From assembly GCF_011075055.1 (NCBI RefSeq), contig NC_058154.1:6926620-6990619 (forward strand): a stretch of DNA of 64,000 nucleotides. Reading direction: 5' to 3'. The position numbers and the translations under genes were made by a program. Each line of letters opens with the position of its first letter. Position 1 is the first letter of the stretch. The notes below the pieces were generated by a model. That model worked only from the letters and a program-made list of their open reading frames with translations. It ran no database searches and was not told where the DNA came from. This stretch comes from Mangifera indica (taxonomy: Eukaryota > Streptophyta > Magnoliopsida > Sapindales > Anacardiaceae). Positions 1-64,000 of this stretch are shown piece after piece.

Positions 1-183
1 CACAGATCTTGTCTCCCAAGATGAAAAACAATACGTGAGCAAATGGTGTCATGGAAATAGACTAATGTCAACACCTCGTGTAGATTTTGAAGATGTTTCA
101 TCGAAAATTGAAACGGGTATGCGAAATTTGTATTTACAATTTTCACAGAATTTTGATCTTGGCATGTTTAATTATTTCCAACA
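1..183 (+). repeat. 5' LTR, 3' part only
   Basis: This is the 3' half of a 374-bp LTR. It aligns without gaps to 7151-7333 and ends in CCAACA. The window begins inside the LTR. Confidence 0.9.
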
Positions 184-184
184 T

Positions 185-197
185 TGGTATTAGAGCC
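185..197 (+). other. Primer-binding site (initiator Met-tRNA type)
   Basis: TGGTATTAGAGCC lies one base after the LTR end. It differs by one base from the usual plant copia site TGGTATCAGAGCC, which pairs with the 3' end of initiator tRNA-Met. Confidence 0.9.
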
Positions 198-620
198 TAG
201 GATACATATTTGTTATGTTTTTCTATGAATCATATTACATATATTGTGAAATTAAAATCTGCACGTTGAATTTCATTTTCAAAATTCGTTTTTGGACACG
301 AATTTAATTCGACTAAAATTGCATGAAATTGGTGTTGGAAAACATGTTGGATGTATACTAGGAATGATATTACATGTTTTAAATTAAAAAATGACTCGAA
401 TTAACACCAAAATCGATGAAAATTGACCTAAATCTGAGACCCAAGGCATCTTTTGCTTTATCGTCATTTCGATAGATTTCGATGCCATCGACATCGAAAC
501 TTTGAACGAGAAGCCTTAACGTCACTTAGGCTACAAAAGCCCTATAGTGTAGTCACCGAAAAATCGTCGGAAGAAGGCCAATTAAAAGGACAACAAGATT
601 AGGGTTCATCCCATGATTTT

Positions 621-1064
621 AGGTCAAAATTGGGTTGGAAAAACCTGATTACCTGACCCGATTGGTCAACAGGTTAGTCAAACTTGATGTCAATAGGTCA
701 ACCTGTTTAGTCAACTGGGTCACCCAACCTGGATCTTGACCCATGGATAACTCGATCAACTATTGACTGGTCAACAGTCAAATAGTTGACTAGTCAATGG
801 TCAACATTTGACCACACGTGATGATCTAATTTTGATGCGTGGTAGCATGTGAATGGAGTTGCCTAACGTGTGGAGGCACGTGTGAGCGAGTGATAATCTT
901 ATTTCGATGCGTTTGACTCATTCCTAGCGCCTGAAGGCGTATGCATACATATATACGGCGCGTGAAGGCGCATGCGACGTCTATTGGTGTGTGAAAGATT
1001 ATATAGGATTATTGTGGCGTGTGATAGCACGTGAACATCAATTTCCAATGCGTCTTAGCACGTG
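621..1064 (+). promoter_or_regulatory. Copia leader with clustered W-box cores and G-boxes
   Basis: Between about 621 and 812 I count ten GTCAA and four TTGAC pentamers, which is the core of the WRKY-binding W-box on both strands. Four CACGTG palindromes (G-box core) follow at 815-820, 877-882, 1028-1033 and 1059-1064. The stretch lies in the non-coding leader between the primer-binding site and the coding remnant. A regulatory role is inferred only from motif density. It could instead be a decayed tandem repeat whose unit happens to contain GTCAA. Confidence 0.35.
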
Positions 1065-1864
1065 AAATCTGTTTTCTGATCCTTGGATGTTGTGTAGTAC
1101 TTGGATCTAAATATGAGATGTGTTTCATGGGTCTTACGACATATAATGACATGTAATATCTTATTCCAACTCCCGAAGACACATATTGGTGTTTTAAAAC
1201 ACATGTTTCTACTTCATGCAAGTTTGTTGACTAGGGACCATCGCATTGCATGTCGAAACAATTAATACTCTATTAAATTCTCTTAAATGGAAAAGAGAAA
1301 ATGTTCATGCATGAATATGAGCCCCATAATCAATGATCTTATTCGGGACGTAAGAATTTGAAACTTTTGGGGATTGAGTGGATTCATTACAGCTTGCTAT
1401 AGAGCGACACTTAGTAATGTACAATAGAATATCCATTATTTTATCGTTATTCCCAAAACTAATGTAATGTGAGGTATTTGACCTAACGCAAATGTAATAG
1501 AGACTTTATAATGGATAAAGTGACTCAAAGATCGATACGGGTTGATGAAATAGTCCTAGTCAAAATAGATGATGCATTTGTTGTATCATATATATTAGTT
1601 AAGTATGATAATTCTGAGATTGGTAGAATTTAATGAAATTCTCATCCATAATTAATATTGGCGTAATTAGATTAAAGTTTAAAATGTCAAGTATTTGTGT
1701 TATGGAAGATGATTGGGAACATAGTGAACTTTTGATTTTGTGCCTTATGTGAGATATTTAAAATTTTAATGCGTAATTGCGACAATTGATATGTATTTGA
1801 TTACATTGATAGCATTGTGTCTAATAGATATGTCTCTGAGATCTAGTTAACCATAACATCTTAG

Positions 1865-4800
1865 AAAATGATGGCTGATCTGAATGAGAATGATACTAAA
1901 TAGAGAGAATTAAACCATATGGCATTTGAAATACAAATTATCCTAGATGAGTAAAAGGTTTGGAGGCTGTAGATCAGGTTAAGATAGAGTTATGGCTAAC
2001 TAGGGATAGAAACCCAATCAGTGCCTTACACAAACGTGTTATGGACGCACATCATGCATGTAAGAAGCAAGACTCACTTCGTGTGATATCTTGATTAGTT
2101 TCATGTTTATTGATCTGGTATATGAGTACCATTAATGTTCAACTGCATATGCCATAAGTATGGTTTTAGTTAAAAAGGTTTAGAGAAACTGCAGTCTCCA
2201 AATAAAGATAGTTGATTATTGAATTTGATTGAATGTCAAATCTGATCATGAAACTAAAGTCAACTACATGTAACCTAATATATGAATGGTAGGTTCATTT
2301 AGAAAAATGATTTCTTCTCGATAGTGGGAGCATATAAAGGTACATATGACCCACAGTGAGGAAAGAAGGACTTTTGTTAGTTGTTCTAGCCACATAAAAT
2401 TGAAGGAAAAACGCCCTTGAGGTAGCTGAATTTAACACTCATGCATACGTTGCCGAATCAATTTTTAAAAGTAAGTAGCTCAAGTCCTAATATAGAAAGG
2501 AGATCGTTTAATGCTCAAAGAATAAGAACAAGGAATTGAAATGAGAAGAATGGCAAAAGTACTAGAAGTAAAAACGGAAACAAGAATTATATCGCTTGTG
2601 AATGAACAGAGCTGAAAATGATAGTTTTGTTTAAAATCAAGTGATGAAACTTTGTTCTCTAATACTATGATATTAATTGAGTATTATCTTATGTGAATTA
2701 TAGACTCAGACGCCTCCGACCAAGTAGTTCATGATAGAAGATCTTTAGTAAATTTTTATTGAATTTTGAATAGAGCGAATTGGATATATGTAGGCAACAA
2801 CACAAAGGTTGTAGTAAGAGGAATAGACATAAGCAAATAAGTCTTACAGATGATCGAATCCTATACCTACACGAAATCCAATATGCTCCAAATATTCAAC
2901 AAATCTTGGTTAAAATACTTGTTCTTCTTAAACTAGGATATAATTTGAATTTCTCTGGGTGTTTTATTGAAATGTGATAGAATTGATTTCTACAGATTTG
3001 GTTTGTTGGTTGAATGGTTATATGGTGTTTGTCACCTTACATTTTTGATAATGTTAAGTTTTTCATTATTTGTTTTTCCTATGTGTATGGATATGAATGC
3101 AAATATATGACATGTTACATTAAGGCATGTTAGCCAAGATGGGTTAAACAAATTGGCCTATGAAAGTTTATTAGGAACTTTCACATAAATAGAATCGTCC
3201 ATATGTAAGCATTGCCTAGTTGGAAAAACTTCTAGAAAACCATTTGACAAAACTATATGAGTTTGACAAAGCTATATGAGTTTGACTTCCTTCGCAATCT
3301 ATATACTTAGGTATATATTTTCCTATGAATGTAGAGTTTAAGAATGTATCTCATATTTCATTACTAGTGATGATAACAATGTTCGATTCAGTCTTGTCTA
3401 CTTGATCTCCCATAAGTCAGAAGCAGTAGACTACTTTAGACGCTATATATAATTGAGGTTGAGAATCAATTAGACAAAATAGATAAGAGTTTTATGAACT
3501 CACCGAGGTCTTAAGCATTTGTTCCTAAGTTCAGGGAACTGAGTAATGAAATAAATAGTATGGTAAATAGTAATTCCAAAACTTTGCAACAACCAGTGTA
3601 GTGAAGAAGAGTAATTGAACTCTATTGGAAATGGTTAAGTCAATGAAAGCGTAAGCAAAACGTCAAGTCACTTTGTGATGATATAATATTAATTGCTGCT
3701 TGAGAACTTAACCGATTGCCTACTAATTCAGTTGTTTCCACTCCCTATGAGTTATGGTCAGGTAAAAAATCTGAGTTAACCTTAGTGGTTAGCAATATCT
3801 ATCTATAACTTTTCCCATAAGTTTGAATAATTAAGACTGAGAAGAAATGAATGTATCTTTATCAGATACGTTGAGCACTCCAAAGGGTATGTGTTCATTA
3901 GAGAGGATTTTGTTGGAAGATTAACTAAACTTGTATTAAAGATACTACATTCATAGAGGATATTTTTCTTAATAGGGATGATGTTGATAAAAAGTTTCAT
4001 CTGAATAAGATGAAAAATGAACGAGGATGGGTATATCTTAACGACCATTAGTTGAGTCCTAAGAAATGAGACCTATACTTGTTCTAAATAATAGAAACAA
4101 ATGCAATTAAACTCTAACCTATTTCGGATAGTGGGAGTAATGATCTTCAAGTGTTTGCTTTGTTCATCTCACCCTAGTGGGAGCATTAAGATTAACTTTA
4201 ATCTATTTCGGATAGTGGGAGCATTAATTCTCAATCGTATTGGAGTGGACATCCAAAAGTATTCAAGTGATGTTTTTTAAAGTGAAAACAAAGTTTTCAT
4301 AACCACTCCCCAAGATGATGAAGAACCTGAAATAAATATCCCATCCTTTAATAGGAAATTTTTGAAATGCATTAGAAGAAAAGATGGAATAACAAAGAAA
4401 ACAAACCAATTCTAGGTTTTGGTTGACTTATCACCATATCAAAAATTCATTGGGAATGAATGAGTTTCCTGAATTAGTCATAAGGCGGATGGCTCAATAA
4501 ATAGATATAATTTTGCTTAATAGCGAAAAACTATACCCAATGAGAAGGTATAGATTGTGTAGAAGGATATTTTCATCATTTATAATATTTACGTCAACGT
4601 GTTTGGTTCTAGCTATAATAACACATTTGAATTTAGAATTACACCAGATGAATGTCAAGACAATTTTCCTTAGTAGAAAACTTGACAAAGAAATCTACAT
4701 GAAATGAGATATAGATCTTATTATTATAGGTCTGAAGCGCAAAGAGTGCGAGCTTCAAAGATATTGATTGACCTAAAACTGTCATCAAGATACTAGTACT

Positions 4801-5832
4801 TGAACTTTGAGATAATTAATCAAGACCATCATGTCTATGTGACAAAGTCTGATGACAAATTTGGAATTCTATCAATGTTTATGATAATGTATAAATAGCT
4901 AGAAATGATTTGAAGTAAGTGATAATCATTAAAGGATGGTTGTCCATATCATTGACTTGTAGGATGTGGGAAAACAGATTACATATTGTTAATTTAAAAC
5001 TAGAGGAATTGTTCAAAGAAACTTTTGACTCTGTCATAAGAGCATAATATTCAAAAAGTTTTGGAACAATCCAATATGGTATACTGTGAACCCGTTGATA
5101 TCCCTGTGTCAAATGACAAATTATTGAGCCAAAAGAGAATGTCCCAAAACTTAAGATAGAAGCAGAGAAATGTCAAAGGTTACCTATTCAGATGTCATCA
5201 GATGTATTATGTATGCTATGGTGCGTACATGCCCATATATTTATTTTTTGATTGGGTTGGTTAGTCGATATAAGTAAATGTTGAAAAGAGCACTAAAAGG
5301 TTGTATGTAGAATTTTGATAATTAAAAGGCTTTATGGATGATTGATTATGTCATTGAGGATCGAACTTGCGTTTGATTGGCTATTGAGATACCAGTTGGG
5401 GAAGTGTTTTTAAACCAACGCAAATTAAATTATGGCTAAGGTTTCTTACTTCAAAAAGGCCCATATCTTGGAGCGATAAGAAACAGAGATACGTAGCCGT
5501 ATCCACATCAGAAGCCTAGTATATAGCCTGTTCAGTAAATATGCAAGAAACTGTTTGGTTGAGAAGATTCTTCATGAATCTGAGTAAACAGGACAATATT
5601 ATCGGAGCAATGGTTGTCTGTTGAAATATAAGATCTTGAATTTGTTATAAGATAGCCAAATGTATCGACACTAGACACAACGTAATAAAAGACTCAATTT
5701 CTAAGAGGGAAATGAACGTACAATATAATTCTACGCATAGAATAGTCACTGATCTTTTGACTGAGATTCTTCCAAGAAAAGTATATCTTGCACATGTTAA
5801 ATTTCTTGGATTGCGTAGACTATGATTGATGA
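1865..5832 (+). pseudogene. Copia gag-pol polyprotein, heavily broken
   Basis: This was the polyprotein for capsid, protease, integrase and reverse transcriptase/RNase H. In order I see a gag-like start near 1867, a protease-like DSDASD near 2703 (family DSGAS), a zinc-finger segment CKHCLVGKTSRKPF at 3204-3245 (the end of the GAG-pre-integrase region), reverse transcriptase LHQMNVKTIFLSRKLD at about 4640-4690, a segment reading PYSDVIRCIMYAMVRTCP at about 5185-5240, RNase H KQRYVAVSTSEA then YIAC near 5485-5540, and the usual C-terminal end near 5830. Stops and frameshifts separate nearly every block, so no functional protein is possible. The order and motifs fix it as copia rather than gypsy. 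Confidence 0.85.
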
Positions 5833-6959
5833 GGGTTAAGCTTATATATTGTACTGATGACACAACGTCGAAAACCATGAATTTAAGCTCATTTTATGTT
5901 TTGAACTTACGTCCTGAAATTCTTGGGTTTTCATTGCATACACATCGTTTTTAGCTTAACAAGATTATAATGTCACATAAGTTAGAGATTGGCTCACTCA
6001 CACGAGCAATGACCTTTGGCGCTAAGAGAACGAGCCAAGATGAGACATTATTCTTAAGAAATATGATGCTGAGAGAGCATACCAATGAGAGAGAAATTTC
6101 TCAAGAAAAGATTTATTGAAATAAAAATGTCACCTTGATGATTGATCAAGATGAGGTCATGAATAGATACATTTGAAAAAATGATCGATTTGGATTCCTT
6201 ACGTCCAAATAACTTGTGAATGTCATATGTGAGTTCTTAATATAGATAAATACCTACAAGTGTGAAGATGATTAAGAACTCAGGTTAGACGCTAGGTGTA
6301 GCGATTGAACTAAAATCTGTACAATGTTGTGAATGACATTTGAGAAAATACACACTGTAGCACATGATTCATACCATGTATGCATAAGTAAGACGACCAG
6401 TTAAAGTAACAGAAGGATGAATCCCTGCTTCTTCACTGTATGAGACTTTATGAGGATTACCTTATGTTGGTACCCGTTGACTTTTTACTGTTGTTCGATA
6501 TTTACTCTTAGTGTTGCTATCTTAGCTTAGAACCTATGGCCATGCATGATTCGGTCTATGGAACATGACTAGAAAAACAGCTAAGTTTAAATTGAGAATT
6601 TCGAGTAGAAGAGGAAGACTTATATGTTACGTGTGTCCATTGGCCGGCCGATCATGTCACTCATATGGAGATTGGACTTGATCATGGATATATAGGAAAA
6701 TAACACAATGATAAATGAGGGATTAAAGGGAGCTAGTGTTATCAAGTAAGTCTGGGGTGCTGCGAGCCTAACGCTTTGTTTTTGTTTTATTCGGGTTGAA
6801 GCGGCTATGTTATTCCTAACATATGTATAGTATTTAGCTTTCAAGTACAGGTTGCTCATGAGGTCGCACAATACATGTGCAAGTATGAAACGTACTGCTA
6901 TATGGGATTTCTGTGGCTAAGCATTTGGTTCAGGTCTTCCATCATGTGTGAGTGGGAGA

Positions 6960-7333
6960 TATTGGATCCGGGTCCACCGATGACGGGTCGACCTGACCCG
7001 ATTTGATTAACTACCAAAGGGCAGTTATTAGCTGTTATTAGCGGCTATTATTGGCAATTGGACTCTTATATAAAGTCCTAACTACCTCCCAAAGCAAATG
7101 ATGAGATAACGCCATTTTTACAAAGAATCATTCTCTACCTAACACAAAAGCACATATCTTGTCTCTCAAGATAAAAAGCAATACGTGAGCAAATGGTGTC
7201 GTGGAAATAAACTAACATTAACACCTCACATAGATTTTGAAGACGCTTCATCGAAAATTGAAACGGGTACGCGAAATTTGTATTTACAATTTTCACAGAA
7301 TTTTGAGCCTGGCATGTTTAATTATTTCCAACA
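6960..7333 (+). repeat. 3' LTR of the copia element (374 bp)
   Basis: It starts TATTGG and ends CCAACA. The family form is TGTTGG...CCAACA, so the terminal TG appears to have mutated to TA. It is preceded by the purine tract AGTGGGAGA. Its last 183 bp match the window start. A TATA-like TATATAAAG lies at about 7067-7075. Confidence 0.88.
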
Positions 7334-8889
7334 ATATTGCTCGGAGATTCTTTAGAGATACTTTATTTTTAACATTATTAATAAAGTTTGATGTTATTTA
7401 GGTTATATGATAAAAAGTTATGCATGTTGATTTGAGAATTACTTAATTGCATATAGACATGATTATACATGCATGACATAGATTTAGTAGTAGTTTACCC
7501 TAAGGGATAAGACTTTTGAGGTAGAGTGTTACATAAATGATGTACATAATTTTGAGTTTTGAACAAATAAATTATGGTAGTAATGATTAGAGCTTGAAAA
7601 GATTTGGGTAGGTCTTCTATGGATATTTGCAAATTGTGTTAAGAGAAATATGAGAATATGTAAATAAATAGAGAAGAAAGGTTAACAACAATGTTTTTAC
7701 ATTGTTCAACTGATGGTAAAAATGTTTATGCCCATGTTGATTTTATTACCTTGTAGTTTAGTATAAGAATAATACAACAGTTCTCTCTCTCTCTCTCTCA
7801 TTTTTGTTAATTAGTACCAACTAGCCATCTTTCTTTTTTCTCCATATTTTATATACATACTTTTGGTGGGAAAAAGACCTTCCCCCACTTCTCCCTCTCT
7901 TCCCATAATTTAATCAATTATTTTAAATTTAAATAATTGATTTACTTCTATATTGATGACATTTATATTTATGTAGTGATTAATGTATTTACTAGATGAC
8001 TGTTGTAGCTTAAGATTTGGCTCGTGACTTTTTTTTAAACCACAAAATGATTGTCGAACGTGAAATTATTTGATTGCTTGTCACTGGTCCATTAGTGTCT
8101 TTGTCTTTGATATCTTAAATTGTTGTGTTTGGAGGATTATCCTTGAATTGCTCATATTTGTTTCACAACACTAATTATTTAAAAAAAATTCAAATATAAT
8201 CCTAAAAATGAATATAAATTTTAAATAATTAAGAAAATAATTCGTTTTAATCTTTAATTCGAAAGTAATTTTTTAATATTATATATAACACAATTTTAAA
8301 CATTAAAACTATTAAAATTTCAATTGTATTTTAATTATTTAAACATTATTTTTGAATTACAGAAAAATATAACTAAAAAGTATATTTTAATTATATTTTA
8401 AAAATAAATTTATTTTTGAATTTAATACTTTTAAGTCTCGAACGTTTCATGTGTTTTTAGTTAGACACGTCAATTGGGTCGAACAAATTAAGGTCTGACC
8501 CAAAACACAAAAGTTAACCCTACTTGAAAAGGCTTAGTTTATCACTATTTAAAAAATTAAAAATTAGAAAAAATTTGCTTTCACTTGTGGCAGAAGCAAC
8601 TGAGGCTTCTAGCTCAAGTAAAAGCAAAGGCAATTGGCTTCTCCCAAAAAGGCAAAAGCCTTCAACAGTTACTAGTCGTTGTTTAATTTTTTAATTTATT
8701 TATTTTTCTCTATATAAACCAATTCAACTCTTCTTCGTTTTCAATTTTATTTACTAATCAATCAATTTATCAATCTCAATTCTTTTATTATATTCTTAAT
8801 CTCATTTTCTCTTATAAACTTTCTTTCGAAAACTATCTGATTCGTAAATAATAATTCTTTGTGTTTATAATTTTATTTTCATTTCAATT
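7334..8889. other. AT-rich intergenic DNA, no gene seen
   Basis: I see no coding signal on either strand. The stretch holds a (TC)n microsatellite at 7782-7799, homopurine/homopyrimidine runs and very AT-rich DNA from 8160 to 8440. The part after about 8500 is probably the 5' flank of the hAT remnant that follows, but I could not find its terminal inverted repeat. Confidence 0.6.
7782..7799 (+). repeat. (TC)n microsatellite
   Basis: Nine TC dinucleotide units in uninterrupted run. Confidence 0.95.
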
Positions 8890-11044
8890 TTGTTATTACA
8901 AAAGGATCCAATATCAAATGAATTCAATCAATTTGAATATTATCATGCTGACACTGATGATATTATTGATAATGCACAAAGTGGAATAGGTAAAGTATCA
9001 ACAGGTGAAAGTGGTACAGGTACAAGTACAGATTCGCATTATTTGACAGAGAGAAAAAGAAAAAAAAGGTCAATGGTGTAGGAGTACTTCGAACGAATAG
9101 AGGAAACGATAAAAAAAAAATTAATTCACCGAACAGTATGTAAATATTGTGGTTCTTGTTTGTCATGTGCAAGTACAAATGGCACGAAACATCTTTGGCG
9201 ACACATTACTAATTACTGTAAAAAAATTTCATATGAGCTCAGCGGACAAAAATAAATTGTATTCACCCAATCGCAGTTCGTTAGTCACGAAACCAGTTCA
9301 GCAAGAGGTCCTAACAGTTCCGAACACATGGGAGAAATGTCAATTTTCACGTACAATCAAATGAAGATGCAATACTACATGACCAGATATGTAATTGCTT
9401 ATGATCAACCTTTAGTTATGCAGAAGATGAAATTTTAGAATGAATTATGCAAAATAATGTTCAACCGACATTTAGAAGAATTTCTAAGTCAACTCTTAGG
9501 TCAAAAATCCTAAGAAATTATGAATTAATGAAATAAAAAGTTATTGGAGAATTAAGTAATTTTAATGGTGTCATTTTAATAACTTTTGATTTATAGACTA
9601 TTATATATCAAGATAAAGGATATCCATGTGTAACTATCCATTATATTAATTTTGATTGGTAGTTATGCAAAGAAATTATTGTATTTAGAAATTTAGAATA
9701 TTTGTATCATGGTCTTACAATTTATCGTGCATTAGCAAATATTTTTTAGGAATATAAAATTAACAATTATATTTTTTCAATTACTTTTGATTATGCTAAA
9801 AATAATGATAAAGTTATTGAATATATATATAATCATTTATCTCATCCATTTAATGAAAAATTATTTCATATTAGGTGTGTATGTCATGTTATTAATTTAA
9901 TAGTTTAAGAAAACTTGAGCTTGGCTAAAAAACATATACAAGTAATTAGACATGTCATTGCATACATTTCATCATTCTATCATGGGCATAAGCATATCAT
10001 TAATTATGTAAATTAATTGAGAAGAAAAAAAAATTAAAAGTAAATACTAAAACTATGTGAAATTCAATATGCCTCATATTGAAAGTGTGTGAAGGGTATA
10101 AAGTTTTTATAACACAGTACTTCAATATCCAACCAAAAGATTCTGCTAGTTCTTTTTTTTTTATAGATCAAGATTGGGAGATAGCTATAACTCTAATAAA
10201 CATGTTAAAGTCATTGAAGACAGTCACAAAGCATTGCTTAGGTGTATATTATCCAACAACTTGCTCAATAATATATAGTATGATTGAAATTAGTGATATT
10301 TTTAAAGAATATAGGTCTTATAAGTCTTATCATACTTTCTAGAATATATCTAGGCAAATTGAACAAAAATTTAAAAAATATTGGAGTGAAATTCCCTTAC
10401 TTTATTTTGTAGCTACTGTTTTATATCTTATGACAAAAACTAATGGATTACAAAATTTATTTGATGTTATTAATAAAAATTTGTCAATTAATAGCAATGT
10501 TAATTCTGTTGAATATGTTTAAGATTTTTTACTTGATATCTATAGTATTTATAAACAAAAATATAGAAGGATTGGATAAAATTCTATACTAGAGGTAAGT
10601 TCTAATAGTTTAGGCAAAAAAAAATAGTGCATATGATCTCTTTTACGTAAAGGTAAGTAGTCTGCCAGTCAAAGTATAAATTATGATTAATTTTATAATT
10701 ATATCAATATTGACCAATATCCAAAAATTGTTCAAAGATATAATGCTAAAAAACTAGATGTTTTGGCATAGTGGAAAGACAAGGTGGAAACTTTTCCTAT
10801 GCTTGATGTCATGGCCCGAGATCTACTAACACCTCCGATGTTGACTGTAGCATCGAAATCCACTTTTAATGCAGGTGGATGCATGTTGGATGATAGACGA
10901 TCCAATTTACACCTAAATATAGTCGAAAAGATAATGTATATGAAGGATTGGGTCAACGCTGATTTCAAAATACAGAATCGTATGACAAAAGATATCTTCA
11001 AAGAATTAAGAGATTTGGATGTTAAAATTTTTTTTTGTAATTGA
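8890..11044 (+). pseudogene. hAT transposase with BED zinc finger, broken
   Basis: This is the remains of an Ac/Tag1/RICESLEEPER-type hAT transposase. A BED zinc finger lies at about 9139-9204 (CKYC ... HLWRH). Further on, frames with stops give segments matching the hAT core: a TFDL-T block near 9590, YPCVTIHYINFDW near 9625-9660 and HIRCVCHVINLIV near 9868-9905. The C-terminal dimerisation domain is the best preserved part, within 10784-11044, with MARDLLTPPMLTVASKSTF and a WVNAD-like end. Several in-frame stops exclude a working enzyme. I could not identify the terminal inverted repeats or the 8-bp duplication. Confidence 0.8.
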
Positions 11045-11179
11045 AATTTATTATCTATCTAATGATAAGTTATACTCATATAAGAGTAAACTTGTTAATA
11101 GTCACTCTAAATATTACTACATATATACACACTCTCATTTAAATTTGTAAATAATTGAATTAATTTTTTTTTTATATAA

Positions 11180-12415
11180 ACATTATAATGATCTTTTTAA
11201 TGTATTTCTAGGAATAGTTTTATGTGCAAAATTTAATACAGTTTTAAAATAATTATTAAAACCTAAATTTTTACCAAAACTAAATACTAAGTGATTTATT
11301 GCTACCATTTTTACAAATTATTCTTTACTTTTATTATCACTATAAATAAATATAGATTTATGTGAAAAACTATACCCGATTATTTGTGTTTGACCGCTAT
11401 TTTGTCTAATTTTTTCGAATGCTTCAACTCTAAGTGCTTTTTGAATGTCTCATATCCACCTCTTTGCTTGAATTTATACATTTACTTATAATAATTTACA
11501 AACAATTTTAAAATTATTATCTTCTTTTTGTATTTTTTTAGAATGAATTTTGAAAATATCAAAAGTAAGAATTTGTTGTGGTTATTGTTCCATCTCCACT
11601 TACTGTTGTTGTGGCTCCATCTCTATATATTGACTTCCATTTTCTTATGTTAAAATAATCTTCCACAAATTAATCTTCATCTACATTTGATGTATATGAA
11701 TATTGACTAAATCTCTTACTAGGTGAAAAATTTTCACTACTTGCTACATTTTTATACTAAATCAAATTAATTATATAATTAATTAAGAAAGATAATGAGA
11801 ACAATAATAATAATAGGTAATAAATAAAATTAATTATAGAGATGAATTCCATAATTAATTATAAAATTGTATAATAGAAAGATAATAATAATTAAATCAT
11901 AAAAATTAAAATTGGAATTGATAAAAATAAAGAGAGAATTTGATTGAAAGATTAAAAGAATATTGAAAATTGAGAGAAAGAGAAATAAAAATAAATACAT
12001 GAAAGAGTTGAAAGATTAAATGAATATTTATAAGGAAAATTTTATATTAAAAATTAAAAAATTAAATTTTTTTAAATTAATGGGCCGGGCCTAACTGCCA
12101 TATAATTGCAGAGGCTGTAGAGCAGCCTTTGCAAAAATATAAACCCTTTTTTAATTAAAAAATATAAAAAAATTCAATTTTTTAATTTAAAATTAATAAA
12201 TTTTTTTAATTAAATTATTAAGTCACTGGTTCATGAATCTTTGAACCAACAGTTTAACTGCCGGTTCATGAACCAATAGTTTGACAGTTCAAAAAAAAAA
12301 GAAAAACTTGAACTAAACCGATAGAATCCTATTCCAATTCTGGCGGTTCTTGTTCTAGTTTTGCGCTGGCCGGTTCATGAGCCAAACTGGCCCATGGCCA
12401 GGATTAGCTCTAGGG
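11180..12415 (-). pseudogene. Second hAT remnant, N-terminal half, opposite strand
   Basis: On the minus strand, about 11760 to 11200, the translation resembles the N-terminal part of a BED-type hAT transposase (a GGYETFKKHLELKHSKKLD stretch near 11390-11460, then FGKNLGFNNYF). The part from 11760 to 12415 is then its 5' flank. It contains copies of GGTTCATGAACC-type palindromes (near 12230-12270 and 12380), as hAT subterminal regions often do. It converges on the plus-strand hAT at 8890-11044. The core and dimerisation domain are missing. Confidence is moderate because the translation is badly eroded. Confidence 0.5.
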
Positions 12416-12767
12416 GAGTCCTTTATTTGTGATTGGTCGGCTCCTACTGGTTAAGCCTCTCTTTCTGGGATAGTCTTTCTATTTTGCCCTGCAGTCTGCC
12501 ACTTGTGCCAGGGGTAAATTTGGACCCAAAAGTATACCTATGGTGGTTCCCGTAGGACGAGGGACAAATCCAACCCGAGCCGCAGTCTAATAAAAATAAA
12601 AATAGTCCTGTAACCATTGACAAAACTGTTCAAAGAATAAGCTCAGACACGATGATCTTTGGTAGACCATGATATAACCACTAATCAATTTTGGCACAAA
12701 AACACAATAATGAAACTGAATAAAAAGATGACATTTTCCTACAACTAAAGCAGTGAAGATCACCAAC

Positions 12768-15700
12768 TCACCACCCTGAAAGAGAGATGATTTGATGTCT
12801 GACTGCAAAGGCTAAGCCAAGGATCAAGAGAGGTACGAGAAACTGTAAAATCTTAATCACAAACTCAGGAGTCTTGTCATGATTGTATGCAGGCTGCTCT
12901 GGTGGGATGTAAAACTGTTTCAGAGGAATGGTTAATGCATCAATATCACCAATGTAGTACTTCTGCATCATCACCCTTGCGGAATCACTATGACCCACAT
13001 CTTCAAAATCATTTGTCGGATCCTTTCCTGCAAAAAGTTGCACAAAATACACACACACACACACACATATATATATATGTTTATATAAAAGTCGAGGCCA
13101 ACAGGTACGGCAATTAATGACTTACCAGTTGCAGATAGCAAAACTTCATCCCCACCAGGATGGTTATCCATGAATGGTGTCACATCAGACACCTACATGA
13201 TGAAAACTTAATTGAAATGTTAGTATAAACTAAAATTATTGTGTTATAAGCATTTAAATTGTCATCAATTTTTCCCATGTCCAAAATGTTAAGACAAAAA
13301 ACACTGGGAACTGTTAACTGGTTGTCCTTGTGAAAACACATAAAACTCACTGGTATACGAAATTTTTGATAATGTCAATCAATGCATTTGGTTTAGAAGA
13401 CCTAGAAAATTTTTTTTCTTATTCTTGATACCATCAAAATGATGAGTTTCTGTGATTTTAACATGCGGCCATGTGTAGTCCACTGGCCAACATATATTTA
13501 TCATAGGCAGAAAAGATGGAGAGTAAGACTTAAGAGGTTAGCAAAATTGATAGAGTATTAAAATTTTTAGAGAAAAAATATGAATTCAAGTCTCTATCAT
13601 ACTTATAAAACCTTAACTTACCTCGTATAGTGATTGTAAATTCGATTATTATATTTCAAGGTTGATCCTTCCAACTAATTCAAATAAAGTTTCTCAGTTA
13701 ATCAAAAAATAAATAAATAAATACGAAGAGTAAATCAATAGTAATTATATAAATGGATGTTATGTGGCAAGATTATTCCAGGTGAAGCAATTGCTTACAG
13801 TCTTCCTCCAAAATATTATCAAAATTTTATTAAGCTTTTACTGTGAATTTTGAAACGAACTTACAGGAAGTGAGTTCTTATGCCAAATAGTTAGTACTAT
13901 GTATGACTATATCAAAATAATTTGAGGAGGTGAAGGGAGGTCAACTTAAAAAAAAAAAAAAACTATAAGCTTTTCTGTATTTACAATTGTGTCCTTTATA
14001 TTATTGAACAATTTTATGCTATAAAATGTATTTCCAATATCCATGAACAAGTAAGCAAACGACAGAGACAAACCAAGTGAGGGAGACTCATACGTGTTCC
14101 TTAGCTGCTCACCCCTTTTTCCGCAACATCATCAACCCTCCTCCACCTTCATTTCATATTGTTGTTCAGTTATTCCTTCAAGTATAAATTTCATCCCTTC
14201 TTGTTATTTTCACTGTTTTATTGGACTGAATTAGGGTTTGGGTTGAATTGGATTGCTAATGTTTTGTTTAAATTTGATTTTTGGACTGTTTGTGGAGCTT
14301 GTTTGTTTAGGGAGTGATTGTTTCAAAGAACTTATTTATTTTGGGTTATTTCCTGATTGTTTGTAAGCTGTTTGACGAAAAACTTGTTTGAAGTTGGAAT
14401 AATATTGAGCTTAGGGTGTTTGTGATTTTGTGTTGTGTTACTGTTACCCACTAACCCATCCATCTGTTTTGATTTAATAAAGCTGCATTTTCTTTTAAAT
14501 AGCATGTCTTCTTTGTTATGTTAATGAATGTATCGCATACATCTGTATTGCATGGAAACATTGCCAATAGAGGGTTTAGAAGTTTTCGAAACATTTCTGA
14601 AACGGAACGGCACAAGTACGAAATGTATTGGGGCCGTTTGTGCGAATTCAAAAAAATGTTGAAACACATTTCTATTTCCCATGCAACAAAAACACATTGT
14701 TAGTTTTGGAAACATGCTTCTTTGAATTAAAAAAAAAAAAAGATTAAAACATTTACAAATAAACCCCCATGTTTTTCGGGATCTGAGTTGTCTAAGTAGT
14801 CTTGTTTTCGTTGAATCAAATGAAAGTAGCAAAGGCTAAAAATGAGTTGGAATTAGAGTTTGTTGAGTGGAAGTGTTCCTATTTATTATACATTAATAAT
14901 TTCTTAGGTGTATAATGAAGTGTCATTGTGATCATCACAACCTAATATTTACTAATACACATGATAGAATTGAACATTTGCAATAAACAACTAGTACACA
15001 TAGAAATACACATTTTTATTAAGAAAAAAATACAAATAAGAAGTATGATGAACAAGTATATCATCACTACATATTTATTAATACGCATAATATAGTAAAA
15101 GGAGATTCCAACAAGATTATAAATAATTGGACCATAAGCTCTAGAGGGAATATTTTAATCAATGCCTTTGTCTACCAAATGTAAAGGGTTATTCAGTTAT
15201 TTTCTTAATTCTTACTATTTTTTAGGATTAAGCTATCTCAATTAAATTAAATTAAATTTTATTTTATTGTTTCATTAGAACAAATTAGTTTCTTGTTATG
15301 TCTATAATTTATTTTTATTGCATTTTCTTTATTAAGTAATAATATATTGTTGTTTTGAAATAGTATGGAAAGTCAACAATGATTTTATCATTTGAACAAG
15401 AAGATAATATTGATGATTCAAATAAAAATGTAGAGGTCAACTTGCGAGATCATCCTATGAATATAGGCTTACAAATCTGTATTACAGATCATGATCCTAA
15501 TATTCAATATCAAATGAGAAGAATTTATTAGAAAAGGGATCCTTGTAACCCTAAAGGCCATGAGTTTCATTTTTGAGATTTTGGTGGATTTTCTAGATGA
15601 TTAATTGTTTTATGGTTTAATGAATTTAATCAATGGTTAGAATATAGCATAGCAAAAGATGCAATTTTTTGTCTTTGTTGCTATCATTTTAAGCTAGATG

Positions 15701-18700
15701 TTGGTGAAAAAGGGGTAGTGTCAAAGGTTTTCAAATTAGAAAAAGAAAAAAATTTTGAATGTTCATATTGAAAGTGCTAATACTGCTTATAACCAAACTT
15801 GAAGATTATGTGAACTATTATTGAATTTTATAGACACTTCTAAAGCATGAACCAAGTATCAAACTCATTTAAATGCTTCAGTTGATTGTATTAGTTTTCT
15901 TTTAAGGCAAAGACTAGCATATCATGGTCATGATGAGTTTCTATGATTTATTGTTGATCACAATGAAGAAGTATAAAAATGATGTTGATTTTAAGAATAC
16001 TCTTGATAATCTCAAATTAACATCACCTATGATTCAAAAAGACATTGTAAGTGTTGTTTCCAATAAAACTATAAGTGTTATCATTACAAATTTAGGAGAT
16101 TCTTTATTCTCTATATTAATTGATGAATCTCATGATATCTCTACAAAAAAATAAATGGCTATTGTTTTGCGTTATATTAACAAGAATGAACTTGTTATAA
16201 AGTGTTTCCTAGGTGTTAAATACATTACAAGTAATACAACATTCTCACTTAAGACAACACTTGACAATTTTGTTTTCTAAGCATAGGTTGAGTTTTTCTA
16301 AAGTGCGAGTACAAGGTTATAACGAAGTTATTAATATGCGAAGAGAATTCAATGATTTGAAAACATTAATTTTAAAAGAGAGTAGATATGTTTATTGTAT
16401 TCATTGATTTGCCCATCAACTCTAGTACACTCATGTGGCTTTAGCAAATAACCAAAATGATATTAATGATCCTTTTAAAATTGTGGTGATTATAATTAAT
16501 ATTGCTAGCACTTTATTAAAACATTGTGATATCTTTAGAAATAAACACACATACAAAGTTATTGAAACACTTTCTAATAGAACACTTTCAAGTGGAAAAG
16601 GTCTTAATCAAGAGATAAATTTGAAGCGTGTCAATGATACATATTAGGACTTGTATTATGGTTAATTAATGAGCATAACCTTGTTGTTTTCATCGATTAT
16701 CAATGTTATTAAAATTGTAGCAAAAGCTAGGACAAACTCTAAACAAAGATTTCAAGCAAAAAAAATATTGAAATTGTTGCAATCAATGGCTTTATGTTTA
16801 GTCTAGTTTTGATGAAGGGATGTACTTGGCTGTATAGATAAGCTTTCTCAAGCACTACAAAGAAAATATCACGATATTGTAAATAATTTGGTTGAAGTGT
16901 GTAGGCAAGCTTTCCAAATGATGAGAAATAGTGGAAGGAAGACTTTACTAAACAAATTTTAACTTGTGTGTGTCAATTATGACATTGATGTTCCAAATAT
17001 CGATGATAAATTTTTTATTCAAAGGTGATCGCAACATAAGACTTAAAGTATCCCAAATGTGCATCATTAACGCATTAAAGTATTTTATAGTATCCTATAT
17101 ATGCAACTTCAAGAGTTGAATAATCATTTCAATGAGGTAAATATGAATTTCCTTATTTGTTTAATATGCTTATGTGCAAATAAAATTTTGTTGCTTTTGA
17201 TAAACAAAAATTTTTGCGTCTTGGTGAACTTTGTCTAAAAGTTTTTTCTAATTTAAAACTTATGACACTTGATTCTCAACTTGATGTTTACATTTTAAAT
17301 ATACGCTTTAATGTCAAATTTATGGGACTGAACGAGATTAGTGATCTTGCAAAAGTCATAGTTGAAAGTTAAAGGCTTAAGTGTTTCCATTAGTTTATTT
17401 GTTGATGAAATTAGCATTAATTTTATTAGTTACCACTACTAGGGTAAAGTGACTATTTTCAACTAGTGATTGACCCAAAAATGAAACTTAAAAGGGTCAA
17501 GCTTACAATAACACAAATATATTTTAAATTAAAATAAGCACAAATATTCATATTAATAAAACATTCATTAACTACATTTATAATTATTTTCGATATGATT
17601 TCATCTTTTAAAAACATTATATAGTGACTTCATTATCAATACTATCAAATACATCTTTTTTATATATACATAATTAAGCTATCATTCAACTATTGCTTAT
17701 TGATTCTATTTCGCAAACGATTTTCACAAAAATCATTGTTGAAAATGCTCACTCTACACTAATAGTGGCAATTGGATAAAATCAATGTTAATTTCATAAA
17801 CAAATAAACTAATGAAAACACCTAGTCCTTCTTACTTTCAACCATCACTTTTGCAAGATCTCCAATCTCGTTCAGTCCCATAAATTTGATGTTAAACATC
17901 AAGTTAAAAATCAAGTATCATGAGTTCTAAATTAAAAAAATCTTTTAGACAAAGTTCATCTCCTTTTTAGGTCTGGACAGGTTATTATAAAATTTTTCAT
18001 CTCATTTTCAATGAGGTTTTCTTCTTCTTCTTTAAATCATAGCTTCACAAAAATGGTGTCTATTATGTCTCTTTTGACTCTTCATTTTCTTTAACATTTT
18101 TGTTCTTCACCTCTTTCAACTAGTAAAATAATGGTTGAGTCGGCGAGTCGATTTTGTATGTCAAAGTTCACTGAAAAGTATTAACAGTTCAAGTTGATGG
18201 TAAGGTAAATCTTAACATCCTCCTCGTGGACTCTGTCAGTCATCTTTTCTCTTGTAGTAGTTTCTCCCTCTTTCTATGGTTTCTCAACCCTCACAATTGG
18301 TAGAGGCATTACCTCTCTCATCGGTGAAGACTGAGATAGAGAAGTGTATTGTTCCATCAGTGCCTTCCTCCTTTCGTAAGTGTACCATCCCTCATGATTC
18401 ATCATAATCTCCCTCAGTTCCTAAAGGTACTTGTCATAGTCACAAAACCTTTTTCTATGTTTTCCATTTGCACATTCATAATTCTAACTTCTCCACACCA
18501 CTGAATTGTCCCCTTATGACTTCTATGCGCTTCTCCAATCCTTCTACTTTAGTCTCCAGTCTCATCATAGTGTTGATGCCAAATGTCAAGAACCCAACAA
18601 GGTTTTGATTCTCAACCCAAACAAATGGAAAAAATTGATAGAAAATAGAAAGATTAGTATTGATGGTTAATTTTGATGAGGTACAATGGTTTACTAAAAT

Positions 18701-21700
18701 GGAATAACAAAACACTCATTAGTCAATAGTTCAAGAGGTCAAATCTTTCTTGAAAATTCTTAGTGTTCGAAAGGTTAGGTGCTCTCCTTTTCAATTGGAG
18801 CTACCCAAAACTTTTCCAAGAAATTTTTTTTGGCTCCTCTTAAGCTTCATTCTCCTTTTTGCTTTCTTTCCACTAACTACAATGATTTCATTTGCCACGT
18901 GTCTACAATTTTCAAGTGATCCTACCTTCACCTTGCTTTTGTGTTGTGCCATTTTATGTTATGCCATTATGCGTCATCCTAACAGTTTATCAACAATAAC
19001 AAAATTTTCATATGAACATAAACATGTTAAACAAATAAGCAATTTCATGTTTATCTCATTGAAACAATTATTCAACTCTTGAAGTTACATATCTAAGATA
19101 CTATAAACTGCTTCAATATGGTAATGATGTACATTTGTGAAATATTAAGTCTTGCGTTGCAATCACCTTTGAATAAAAAAATTATCATCCATATTTGGAA
19201 CATCAATGTCATGATTGGCATAAAAAGGACAGAATTTGCTTTAGTAAAATCTTCCATCCATTTTTTTTTCATTACTTGTAAAGTTTATTTACACGCTTCA
19301 ACTAAATTAGTTACAACATCTTTATCTTTTCTTTGTAGCGCTTGAAAAAGTTCATTTGTAAAGCCAACTACATCATTAATTAGAAATAGACTAAACACAA
19401 AGTTAAATGATTACATCAATTTCAATATGATTTTTGCTTGAAATCTTTGTTTAAAGTCTATCTCATCTTTCGCCACAATTTCAAGAACATTGATAACGGA
19501 TGAAAACAATAAGATTATATTCATTAATGAACCACAATGCAAGTCCTAACACGTATCACTGACATGTTTCAAATTTGTCTTTTGATTAAAATCTTTTCCA
19601 TTTGAAAGTTCACTATTAAAGAGAGTTTCAATAACTTACTTATCTCTAAGAATATTGCAACAATAGTATTAACTATAATCGTCACAATATTAAAGAGAAC
19701 ATTAATATCATCTTGTTTCTTTACTAAAGCCACGAGAATTAACTAGAGTTAATGGGCAAAACAATGAATATGATAAGTATATCTACTGTATTTCAAAATT
19801 AATATCTTCAAACCATTAAATTCTCTTTACATATTACAAGATTCATCATAACCTTGTCTTCACACGCTAGAAAAACTCAATGCACACCTAGAAAAAAGAC
19901 TATCAAGTGTTGTCTTGACTGAGAAAATTGTAGTACTCGTAATATGTTCAACACCTAGAAAATGCTCCACAACAAGTCCGTTTTTGTTAACATAATAGAA
20001 AACAATAGTCATTAGTTCCTTTATAGAGATATCACGATATTTATTAATCAATATCGAGAATAAAGAATCTCCTAAATCTCTAATGACATCACTTATAGTT
20101 TCATTTGAAGTAGCACTTACAATGTCTTTTTGAATTATAGGTGATGTTAAATTGAGATTATCAAGAGCATTCTTGAAATTAACATTATAAACATCTTCAT
20201 TATGATCAACAAAAAATTGTAGAAACTCGAGAAAATTCACTTAGTTGTTTAAATTATAGAATTCATCATGACCATGAAATGCTAATCTTTACCTTAGAAG
20301 AAAACCAACACAATCAACTATAACATTTAAACGAGTTTGATACTCAATTCATGATTTAGAAGAATGTTTGTCAAAAAATGTCTAAATATGTAGTTTTTGA
20401 TTCAATAATGATTCACACATTCTTTGAGTTTGATTATAAGGATTATTAGTGCTTCCAAAATGAACATTCAATTTTTCTTTTTTCTTTTTTCTTTTCCGGT
20501 TTGAAACCCTTGGCCAACAAAGCAATCACTACCCTTTTATCACCAATGTTTGGCTTTAAAAGATAGCAACAAAGACAAAAACAAATGTGTCTTTCATTGT
20601 ATTTTATTCTAACCATTGATCAAATTTATTAAATCATGAGATAACAAATCGTCTTGAATATTGATAGGATCCTAGCCAATTATTCTGCCAAATAATTGCA
20701 ATTACACAAACAATAAAGAGAATAGAAAAAATTTTTATTGATAAAAGGGTTTACAATGGGTAAATCAAAAATTCGAGAAGTGAAAACCTCTAATTTCTGG
20801 CCATTCAAGGACACAAAGAACTCTCAATCGACCTAAGAGGTTGCCCACAACCTAAGCTACCTAAAAGACAATACTTTTCTTCTCTCCCTGATTCCACCTC
20901 ATGCTACCCCTTTTATTCCCTCATATCCTAAAATCTCATCCTAATTAAATCCCTTGATTCTCTCAAACTATTTCAATCATAATGTTATCATAATTCAAAT
21001 TCAGTTATTTCCAATCCTATCATAATCTTATATCATAATCTTATCATAATTTTTAATTATAATTTCAATTATTTTATAATCCTACCATTTCCTGCCCTTT
21101 TTAAAACTACCTTGTCCTCAAAGTAGGTAAGTTGGAAAGCTCTCTTATTTTTTTTTTCTTATCTTACTCTTAAGCTTTGTTTCCTTTCCCTTTCCTTTAT
21201 GCTTCTATGCTTCTTCCAATTACAACTCGTCTTTCTAACACCATATCTCACTCATTTTCCCTCTCTTTTGTCAGATCTCATTGCTTTAATACCATTTAAT
21301 AAGATCCTAGCCAATTATTCCACCAAATAATAACAATTACACAAACAATAAAGGGAATATAAAACTTTTTATTGATAAAGGGGGTTTAAAATGAATAAAC
21401 CAACAATTTGAAGAGTTGAGACCTCCTATTTCTGGCCATTCAAGGAACCAAAGACCCCTCAATCTGCCCACAACCTAAACTGTCTAAAGACAACATTTTT
21501 CTTCCCTCCCTGACTCTTCCTTATGTTGTCCCATTTATTCCCTCATATTCTAAAATCTTATCCTAATTAAATTCCTTGATTCTTTCAAACTAATACAATC
21601 ATAATGTTATCATAATTCAAATTCAATTATTTCTTAATCCTATCAAATATCCGCCAAAATCTCTAAAAGGAAAGTTATGGTTTTTTGGTTGGCATAGACC

Positions 21701-24700
21701 CTTTTCAAATATATTTTTCTAATTTGATCCTTCAGGGCTGTATGCTTGTTGACATAGAACAAGTAACTCCCATCAAAGGATATACTGAATAAAAGATACA
21801 AATGTTGTACACTTGAGCTTTATAACGAAAATCTAGATATTCGGTCAGACTATTTGGAATGGTTGGGAGTTGAAAAGTTGCTTAACGCAGTGCAAAAATG
21901 TAACATCCCTCCCTAGAAGTACTACCCACCGAAGGAGAAATGTTACGAATTAATATCCAGAGCGTCCATTTTTTTTCTTTTAAAAATATTTTAAAATGAT
22001 CGTATCGCTAAAAGTATTTAGAAAGTATTCTAAGAAAACTGAAAATCTGGAAACGAACAAAAGATGTATATACTCATATGAAAAACTCATTTGAAAGCAT
22101 CTGAAAATACGGAGTAATCATATACAACTGTACAATCATCCCAAAAAGGTCCAAAAGCAATAAGAACATGCGACTGTATGCATATAATATAAACCAGAGA
22201 TAACCTACTCCAGCTAGATCTACCTACGCTGACCTGACCTTGCCTCGCAGCTACCTCGATCACCTGTACTTGCAATCATGAAAGAAAAGGAAGTGAGTGA
22301 TAAGAACACTCAGTAAGGGGAAAAAATTAAGTAAACTATCTCATTTCTTGTTCTAACTCACTCTCGAGACTCAACCTCACCCACAACCCCTATAAGAAAT
22401 TGAGGGGATAATCTAGTTCATGTTTTACTGTTTGGGTCATACTTTATCCCATCTGGTGTCTATTTGATACTTTCTGGAAGCTGACTATAGAGATTTGACA
22501 CTTTTCTAAGCTTGAGCTCTTTTCCTTTCTCTCACTACACTATTTTTGAATCTGAATTGTGCTCTACTACGAGCATGCTCTACTGCGAACGAACCCTACT
22601 GTGGGTCTATGTCCTGCTACAGACGTGTCCTACTACGGACGTACTCTACTGCGGGCGGTGTAGTGTAAAGTGCCCCCTCATAGTTTATAGCATGCATGCG
22701 AGCTTATATCTTACTAATTTTGCTTCCATCTAAATTTTTTTCATAACTCACCAGACATTACTCTTGGGATGACCCCTGAATCTTGAGTCCCAAATTCCTT
22801 TTCTTACTTTTCTTTCTTTTTCTTTCTTTTCTTCTTCTTTTCTTTTTTTTTTTTCTCCTTTCTTTCCTTTCCAAAATTGTGAAATACTGTTCACAGCCCT
22901 ATTCATTTGACAGGGCAGCTTTCTATTTTATACAATTTCACAATTCAAGCGGTGTCTAATTCATACAAGCTATATATCATTAGAAAGAGAATTCAAAGCG
23001 CTTTCCCACAAGCTATAATAGCACTCATAATTTATTAGATAAGGCAATTAAAACGTGAAATGAAATCAGTGGCAAAAACTGACTCCTTTGTTTATTTGAT
23101 AAAGCAGACCTTGTGGTTCATATAATATTTAACAGTCCAAATGATCCCCAATTTATACAAGCTATATATCACTGAAAAGAGAATTCAAAGAGCTTTCCAA
23201 CAAGCTATAATAGAACTCATAACTCATTAGATAAAATAGTAAAAATGTGAGATGAAATCAGTGGCAAAAACTGCCTCTTCTGTTTATTTGGTAAAGTAGT
23301 CCTTATGGTTCATACAATATTTAACAGTCCAAATGATCCTCAATTCATACAAGCTATATATCACTGAAAAGAGAATTCAAAAAGCTTTCAAACAAGCTAT
23401 AATAGCACTCATAATTCATTAGTTAAGGTAGCCAAAACATGGGACGAATGTAATGGTAAAATTGTAAATATTATGCAACTTTCTGCCATGGACACAATCA
23501 CACACATAGACATCCCAAATGGCAAAACAGTATTTCTCAACTTCAAAATCATCATTCATAACATAGATCCAAGGAACTAAAAGCCTAAAACATGCAACCT
23601 ATCAAGGTTGATACCTCTTTACCTTGTTTCAAGTCAATCTTTGTAAGTTGGCTCCCTTTTCTTTGTTTTGCTTCCTTTATCACCAAAATCACCTTAAATC
23701 AACATCAAAACATACTAACATATTCATATAACATGCATCTAATATATATATACATAGGTAAAGGGAAAAAGAAGAGATATTTTGGTTACCAAAGCTCCCA
23801 AAGTGCTTCCTTTAATTTTCTTTCCTTATTTATCTTCCAAAAGCCTTCCAAATCACAAACTTTTCTTCACAAATACAACAAAAGCAAGAGGGAAGCTGCC
23901 TCCTTATGGAAGAGACAGAAGAATGATGGAAAAAATATATGAGATGCCTTTTTTGACTTTTCTCTCTATATACTAAGCTTTATCTCTTTTGTTTTTTAAT
24001 TTCTTTATATATATCTATATATATATACATATATCTATTTGGAAATATCTCCAAACAGGGTCAAAAGACATAAATGCCCCTAAAATGTACCTAAGGGTAT
24101 TACAATAAAGCCTTGAGCCAAGGTTGTACGTGGATACTTTGTTTTATACCAACTTAGATAATAACCATAGAAACCAGAGAATTAAAAGCGAGGAGTATAT
24201 GGCTAAATAAGGTAGAAGCTGTTATAGGATATTAGTACAGAAAATCCCAGAATCCAAACGAAATTGAGATCTCTTATTCCTTACATCATCCTGATTAACT
24301 AAGAAATGGCTGACGAAGGAACTCTTAAGTAGTTTGCAACTACTGTTCAAAATAAATATCCTAGTTTACCTCTTGGTTATGCAAATTTTGTAGCTCAAGA
24401 GTCCCAAGGTGATTGGAAAAAAGCTAAAAACTTGTATCTGAAAGCGATAAAAAAAGAATACTTTGTTTCAAAAGAAGAAAGGAAAAATAAGGTTGACCTT
24501 TCAAAAATCTCTTTTTTTGATGTCAAAAAAATTAGCAAATATTACAAAAAAAAGTCTAAGGAGCAAAGGAAAACTTCTAATAAGGGAAAAGTTAAAAAGA
24601 TTTCTCTAGAACCAAAAATGGAAGAACTAGAAAATCTAATCCTAATTTAAGGGAAACCGAAATTAGAAATGATCCTCTAGAAGGAATAAAGAATCCTTTA

Positions 24701-27700
24701 CATTCTTTTAAAAGATTTCTTCATGAAATCTCTAAACCTGAATGTACCTCTACATATAAATTGGTGTAACTAACTTCTAATGGAAGTTTCCTAAATAAAT
24801 TATGTAAGCAATATAGCGGAAGCAATTGAAATTTGAGAAACTGTAAACTAGGTCCATATGCAAAACAAAGCCTTTGACCTCAGACAAACTTACCAATTTT
24901 TAAAATCTGCACAACACGATACAACATGAAGCTATTGGTTAAGATTAGAAGCAAGTATGAGAGTATTAGAAATGGTAAATGACTTAAAAAGTTGCAAAGG
25001 AATATTTGCGCTTTTTAAGGATATACTCTCAAGGGAATTCACTGGTATAATTATTACTAGTAGGGATTTCATAGATGTAATTGCTCTAGAAGCAATAACA
25101 AAGCTTCGACCTTATGACATATGCCAACTTGAAAAGTTAATTTGTGAATACACACAATATTTCTATCAGTTATCTAGTGGAACACAAGAAGTTATGAGGA
25201 ATACCTTGTTTGTAAAGTTACCACATGAATGGGACAAAACTTCTAGTGAAGCTTTTAAATTACTTATAGAAAATAATCAAATTGTTGATTCTCTTAGAAG
25301 AAGGATAGAGGCTGTAAGGCATCTTATTCGAACAAGGTGTCTTATTGCAAAGTTTGATAAAGATACTAAAAAGCTTTATTTTAACGATGCTTATTGCTAC
25401 AATTTTGATGGAGTCTTAAGACAGTATGGATGTGAAAAACCGTCCTCTAAAATTGTAAAACATCAAAATTGGAAATCTCATAAAAAGCTAAGTACTTTTC
25501 TATGGAAAAGAAAATTTCCTAAACGCTTTAAAAACATGAGGAAGAAACTTGTTTCTAATAAAACTAAACTTCCTAATCATGGAAGGTTTATTAGAAAGGT
25601 GATTGCAAAAGAACGAGGAGCAAGAAAATTTTGTGCTACTTGCCCTTCGAGAAAAAAACGCTAAGGATTATAATTGTTGTTGGATATATGGCATCAAAGA
25701 TCACTACACAGACAAATATCCAAATAAAAGTAAAAGGAAGGAAAATATTAAATTCTTAAATGTGAATTTAAAATCTCAAATTTCTGAATATGAGTATGTA
25801 TTTAGATAAGAGGTTAACTCAAATGATGAATCAGTTTACAAACTGATTTTGAAATACTCTAATACTTCTAACTTAGAAGACTACTCTTCAGAAGAAGACT
25901 TAGAAAATGAAGAGGATCTAGTAAACTTGTCTAAGATAAACAAAGATATAACTTCTCATTGGATTCTTATGAATAGAGTTGAAAATTTAGATGAGCAATT
26001 GGATCTATTTCACGATGACGAGGAACTCATATCTTTGTACAATAGAGTTACTCCTAATTTGATAGTAAGTTCATCTACGATTTATGAGGATAATTCATCA
26101 AATCTAGATGAATGGGTAATTCCAAAATTAACTCCTCAACAGGTTTTTGGAAAAATCTCTAAATAGATGTTTAAAGCTTATAGACTAGAAGATGTACATG
26201 AGAAACTTGTAGCTCTTACTCAATCGAACGAATGAGAAATCATTCTTTTGAATAATGAATGGCTACTCAAGGTACGTGAACTTGTCAAAAGATCAAAAAA
26301 CAAGTATCACTATGTACAACTACAAGTTGTACAAGTACATGTATAGGGGCTATTTTGAGGAGGTATGAATGTACCAGTCTAGGTAGCATTGTTAGACAGG
26401 AGATGGTTAATTTTCAATAAAGCTTTAGTTGGCGGTTTTCATGCTAACTTGGTTTTGGGTGATTCTTATGAGACTATCAAACTAGGATATATGGTGAGCC
26501 TTGTGGATCTAAATCTAAAAAGGATTGTAACACTTTGAATTCATGCATCTAGACTAGAAGACCTATAGACTCTAATTCTTTTATAATAGAGAGTGATACA
26601 TAGAATTATTATTAAGGAGCAGTTCTGAAAGCCAATGGCTTTGATAATATCGAAAGAATAGTCCGATATGCATCAAGAAAATTCTCACCTGCTAAAATAA
26701 ACTATTCTGTTTATGGAAAGAAAGTTTTAGAAGTAAAAGAATTTATTGACCAATTTCGATTACTCGTTATCAGTCAGGAATTTACTTTAAGAACTGATTC
26801 TAAATATTTGACATCATTCATGAAATTAGTCTTAAAGGATAATAAAATTAGATTAATCAGATGACAAATCTAGTTTGTGGAATATCGTTTTAAGATTGAA
26901 TTTATATCTGGAAAATCTAATTTTGTCACTGACTTTTTGTCTAGACCATTGCAAGATAATGAACAAGATGGATCAAACTAGAAAAAGGTTTTCATGCTAC
27001 AATGTAAATCAACAACTCATTTGAGGCGTAATTGCCTTTCCAAGAAGAATGTAATAATGCAGGAAATGGACAAGAAGGATCAAACTAGAAAAAGGTTTTC
27101 ATGTTGCAAATGTAAATCAACAACTCATTTGAGGCATAATTGCCCTTCCAGGTAAATGTAATAATACAGGAAAAGCCAAAAATCTGACTTTTCCTACATT
27201 ATTACATTCTTCCTTGAAGGGCAATTATGCCTTAAATGAGTTGTTGATTTACATTTGCAGCATGAAAACCTTTTTCTAGTTTGATCCTTCTTGTCCATTA
27301 TCCTGCAATGGTCTAGACAAAAAGTCAATGATAAAATTAGATTTTTTAGATATGAATTCAATCTTAAAGCGATATTCCGCAAACCAGATTTGTCATCTGA
27401 TTAATCTAGTCTTATCATCCTTTAAGACTAATTTCATGAATGATGTCAAATTCTTAAAGTAAGTTCTTGACTGATAACAAATAGTCAAAATTCATTAATA
27501 CATTCTTTTGCTACCAAAACTTTCTTTCCATAAATAGAATAGTTTATTTCAACATGTGAGAATTTTCCTTATGCATATGGAACTATTATTTCGATATTAT
27601 CAATGTCCTTGGCTTTCAAAAAGTCTCCACAATAATAATTCGATGCATCACTCTCTATTATTAGAGAATTAGAGTCTATAAGGAGTGTTAATGTCTTAAG

Positions 27701-30700
27701 GTTCTAAGTCAAGTTTTTAGTCTGGATAACATAGTTAGTATCCTCTATAGTCCATGACCATGGTACTTTAGAGCTAACCTTCTTTATTAATTCATTTATT
27801 ACCTTACCCAAATTTGGGACATATTCTCTTATTTGGTTCACAAATTCAAGAAATTATTGTAACATATGCTTATCTTCAAGCATATTAGGAAATTCCAACA
27901 GTTTCTTTGCAATGTGATCTTGGAGTTAGATTCCTCATTCTCCAAATTCAACTCCTAAGAATTCAATCTTAGTTTGGAACCAGTCTATTTTTCTTTCAGA
28001 TAAGACTACTCTGTGTTTAAGGAATTTTCTAATTACCTGTTCTAGATGATTCTTATGTTTTTCCCTAGTTTTGCTAAAAACTAGTACATCATCTACATAA
28101 ATAGCACAGAAACTAGATAAGTCGAAAAAGATTGTATCCGTTTTCCTTTGGAATATGGTAGGTGCTTGTTTTAAACCAAACAACAACACTAACCATTCAA
28201 ACAATCCTTTTGGGTAGGTAAATGTCATTACAGGAATGTTTTGCTCTGCCATCCTGATTTGCCAAAATCTTGACTTCAAATCAAAATGTGAGAATATTTT
28301 TCCAAATCTAGCTTTGTTTAGCAAAGCTGATTTGTTAGGGATTTTGTATGCATCGTCTATAGTTTTGCTAGTTAGCTACCTATAGTCAATTACCATTCTA
28401 GCTTTTCCTCTCATTTGCTCAACTTTATTCATTACCATGAAAGCTAGAGAAGAATGAGGGCTATTGCTTTCTTGAATTAATCCTTTTGATAACAATTGCG
28501 GAATTTGCTTTGTCAATTCCTTCTTTGTATCAGGGGAGTATTTATGAGATTTTGATTTTACTCGATCATTGAGATCTCATAATTTTATTTTTGGAAATAC
28601 TCTATTCCTTTCCTATAATTTTAATGATAAATCATCAAAACATCAAGAAAGTTCCTTTTTAAATTCTTTCAAGAATCCAAGACTTTACGTGACTATCATT
28701 TTTCAATATTTTATTCCTCTCTATTATTTTATCTGTGTTGTTAAGGCATGTACCAAAGGCTTGAGCCTCTTACGATCTACCTCATGCGATTTGGTTGATA
28801 TGATTTTGAGGATTAAATTTTTGAAAATTCAACTGATATGTCATTTCATTCCTATTGAATTTAGGAGACTTAATCTACCATTTCTCTTTAGGTTTAATGG
28901 AGAATATAATGTGTTCCCTTTCAGGTTATAGTTTCTTGGGCCTAAAGCCATTTTTGACTTTAGAGAGGTCTGGCCTTGCTAGAATAGGAATTGTATGTCC
29001 TCCAAGAATAATATAATCATTATCTTGGATAAACAGTCTCACTTCCAATTGTCCTCATAGAAATGAGTTTCCAAGAATGAAATTTATTTCTAAGTAATCT
29101 AGTAGTAGGATTTCCCTTAGAACAAATTTCTTCTTGTTTAACAATATGGTCATATCTTGGGCATACTTTGTGATCATATTTTGTCCATCATTTGTAATAG
29201 TGTTCATAATCAGTTTTTCAAGTTCCTTCCACATCTCTGGTGGAAAATAGAACTTTCACGTGATACACTTTGTTGCTTTTGTGTCTACAAGAACATCTAA
29301 CGTATAAGTTTCATATTCTAGAAAACAAAGTTCCACTATAATACAAGTATCGATTGTTCCTTGTACTAATGCATGACAATGAATTTTATGGTTCATTATC
29401 ATTTGCGTAGATGGGGTTTCATCTTCATATACAGAAATTTGTACAAACCTATAACAAATTACTTTCCTTTGGGAAGTACTTCGAGAAATACCAGAAATAC
29501 TTTATATTTCTTCATTGGTTATATTCTTTTTTTCTTGTATATTAGGTGTTTCACCAGTAGAGATGATTATTGACTTCCTTTCAGAGAATGACCTTCAAGG
29601 AGTAGGTCAAGTTATTTTAACCTGATCACCAATTTTCTCGATTTTTATTTCTTAAGGGTTGAGTTCTAAGTTCACCATGATGGGTTGCAGAGTGAAAGTT
29701 AAAACCCAATTCCTAAGCCATGTTAATTGCCTATGATTAACAATAGATAGGGTTATAGGAATTACCGAGTTAGACCCTGGGCCATGAACTTCAGTGTGGG
29801 CTCTGGAGTTCATTGATATTGGATTGACCGAATTAACCAATTGGTAAATCATCCGATATTGTATTGTTATTCCTTCACTAGAGTGTTAAAAGTCTTCTAG
29901 GCCAGATTATGAATTCGGAGTGTCATAATCCTTTTCAAATTTGGATCCTTAAGCCTCGCCATATATCCTGGTTTGATAGTGCCATAAAAAAGGCTCATCA
30001 TATATTTCTTGCAAATCATTACATCATTTAAAACAAAGAAGGTCTACTTTCGGTTGCTTGACTAACTCTTCTTTCCTTTTTTACAAAGGCATTGCCATTG
30101 AGTAAAACATTCCCTCCAGAGCATATGTATGTCAAATACCTCCTTGTATTTTTATTCATTTCATACTGAAACTCCTATAAACTCAAATTGTGTATTTTTC
30201 AAAAACTATTCTAATAATAATAATAAATCTTCACAAAAAAGACTAATTTTTACACAATTCTTTAAAATAATCCCCATGTCCACCATTTTGAGAAAAAGTT
30301 CAAAAAGTGTAGACCATAGAGCAGTTACAAACATGATAATAAAACTTGACAAAAATCACATAGCCAAATAATTCACTTTTCCAATCTACATAATATCTTA
30401 AAAAGCTCCATCACAATATGCAAGGACGAATATTAAATAAAAGATTTAAACCAACAATTTAAGACTTTAATGTGAAGAATATAAATTGCAGTAAATCTGA
30501 ACCATTATTGAGAATATTCATATATTTTTATAAATTTACAGACAAGTCATCCGAAACTAAATGTCAACTATAGGAAAACGATTTATCACAAATCATTCAA
30601 AATTGTTTATTAGTAATAAAACAGAATCACAAATCAATCAATCAACATTGATCTGATTCAACTCAACCAGTCAGAGGTCAAATACGTATCAATCATAAAT

Positions 30701-30851
30701 ATAATAATAAAAAGCCAAAGGAAAAAGAAAATAAAATAAAACGATTCAAATATGAAGATTTGACCTTTCCAGAAACAATAAGCCAACAGTCCTTGGTTTT
30801 GTTGTGCTTTACGACCTTTTCAAATGTGTAGATATTTGAATCTGAAGCCAT
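12768..30851 (-). CDS. Cytochrome b5, tail-anchored; three coding exons, 17.6-kb first intron
   Basis: This encodes a small haem protein that passes electrons to membrane desaturases, hydroxylases and P450s. It is held in the ER (or mitochondrial outer) membrane by a C-terminal anchor and faces the cytosol. Exons are 30851-30765 (29 codons, from the ATG), 13192-13126 and 13027-12768. All introns use GT-AG and the phases join, giving 137 residues, the usual plant length. The haem-ligand histidines are both present: His40 in HPGG and His64 in DVGHSD. The motif KDCWLIVSGK spans the end of exon 1. A hydrophobic segment at about 107-127 is the anchor. Odd points: Ser31 replaces the usual Tyr after SGKV, the last residues (QIISLSGW) differ from the basic tail usual in plants, and the first intron is full of transposons. 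Splice signals and frame are intact, so I treat it as a gene, but expression is unproven. Confidence 0.82.
13049..13079 (+). repeat. (AC)n-(AT)n compound microsatellite in cytochrome b5 intron 2
   Basis: An (AC)n run passes straight into an (AT)n run. It sits in the 98-bp second intron (13028-13125). Confidence 0.95.
13200..15360. other. Intron stretch without gene
   Basis: Mostly AT-rich. From about 14100 to 14300 the plus strand looks like a plant 5' UTR (pyrimidine-rich with CTCCTCCACC, then TTAGGGTTTGGG), but no coding exon follows. From about 14520 to 14710 there are repeated GAAAC/GTTTC words (for example TTTTCGAAACATTTCTGAAAC), which look like transposon subterminal repeats. The 5' flank of the following hAT copy probably begins near 14900. 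Confidence 0.4.
15361..17460 (+). pseudogene. hAT-type transposase with TTF zinc finger and DUF4371, copy A
   Basis: This relates to the ZMYM1-like (TTF-type zinc finger / DUF4371) hAT transposases of plants. The order is as in the family: an N-terminal segment at about 15480-15530; a WLEYSIAKDAIFCLCCYHF segment (TTF finger) at about 15635-15690; DUF4371 from about 15920, with NLKLTSPMIQKDIV and LGDSLFSILIDESHDIS; QGYNEVINMRREFNDLKTLI at about 16310-16375; and a core extending to QLDVYILN at about 17280. Many stops and frameshifts interrupt it. It ends near 17460, before the hAT dimerisation domain. Copy B (17580-21800) has the same content on the other strand, so the two form a large inverted repeat. 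Confidence 0.85.
17961..18983 (-). mobile_element. Truncated LTR retrotransposon: LTR, primer site and start of gag
   Basis: On the minus strand a 400-bp LTR (18983-18584) starts TGTTAGGATG and ends CTTGACA. It is followed by two bases and TGGCATCAACAC (18581-18570), a degenerate version of the initiator-Met site. A short gag-like start follows, reading MMRLETKVEGLEKRIEV. The element stops at 17961, where the hAT copy resumes. The hAT sequence on the two sides is nearly continuous with copy A (17150-17240), apart from a gap of about 15 bp. There is no second LTR and no target duplication. The gag start suggests Ty3/gypsy, but too little is left to be sure. Confidence 0.65.
18584..18983 (-). 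repeat. LTR of the truncated element
   Basis: 400 bp, TGTTAGG...TTGACA in minus orientation, with a primer-binding site two bases inside its inner edge. Confidence 0.6.
20662..21087 (-). repeat. 3' LTR of the TRIM-like element (426 bp)
   Basis: It differs from the right LTR mainly by an extra stretch of about 77 bp near its TG end, which looks like an internal duplication of ATTATGATA-type words. Confidence 0.8.
21297..21645 (-). repeat. 5' LTR of the TRIM-like element (349 bp)
   Basis: Its start on the minus strand is TGATAGGATTA. Its inner end has the terminal CA mutated to TA (21297-21298 on the plus strand read TA). It is followed by the primer-binding site at 21294-21283. Confidence 0.8.
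22562..22660 (+). repeat. 16-17-bp minisatellite, six units
   Basis: Units start at 22562, 22578, 22595, 22612, 22628 and 22644, with the approximate consensus TCTACTACGGACGTG. The array is GC-richer than its surroundings. Confidence 0.85.
22798..22872 (+). repeat. Pyrimidine tract (TTTC-rich)
   Basis: Almost uninterrupted T/C run with TTTC and TTC repeats. Confidence 0.9.
22950..23445 (+). repeat. 192-bp tandem repeat, about 2.6 units
   Basis: The marker TCATACAAGC TATATATCA recurs at 22961, 23153 and 23345, exactly 192 bp apart each time. Each unit also has AGAGAATTCAAAG and AAGCTATAATAG. The first two units are full length; the third breaks off near 23445. Confidence 0.9.
24957..25664 (+). 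pseudogene. Caulimovirid capsid-like open segment
   Basis: This is the longest open piece of the viral remnant (235 codons). It is internal to a larger broken frame that starts at 24306, so the ATG at 24957 is not a natural start. The end is rich in Lys/Arg, as in pararetroviral capsid proteins. It is followed in another frame by a zinc knuckle that has lost its last Cys position and is one frame out. The call rests on this layout and on the movement-protein and RNase H remnants downstream. Confidence 0.6.
26964..27175 (+). repeat. Tandem duplication (107-bp period) holding a CCHC knuckle-like motif
   Basis: Two copies begin at 26964 and 27071. Each follows the RNase H remnant and carries a Cys-rich motif. 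The second reads CCKCKSTTHLRHNC, a C-x2-C-x5-H-x4-C knuckle. The first copy has lost its middle Cys position. A third copy lies on the minus strand across the palindrome centre. A zinc knuckle after RNase H is not part of the usual caulimovirid layout. Confidence 0.7.
27071..27291. repeat. Palindrome centre joining the two viral arms
   Basis: The left arm (27071-27175) and right arm (27187-27291) are near-perfect reverse complements around an 11-bp spacer (27176-27186). The arms continue outward as diverged inverted RNase H remnants. Confidence 0.85.
27187..30128 (-). pseudogene. Endogenous caulimovirid fragment, minus-strand arm (movement protein end, protease, reverse transcriptase, RNase H)
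   Basis: Read from 30128 downwards it holds the C-terminal part of the movement protein (about 30120-29890); a second region without a clear domain (29852-29652); a protease-like stretch (about 29350-28950); reverse transcriptase (about 28560-27935), with the catalytic YVDD inside the open segment 28324-27935; RNase H; and the zinc-knuckle tail ending at the palindrome centre. Capsid is absent. The open segment also shows the fingers/palm block with FDLKS and FGLKQAP. Several stops and frameshifts lie outside it. With the plus-strand arm it covers most viral domains, but both arms are defective. Confidence 0.78.
30129..30764. other. AT-rich intron sequence, no gene
   Basis: No coding signal on either strand. 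This is probably original cytochrome b5 intron next to exon 1. Confidence 0.55.
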
Positions 30852-30863
30852 TTTTCACTTCTG

Positions 30864-31160
30864 CTAAACACAGCATTACCAAAAGAAAACTCAAAAAATT
30901 AATTTTATATACAAAATCGATATAAGACATGGGAAAAAAATCACTATAACAGCCAAAAGAGAAAACCCTGAAATAGAAAGATAATGAATTGAAGATCAAA
31001 CGAAGTGAAGAATCTACTATTCACTTACGTGTTGTAAGCAAAAGAATTTGGTCTAATTCTCTCTTTGTTGCTGTCAAAGACTGTCAAGCCTAACAAGCAG
31101 CATTCGTTGCGATCTCCTTGTTTTGTGCAAAGTTCAGTTACCAATGCAACTCTCATATTT
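30864..31160 (-). promoter_or_regulatory. Putative 5' UTR with intron, upstream of cytochrome b5
   Basis: On the minus strand CAC|GTAAGTGAATAG (exon edge 31029) is a strong donor, and TGTTTAG|CAGAAG (about 30864) an acceptor just before the ATG. The DNA from about 31029 to 31160 would be the 5' UTR exon. The chromovirus starts at 31278, so little original promoter remains next to it. No transcript start can be read from sequence alone. Confidence 0.4.
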
Positions 31161-31277
31161 CTTATTAAGACCATTCAGTCCTAAGGTTTGAGTTCTGGTC
31201 TTCACGACATGGGTTGTTTAGTGAAGGATATTTTGTCTTTAAAAGTAATTAAATTACATTTGCCATTACCTCAATTA

Positions 31278-31697
31278 TGATAAACACTGATATAAATTCA
31301 CACAAGACAACAAGAACCAAGGAAATTCTAGAGAAAGAAAATAGAGTATACAGAGAACCAATAAGGAAGACAATGAACAATATTATTTTTCATTCCGTCT
31401 CCAAATGGTTACATGCACTTTTAAAGGGATTCTTCCACAACTAATTAACAGCTCATAACAACTCATAGCTGGATACAGCCACATCAGCTACCTTTTTTAT
31501 TCTGCGGTAATAATTTATTTAAAACCAAATTAAAACTAATTCAAATAAAATCCAAAACGCAATGCAAATGACGATATAATATTTATAGCTATAGAACGAC
31601 ACCGTCTGGTTTACTGAGCTATGCATTCTGATCAACTTCTTGATCGTTAACAAGTGACGTCATGTTCGTTCCTCCTGGTTGATTCAAGTTCATATCA
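31278..31697 (-). repeat. 3' LTR of the chromovirus (420 bp)
   Basis: It contains a 10-bp extra stretch (near 31448-31461) absent from the other LTR. It is the LTR nearest to cytochrome b5, and its transcription direction is towards that gene. Confidence 0.93.
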
Positions 31698-31742
31698 ACA
31701 TTCCCCCCTTCGATTGCCTTGACCTCAAGGGAGAAATGAGGA

Positions 31743-34700
31743 AAGTGTCGTCTCATTTCTTATGCAAATTCCCAAGTTGTGGCAGCCTGCGAAAATCCTT
31801 CCCACTTTACTAACACCTGAGTAGCTGCAATGTTATGACGCTTCACTATTCGTCGATCCAGAATAGCCTCAAGAGTACAATCACAGATGGGAATCATACA
31901 TGGCAAAGTTGGCAAAGCCTGTATCTGTGCGTACATAGGTTTGAGCTGAGAAACATGAAAGACATTGTGGATGTCAACATCAGGTGGTAGTTGAAGACGA
32001 TATGCTATGGCGCCTACTCTGTCTTGTATCTGGAAAAGGGCCATAGTACTTAGCTTGAAACTTTGGATGGCCTCGGTGCATGGTTTGTTGACGGTATGGT
32101 TGTAGTTTTAGATAGACCCAATCCCCAACTGAAAATTGTCTCTCTGTTCTTTTCTTGTTGGGTGCTGCAATCCGATAAAATGACTATACTTTGTGAGCCG
32201 ATCAACTACCACCAAAATGACAGACTTACCTTGCGATTTAGGAAGGCCCTCTACGAAATCCATTGTTATATCTGTAAAAACCCTAGTAGGAATAGGTAAA
32301 GGTTGTAAGAGACCTAGGGATGCTATATTTTCAGGTTTAAATCGTTGACATATCGAACACCCCCTGATGAAGTTTTTGACATCTTTCCATAGACCCTTCC
32401 AATAAACAATTGAGCTTAATTTTCTTGTTGTGACAATGATTCCAGAATGGCCACCCATGGTAGAACTATGAAACAATGCAATGAGATTATTTCGTAAAAT
32501 AGCATTTCGTCCTACCACATATTTTCCTCTTCGTTGTAGCTTGTTGTTGTTCCAAGAATAATGTTCATAGCTGTTGGGATTCTGTTGTTTTGCCTTGATA
32601 ATAGACTGGAGAAGCTCATCTTCAGTCCATGTTTCTTCCACCCTACGTAGAATTTCAGAAGGTAGCAAACTAGAGATTAAGCAGTTGATTTCCACTCCAG
32701 GTAAGCATGATAAGGCATCGTAACTAGATTCTCCTTGCCCTTCTTATAAATGATATCGTAATCAAATTGCATGAGTTTCGCAATCCAGGCTTGGTGAGTT
32801 GGTGTGGTAACCCTCTGCTCTAGAAGGTGTTTCAAACTCTCATGATCTGTTTTTATGGTGAAATGATGATTAACCAGATAGGATTCCCATTTTTTTATAG
32901 CAAAGAGGATAGCAAGCATTTCTTTTTCATATACTGAAAGTAGTTGATTCTTGGGAGATAAACCTTTGCTAATATATGCGATTGGGTGTCCCTTTTGCAT
33001 TAATACAACTGCAATTCCATCTCCACATGCATCGGTCTTTATCAAAAATTCTTTTGAGAAATTCGGGAGGGCCAAAACTGGAGTGGTAATCATGGCCGTC
33101 TTAAGCCTTTCAAATGTCTCTTGAGTAGTGTTGCTCCAATGGAAGGCATTGAATTTGAGTAGCTCTAGTAGTGGTCGGGCTAGATGTATACCCCTGTACA
33201 AACTTTCGGTAGTATCCTATCAAGCCAAGAAATCCTCGTAGTTGCTTCACTGTTTGTGGCACAGGCCAATTTGCTACAGCGCTAATTTTTTTAGGGTTTG
33301 TTCTTACTCCCTCAGCTAAAATTATATGGCCCAAGTAGGTAATTTCCACACATCCAAATGAACATTTACTCCTTCTGGCAACTAACTGATTTTTTCTCAA
33401 TAACTCCAGCACCTGCCTTCAGTGTTTAAGATACTCTTCTTTGTTTTTACTGTAAACCAATATATCGTCGAAAAATACCAAAACGAACCGTCTTAAACAA
33501 GTCTTGAACACTGAGTTCATTAAGGCTTGGAATGTCGATGGTGCATTAGTCAGGCCAAATGGCATGACAACAAACTCATAGTGTCCCTCATGAGTTTTGA
33601 ATGCGGTCTTCTCAATCTATTTTGGATGCATTATGATTTGCCAATACCCTGATTTGAGATCAATTTTTGAAAATATTGCAGCCCCGCCCAACTCGTCTAA
33701 GAGTTATTCCACCACTGGAATGGGATATTTATTTTTTACAGTTGACTTGTTAAGACTCCTGTAGTCGATGCATAAGCACCAAGAGCCATCCTTCTTCTTT
33801 ACTAACACTACCAGGCTTGAGTATGGGCTGCTACTAGGTCTGATAACTCCTGATTCTAGAATTTCCTTCACCATTTTCTCAATAATATCTTTTTACAGGC
33901 TGTTATGTCTGTATGGTCTCAAGTTGATTGGCTGGACGTCATTTTTTAAAATAATCTGGTGGTCATGTGTCTGTGAGGGAGGCAGTCCCATCTGATCATT
34001 GAAAACATCTTGAAATTGTTATAAGAGCATTTCTAGTTCTGGTCACTCTTCGCTACGTACTTCTCCAGTTGTATGGATCATAGACAGCTCCATTTCTCCT
34101 GGTTGCATAATTAATTGAACCGATGCTAGTTGTTGATCCCTCTGCAATAATTTCAGCAGCTGAATATTATTAATAAGAGCTAGCTCATTGTCTCTATGAC
34201 CTTGCAACAACCTATGCTGCCCGTTTTGTGTAAACATTATCCGTAGCTCTTCAAAATTCCATAAAATATCACCTAAAGTTGCCAGCCATTAAGCCCCTAA
34301 AATCAAGTCATAGTTGGCAAGTGGAAGAATGTAAGCATCAACCGTAAATTCCTGTCCTTGAGCCCTCCATGTAAAGCCTTCACATAGTTTATTACACTGT
34401 AAATGTTGCCCATTAGCCACCCGAACCTTGGTTCCTTCCACTGACACCATTGCACAACCTAGTTTCAGAGCAGTCTTCTCACCTAATAAGTTGTGAGTGC
34501 TGCCTGAATCAATTAGAATATATATAGGTCTCCTTCGATGTAATCTATGCAGCCTCATAACTCTTGGTCCTGCAACCCCATTGAGCGCATTTAAAGAGAG
34601 GTGCATCAAATTGGTTTCCTCGCCTCCTTCATTCTTTGTTAAACTCTGGTCTGCCTCTTCCTCTTCTCTAGTGTCAACCTCTAATTAGAGGGTATACAAT

Positions 34701-35701
34701 TGTTTCTTCCTACACCTATGGCCGAGAGAATATTTTTCGTTGCACCAAAAACAAAGGCCTTTGGCCCTCTTCTCGTCAAATTCTTTACTGGTCAAAGGTT
34801 TGTTATTTCGTGGTGGTTGTGTGTTTTACAATTTAGATATATTTGGAGTAGGCAACAAGCCTGGTTGTGAATTTGGTTTCGGGTTTGTGTTTGGGGTGGA
34901 AATTAATGCATGAGGTGATTGAGATAGACCTGAATTCTTGGAAAAGTGAGTTGCTCCCAGTGGCGATGGCTTGGTGAATGGTTTAGGTTGTCCTTTCATG
35001 GCGGACATTATAAGCTCTTGTAGTTTAGCCAAAGCATATGCCTCTGCTAGGCTCTTTGGTCGGAACATGCGAATCGGCATCTGAAGTACATTAACTAACC
35101 TAGATAAAAAGAAACTGAGGGTTTGGCCTTCTGTGATACCAGCTCTTGGATGTAATTCATCGAATGCATCTAAGTAATGTTGGAGAGAACCAGTCTGTCG
35201 TAAATTTCGAAGGTCCGCCAAAGGGTCATCATAACCATGAGATCCAAACCGAGCATTTAGAAGGTGGACATATTCTTCCCATGTTATAGATTGGATTTCT
35301 CTGGACTTGATTAATCCTTGATGCCATTGGATAGCCCTTCCATCTAAGTGTAGCGCAGCTAACTTCACTCGATTCTCTGGAGAAGTTCCATCCACTTCAA
35401 AAAAATATTCAGCATGAAGAAGCCAATTGTCAAAGTCATCTCCAATGAATTTTGGAAACTCCAACTTGGTGGATCTACCCCACGTCAACTTCTGAACTTC
35501 TCCTGAAGAGGTCCCCTCCCTTGTCATCTCTATCATTTGTTGCTTAGTGACAATCTCAGACTGTTGCACACTTAACCCTCCAATCAAGTTCTTGATCTCA
35601 TCAATGGAATCTTTCAACAATTGTTATTGGTAAAGCTCAGATTCCTGTACCAATTGCGCTAATTCTCGGCGAAGCTCCTGACTTCGGGTACCATCAACCA
35701 T
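31743..35701 (-). pseudogene. Chromovirus gag-pol, lightly broken, integrase core deleted
   Basis: The start is the ATG at 35701, eight codons inside the element after the primer site; one in-frame TAA follows near 35626. Gag runs to about 34830, with a zinc knuckle near 34790-34750 (CFWCNEKYSLGHRC). The protease active site is IDSGSTHN (DSG at 34510-34502). Reverse transcriptase spans about 34000-33200, with FFDD at 33472-33461. RNase H (33200-32680) includes IKTDACGDG. Integrase begins with its HHCC finger (GGHSG ... CSICQRF) and ITMDFVEGLP. It then jumps near 32110-32040 straight to its C-terminal part, so the central catalytic residues are missing. The end has a chromo-like VLVKWEG ... 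TTWEF. It is not an active element, but its LTRs could still be transcribed. Confidence 0.9.
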
Positions 35702-35714
35702 ATTTCAGATCGTT

Positions 35715-35726
35715 GCTCTGATACTA
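35715..35726 (-). other. Primer-binding site of the chromovirus
   Basis: TAGTATCAGAGC on the minus strand, one base from the standard initiator-Met site, two bases inside the 5' LTR. Confidence 0.88.
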
Positions 35727-35728
35727 CT

Positions 35729-36138
35729 TGATAAACACTGATATAAATTCACACAAGACAACAAGAACTAAGGAAATTCTAGAGAAAGAAAATAGAGATT
35801 ACAGAGAACCAATAAGAAAGACAATGAACAATATTATTTTTCATTCCGTCTCCAAATGGTTACATGCACTTTTAAAGGGATTCTTCCACAACTAATTAAC
35901 AACTCATAGCTGGATACAGCCACATCAGCTGCCTTTTTTATTCTGCGGTAATAATTTATTTAAAACCAAATTAAAACTAATTCAAATAAAATCCAAAACG
36001 TAATGCAAATGACGATATAATATTTATAGCTGTAGAATGACACCATCTGGTTTACTGAGCTATGCATTCTGATCAACTTCTTGATCGTTAACAAGTGATA
36101 TCATGTTCATTCCTCCTGGTTGATTCAAGTTCATATCA
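35729..36138 (-). repeat. 5' LTR of the chromovirus (410 bp)
   Basis: It is about 97% identical to 31278-31697 apart from the 10-bp indel. The AATTA duplication follows at 36139. Confidence 0.93.
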
Positions 36139-36209
36139 AATTATGCCTTTCCTGGCCCACAAAAAATTGCGGAAATTGGGAAGTTTGGATTTTTGACCAT
36201 AAATTTTTT

Positions 36210-36923
36210 GCCAAAACCCAATGTAAAGAGAAACCCTAAACTTCTATCTTTCAATTTTTAAAAACTCAAACACTCACTTATAATTAAGTTTTTCTTAAAA
36301 ATCTTAACTAGAATAAGAGATTAAACCATCATTTAATTAAAAAAATTAAAAAATTAAAATTTTGTCACATTTTTCTTTCTATAATTAAAAAACTCACAGT
36401 TTTTTCTTAACTCAAAGTTTGAAAAGTGACAAATACCATCTACGATTTTTTCCTTTCTCTTTGACATTAATTCGCCATCTTTGGTTGTTAATCGTCCTCC
36501 CTCCTACCTTATCTCTTCTTTTGGTCTCTCCCTCTTCCCTCGCTGACAGTCTTTGATCGAGATGAAGATAATTTTGTCTTAGTCTTGACCAAAAAGGGAA
36601 GGAAGAGAGACCAGGAGAGAGAGATAAGGTATAAGAGAGGACAACCGACATTCGAAGATGGTGAATAGTAACTAAAGAGAAGAGGAACAAACTTTAAGGG
36701 TTATTTGTCACTTTTCAAACTTTGGGTTGGGGAAATTGTGAATTTTTTAAAGCTTGAGAAGAAATGTGATAAAACTTTAATTTTTTAAATTTTTTAATAA
36801 ATAATAGTTTCACCTCTAACCCTAACTAAGATTTTTAACAGAATTTTTTTATAGATAGGTGTTTAAGTTTTTAAAAGTTGGAGAATAAGACTTTGAGTTT
36901 TTAGAGAACAAGTCTTTTGGCCT
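36210..36923. mobile_element. Foldback MULE-type MITE, copy 1
   Basis: Two long inverted arms (about 36210-36450 and 36680-36923) start GCCAAAAC and end TTTTGGCC. The shared interior words include AAAGTTTGAAAAGTGACAAAT and its complement. The 9-bp sequence AAATTTTTT lies on both sides (36201-36209 and 36924-36932). Long inverted arms with 9-bp duplications are typical of Mutator-like foldback elements. It has no coding capacity. A related copy is at 47985-48636. Confidence 0.8.
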
Positions 36924-37138
36924 AAATTTTTTAATTCAAAATGAGCTATTTCCTTTTGATGGAGAAAGTTTTTTTTTTTTTCTTCTAAGCTTCATAGAGG
37001 AGGTTTGCGGTATATCGCCTCTCTCAGCAATAGTATGAGATATAAATATTTCGTGTCATCGATTAAAAAAGAAAATTATTAAAAATTATTAAAAATAGAG
37101 AGATTATACGGATATAAATAACACATTATAGTTTGATG

Positions 37139-38347
37139 CAAGATTTTTAAAACTGGACCGGAGTAAAAACTATTTTGAATATTGGTTTTGGTTAAACTAG
37201 TCGAACCGTTTGCACCGGCAGGTTTGACCGGAATTATAGTTTTATGTAATAACTTAAAAAAATTATGTCTAATTATATATGTTTTACATACTAAATTTTA
37301 TGTTATGTATACTTTTCACAATTAACAAAATATATGTATTATTAAACATAAATTTAATAAGTAATAACCTTTAACTTTGCATCAAAACAAAACATCCTTT
37401 TCAGTAGCATTATCTACAAAATATATAGTTGAATATTTTATTTTCTTTCACTCTAAAAATCAATTATTTATGTAAGTATTTCAATATCTGTTATTTATAA
37501 CAATATTCATTATAAATTGTCATATATTAGTTTATTATATATAAATAGCGTATCATAGAAAATTGATATTTAACTTCTAAATTTTTGGAAACTAAACATT
37601 TTACGAATGAAATACATTCAGTTCAAACATCTAATACAGACACACTATAAAATTATGAATTAACAATAAATCAATTATAAATTAACAATAATATATTGAA
37701 TTGACAAAAATACTAAGTCAATTACAAATTAGCAATAATAAGTTAACCTATTATTAAATACCAAAAATCATAACACAAATTAACAAACACTAAACGCCAA
37801 ACCTTGTTGAATTAAAATGTAAAAAATTACAATGTTGACTTGTTGTGCACTATTTGACCAATTTATCAAAAGGGAAAAATTTAAAATACACTACACAGTA
37901 AACATTTAAACAAACACAATATAAAACAAACATTTTAATTTAAACCAACAATATTATAATTAATATTACTCACTGTTGTCTTGGAAGCTGCAACAATTGC
38001 AACAATTGCAGGTTGTAGCAATTGATGTCCTGCTTGCAAGATTTAAACTTGAATCAACGGCGTGAAAGCTTACAACATGAATCAACGGCGGTTTTAACAT
38101 GTGAAGTTGGAGAAAACCATCTCTTGCAAGTCTTGCGTGCACGGCAAGGAAGAAGAAAATTTTTCTTCTTATATAAAGCCTTGAACCGGAACCACCTAAA
38201 CCAGATTGGACTACGGTTCAAGTACAAACAGGCGGTTCGACCGCGGTCCAAACCGATTTTAACCACAAAACAGTCCTGTAGTCTACAGTAACCATCTACG
38301 GTTAGGCCGGTTCGGTCGGCCGGTCCGATCCGGTTTTTCAATCCTTG
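37139..38347. mobile_element. Non-autonomous hAT element, 1.2 kb, 8-bp target duplication
   Basis: The perfect 8-bp repeat GTTTGATG flanks it (37131-37138 and 38348-38355). The ends are CAAGATTTTTAAAACTGG and CCGGTTTTTCAATCCTTG, which are inverted with a few mismatches. Subterminal DNA is rich in CCGGTT/AACCGG words on both sides. The middle is AT-rich except 37980-38160, which repeats GAATCAACGGCG and CAATTGCAA. No transposase is encoded. An open frame at 38022-38291 has no recognisable product. Confidence 0.85.
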
Positions 38348-38355
38348 GTTTGATG

Positions 38356-39560
38356 AAAAGGTTCATATATAAATAAATCTTAAATGTATTTTACACACTT
38401 AAAACTAGGCATATTCAACATGCATAATGAGAGAAGACTGCACACACTCATTTCAATAACATTTCTGGGGGGAGGTTTCAATTGCAGTTTTCCAGTTAAA
38501 TTTTGCGTGAAATAACTTGAATTATTTGCAATTTTATAAAATTTATCAATGATTTTGTGTTAAAATAAATCTAGAAATCGATTATTAAAGAAATTAGGTT
38601 GGAAAATGAGAGATTTCGAGGAATTGTTATCACCACAAGTGATTCGCAATCACTATGTATATCACATGTGGTCATGAAAGATGAAGATAGAAGGTTTTTA
38701 GATATTTTTTAACCATACATGATCCGCATGGTGAGAGTTTTAGGATTTCTTCTAACAAATGGGGGTTATTGATGTTTGAATGGTATGTGTGATCTATACA
38801 GTGGGTGGTTTTTTTGTTATTTTTCATCATGTAAGGGGTTTTTGATATTCATCATGTGATCACCACATGGTAAAGATTTTTTTTAAAAATATTTTCGGAT
38901 ATGTGTGTTTTATTCTGTAAGAGCAACTCGCATGGTAGATTTTTTTTTGCTATTTACCAATTGAAGGGGGATCATTGATTCTTTCCATTTTGAGGGGTAA
39001 TTGATATTTTCCACATGAGGGAATGTTATCGTGTGTTTTTAAATTTTTGGTCTTTTTTTTCAATAAATATAAAACATAAAAAATTAACTGATTTTTGTCA
39101 TTAATTCTTATATTATCGCAAATCCATAAATAAGGATGATCATGGATTTCGAGTGGCATTGAGATATAATATGATTTGTGTGAGCAATTGTACATGTCTC
39201 ATGCGCACTTGTTCATCATATTTTATATAAACAAGTTGAATTTCAATCTTTAAAGACTTTTATAAGATTTTTCGTATAACCCTCGTATATTTCACGTACT
39301 CTAAAGGTCCTAGCAAACCTAATAGTACTTTCATAGCCTCTTCACCTTGAGTGCCTTGTATGGATACTAAGATATCATTCTATACTTGGAATGAATGCAA
39401 CTTGCATGTCCTCATGGTTGATAAAGACTAAGGAGCAACAACAGGAGTAAGTGAATTCCTAACACCTTATGGTGATATAAACATGGTTGCATAATGAATC
39501 CTATAAGCATATCATGTAAGGTTCACGGCTAGATATTGATTTTATCTATAATATTAAGTT
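38356..39560. other. Intergenic, no gene seen
   Basis: AT-rich. It contains repeated CATGTG/CACATG words, including CATGTGATCACCACATG at 38853-38869, which looks like decayed repeat DNA. No coding signal. Confidence 0.5.
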
Positions 39561-39569
39561 TTTTAAATA

Positions 39570-40063
39570 TCGTTTCTACTGCTTTTGTATAATTTTGATG
39601 CCACAAACCACATACATAGTACTTTTTGAAATATTACACAACTTTGCATGAAAATCAAATTTAATTTCTGAGTCAAGCATGGTTAAATTTTCAAAATCAG
39701 TTATGACTCTTCCGAGAGTAGTTTTGTATACACTTTCTGTTTCCTCATTTTTAATTTTAAGCTTCTGCCAAACATCTTTAACAATCTCACCATTTCCAAT
39801 CACTTTCATTTGATTTATCAATACAACATAGAATAATGCATGAATTGCTTTTGAGTTCCATTTTGACGTTTCAAGTCCATGATTAAATACCATTCTCTAC
39901 TATTTTAGGTGGTGACCATCCATTAACAATTGAAATGTAGAAATTCTCATCAATTGATTTAAGAAAGCTCTCATTCTTGTCTTTCACTATTTTATGTGGA
40001 TAATTAGTTCAATCCAATATGGGTGACATAATAGTTGATCCACCTTCAGGGAACATATCCATT
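39570..40063 (-). pseudogene. Copia-type gag (UBN2-like) remnant
   Basis: Read from 40063 downwards, it resembles the N-terminus of copia gag polyproteins: SPILD-TNYPHKIVKD, then KSIDENFYISIVNGWSPP, then in the open piece 39893-39576 KWNSKAIHALFYVVL, VKDVWQKLK and LTMLDSEIKFDFHAKL. Those are the blocks of the gag UBN2 region. There is at least one stop near the start and a frame change near 39890. No LTRs or pol were seen around it, so it is an isolated fragment. Confidence 0.65.
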
Positions 40064-40109
40064 CTAAAGAAAAACAAGATAATACTACCACATATTAGGC
40101 TTAAGGCAA

Positions 40110-40350
40110 CATTTATTCTGGCTACACTTTTTAAACTTTTGTCTAAAATCACATAAGCAACGGTTTTAATAGTATAGTATTAAGAAATTAACAGTAAGTC
40201 ATGATTGCAAAAAAACTGTTGCTTATTATCTAATGCAACGAAGACATTTGTGACAGTTATGATTTGATTGCCTAAAGTCTAAAACTACAATTTTATGGCC
40301 TTTTAGCTACGAAATTGAACCATTATATTCGACCTTTTTATGGTGTAGTG
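40110..40350. mobile_element. CACTA-like terminus or MITE fragment
   Basis: The right end reads TATGGTGTAGTG, the complement of CACTACACCATAAAAAGG, which resembles the ends of CACTA transposons. No matching left end with CACTA was found, so it is probably truncated. Confidence 0.35.
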
Positions 40351-41290
40351 TAAAAATATAAACAAATGCACTGAAACCAACTAGTGAGTAGATATATTGA
40401 ATAATAAGGATTCATAACCAGCGTAAACACCAATTGAAAATGGTACAGTTTGGTTATGTTCACAATTTATGAACACAATTTACCTATGTAGTAAAATCAA
40501 TTACATGTTTAAGAACTCATATAGCAGAATAAAAAGAGCAACAAACATAAAATCAATTCTATTTGTACATATTTTTTATACATATTTTGGGTATATATAC
40601 GATGTGTCATCATTGATTAGGTGTTATGTTATCTTTAATTTAAAATTATCCAGTCACATGATGATACATCATCTGTATACCCAAATTGTAAATAAAAAAC
40701 ATATGCACATAATTTTATGTGGGACAAATTGATATTTACACATGGTGCAACAGTAACCATAACTTAAATCCATAGGACCAAGTCTAAAACTCACAACAAA
40801 ATTAATCAATGCAATCAAAAATTTTAGCCTACAAAACAGTAAAGTGAAAATTGAAAAATTAAAATTCGATCAACATAAAGTTATACAGATTTGAAGATAA
40901 ACATGAGGATTTCCCTTGTTCTCATTCAGCCTTCAACTTGGCAAAGATGTTCAAAATCCCCTTGAACAACAAATTGAACTTCATTCAATTGAGTGAAGTT
41001 GAAATCTCTTCAACCTCAAAGTCTTTGTCCAATTTAAAAAGTGTAAAGAAATTATTCATGTCAAAAGAACTTTAAAATAAAATCAGAACATATATATGCT
41101 GAAAAATAGAACCCAAAATACTAAGAGAGACTTAAGAAATAAACAAAACTTAGGTTATCCTTCAAATAAAAGAAGAAAAATTGCCATAGAGCTCCGCCAT
41201 TTGTTAAAACTGATTATAATCCACCTGTCTACTTCTACAAAGTATTTTAAGTATAGTACAAAATTGATTTTTATCAAGTGTAATTATAAT
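40351..41290. other. Intergenic, no gene seen
   Basis: AT-rich on both strands, with only short chance open frames. Confidence 0.5.
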
Positions 41291-41632
41291 ATTTATATAG
41301 GAAATTAAATTAAAAATCCCATCCTACCCTAAACTAAGCAAAAATGTTCCTTCTCAAAGCCTTAAGCAAAAATGTCCCAAAATTTTTAAAAATACCAAGA
41401 CTACCCTTCACCACTTCTATATTTACTCTCACTCTCATACCTTTCTCACTTCATTTAAACTCTTATTTTCACCTTCATTTTTACTCAATATTTGACACTA
41501 TAGGTTCGCTTGGAAGGAAAAAAATTTTTCATTTTTGAATTCAAATCGAAAAACATCATTTTGTGAGAATAAGATATTTATATGAATCTTAACCCAAAAC
41601 TTAATTTTATTTGTTAAATCAAGTTCGTATAT

Positions 41633-42125
41633 TATATAAAGGGGCATTTTGATATTAAACAATATATTAAGGTTTTAAATAAAATATTAGAAAAATATAA
41701 GGTCATTTTGTTATAAGACAATATATGAGGATGTTAAATAAAATGTTAGATAAATATAAAGGGTATTTTGAAATTAGATAAAATATTAGGGTGCTAAAAT
41801 ATACGTCTAAAATGAGGGGACATTTTGATGTTATAAGAATATCAAGTTTGTATATGTTATGAAAATATATGGCGTATTTTGATGTTTTATAATATACTCG
41901 AGGTGAAACAAAATATTAGAAAAATATAAGGGGCATTTAAGGTATTAACCACTATATGTGATAAACATTTTGGTTTCAAATAATATATGGGGTGGTTTAA
42001 GAAATATTGGGAAATTAGAGGTGACATATAATATTCGATCATATATGAAGGGTTAACTAAAATTATAGAAAAATATAGGAGTTATTTTGATATTAGTAAA
42101 TATATATGATGGATTTTTTATAATA
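41633..42125 (+). repeat. Degenerate tandem array in the left subterminal region of the MULE
   Basis: About eight units of roughly 55-65 bp follow each other. Each contains versions of TATAAGGGGCATTTTGATATT, AATATATGAGG and TAAATAAAATATTAG. No coding capacity. Confidence 0.75.
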
Positions 42126-42355
42126 AATGTATTTTTTTTATGAAAATTTTATATTGTAGGATTGATAATTAAAATAGTCGGTTATGTTGTTGTTCATTTT
42201 CAAGGAGAATGGATCTAACGTGATTAGAACACAATGAAGTATATTACGGGTTTTAAAAAATTGGTTAAAATTTTATCTGGAACAACACTTGAGAGATTTA
42301 TCTAACTTTTGAATGAAAAATGTGATATTGATCTGATCTAGAACTGCATTCAACT

Positions 42356-42583
42356 ATGTATGAAACCAAAACATATCAAGCTCAACTCCTCTATAAAATC
42401 GAAAATGATGAAGATGTGGAAGGTTTTATTGACATGTTGCAATACTTCCAAGAATGCATTCAAATTTTGGTTACATGTACCACAATCCAAGGACAAGAAG
42501 AAGAAGAAATAGGTGGCAACAATAATAGTGAAGTGAAAAAGGAATCCGATGGAGAAGACTTTATTGATTTCTATAATGATTGA
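42356..42583 (+). pseudogene. Short acidic open frame, possible N-terminus of the MULE transposase
   Basis: 75 codons, ending in a Glu/Asp-rich stretch after VTCTTIQGQEEEE. The motif KIENDEDVEGFIDML resembles N-terminal blocks seen before some MuDR-type transposases. It lies upstream of the transposase, on the same strand and inside the same element. The link is an inference; I do not recognise the segment with certainty. Confidence 0.35.
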
Positions 42584-42589
42584 TATGTA

Positions 42590-44030
42590 CCGAGCGCAAC
42601 CAAAAATTAGATTTCTCTACTAACAATTAGTAATAACGACAAGTAAAGATTGATCTACAAAGGCTAATTAATCAAATTATTTAATTAATATCACAAATAA
42701 TTAACGAAAAAGGAAGGGGGTTTACTTATAGAAGTTGATAGATAAGAATTTTTTTTTTTTAAACTAAATTGAGTAATAAAAATTTAATCAAAGACAATCT
42801 CGATTTAAGGAAAATTTCCACAATTGCAAAATGATCACTAACCTCTAATATATAAATTTTCTTCTTTATTCAAATATTTAACCTTAGATTACCAAAGCCA
42901 GACAATTTGTACCTTCCCTAATTTTATTAATCTAAGAGCAACACACAAATTAATTCTTATCAATAAACTAGTTGATATTAAGTGATCATCATGGATTTAC
43001 TGATAGCATTACGAACCAAAAAAGAGTTAAAGATCAATAAAAATCTAACAAGCATCAAATTATTTAATTCATTATGTCTCTTTTAAACAAACACCAAAAA
43101 CTTGGATCATAATTGTTCTTGCTTAATTGCTACTCTAACTGAACATCATAACAATTATGGATTATGGATTCAATTTAGCTATAGACCACATAATTTAATC
43201 AATTAATAGGCCTTTTAATTAAGTAAATCATGTAATCATTAATATGTAAAATAAAGAAACATAGATATCTGAATAGACTAATGAATAAGATTATGAACAG
43301 TCTTACAATTTTGATAACCGAAATGAAGTTCCCTTGAATCGAAGTAAAGAACTTAGTCTGACATTATGGAATGAAAAGCATGAAAGAAATAAAAATTATG
43401 TTCCCTCCCCCCTTCCTCTAACCCAACAATCTAAGAGTTATATTTATAAGTTAAAAGAAATGTACATGGATTGCCCAACCAACTTCTAAAATTAGGGCAA
43501 ATAAAATTTCAACTAAGGCACAAGTGTTTCTAGCCTTCTAGACCTATATTCCCCTCCCTCTGAAAGTTGGACCAAGTCTTTTATGTGAGCCATGCAAAAA
43601 TAATCCAATTCAGATAAGGATTAGGGGTCTTAGATCTAGTAATAAATTTCAGTCCAATTTTGGATAGGAAAATGATCTTTCTAGACTTTGATCAATTCAT
43701 AAGAATTGTAGCTTAGGATGTTTAGATGAATATGGGCTTTTGAATCACCTCAATTGGACACCAAAAGCCTTAGATATGCCCTTTTAAAGATTCAGTGTTT
43801 GGATAAAAATCCTACTCCGATTAGGATACGAACCAATTTTCTAGATCTGCCTTTGAAGCAACGTTTGGAAACCCAAACAAACTCATATTTTCTCACATAA
43901 TACCATTTCAGAAAGCTCAAGACGTCCTCTACAAAAGCTCTAGATGCCTCTTCTTTATTTTGAAACTCTAAGTTGGTTAAACACCTGCAAGAAGTATAAA
44001 AAGTTGAAATCACTAAAATGTTGGAGTTTT
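42590..44030. other. 1.4-kb segment splitting the MULE transposase, unclassified
   Basis: It starts with CCGAGCGCAACCAAAAATTAG and is AT-rich without transposase signal. It lies between the possible N-terminus and the recognised transposase blocks. An open frame at 44013-43792 (minus) has no recognisable product. It may be a nested insertion, but I could not find its ends. Confidence 0.35.
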
Positions 44031-44159
44031 CTAATTAAAAGCTCAATTCATTATAATTTATCTAACCATGTCATAAACATAAAAATAACTCATCAATGAT
44101 GCATTCTATATTGCTATAGAATGGGTTCGTAGAGACAAAGAAAGGTTCTAGATTGGGGT

Positions 44160-46190
44160 AACTTTGATGGAAACAAGATGATTGATATTCCTCTTGATAA
44201 ACTGAACTTCTAGGATATGTCACCTGTTAACTATGATATCAACAGTCTTTAGCTTAAAGATCCTATTATGGGTGATGAGAATTATTCTGGAATTTTTTTG
44301 ATAATGTCCTCACTGATCTATTTAAATGGGTACCTGATTTTCCTTTATAACCTTTAACATTATCAAGTGGTTTATGATCAATATAAGAAGGGAATGTTGT
44401 AAAACTTGATGGCATTTTTAATGATAAAAACATTTGCAAGATGTAGTGACTCAATATGCCTTAGAGAAAGGATTTCAATACAAAGTGATGAAGTCAGACA
44501 CGGGGAGATGGAAGATTAAATGCTTTGATAAGAAATGCAAATGATTTCTAACAAGAAGAAGAGTAAAAATTGGTCAAGTATTTTGAATCCGTAAAATGAA
44601 TCTCACACACACATGTTCAATAGATTAAATAAAGTCACATCACAAACAAGTTGAGGCTTGAGCTTAAGGTCAATTAATTAAATCAAAGTCTATATTGATT
44701 GATCGTATTTATCAGCCTAAAAAGATCACTACTGACATCACCAACAAGTATAAAATTGACATATCATATTCACAAGCTTGGCGGGCAAGAAGTTAGGCAT
44801 TACATTCATTGAGAGGCTTACCGGAAGATTTATTTATGCTCTTACCTGATTATTGCTATAATTTAAAGCATACTAATCTGGGAACTGTGATGCATATAGA
44901 AACAAATGATGAGCATCGCTTTCAATATATTTTCATGGCATTGGGTTGTTCTATCCATGCATTTAAACAATATCTTTAACCAATTATTTGTATTGACACT
45001 GTTTTCCTTAAAGGTCGATATCTAAGACATTTATTTCTCGCAATGACCTTGCATGGTAATAACCAAATCTACCTAATAGCTTTCAACATTAGTAAAAACG
45101 AAGATTATCAAATGTAGTGTCGATTTTTGACAAAACTTAAAGATTGCATTAATGAAATATCCGAGTTAATAATAATCTCGTATCGACATCACGTTATATG
45201 CTTTGCAATGGTAGAAGTCTTTCCATATGTACATTATAAATGTTGTTGTCATCACCTTCTTTGTAACACATGATCAGAGTATAAACATAACTCATAGGTA
45301 ATGTATTTATACATTTGTAAAATTTGTATACATTTGAAAATTTTATAAATTTTGATAACGAAGTGCTTATATTATTTATAAACTCATGTGGTAGCATGTT
45401 TATACTGAAAAAGCAATAGAAGCATATACAAAGTCAGATTTTGAGGCTATGATAAGATCTACTGATTAGGTGCATCTTTAAACAGGGGCTTACCTATGTG
45501 ATATGGGGCTTCATCGATGAAGCAGGGCACAAGTATAAAATAATAACAACTAAGATTGCATAGTCATTTAATATCCTTGTCAAACACATATGGTGTTTGC
45601 CCATCACGGTGCCTGCCAAGTTCATTTGGGGCACATTGTAGTGATGGTTTTACGAGAGGAGAAACCATGCAAGTATATGTGGTGTTAATATTAATTATGT
45701 AATTGACCATGACTTTTTACACTTATACTTGTTTATTAACAAATGTGCCAATGCTTTGTAAAATTATAGGTAAATGCCCCTACCATGTTACACCATGGAT
45801 AGAGGAAAAACATGGCCACCATGTGTTAAAGGTCATGCACTTGAAGGTTCATCCGATTACAAATGTTTAGTATCAGGCTATAAATAGTGGTGGATACTTG
45901 GGCATTTTAGACTTTTATGAAATATCTTGTATATGCAAAAAGTTTTAGCTTTCACGTATTCCATGTAAGCATGTAATTGTTGTTGCAAGACATATGAAGT
46001 TCACCAATGTGTATGCATGGGTTTATCCTTTCTTTACTATTGATTACTACTATGCAATGTATGTGGAACCTATCAATCCACTCGGGAACCAATCAGAATA
46101 GTTATCTACCACTGAAGAAAGAGTTATCCTATCACCCATCTCAATCATCGTTGATCAAGTTGCCCTTTAAATAGAAATTGACATCCTTCA
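44160..46190 (+). pseudogene. MULE (MuDR-type) transposase with SWIM zinc finger, broken
   Basis: Translation with stops and frameshifts gives, in order: the MuDR N-terminal domain VTQYALEKGFQYKVMKSD ... WKIKC (from 44446); a Helix-rich linker ending HTC; the MULE catalytic domain with IETNDEHRFQYIFMALGCS (from about 44895), and PIICIDTVFLKGRY, whose Asp codon at 44995 fits the first catalytic Asp; FLTKLK; and a SWIM finger C-x-C ... C-K-H (45929-45972) followed by WVYPFFTIDYYYAMY. The order and motifs match full-length MULE transposases. At least six stops exclude activity. Confidence 0.85.
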
Positions 46191-47984
46191 TAAGGTGAGA
46201 TTGTTATATTGAAGGTTTGTAGATGTTGTAATCAACTAGCATCGATTCCAAGCTCTATGCCATCAAGTTTATCTAGAAAAGATAAAGGAAAGAAATCTTT
46301 ACAACCTTCTATTTAGTTTGATTAATGTTTGATTTATATATTTATTACAAAAAGTTGTAATCAATTAGTTTGATTAATGTTTGATTTAAGTACTTGTTCA
46401 AATGAAATGTAATCTATTTAGTTTGAGTAATGTTTGGTTTATGTACTTGTTGAAACGAAATGTAATCCATTGAACATTATATCAATATTATTTAATTTCT
46501 AAACATATATTAATTTCCTTTACTCAATTATTACGTTCCATCCATTGTTTGAGTTCAGATTCATATTTTATTAGGTAAGTTGCAATAAAACTAGAAAAAT
46601 GGAAAAAGCATGAAATCAAACGCATAACCAATAAAACATCGTAAATAAATATATACATAAAAACTGTAAAATCATATGAATAACCAATGATATATAAAAA
46701 TGTTTATCTACGATCTACTCAATGCAGTGCAAATACAATTATGAGGTCAAATGCCTATGCATCAAGGTAGACAACTCGTGAGGGAAATCCGAGCTCTATG
46801 ATAGTGTCATACACTCTATGAAACACAATATAAAAATACCATAATTACATGAACCCTTATCTTATTAAGGGCCACCCTCAGCTTGATATAATATCAAGTA
46901 ATCCTTTCATGGTGTCCACCCAATAACGGTCCAAAAACTTGTCCTCGCCAGTAATGTTAGAATGAATATGGTGTAGGGTTGCATCCACCATACGAGTCTA
47001 TCATGTCTGCTTATATAAGTTATTTAGGAGTTATATACAATGATCAACCAATTACACAAATTCAGGATCCTAGCAACCTAATGGGCACACATATTGTATA
47101 TAAGTAAATTCTAATGGAAACATGCATATATAATACCCTATTGACCTCCCCCCATGGTTCTTAAAACAAACCAGACGTAATTCACCTCTACCATTTTCAT
47201 GAATAGTTTAGGCCACTCATACTCATTTGACAATATGGTACTCTAACTCTTACATGCCATCCTAATATGCTCCCTAAAGAATGTCTCAACCGTTATCCAA
47301 CTCTATAGGATGATGGTTTACTACTCGTGTTGGTGTCAATGTAGTAGTGCCAAGAAGAAATATAAATGCTAAAATGGATATAAAACATGAATTGTATTAT
47401 GTTTTCATGAATATATAAAATATTTAAACAAATTCAATAGATATAGACTACTTATATTGTCAGTTAACCACTCGCGTAGCTCAACAACTATGTGCCAAAA
47501 AGTGGCTTTGGACTTCACTTTTATGCAATATACATCATGGTCATCAGATGTTGTAGAGCCAATGTACCATGTGAGGAAAGCTTCCTCACACCCTGCAATA
47601 GAAGAAGGAATGGTCTGAACTTGTCATTTCACCCTCGATTTTATTGAATTTGTATATAGAGTGCGAACGAGTGGATTTTCAGATGACCTTCAAACCAAAC
47701 AAAATCATTTTAGATTTCAAACCAAACTAACAAAATATAATTTGGTCTAATTTGGATTATGGTTTAAACTTATTAAAATTATTTACTTTTAAATATAAAA
47801 TTATATAAAATTAACTGAATTATAATTTATAGAACATGATATAAACATATCAAATAAATATCAAATATATATACAATATATATGTAAAAAAATGACAAAA
47901 TAAATATAAAAATAACAACTCATACACTTAATTGCTTATTGAAAAATTTTGTCAAATATAGTTATATATATGTATTTTAAAAAA

Positions 47985-48636
47985 GGCCAAAGGACTATTT
48001 CTTATCCACAGTTTAGTAAAAAGACAAATACCCATTTATTAACTTTAAAAAACTCAAATACTCATTTATCTATTAAAACTTACTATTAGAGTTAGGGGTA
48101 AAAATGTTATTTAGCAAAAATATTTATAAAAAAAAAACTAAAAATTTATCACATCTTCCCCCCACCTAAGGTTTGAAAAGTAATTGAATCCTCTATAGGG
48201 TTTTTTTTCTCTTCTCCAATCAATAATTGGCTCTTCCCACCCATCTCTCCTTCATAGTTGTTTTTCCCAGTGCCAACCTGTTGTCGTGACAATTCATCTA
48301 AATGAATCATCTCCTATAGAAGAGACGCCTAGGAAGGAGAGATGAGTGGGAAGAGTCAATTATTGGCCAAAACAGAGATGGTTAGAGAAAATAAGAAAAC
48401 CTTAGGGGGGTTTAGTTACTTTTCAAACCTTGGATAAGGGGAAATTATTAGGTTTTTAAACTTAGGAGGAAATCTAATAAAGTTTTAGTTTTCAAAAATA
48501 TTTTTACCAAATGACATTTTTACCCCTAATCCTAATAGTGAATTTTAATAGATTGGTAGATATTTGAGTTTTTTAAAGTTAATAGACAAAAATTTGTCTC
48601 TTCACTAAACCTTGTGTGAGAAATAGTCCTTTGGAC
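47985..48636. mobile_element. Foldback MULE-type MITE, copy 2, nested in the large MULE
   Basis: The ends are GGCCAAAGGACTATTTC and GAAATAGTCCTTTGGAC (inverted). TTTAAAAAA (9 bp) flanks both sides (47976-47984 and 48637-48645). The arms share with copy 1 words such as GGTTTGAAAAGTAA and ACTTTAAAAAACTCAAATACTCA. The core has a second inverted pair, GACTCTTCCCAC and GTGGGAAGAGTC-type. Confidence 0.88.
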
Positions 48637-48721
48637 TTTAAAAAAATACAATTTATGATTTGGTTCAGTTTGAAAATTGTCTAAACAATAACTTAAACTA
48701 AAAATTGTTTTTTAAAAATTG

Positions 48722-49020
48722 AGCCAAAAGACTTGTACCTAGCCAAGGTATAATAAAAACCCAAAGTGATCTTCTCTAACTTTCGAAAACCTAAACACTA
48801 AATTTCAAAAAAAACTTAGTTAAAATTAAGGGTAAAACCGTTATTTAAAAAAAAAAAACATAAAATTCATTTATTTTTCCTGTAAGTTTTAAAAACTAAC
48901 AAAACCTAAAGTTTGAAAAGTAGCATTTTCACCCCTCAAACTTAGGGTTTCTTTCTTCCCATTCTGGTCACCATCTTCAATGAAGGACGGCTAATCTTTC
49001 TTTCTCTCATCGATGCCCCT
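48722..49020. repeat. Half of a third foldback element
   Basis: It begins AGCCAAAAGACTTGTAC and goes through the same arm words (ACTTTCGAAAACCTAAACAC, then AAAGTTTGAAAAGTAGC), ending before the middle. No right arm was found. It starts only 85 bp after copy 2. Confidence 0.65.
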
Positions 49021-51319
49021 TGATCCGAAGCCCCTAAATGACGTCTAAATTGAAAAATTTAGACAACTTTCTCGTTAGTAGTTAATTGCCAATGGGCAAT
49101 TGGCAAGAGTTGAGGTAACAGTTAGGACAATGGGAATCCTCCATTATTGTCAAGTCAACTATCTATACCCTCAGGGTGGACTGGAGAAGTAATTTAATAT
49201 TATCAATTATCAATATATCTGTAAATATACATTTAATTATGGATATACCTCAGTCCACTCTCCTTATGACATAACATCGAGTAACTCATCCTTTTGTGAA
49301 CTAATATCAATAATCCCTTTACTCGCGTTGGGGAGGTCAGTAATTAACCAAAATTGTTCATCCTTAAAAAAAAAGGAAAAAAACAATTTAAATATAAATA
49401 ATAATATTCAACTGCATTCAATTAACTGAATAACAACAATCGACCCTACCTTTACGATTGGGGAAGGTGTACATGGAGAACTTTCAACCGATACTCCCTC
49501 GTGGCCAATACCATGTACAAATATTAATAATAAATTATTCAATGACATTTCATATAAAATATATTAACAATAATTAATTACAAACCTCAAGTAGGAGAGG
49601 TGATGGAATCATAAAGCCAACGAGAGAGGGTTTCTTAGCACCATCGTAGGTACCCTGTACAAAGTTAATAAACATGTTAGACAAACGGGTAAATGAAATT
49701 TATGAAACAAATAAAAAAGACATGGCTTTGTCACCTACTTGACTATATGCATCACCATGTCCTCTAAATGATTCATCTGATTCTCTAGTCGAGACATATA
49801 TTCTCACAAGATAGACATCTATTTCCACAAACTAGAAAGCTCACCCAATGGCATATTGCTCCAACGGGCCAATACAATATCTAAGAAAGACAAAACGAGT
49901 GACACAGTCGATGGACACTCATACATGGGGTGCTCGGTAGCAAGGGCCTCAACGCCATGAAGATGTGTGGCCTCGATGGTTGGGGTCTTAATAGTAGGAC
50001 ATGTGTCTTGCTTAGTAACAAGCTTGAAAATCGACAGGTGTCAAGACTAGGGGCTTGAATGTCCATAGATGGAATAGCCAGGGAAGCTCTATCTCTTGCT
50101 GAGAAAGACAAAGATGATTACGAATCCAACATACTTATGTAGGCATCAATGTTAGCGTACCATCATGTAGCCTCCTCAATCAATGACGATTGGAGCGGGG
50201 AAGTAACATCATCTTACTCATTCATATATAAATTAAATATATTTGCATTAATCAATAAATCAATCAACTAATCAATTAACATTTACATACCTTATCACCG
50301 ATGAACATAGTTTCTGTATGACTTCATCCAAAAATATCTCTCGTGTACCACATGAACATTTATAGAGACACATCAATAGCAACCAAGTCCACTCAATTAT
50401 ATAAGGTGTCGATTGTCTCGTAGATCCAAAACTACAATGTAAACATTAATGTTTAAATTTAGTTAATAATTTTTCCCCTAACAATCAATATATATATAAT
50501 TAACACATATTCATTTATGCATATCTAGTATGTGATTGGAACATATCCTCTCCTCACCTGGGACATTGACTTGTGTGTCATTTCCTACACCAAAACAACC
50601 CATAGGTAGGAATTAAAATCGTCCAAGTGATTGACTAACTAATGATACTCTACAGATACCTTCTTTCGTCTATCATTCCCTAGTAACACCATATAAAGTC
50701 AATATAATAGGGACATTTTGATGGCGTCGATATTGTCATCCTCTCATGGCCTCGTCAAGAAAACTCGCTCCAAATCATGATATTGCACCTTTTAACATCC
50801 CCAAAAATTGGTCTCTTGAATCCTGTCTCCTAAATCCTTGTAAAATATCTGATGAAAGAGCAATATCAAACTGAATAGTAGCCCAATCATAAGTGAAAAC
50901 TCGAATAGATTGAATCTCACGTCAACTCCATTAATTCTAAACCAAGACTCATTTCTCCCTAATCCCCAATATAATTATTGCAACATGAATGAGTGCACCA
51001 ACACTCTGCTAAATCTCACATCTGGTAATTGTAACAAATGCCCAAAACAAGTCCTCTCAAACAACCACAATTGTGTTTGTGTTAATGTATATTTAATCCT
51101 AGACATTGTGTTTCACTATACACAAGAAGTAACCCCTGTTCAAAAGTGTCATGCCTCGTTTGAGATTATTTATTCGTTATCTTCACATTTTTTTTTATAG
51201 GAAACTTCTTGTAAGAAAGAAATTATTGTCATGACAAAGTTAATAAGAATTTCAGAAAAAACAAACATAAAATTAGATACAAAAATAAAAAAGGACCTTA
51301 AACTTGAAAACTACATGTA

Positions 51320-51950
51320 AAAAAACCTTAGAATAAAAAAAATTGAAAAATCACCTAAAATTTGACAACTATACCTCGAGAAGCCCTAGAATGACAAAAA
51401 CAAAAAAATTAACCTAAAATTAAAAAACTACAAGTCAAAAAACACTAGAATGAATAAAATAAAAAAATGAACCTAAAATTAAAAAACTACACAACGAAAA
51501 ATCTTAGAATGATAAAAATAAAAAAACTTTAGAATTAATAAAATTGAAAAACGGACTTGAAATTTGAAAACTACACATCGAAAAAGCCTAGAATGATAAA
51601 AAAAAAAAATCGATCTGAAATTGAAAAATTGCACATTAGAAAACCCTAAAATAACAAACATTGAAAAACATATTTGAAATTTGAAAACTACACATTGAAA
51701 TATCCTAAAATGACAAAAATCGAAAAACTAACCTGAAAATAAAAAATTACACGTCAAAAACTAAAAAATGACAAAAATAAAAAAATCAACTTAAAATTTG
51801 AAAACTACATGTCAAAAAACCCTAAAGTGACAAACATAAAAGAAAAGACTTGAAATTTGAAAATCACCTATCTAATTACCTTAGAATGATAAAAACTACA
51901 AAACTGATTTAAAACTACACGTCAAAAAACCTTAGAATATGAAAAAACAA
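51320..51950 (+). repeat. Degenerate 56-61-bp tandem array in the right subterminal region of the MULE
   Basis: The word TAGAATGA or a close variant recurs at 51329, 51387, 51445, 51505, 51589, 51647, 51706, 51762, 51823, 51882 and 51933, mostly 56-61 bp apart. One partial extra copy lies near 51530. The unit is roughly CCTAGAATGACAAAAAT, AAAAAATCAACCTGAAATTT, GAAAACTACACGTCAAAAAA. Confidence 0.88.
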
Positions 51951-52638
51951 ATATAAAATTCAAAAACTATAATACTAAAAACCCTAGATTTAGACAAAAT
52001 ATCAATTTGCCCCTTATCAATTTCTCTCTCTACCACAGGTCTATAATGTTTAAAAACCTGCAATTCTCCCTGGGGGATCCCATGGGTATTATTGTTTAAA
52101 AAATCAAAAATTCCCCTTTTCCCTAGGGTTTCCCTGTAGACCCCCTAATGTAATTATTGTTTAGAAAATCGCATTTGCCCTCTCTTTTATGGCGTTGATT
52201 CAACTCAGGGGATATTTCTCAAACCTGGGATTTCTTGGGTTGAATATTTCTCAAAACCACATAATTTTCCCATCAAAATCTCATTTTTCAACTACCATTT
52301 TAATAACAAACGATTATGCATCAACTAAAACATAATAGCCCTAAATTAATTCATCCAAAACAAGCAAGAATCAAGCCACAAAATCAATTGTCCAAAAATG
52401 AAAATTCTAAACTAATAACGTCCAAAATCTTTAGCTAATCAGTAAAATTTAAACACCAAAATGATTCAAATAAGATAAGGGAGGATGTACTCACCTTCTT
52501 TATCACTTTCGTTATTGGAAAGTTGCATAAATGCTAGAGAAATGTTGTTGTCATCACTGTCTGAGCGCCTCGAGAAGTCTTCAAATTTTTTAATAGTGAA
52601 TCCGACGGAATTTTGGGTGAGAATATGTATTTGGGTTT

Positions 52639-52646
52639 TTTATATA
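52639..52646 (-). promoter_or_regulatory. TATA-like box of the minus-strand MULE gene
   Basis: TATATAAA on the minus strand, about 100 bp inside the right end of the element and upstream of the putative first exon. Confidence 0.35.
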
Positions 52647-52747
52647 GGAGGGCATAAGGGGCATTTTTGCTTAAGTTTTGTTGATTTGGACAATTTATTT
52701 AAACCCCTAATGTTTAGGGCAATTAATTTAATTTTCCTATTTATATA

Positions 52748-53489
52748 AACATTGCAACCGCAAAGCATATAGCATGCACACAAAAATGTAGTATTGGAAC
52801 CAACACCAATTATAAATGCTATAGGCTACACAAGTTGGTAAGCAATGGAGGGGCTAATTGGTGGAAGAAACTCTTCTAAAACTTTCAAACAAACAATGGA
52901 GGACGGTCATAAAAGAATGGACCAGTCACCTACCAAGAACTGTGGATCGGTATCAACTGGATTCACAAGAGAATGACATACTGTTTAGGATTTTGGATGT
53001 AGCAATTAGTGTTGCAATTGTCAATTGATTATGCAAGAGAAGAGAAATGTTTAACTCCTCTCCTCCAACCACATGATGTTATATAGAGAGAGCTAGAATT
53101 AATTAAAATACAAGGACACTTTCACACTTTTGGCTTGAACACCAAAATGATGTCATTTTGTGCTCTGTTAAAATAAATTAATAAAAGAAAAAAGTATAAA
53201 ACAACCGTTTAATATGTGTAACACGGTGTATAAGATATATGTTTAATACATTTGGGTCCAAAAAGACAAACTACCATGCTCTAAATGCTTTAATATGGCA
53301 GATCCAAATTATACGGATATAAAATGCATATTTACTAAGCAGTTATGGTTGGTATTTGTGATTTAACAAAAAAATTGGGTTGCGGTTTTTTATTGAAAAA
53401 GTTCTAAAAGGCTTCTTGACTTCTAACTACATTCGTCTATTTTCAAATACCAATTTGTCCGTATATAACGTGCAATGCACGTGACTGCG
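52748..53489. other. Intergenic region upstream of VPS26
   Basis: No coding signal. The part from 52800 to 53120 resembles the end of a plant LTR (TATATAGAGAGAGCTAG, then AATTAAAATACAAGG), but I found no ends. The last few hundred bases should contain the VPS26 promoter. Confidence 0.45.
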
Positions 53490-53632
53490 AGGTGCTCTTC
53501 GTTTTAATGTTGATTCCTACACCAACTATCAAATTTCACATCGAGGAACTCATAGCTTCTGAATCCAAATCTCCACTCTCAGGCGTGCTAGGGTTTCGTT
53601 TCTTGCCATCACTTATTGAGCGACACTCCGAG
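53490..53632 (+). other. Putative 5' UTR exon of VPS26
   Basis: CTAGGGTTTCG-type leader sequence ends at a good donor, CCGAG|GTACGCG (53632/53633). The next exon would start after TTGTTCAG at 53802 and carry the start codon. The upstream edge is a guess. Confidence 0.45.
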
Positions 53633-53853
53633 GTACGCGTATTTCTTAATTTTCACTTGATCTCAGTCAATGATTCATATTTTCTTTTTTAGGGTTTTAA
53701 CCAATGCAAGTTAGTTGGATCAGAGGATTGATTAAGTTAATTGATTGGAATTCTTCTTCATTTTTTTTTTCAAATTGGAAACTAAATTCTTTGTTGTTCA
53801 GGTGGTCTTCAATTCCTGTTGGTTTTGTAATTTGTAGTGAATTGTAAACAGCC

Positions 53854-56800
53854 ATGGTAAGGTCTCGTGACTCTCGCTGCACTCTATATTATTGGCTTTG
53901 TTTTTGTTATAGTTTATTATTGACAGTTGAAAATTTTCAGAATTACCTTATTGGAGCTTTCAAACCAGCGTGTAATATTTCAATTACGTTTACTGATGGA
54001 AAGACTCGCAAGCAGGTAACTTGTTAGTTTTGTTTTATATAAATTTAGTTGAGATAAAGATTATTCACTGCAATGCTGGCATTGAAGTCTAAGTATTTTC
54101 ACTATTTAGTTGTGATTTTTTTTATTTTTATGTAGCTAGTGAAGTGTTGTCGTGATTTTGTGCTGTTACTTACTCTGAATGCTGCACTTATAACACTGCA
54201 TTGATATTGATTTATCGTTTTGTTTACACTCTGGCAGTAATGAGCTTTTGTTATGCCTAATTTTTGCAGGTTCCATTGAAGAAAGAAAATGGTCAAACTG
54301 TAATGGTTCCACTTTTCCAAAGTCAAGAAAATATTTCTGGGAAGGTACTGAATGTGATAGTGTAGTTTGATGCTGGGAGTTATAGCATACACATCTTATA
54401 ATGTTTGGTATTTGTAACATTTGACGATTAAAAGATTTCTTTGATTTCATGTCTAGGTTTCAATAGAACCAGCTCAAGGGAAGAAGGTTGAACACAATGG
54501 TGTGAAAATTGAGCTGCTTGGTCAGATAGGTGAGTTATTGTTCCCTGAAACTGTTCATTGTGGTACATTTTCAGTTGAAGGGAATTATATTCTATTATTA
54601 TTAATTCTTCTCCATGCCTCTTCTTTATAGAACATTTTCTTGTTTTATGAAGTATCTATCTACAGTCTTTTCTAGTTGCTCATAATATTAGTACTTCTCC
54701 TAGCCTTTCTTCAATAGCTGATTTCACTGGGATGTATTCTGGTAATGGATGGTGATGGAGATGCCTAATTCATTTGTTAACTTATTTCAAATATCTGCAG
54801 TTTGTTATTTACATGTTTTGTAGTTGTGGTTCATTTTCCTTCTGCATATGATGTCCTTCTTATACGTTGAATGCAGTTCATAAAATTTTAAATTTCATGA
54901 CTTTGCAGAGATGTATTTTGACAGAGGCAACTTCTATGATTTCACTTCCCTTGGTAAGTAAACACTTGCTTTTCATTTATTTGCTTCTGTAATGAATTAT
55001 TCTCATGGTTGCAATTTTTCGGCGGAGCAATATATTTTGGCTTATTGTTTATATTACTTTGTGATAGGGATAGCAGAAAAATGAACTTTTTCTTTTTTAT
55101 TTTTTTGGTACACATACGGTTATATTTATCCTTTTGTTCTTATCTTGAACATCTAAACAAATATGAAGCCCTTACTGCTTTTAATAAATAATCAATTGTG
55201 CTTATTCTGGCCTTTATATTTATTTTTTGTTTGCAGTACGTGAATTGGATGTCCCTGGAGAAATATATGAAAGAAAAACATATCCCTTTGAGTTTTCTAC
55301 AGTTGAAATGCCATATGAGACATACAATGGGGTCAATGTGAGGCTCAGGTTTGCTGTCTACCAATCTTAAGAGATTTCAAGGGAAACCTTTGTTTTTGTA
55401 TCCTTTCAGTTCAATTGAACAATGATTTTATTTGCTGGTAATAAATTGTTGAACAATTCAATCCATTTCTAATTCACGTGCTACCATTAAAGCCCATACA
55501 TTAGAATTACATATGAAGAAATGTGTGCCTAATTATATTACATTCAGTGTTACACTAGGCCTACTGTCAGTGTGACTCATTATATTACTTGAATGTTGAC
55601 ATGTGAGTTGGCCTGTGAAAGGTGGCAGTTTAGGCATACTCTTTTTTTTTCCCCTCTTTACTTCATAGTATGAATAAGGATGATCAGGTAAAAGTTAGAA
55701 TACTTCATTATTATTGAGAACGCTTAGTAGCATGAAGATTTTGAATGTGATGTTATAGTTGAAAACGCATGTTACAATTCTAATTTTTTTGCCTTTGTAG
55801 GTATGTTTTGAAAGTGACTGTCAGCCGTGGTTATGGTGGAAGCATAGTTGAATACCAAGATTTTGTGGTAATACTTTTTGTTGTTCTCTCTCTGATCCGT
55901 GTTAGTGTTTATGATTGCTGATCGTTGTTAATTTTTTCTGAGCACTAAATGGCTTTGTTATATTATGCAAAAAGAATGACTAGAAAATATTAATCGTATG
56001 AGTTAATACTTTCATCTGAGTTGATGAGGTAGTTGATATAACACTACAATCTGATTGGTTGTGATGGGTAAGAAATATAACATATCATTTCAGTTCTTTT
56101 TATTAGTGGGGAGAAAATTTTTTGAATAGATGGAAAGTAGAGTAATTCTACTTGAAGAAAATTATTTCATTGATTTATTGATATATGCATAAAATCTTAA
56201 TTCAGGGTGCAATAATTGTTGGAAGATAATAATGCCTGACAAATCATGCTCTTTTCTTGTACAGTAGTTTCTACACTGCTAATGAAGCATCTATATTTTT
56301 CTTGATGTCTTTGTGATGCACCAGGTTCGTAACTATACCCCAGCTCCACCAATTAACAATAGCATCAAGGTAAATTGCTGAAATTTAGTATTATTATGAC
56401 AATTACTTTATGTGAAATTGCATTGCTATCTCAACTCTCCCTTTCTGTTGTTTGTGGTATGCTTTTTTGAGGTTTAGTAATAAACAAAGCTCTAAAACTT
56501 CAGCTTCTTTTTACCCTATGATTTAATCTGATTTTAAAATTTTAATATTATTTTCATTTTAGGTTTTGATCTTATTGATGTCTCTTTACAGCCTTACCTA
56601 CATTTTAATTCTTTCTGCAGATGGAAGTTGGAATTGAAGATTGCCTACACATTGAGTTTGAATACAATAAAAGCAAGTAAGTTGGCCATGTCTTTTGACT
56701 AGGGTTTGTTTAGCCTTTTCTTGACTGTCTTGCTCTCTTTCTGGTATCAATCAGTAGTCAGACTTACATTATACAATAGCTATGATCAGAAAATTTCAGA

Positions 56801-57524
56801 TTTTTTTTCCTGTTTGTAGAATTATGTTTTGGCATCTGTGGTTGTTTAATCATGTCACAATCCATCCTTTTCCCATTGTAGCCTGACTTTGTTGTTATTC
56901 CTTATTGGATTTTGGGTTTTACAGGTATCATTTGAAAGACGTTATCATTGGAAAGATATATTTTCTTCTTGTAAGGATTAAAATTAAGAATATGGATCTT
57001 GAGATTAGGCGCAGAGAATCAACTGGTTCAGGGGCCAATACACATGTTGAAACTGAGACACTAGCTAAATTTGAGTTGATGGATGGGGCTCCTGTTAGAG
57101 GTATGGAGATTTTTAAGTTTCTTTTGAATTCATAGGAATGTAGTACTAACAGATTCATCAGAAATGGCATCTTCTACCATACTAATAGTCTATATAATGT
57201 GACTTAAAAACATAGTTTCTAAGGATGCTCTGGTAAACACTGAATTTAGCTGTGATAACTTAATTGCCTGCATTCCAAATGTGACACATCATTGATTTCA
57301 ATTGCCAATGGATGCATTTGCTATAAATCCATTCTTGCTTTACAGGTGAATCAATTCCAATCAGACTATTTCTTAGCCCTTATGAGCTGACACCAACTCA
57401 TCGCAATATTAACAACAAATTCAGCGTGAAGTATTACTTGAACCTTGTTCTAGTTGATGAGGAGGACCGTCGGTATTTTAAGCAGCAAGAAATTACAATT
57501 TACCGGCTACAAGAAACTTCCTAA
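53854..57524 (+). CDS. VPS26: Vacuolar protein sorting-associated protein 26 (retromer subunit)
   Basis: This is the arrestin-fold subunit of the retromer core (VPS26-VPS29-VPS35), which recycles vacuolar sorting receptors and other cargo from endosomes. Coding exons are 53854-53856, 53941-54015, 54270-54344, 54457-54529, 54909-54953, 55237-55348, 55801-55867, 56325-56369, 56621-56676, 56925-57100 and 57346-57524. Every intron is GT-AG and all phases join, giving 301 residues, the family length. The start MNYLIGAFKPACNISITF and blocks such as KKVEHNGVKIELLGQIEMYF, PYETYNGVNVRLRYVLKV, IEYNKSKYHLKDV-like and FSVKYYLNLVLVDEEDRRY are typical of plant VPS26. The first coding exon holds only the ATG. 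There is no sign of decay. The A or B paralogue cannot be decided here. Confidence 0.97.
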
Positions 57525-59017
57525 TTAATTGTTGTAGATGAAATTGGCATTTCATCCTTGTGAGAAGAGAATAGAAGATTAACTGCTTAAAACCTTGTAA
57601 ATCTTGGAAGTGTAGGACACAATTGCTGGAACGAGGATCGCCATTCATACAATGGCTTGTATACTTGCTTGGTTGGTTTTTTTTCCCATATTTCCTGTTA
57701 TTTTCATGGCTAAGGTGGTATGGGGGGAGAATTCTATATTGCTGTTTCCATGGGCTTATCAGTGGTCCCTCTTTTGATATTTGATATTGTCACTTATCAT
57801 TGCAACATTATCCTGCATTCTTAAGACTACAGAGTCGTGGTTCTCCCCTAGAATGCCATGATCACTTTACAGTCCTGTTCATTTGTTCAGTGCTACTATG
57901 TTTTCTCTTTTTGCAGTTGTCTGGAGCATGGCGATAATTTTATATTATTGTAGAGGATCCTTCTTCCTTTCTTTCTTTCTTTCTTTTTTTTTTTTTCCTG
58001 TTTTGTGTTTTGGGTTTTCTTTTTTTTTTTTGGTTTTGGTACCAGATATTAATCATCCATTGCAAGAATAATTACGTGTGTTTTGCGCGGCATTGTATTT
58101 CTTGTTCAAAATTTTATGATAATATGCTTAAATAATCTGTCTTTTCTTTGATCATGCTTGGTGCTTTTCAGTAACCTGCTGTAACGGATGTAAAAGTTTG
58201 TGGGCAAGGTGGGATTGGATTCCATGAAATTTATATTTACTTGCACTTTAGATCTACTATCTCATGAACTGTCCTGTCTTCTTATACTATAAAAAACTTC
58301 ATTTCTCTCAGGAAATTGAATGCCCTTCACTCTGTTATAATAGAAAAATCACTTGTTTCTGTTATGAAATATATCCCATCAATTCCTGGCAACAGTTTCT
58401 GATCAATTATGATGATAAGAAACTGATGATTATCCCATTAAGACACCAGACTGGCAAAAATGGCCTCTGGGTGCAATTTATAAAGCTTGCTGATATTTTC
58501 AAGTCAATCTTACATTTATGTATTGGAGGGCTACTAATTTGCTTACAGAACTTGATATTCATTGTATTTCAATTTATCTAACGAACTTGATAAGCAAATG
58601 CTAGAATTGATATTTTTTTCCAGGATGTATCAGATCGTGTCTGGTAAATTTTCTGAAAACAGTACTATGATTATCTCGTTATATTTGATAGATGGTGCAT
58701 ATGATTCCAAACGATATTAAACACATCATTTGATGCGATATTTCTTTTATTTGCTGGGCAAGATGTCACCTGATGACTTGATTAAGAAAATTCTCTCTTT
58801 TACTGATTCAAAATCAATTTTTACAATCATAAACTAAAATTTGAAGCACAATAGAGTACTGATGAATTAAGCCTTACAAAATGACAACCCAATCTTGATA
58901 CAATCAACATTCTGAATCGATGGACAAAAGTGGTGTCAGTCATACAAATACAACCATTGGCATTAAGGGCAAAACTTGAGCTTCCCCAGAAGCAACAGTT
59001 TTAAAAATACTGCGACT
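57525..59017. other. Convergent intergenic region between VPS26 and the rhodanese gene
   Basis: It contains the 3' UTRs of both genes and a CTTT-rich pyrimidine tract at about 57959-57998. The open frame 58264-58581 looks like chance. No other gene is seen. Confidence 0.6.
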
Positions 59018-60754
59018 TCACTCTTCAGAAGCTGCTGGTAATCCCTCTTTAAACCAGGCAGAAAGACCCCCTTCTAAATGGAAGACATTTGTGTAACCAT
59101 TCAGGACTAGCAAGTAGGCTGCTATCAGTGATCTGCAGTGATAACTAAAGTAAGCATTGATGTTTTCCGATGCACAAAAACACTACTAATCTTATAGTCA
59201 TAATCTATTAATGCTCTAATCTTAGACTAATTGGTTATTTATCTACAAGATAACTTTATTTAGTGAGAGAAACTCAAGAGAGACATAAACCTTGATTGCT
59301 GGCCTTCAGGGAGATTTTGTGATGGCTTCATTGTACCCCCTGCTGAGCAAGCCACTATTATTTTTGCATCTTTACCAAATTTTGAATCCACAACTATCAA
59401 AAAAATGATTTAGTTGAAAACACATGAATACTATCAAAAAATGATTCAATAAAATATAAATATAATTGGGATTCTGTCATACTCTGCAAAAACTCTGGGT
59501 TCTCTTCAGTGCCAGCAAAGATGCCAAAAAAAGCAAATGCAGCACGTCTAGCAATGTCCCATGCTGTCCACTCCTTTATAAGCCTATATATTTGCACATT
59601 GATAGCACCAGGAGGATGAGCCTGAACCATAAAACATCACTCAAAATCTCAATCCGTATTTTTTGTGATGAAAAAGAGTTCATTTCTAGCAAATTATTGG
59701 GAGACACCAAAAACTGAGGAATGCATTAGGTTCATTTGAGTTCTTTGTTGCTTATTTAGGTATAATGAGCAGACTAACCTCTTTAAATTCTGCTTCAGGT
59801 CGTACATCAAGAATCACGAAGTTATTTTCTTTCTGTAGTCTCAATGCTTCCTTCACATCAACACTCCTTACCTGCAGAGAAGAAAATTATCAAAATCTTT
59901 TATCTAATTCTGCCGTTTAACTAATCTTCAGCATCAATGATATGCTTTCTTTTGCTACACGATATTCTCTCTAATCTCTATGAATGACTTAACTCTTCTC
60001 ATAACTCTCTCTTTTATTGTCAATGCTATCATTCTTAATCTTTGTTGCTTTGAATTCTCATACTATTTCGTAGCGAGTCAAGTGTTTTCCTCAGATTTTT
60101 CAACATATCAGATTTTGTTGATTGATCTCTTACCAATTTTAAATTGTGGGATTCAGGATCCATCTCAAATAGGGTAACAAATCAAGAGGAACACGTCCTG
60201 AGTCCAACTATTTGAGGTGGGTATGTATTATAATGAAATATTCGATTGAAATTCATGTCTGCAGTATCAATATTCTGTTGTGATTTTCAAATTCATTATG
60301 CATGTCTTGGGTATAGAGAGGCATACCCTTTTCTTTAACAGAAGCTCTCTCTTAGTCTTCCAATCTTCTTCAGCTGATCCCTCCAAAGAAGACAATATAA
60401 AAACCAAGTCTGGGTTAGGCTAGACTATAAGCATGCCATACATAAATTTACCGGTTTTCTGCATCAGTAATTAATGTTTTACCTAGAAAATGGAAATGGG
60501 GAAATCTTATTTAAGTAATGATTTTAAGTATTACCGGGTGATTTTGCAGGTTTTGTAGCTGCGCTTTGGATTTTGAAGCCCCTTGGAAAAGAATGTGAAG
60601 ATAATCTTTTCGTTGAAGAATATGTAACTGATCTTATTGCCAAGCAACACACAGAGTCTTGATTAGATTTTGAAGCAAATATCAATGGTGAATGGTAATT
60701 GGGATATAAAGAAAATGGAGCAAAGTGATGGCTTATTGCATTAAGAGCAGCCAT
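59018..60754 (-). CDS. Rhodanese-like domain protein, chloroplastic (STR14 type)
   Basis: This is a single-domain rhodanese/Cdc25-fold protein, predicted to act in the chloroplast; the substrate of this subfamily is not established. Exons are 60754-60535, 60373-60327, 59871-59779, 59621-59483, 59393-59291 and 59132-59018. All introns are GT-AG and in phase, giving 238 residues. The first 65 or so residues are rich in Ser/Ala with few acids, like a transit peptide. The domain begins VRSVDVKEALRLQKENNF, continues with ILDVRPEAEF and AHPPGAINV, and has a hydrophobic AAFAFFGIFAG segment. The active-site loop is VACSAGGTMK, with the candidate Cys at 182. The end is LEGGLSAWFKEGLP. It resembles Arabidopsis STR14 (At4g27700) closely. 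It converges on VPS26. Confidence 0.93.
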
Positions 60755-61100
60755 TGCTAACTAGAAGAGACTGGTTAATATAGAATTATATCCAGTATCA
60801 TGTAGTTCTGTTGTGATATTTTAGAGTGATTTCGGAGTTGTTGGGCAATAATTATGTGGGTTCTTCTAATCTGTCTGAAAATCCAAACTTGTGGTTCATA
60901 TTACGCAAAGTTTGTTCCCAAGTAGATTTGTCTGGTCCCAATCATCCTCTCCTTGCACGTGTTCAAGGCTGAATTTAACTGTAGCTGAACTCGAACATAC
61001 ATTGATTCGAGCCTATGAATGTTTAAATTGATTGAAAATGTTATTTGAAGGTCGCTGATGAAGTGAATGGTAGTAGTAACGAAATAAATAAAATTATCAA
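60755..61100 (-). promoter_or_regulatory. Upstream region of the rhodanese gene
   Basis: This is the 5' flank of the minus-strand gene. It has no coding signal, and no TATA box could be placed with confidence. Confidence 0.4.
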
Positions 61101-63616
61101 TGAAATTAATAATATTATCAAAAGAAGATTTAAATTGAGTTATTGAATTAAAACTTCTATATGAATTTGACTTAATTTAAACTGAATATTTTAATTTGGA
61201 CCCAATGATACTTATGTTATGTTAACTTATTTCATATAAAAATTTTTTTTCAAATTTAAGGTGGGTTTATCTACATTGCACAAACCCAAATGACCATTTC
61301 ATATAAGGTTGGATATACTCTGAGCCGACTCAATTTGAATTTAAACCAAATACAAACCAAAATTTGAATTTGAGTTATTATAAAATAACAATTTGTCTAT
61401 TATCCTTAATATATTCATAAAAGTTTCCTAGTTTAATTTAACAAGTGATGTGTAAAGTGTATTAGTGCGATGACAAAAATACCAATGAAACAACAATGGA
61501 TAAATTGTTATCTTTATTTTTAGAAATACAATCACTGCTCCTGACAAACGAGCAAATGAGCCAAATTGAAATGACTATGAGCCGAAAATGGATTAATTTA
61601 TACAAATAAGGATTAAAGCTAGGTACTAGAGGATCCACAAATTATTCATGACTTTTATTAAATCATGATGTTAATATAGGGAATCTGTGGTCTTCCAACA
61701 ATAGAATAAGAATTAAAAATTGAATAATAAATAATCATATTGTAAAAATCTTTTTTAGATCATCTTCGTAAGATAATTAATTCATAAACATATTATTTAT
61801 AATCAAAGAGTGTTTATTAAATATACTTACATGAACGACTCTTTTGACTTTCATTGAAAGTGTCAGGTTATGAAGTCGAACTAAATATAGGCCTGAATCT
61901 CGATGTCTATACGAAACATAAACAAGAATGGAGGCTAAAAACATGCTCAAAGTTTTCTATAACTTGAGGATGGTTTGTGATCTTTTGATGAATAGTCATG
62001 ACAATACTATTCTCATCTTAGGCGGGTTTTATTTTAAGCACACATGATGTGTGTCTCTCTCTTTTCATGAGAAAATGTGCGCATATTTATATGCACATGC
62101 AAGGCCCACTCACCCGTAAATTTCACATGAAATTCATGGGGTGGTTTTTATTTTATTATTTTATTTTAAACTCATGACCCATATAGAATGATAAAGTGAA
62201 CTTGAATTTATTCAATTGGATAAATCCAACTTTATACTGTCTCATATACACTTACCACTAAGAATTATTTTACTTTAGTGTCTAGGTATTATAAAATATA
62301 CTTTTCGGGTTTAAAGACCTTTCTGAAACTTGAAACCCATAATCTAGAATCTAAATCAATTTCAACTAAAAAAATCCTAAGCTTCTAGAGATCAATCAAC
62401 TCTTTTTTGTCTATGACCTATAAACTTTTCACTAAATCGATAGTGATTAGATTCGTGTTGAGCTTATGACATGACATCCATTCGAGCACAAACCAAGAGT
62501 GGCCTTTAGCAAGCCATTATGGCCACTTGATTAGTGAAGTGTTAACATATGATTTTTTAACCTATTAGTGAATGATTACTCGTACAATTTGATCCTTTTG
62601 TCATATAATATCTTTTCGAGACTGAGGTATAGATAAAATATCTCCCTTAGGAATTCTTGAGTTACATAGATTGACTTTTATCAACAATTGAAAAAATATT
62701 TGATCAAACATTGTCTAAATCCCATTATGGCCATAGGCTTAATTGGTCATTGTCATCTGTCAAGAGGTCATAATTGAGATATCATCTCTTGTGTTTGGGA
62801 GTAATGAATCTTTTGTTGATCTACCATAGCTTTTGTACATATCCTAGTATGGCTAATCACCATATTTTGTTAGTCCTCTAATTGGACTACTTTGAGTCAG
62901 TGTCAAACCATACTAATTCTTACATAAAACTATCTAATGACCTCAAATCTAAGGATCACATATACCTTTGTTCACTAAGAAGATATATTTTATAGATACT
63001 AGAGTAACCATGCATATGAAATCTTTTTGGTGGGCAATCCGATGAACATGTCTGCAATGTGTACTCATTTATTACACCAAGTTGTTAACAAACAATTTTG
63101 ACTTATGAGAACTGTTATCATCTTTCGATGAGATCGTTCAACATTATAGTAACTCTAATATTATTACCTGTGCCATTGGTCATAGTAATATCAGAGTTAC
63201 AAATGTTTTAAAAATAACCACCTATTATGCATACAGGGTTCTTATGATCATGTGTCCTGCACTGATCCCCTCGTTATAGTTTAACTATTCTTAGAACATT
63301 TGTCTAGACATAAATTAATATGTTTTATGGACAAAGAATGCCACAAAAAATTACGAATATGATCTATATTAATGAACTTGTATCATCATATGGATTGGAT
63401 CAAAAGCATCAACCCTTACAATTAAGAATCAAAATTTTCAAGTGATGTTTTTTCTTTTTAAGTTTGTCATTGAAAAAGGTGTTTGTGCTCTATCCGTTAT
63501 CAAAACTCATTTTCTACTTTATCTCCTTATCAAAACTTGTATTTTTAGTTTGCCTTTTCCTTTCCACACCCAAGATCATGGAACTGGTATGTGGATAAAA
63601 GTGTTGTGCCTATTAA
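61101..63616. other. Repeat-like DNA, no gene seen
   Basis: No coding signal on either strand. The texture from about 61620 to 63440 (long, moderately AT-rich, few stops-free frames, phrases such as ATTATGGCCATAGGCTTAATTG) resembles the non-coding part or LTR of a retrotransposon, but I could not find ends or a second copy. Confidence 0.4.
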
Positions 63617-63880
63617 TGTTAGTATAATAGCTTAATGCAATGGCTAGAAAAGTAATTGTCACTTAAGGCATGTGAGCTTAGTTTCAATTTTATGCACACT
63701 TGTAATGGAATCTTGTATAAGATTTGATGTAAACTCAACTCATAAGTCAATTAATCAAACTAAATAAAGTGAAAATATCAACAACAGTATTTTTCTCTCT
63801 TTTTTTCTTTTCTTGCTTTGTTGTGAATCTTGAATCTTGAATCTTGGTTCTACAAAGCTTCTTCCAAAATCAATCCAACA
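63617..63880 (+). repeat. LTR of a further retrotransposon running out of the window
   Basis: 264 bp, TGTTAGTATA...ATCCAACA, followed four bases later by a primer-binding site. It contains three GAATCTT copies in a row near 63826-63845. The inner part of the element lies beyond position 64000, so neither the family nor the second LTR can be checked. A copia element is the likely type. Confidence 0.6.
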
Positions 63881-63884
63881 TTCA

Positions 63885-63897
63885 TGGTATCAAAGCC
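63885..63897 (+). other. Primer-binding site after the right-edge LTR
   Basis: TGGTATCAAAGCC, one base from the standard initiator-Met site TGGTATCAGAGCC. Confidence 0.75.
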
Positions 63898-64000
63898 ATT
63901 CGACACACGTCAATGATTCTATAGGATCCAGTCCACCCATGATAGGTAGAGACAATCTGTTAGGGTTGAAATGTCTAATTAACCCCAACAAAGAAAATTA

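Follow-up and report, generated by a model that had tools for sequence, protein, structure and literature searches.

The window analysed, a 64,000-nucleotide stretch of Mangifera indica DNA, carries on its minus strand a three-exon gene for the electron carrier cytochrome b5, with coding exon 1 at 30765–30851 (ATG at 30851), coding exon 2 at 13126–13192 and coding exon 3 with the stop codon at 12768–13027, the exon sequences being read directly. As the original prediction had proposed, the exons (87, 67, and 260 bases, stop included) join into one open frame of 137 residues with 0 internal stops, and the product is identical at 137/137 amino acids to 'cytochrome b5-like [Mangifera indica]' (P0002). 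The Cyt-b5 haem domain (PF00173, E = 1.2e-25) covers residues 9–80, and both histidines claimed in that prediction are kept as H40 and H64, which we take to be the haem ligands. Intron 1 (13193–30764, minus strand) has the donor GTCAAATC and the acceptor end CATGTAG, with a branch-point-like CTAAC motif upstream of the acceptor; intron 2 has the donor GTAAGTCA and the acceptor end TTTTTGCAG. When proteins of mango, Citrus, and Pistacia were used as tblastn queries against the window, the first exon of Pistacia matched at 30851–30762 (E = 1.45e-12) and no match below E = 1 was obtained beyond the three exons. Thus, no better-placed exon 1 was found, a nearer first exon being the outcome named beforehand as speaking against the joined gene. 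ARAGORN and Rfam (at gathering scores) gave nothing in the window, and no title on this mango gene was among the matches listed in a literature search on mango cytochrome b5 introns.

A search for other full copies in the genome, which had been suggested as a check, revealed a compact twin of the gene on a different chromosome, mango contig C1 (the window copy lies on contig C18), in which intron 1 is 1,215 bp. Full exon 1 matches of at least 77% occur in the mango genome on these two contigs only. The twins correspond in promoter, 5'UTR intron, and exons, as well as at either end of intron 1, and are collinear from 436 bp upstream of the C1 ATG to the 3'UTR, with every coding splice dinucleotide kept; the presence of introns rules out a processed copy. 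Pairwise comparison over 129 codons gave a dN of 0.071, a dS of 0.356, and a dN/dS of 0.20. This dS falls within the Ks of 0.3–0.4 of the mango genome duplication, and the sequences suggest that the twins probably derive from that whole-genome duplication, ∼33 million years ago. Apart from the gene, a comparison of 30 kb of C1 with 264 kb of C18 gave one 84-residue match at 42%, and one neighbour of the C1 gene had no match among 17 on C18. The value of the C1 twin is that it separates ancestral intron bases from inserts and reveals that the window copy has changed faster and lost its normal tail.

The claim of an ∼18-kb gene with an insert-filled first intron is borne out: intron 1 measures 17,572 bp, compared with 1.06–1.81 kb in seven other mango genes measured, and contains transposon and virus-like remnants. 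Its 5' part (30193–30764, minus strand) is ancestral and aligns with the C1 twin, as is its 3' part (13193–13859, minus strand; blocks 13859–13719 and 13485–13193), within which lies a further insert of ∼233 bp (13486–13718). The main insert cluster (13860–30192) occupies 16.3 kb where the C1 twin has ∼250 bp. It includes a hAT-like element in two inverted copies (15588–20661, with arms at 15588–17205 and 18985–20661) and a tandem array of three 192-bp units (22929–23504). DUF4371, from which we presume the hAT assignment, was identified with E values of 6.3e-27 and 3.5e-9, the pieces lying at 15918–16151 (plus), 16213–16404 (plus, below cut-off), and 19863–20240 (minus). hAT elements carry terminal inverted repeats and are flanked by an 8-bp target duplication.

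The cluster also contains caulimovirus-like sequence, comprising a coat protein piece (PF22909; 24930–25661, plus strand; E = 1.8e-6, 28.7 bits against a cut-off of 27) and a reverse transcriptase piece (PF00078; 27938–28375, minus strand) that is presumably caulimovirid. An inverted repeat at 26564–27680, which includes an RNase-H-type piece (26616–26861, plus strand), is attributed to endogenous caulimovirids on the basis of its neighbours and of motifs that, as for the reverse transcriptase piece, we take to be caulimovirid. This repeat is predicted to form a 1.1-kb hairpin, folding at −645 kcal/mol (the shuffles for this fold kept single-base composition only). Its arms of ∼500 bases share 86% identity with each other and at most 85% with copies elsewhere, which makes a recent inverted duplication an unlikely origin. 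No other locus with two such arms in opposed orientation was seen by eye, 40 of 66 candidates being scored, and among the literature matches listed no title concerned a caulimovirid siRNA hairpin within a host intron.

On the promoter side, a predicted 5'UTR intron (30861–31028, minus strand, coordinates assigned by eye) runs from GTAAGT to TTTAGCAG, and the C1 twin has the same splice sites. Beyond it, a Ty3-type LTR retrotransposon with a chromodomain (31278–36138, minus strand) interrupts the promoter region, 426 bases from the ATG. The LTR pair (31278–31697 and 35729–36138), the target duplication AATTA (31273–31277 and 36139–36143), and the gag-pol domains are all present. The LTRs differ by a K of 0.030 as against 0.292 between the twins, whose noncoding distance covers alignable blocks only, and by simple proportion the insertion would be ∼3.4 million years old.

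The C terminus of the window copy is altered. The tail RHYTKKE is replaced by RHQIISLSGW, with QIISLSGW drawn from sequence adjoining the former 3'UTR, and the old stop codon is replaced as well. Position 130 is Q in the window copy, where the other sequences have Y (93/114) or F (21/114), so that it lacks the Y or F by which a normal ER-type tail was recognized. The earlier description of the exons as intact therefore holds for the core, which is free of stops and indels, and not for the C-terminal residues or the ancestral stop codon. The R-H-Q kept in the new tail fits R-R/K/H-X, described as a plant mitochondrial dibasic motif in which X is not E (PMC4154396); in the improbable reading taken up below, the protein may also have switched organelle.

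Changes were also unevenly distributed between the twins. With Pistacia used to polarize them and the distance split equally, 13 core amino acid changes since the split fall on the window copy and three on the C1 twin, with three sites left ambiguous. The relative-rate count was 18 to 0 with Citrus as outgroup (13 by arithmetic without the five tail positions that it includes) and 14–18 to 0–1 with five further outgroups. In a tree of 115 rows (130 proteins fetched, 15 dropped because they were outside 130–138 amino acids, lacked an initial M, or were P0037), the end branch is 0.41 for the window copy and 0.027 for Pistacia, in a tree with 53 of 112 forks open, bootstrap unsettled, and row P0127 likewise printed at 0.41. 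The substitutions include A55P and Y31S, at positions that are A in 114/114 and Y in 111/114 of the others. Of the two genes, the faster-changing one is the window copy. Neutrality since duplication would nevertheless predict ∼41 amino acid changes, 4.4 indels, and 1.9 stops on the window branch over 129 codons, as compared with 13 to 16 changes, 0 indels, and 0 stops observed (p = 2e-5 for 17 or fewer changes), and this deficit rules out neutral decay ever since the duplication. In a comparison with Pistacia, a few of whose 17 changes are Pistacia's own, conserved columns were changed in 3/62 cases versus 14/67 elsewhere (Fisher 0.0085, threshold 0.97); this avoidance holds at four of five thresholds, the strictest giving 1/27 versus 16/102 (Fisher 0.12, not significant).

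The original prediction left two outcomes, splicing across the inserts or a gene silently dead. The pair was fairly drawn, and the statistics favour weakened constraint over neutrality since duplication, with a recent death possible too. We consider it rather likely that the window copy has been retained since the duplication, though with its constraint relaxed, and is most likely functional and spliced across its 17.6-kb intron; its transcription, splicing, and protein function are what we infer from the sequence. While the C1 twin remained compact, transposons and endogenous caulimovirid fragments would have piled up midway in a 1.2-kb first intron without damage to the splice sites or to either end of the intron. 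RNA polymerase II would read through the inserts and the intron would be excised entire, yielding a 137-residue tail-anchored haem protein whose constraint was weaker than that on the C1 twin and whose C-terminal tail was replaced. It is distinctly less probable, if quite conceivable, that inserts, heterochromatin, or the upstream retrotransposon put an end to productive transcription at some point in the past several million years, with the C1 twin doing the work and the exons having had no time to decay. The rate asymmetry, the changed near-invariant sites, the lost tail, and the age of the promoter-side insertion would all fit, and a gene that had spent the final 10 to 20% of its history dead would still show an intact core with a probability of 0.53 to 0.28 (0.09 for 37.5%); the avoidance of conserved columns, the undamaged core, and the retention of all coding splice sites argue against it.

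A split gene, in which promoter transcripts end in the inserts and any transcription of exons 2 and 3 starts from an insert, is very unlikely. Intron 1 holds 43 AATAAA words (a raw count, without a chance expectation) that might end transcripts early, and LTRs and viral fragments can bring promoters; yet independent decay would be expected, whereas dN/dS is low in both exon 1 (0.33) and exons 2–3 (0.16), albeit on small numbers. A misjoin that moved the exons together or apart might be suspected in so repeat-rich an intron, and is rejected because the ancestral blocks flanking the cluster are collinear with the C1 twin, the window contains 0 N, and full exon 1 matches are confined to the twins. 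It is improbable, finally, that the intron itself is a product, a cytochrome b5-driven antiviral siRNA hairpin for which the gene is partly kept, with the organelle perhaps changed. Firing of the cytochrome b5 promoter would then yield an intron with 1.1 kb of dsRNA from two opposed caulimovirid fragments, Dicer-like enzymes would cut it into siRNAs against related viruses, and part of the reason for keeping the gene would be this host-driven antiviral hairpin, with its protein left to drift.

The twins offer a natural experiment, being of equal age with a common promoter and splice sites, and with 16 kb of debris in one first intron; a comparison of their expression would reveal the cost of a large insert-filled intron. 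If the opposed caulimovirid pieces do give rise to siRNAs, the intron of an ordinary gene would serve as heritable antiviral RNA, and if neither the intron cost nor the siRNA reading holds, the window copy would be a decaying duplicate.

As plant genes go, the window copy is of an ordinary kind, though a few of its details are odd. Like ER-type cytochrome b5 genes (Pistacia P0004, Citrus P0022, and the C1 twin), it has three coding exons, the domain, the haem histidines, and a hydrophobic tail region, and its exon boundaries are those of the C1 twin; unlike them, it has a 17.6-kb first intron, faster protein change, and a replaced tail. Arabidopsis offers a precedent in favour of splicing across the inserts: there, introns that carry heterochromatic DNA are transcribed, and their splicing involves IBM2 and EDM2 (PMC5364540). 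The mango gene similarly combines silenced-type DNA in a long intron with intact exons. Endogenous florendoviruses are described as occurring in plant introns (PMC4241990); the mango pieces are likewise fragmented and rearranged within a host intron but differ in that two opposed pieces would form a hairpin. Tomato caulimovirid inverted repeats give rise to 22-nt siRNAs (Valli et al. 2023, as described in PMC10377300), and the mango repeat resembles them as rearranged viral sequence capable of a long RNA hairpin, with the difference that this predicted hairpin lies within the intron of a protein-coding gene.

Direct reading of the sequence confirmed the three exons of the original prediction, located on the minus strand at 30851–30765, 13192–13126, and 13027–12768 and spread across a transposon-filled first intron of 17,572 bp. 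The joined frame encodes a protein of 137 residues, and this predicted product is already public, being identical to P0002, the database protein named "cytochrome b5-like [Mangifera indica]". P0002 is the sole member of its 90% cluster and, among the best 120 of 1,158 proteins, the highest match to the query is P0004 from Pistacia atlantica (87% over 94%). A search of the window for exon 1-like sequence elsewhere, including any place nearer to exon 2, found none. The Citrus protein P0113 carries additional residues precisely at the exon 1/2 boundary, as though intron 1 had been partly read as coding, and this fits a conserved intron position. A plant-like cytochrome b5 labeled Staphylococcus warneri (P0037, 549-base contig) is probably contamination.

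With the Pistacia protein as query, 29 exon-level matches were obtained in the mango genome, and further cytochrome b5 copies were found, among them a compact duplicate (the C1 twin, C1:23,407,092–23,408,795) and six more family members. The C1 twin has a first intron of 1,215 bp, a second of 87 bp, and the tail RHYTKKE; the first introns of the six others are 1,056–1,809 bp, such that the first intron is short in all seven mango genes measured, a set outside which the more distant of the 29 matches lie. The alignment of the window gene with its twin begins 436 bp before the C1 ATG and reaches the 3′UTR; it takes in a 5′UTR intron, whose splice sites are the same in the two copies, as well as the two ends of intron 1. 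The principal gap runs from 30193 to 13859, with 16.3 kb in the window against ∼250 bp of the C1 intron, and an additional insert of ∼233 bp is found at 13486–13718. The window locus is thus a plant gene duplicate of an ordinary kind whose first intron is extreme, and the observation behind the original prediction was right.

The dS between the twins (0.356 over 129 codons) lies within the Ks range of 0.3–0.4 given for the recent mango genome duplication ∼33 million years ago (PMC7059373). Because neighboring genes gave no confirmed collinearity in the stretches compared of C1 and of C18, the contig that carries the window at 6,926,620–6,990,619, a similar age for the pair and this duplication is supported, whereas an origin by whole-genome duplication is likely.

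Within intron 1, a hAT-like element (15588–20661) is present as two inverted copies with DUF4371 pieces, the arms being 81% identical across their aligned parts, with relatives elsewhere in the mango genome at 70–89% identity (40 of 74 candidates scored). A second inverted repeat sits between these copies at 17225–17958, and the stretch 17193–18309 folds at −377 kcal/mol. The intron also contains a tandem array of 192-bp units and a caulimovirus coat-protein piece, together with a fragment of reverse transcriptase and, at 26564–27680, an inverted repeat that includes an RNase-H-type piece. The latter two were tentatively assigned to caulimovirids from their neighbors and from sequence motifs. 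As gene-strand RNA, 26564–27680 has a predicted folding energy of −645.5 kcal/mol, compared with −194 to −230 kcal/mol for 12 shuffled sequences; 17 intron segments of equal length, some of which overlap this or other repeats, gave −176 to −377 kcal/mol. Identity between its arms is 86% over their whole length and 91% across 250 bases of the middle.

Upstream of the gene, a chromodomain-bearing Ty3-type element (31278–36138) lies in the same direction as the gene with AATTA on both flanks, and homology to the C1 promoter ends at 31265, slightly before it. A comparison of its two LTRs shows 12 differences in 410 aligned bases (K 0.030) and, with a noncoding K of 0.292 between the twins, simple proportion gives an estimated insertion age of ∼3.4 million years if the twins are ∼33 million years old. 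The downstream LTR (31278–31697) is sense toward the gene and 426 bases from the ATG. Since the element shares the direction of the gene, this LTR might act as a promoter and launch transcripts into it. Elsewhere in the window, a direct repeat (1–183 and 7151–7333; 91% identity, 7.15 kb apart) perhaps represents the LTR pair of an element that the left edge of the window truncates. An inverted repeat at 47971–48650 (arms 47971–48137 and 48484–48650, 80%) resembles a stretch at 36676–36879 and has similar pieces around the C1 twin, and an AT-rich tandem array of ∼59-bp units occupies 51257–52001.

The window copy has changed faster than its Pistacia and C1 counterparts, with 18 changes against 0 in Pistacia when Citrus was the outgroup (13 without the tail), 13 against 3 in the C1 twin (3 ambiguous), and an end branch of 0.41 against 0.027 for Pistacia. 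Two substitutions fall in near-uniform columns, A55P (A in 114/114 others) and Y31S (Y in 111/114), and the normal tail and stop are lost, with translation stopping within sequence that corresponds to the 3′UTR of the twin. The gene may have died recently: had this happened in the final 10 to 20% of its history, the probability of an intact core (the 129 codons without the tail) would be 0.53 to 0.28. In favor of a living gene, the pairwise dN/dS of the twins is 0.20. Neutrality since duplication predicts, for the core on the window branch, ∼41 amino-acid changes (13–16 observed), 4.4 indels (0 observed), and 1.9 stops (0 observed). Moreover, the changes avoid conserved columns (3/62 versus 14/67 of the remaining columns; Fisher 0.0085), and over five conservation thresholds (Fisher P 0.002–0.12) only the strictest was non-significant. 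Because of the low dN/dS, the deficit relative to neutrality, and this avoidance, we prefer retention of the gene under weakened selection.

In plants, the mitochondrial isoforms of cytochrome b5 have the motif R-R/K/H-X (X not Glu) near the C terminus, and one chimera tolerated an 8-residue tail (PMC4154396). The window tail begins R-H-Q, which matches; as the normal R-H-Y start fits as well and the window tail is longer, a mitochondrial-type tail is only a suggestion.

Intronic caulimovirids are not rare, as ∼9% of grape florendovirus loci overlap genes and 99% of these are intronic (PMC4241990), and tomato caulimovirid inverted repeats yield 22-nt siRNAs (Valli et al. 2023, cited after PMC10377300). 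In Arabidopsis, transcription and splicing can proceed across long introns that hold heterochromatic inserts, with IBM2 and EDM2 needed against premature 3′ ends (PMC5364540). By analogy, the window gene would be transcribed and spliced across its insert-filled intron. At one Arabidopsis locus in that study rescue was never seen, perhaps owing to an intronic region of >20 kb, compared with which the 17.6-kb mango intron is slightly shorter.
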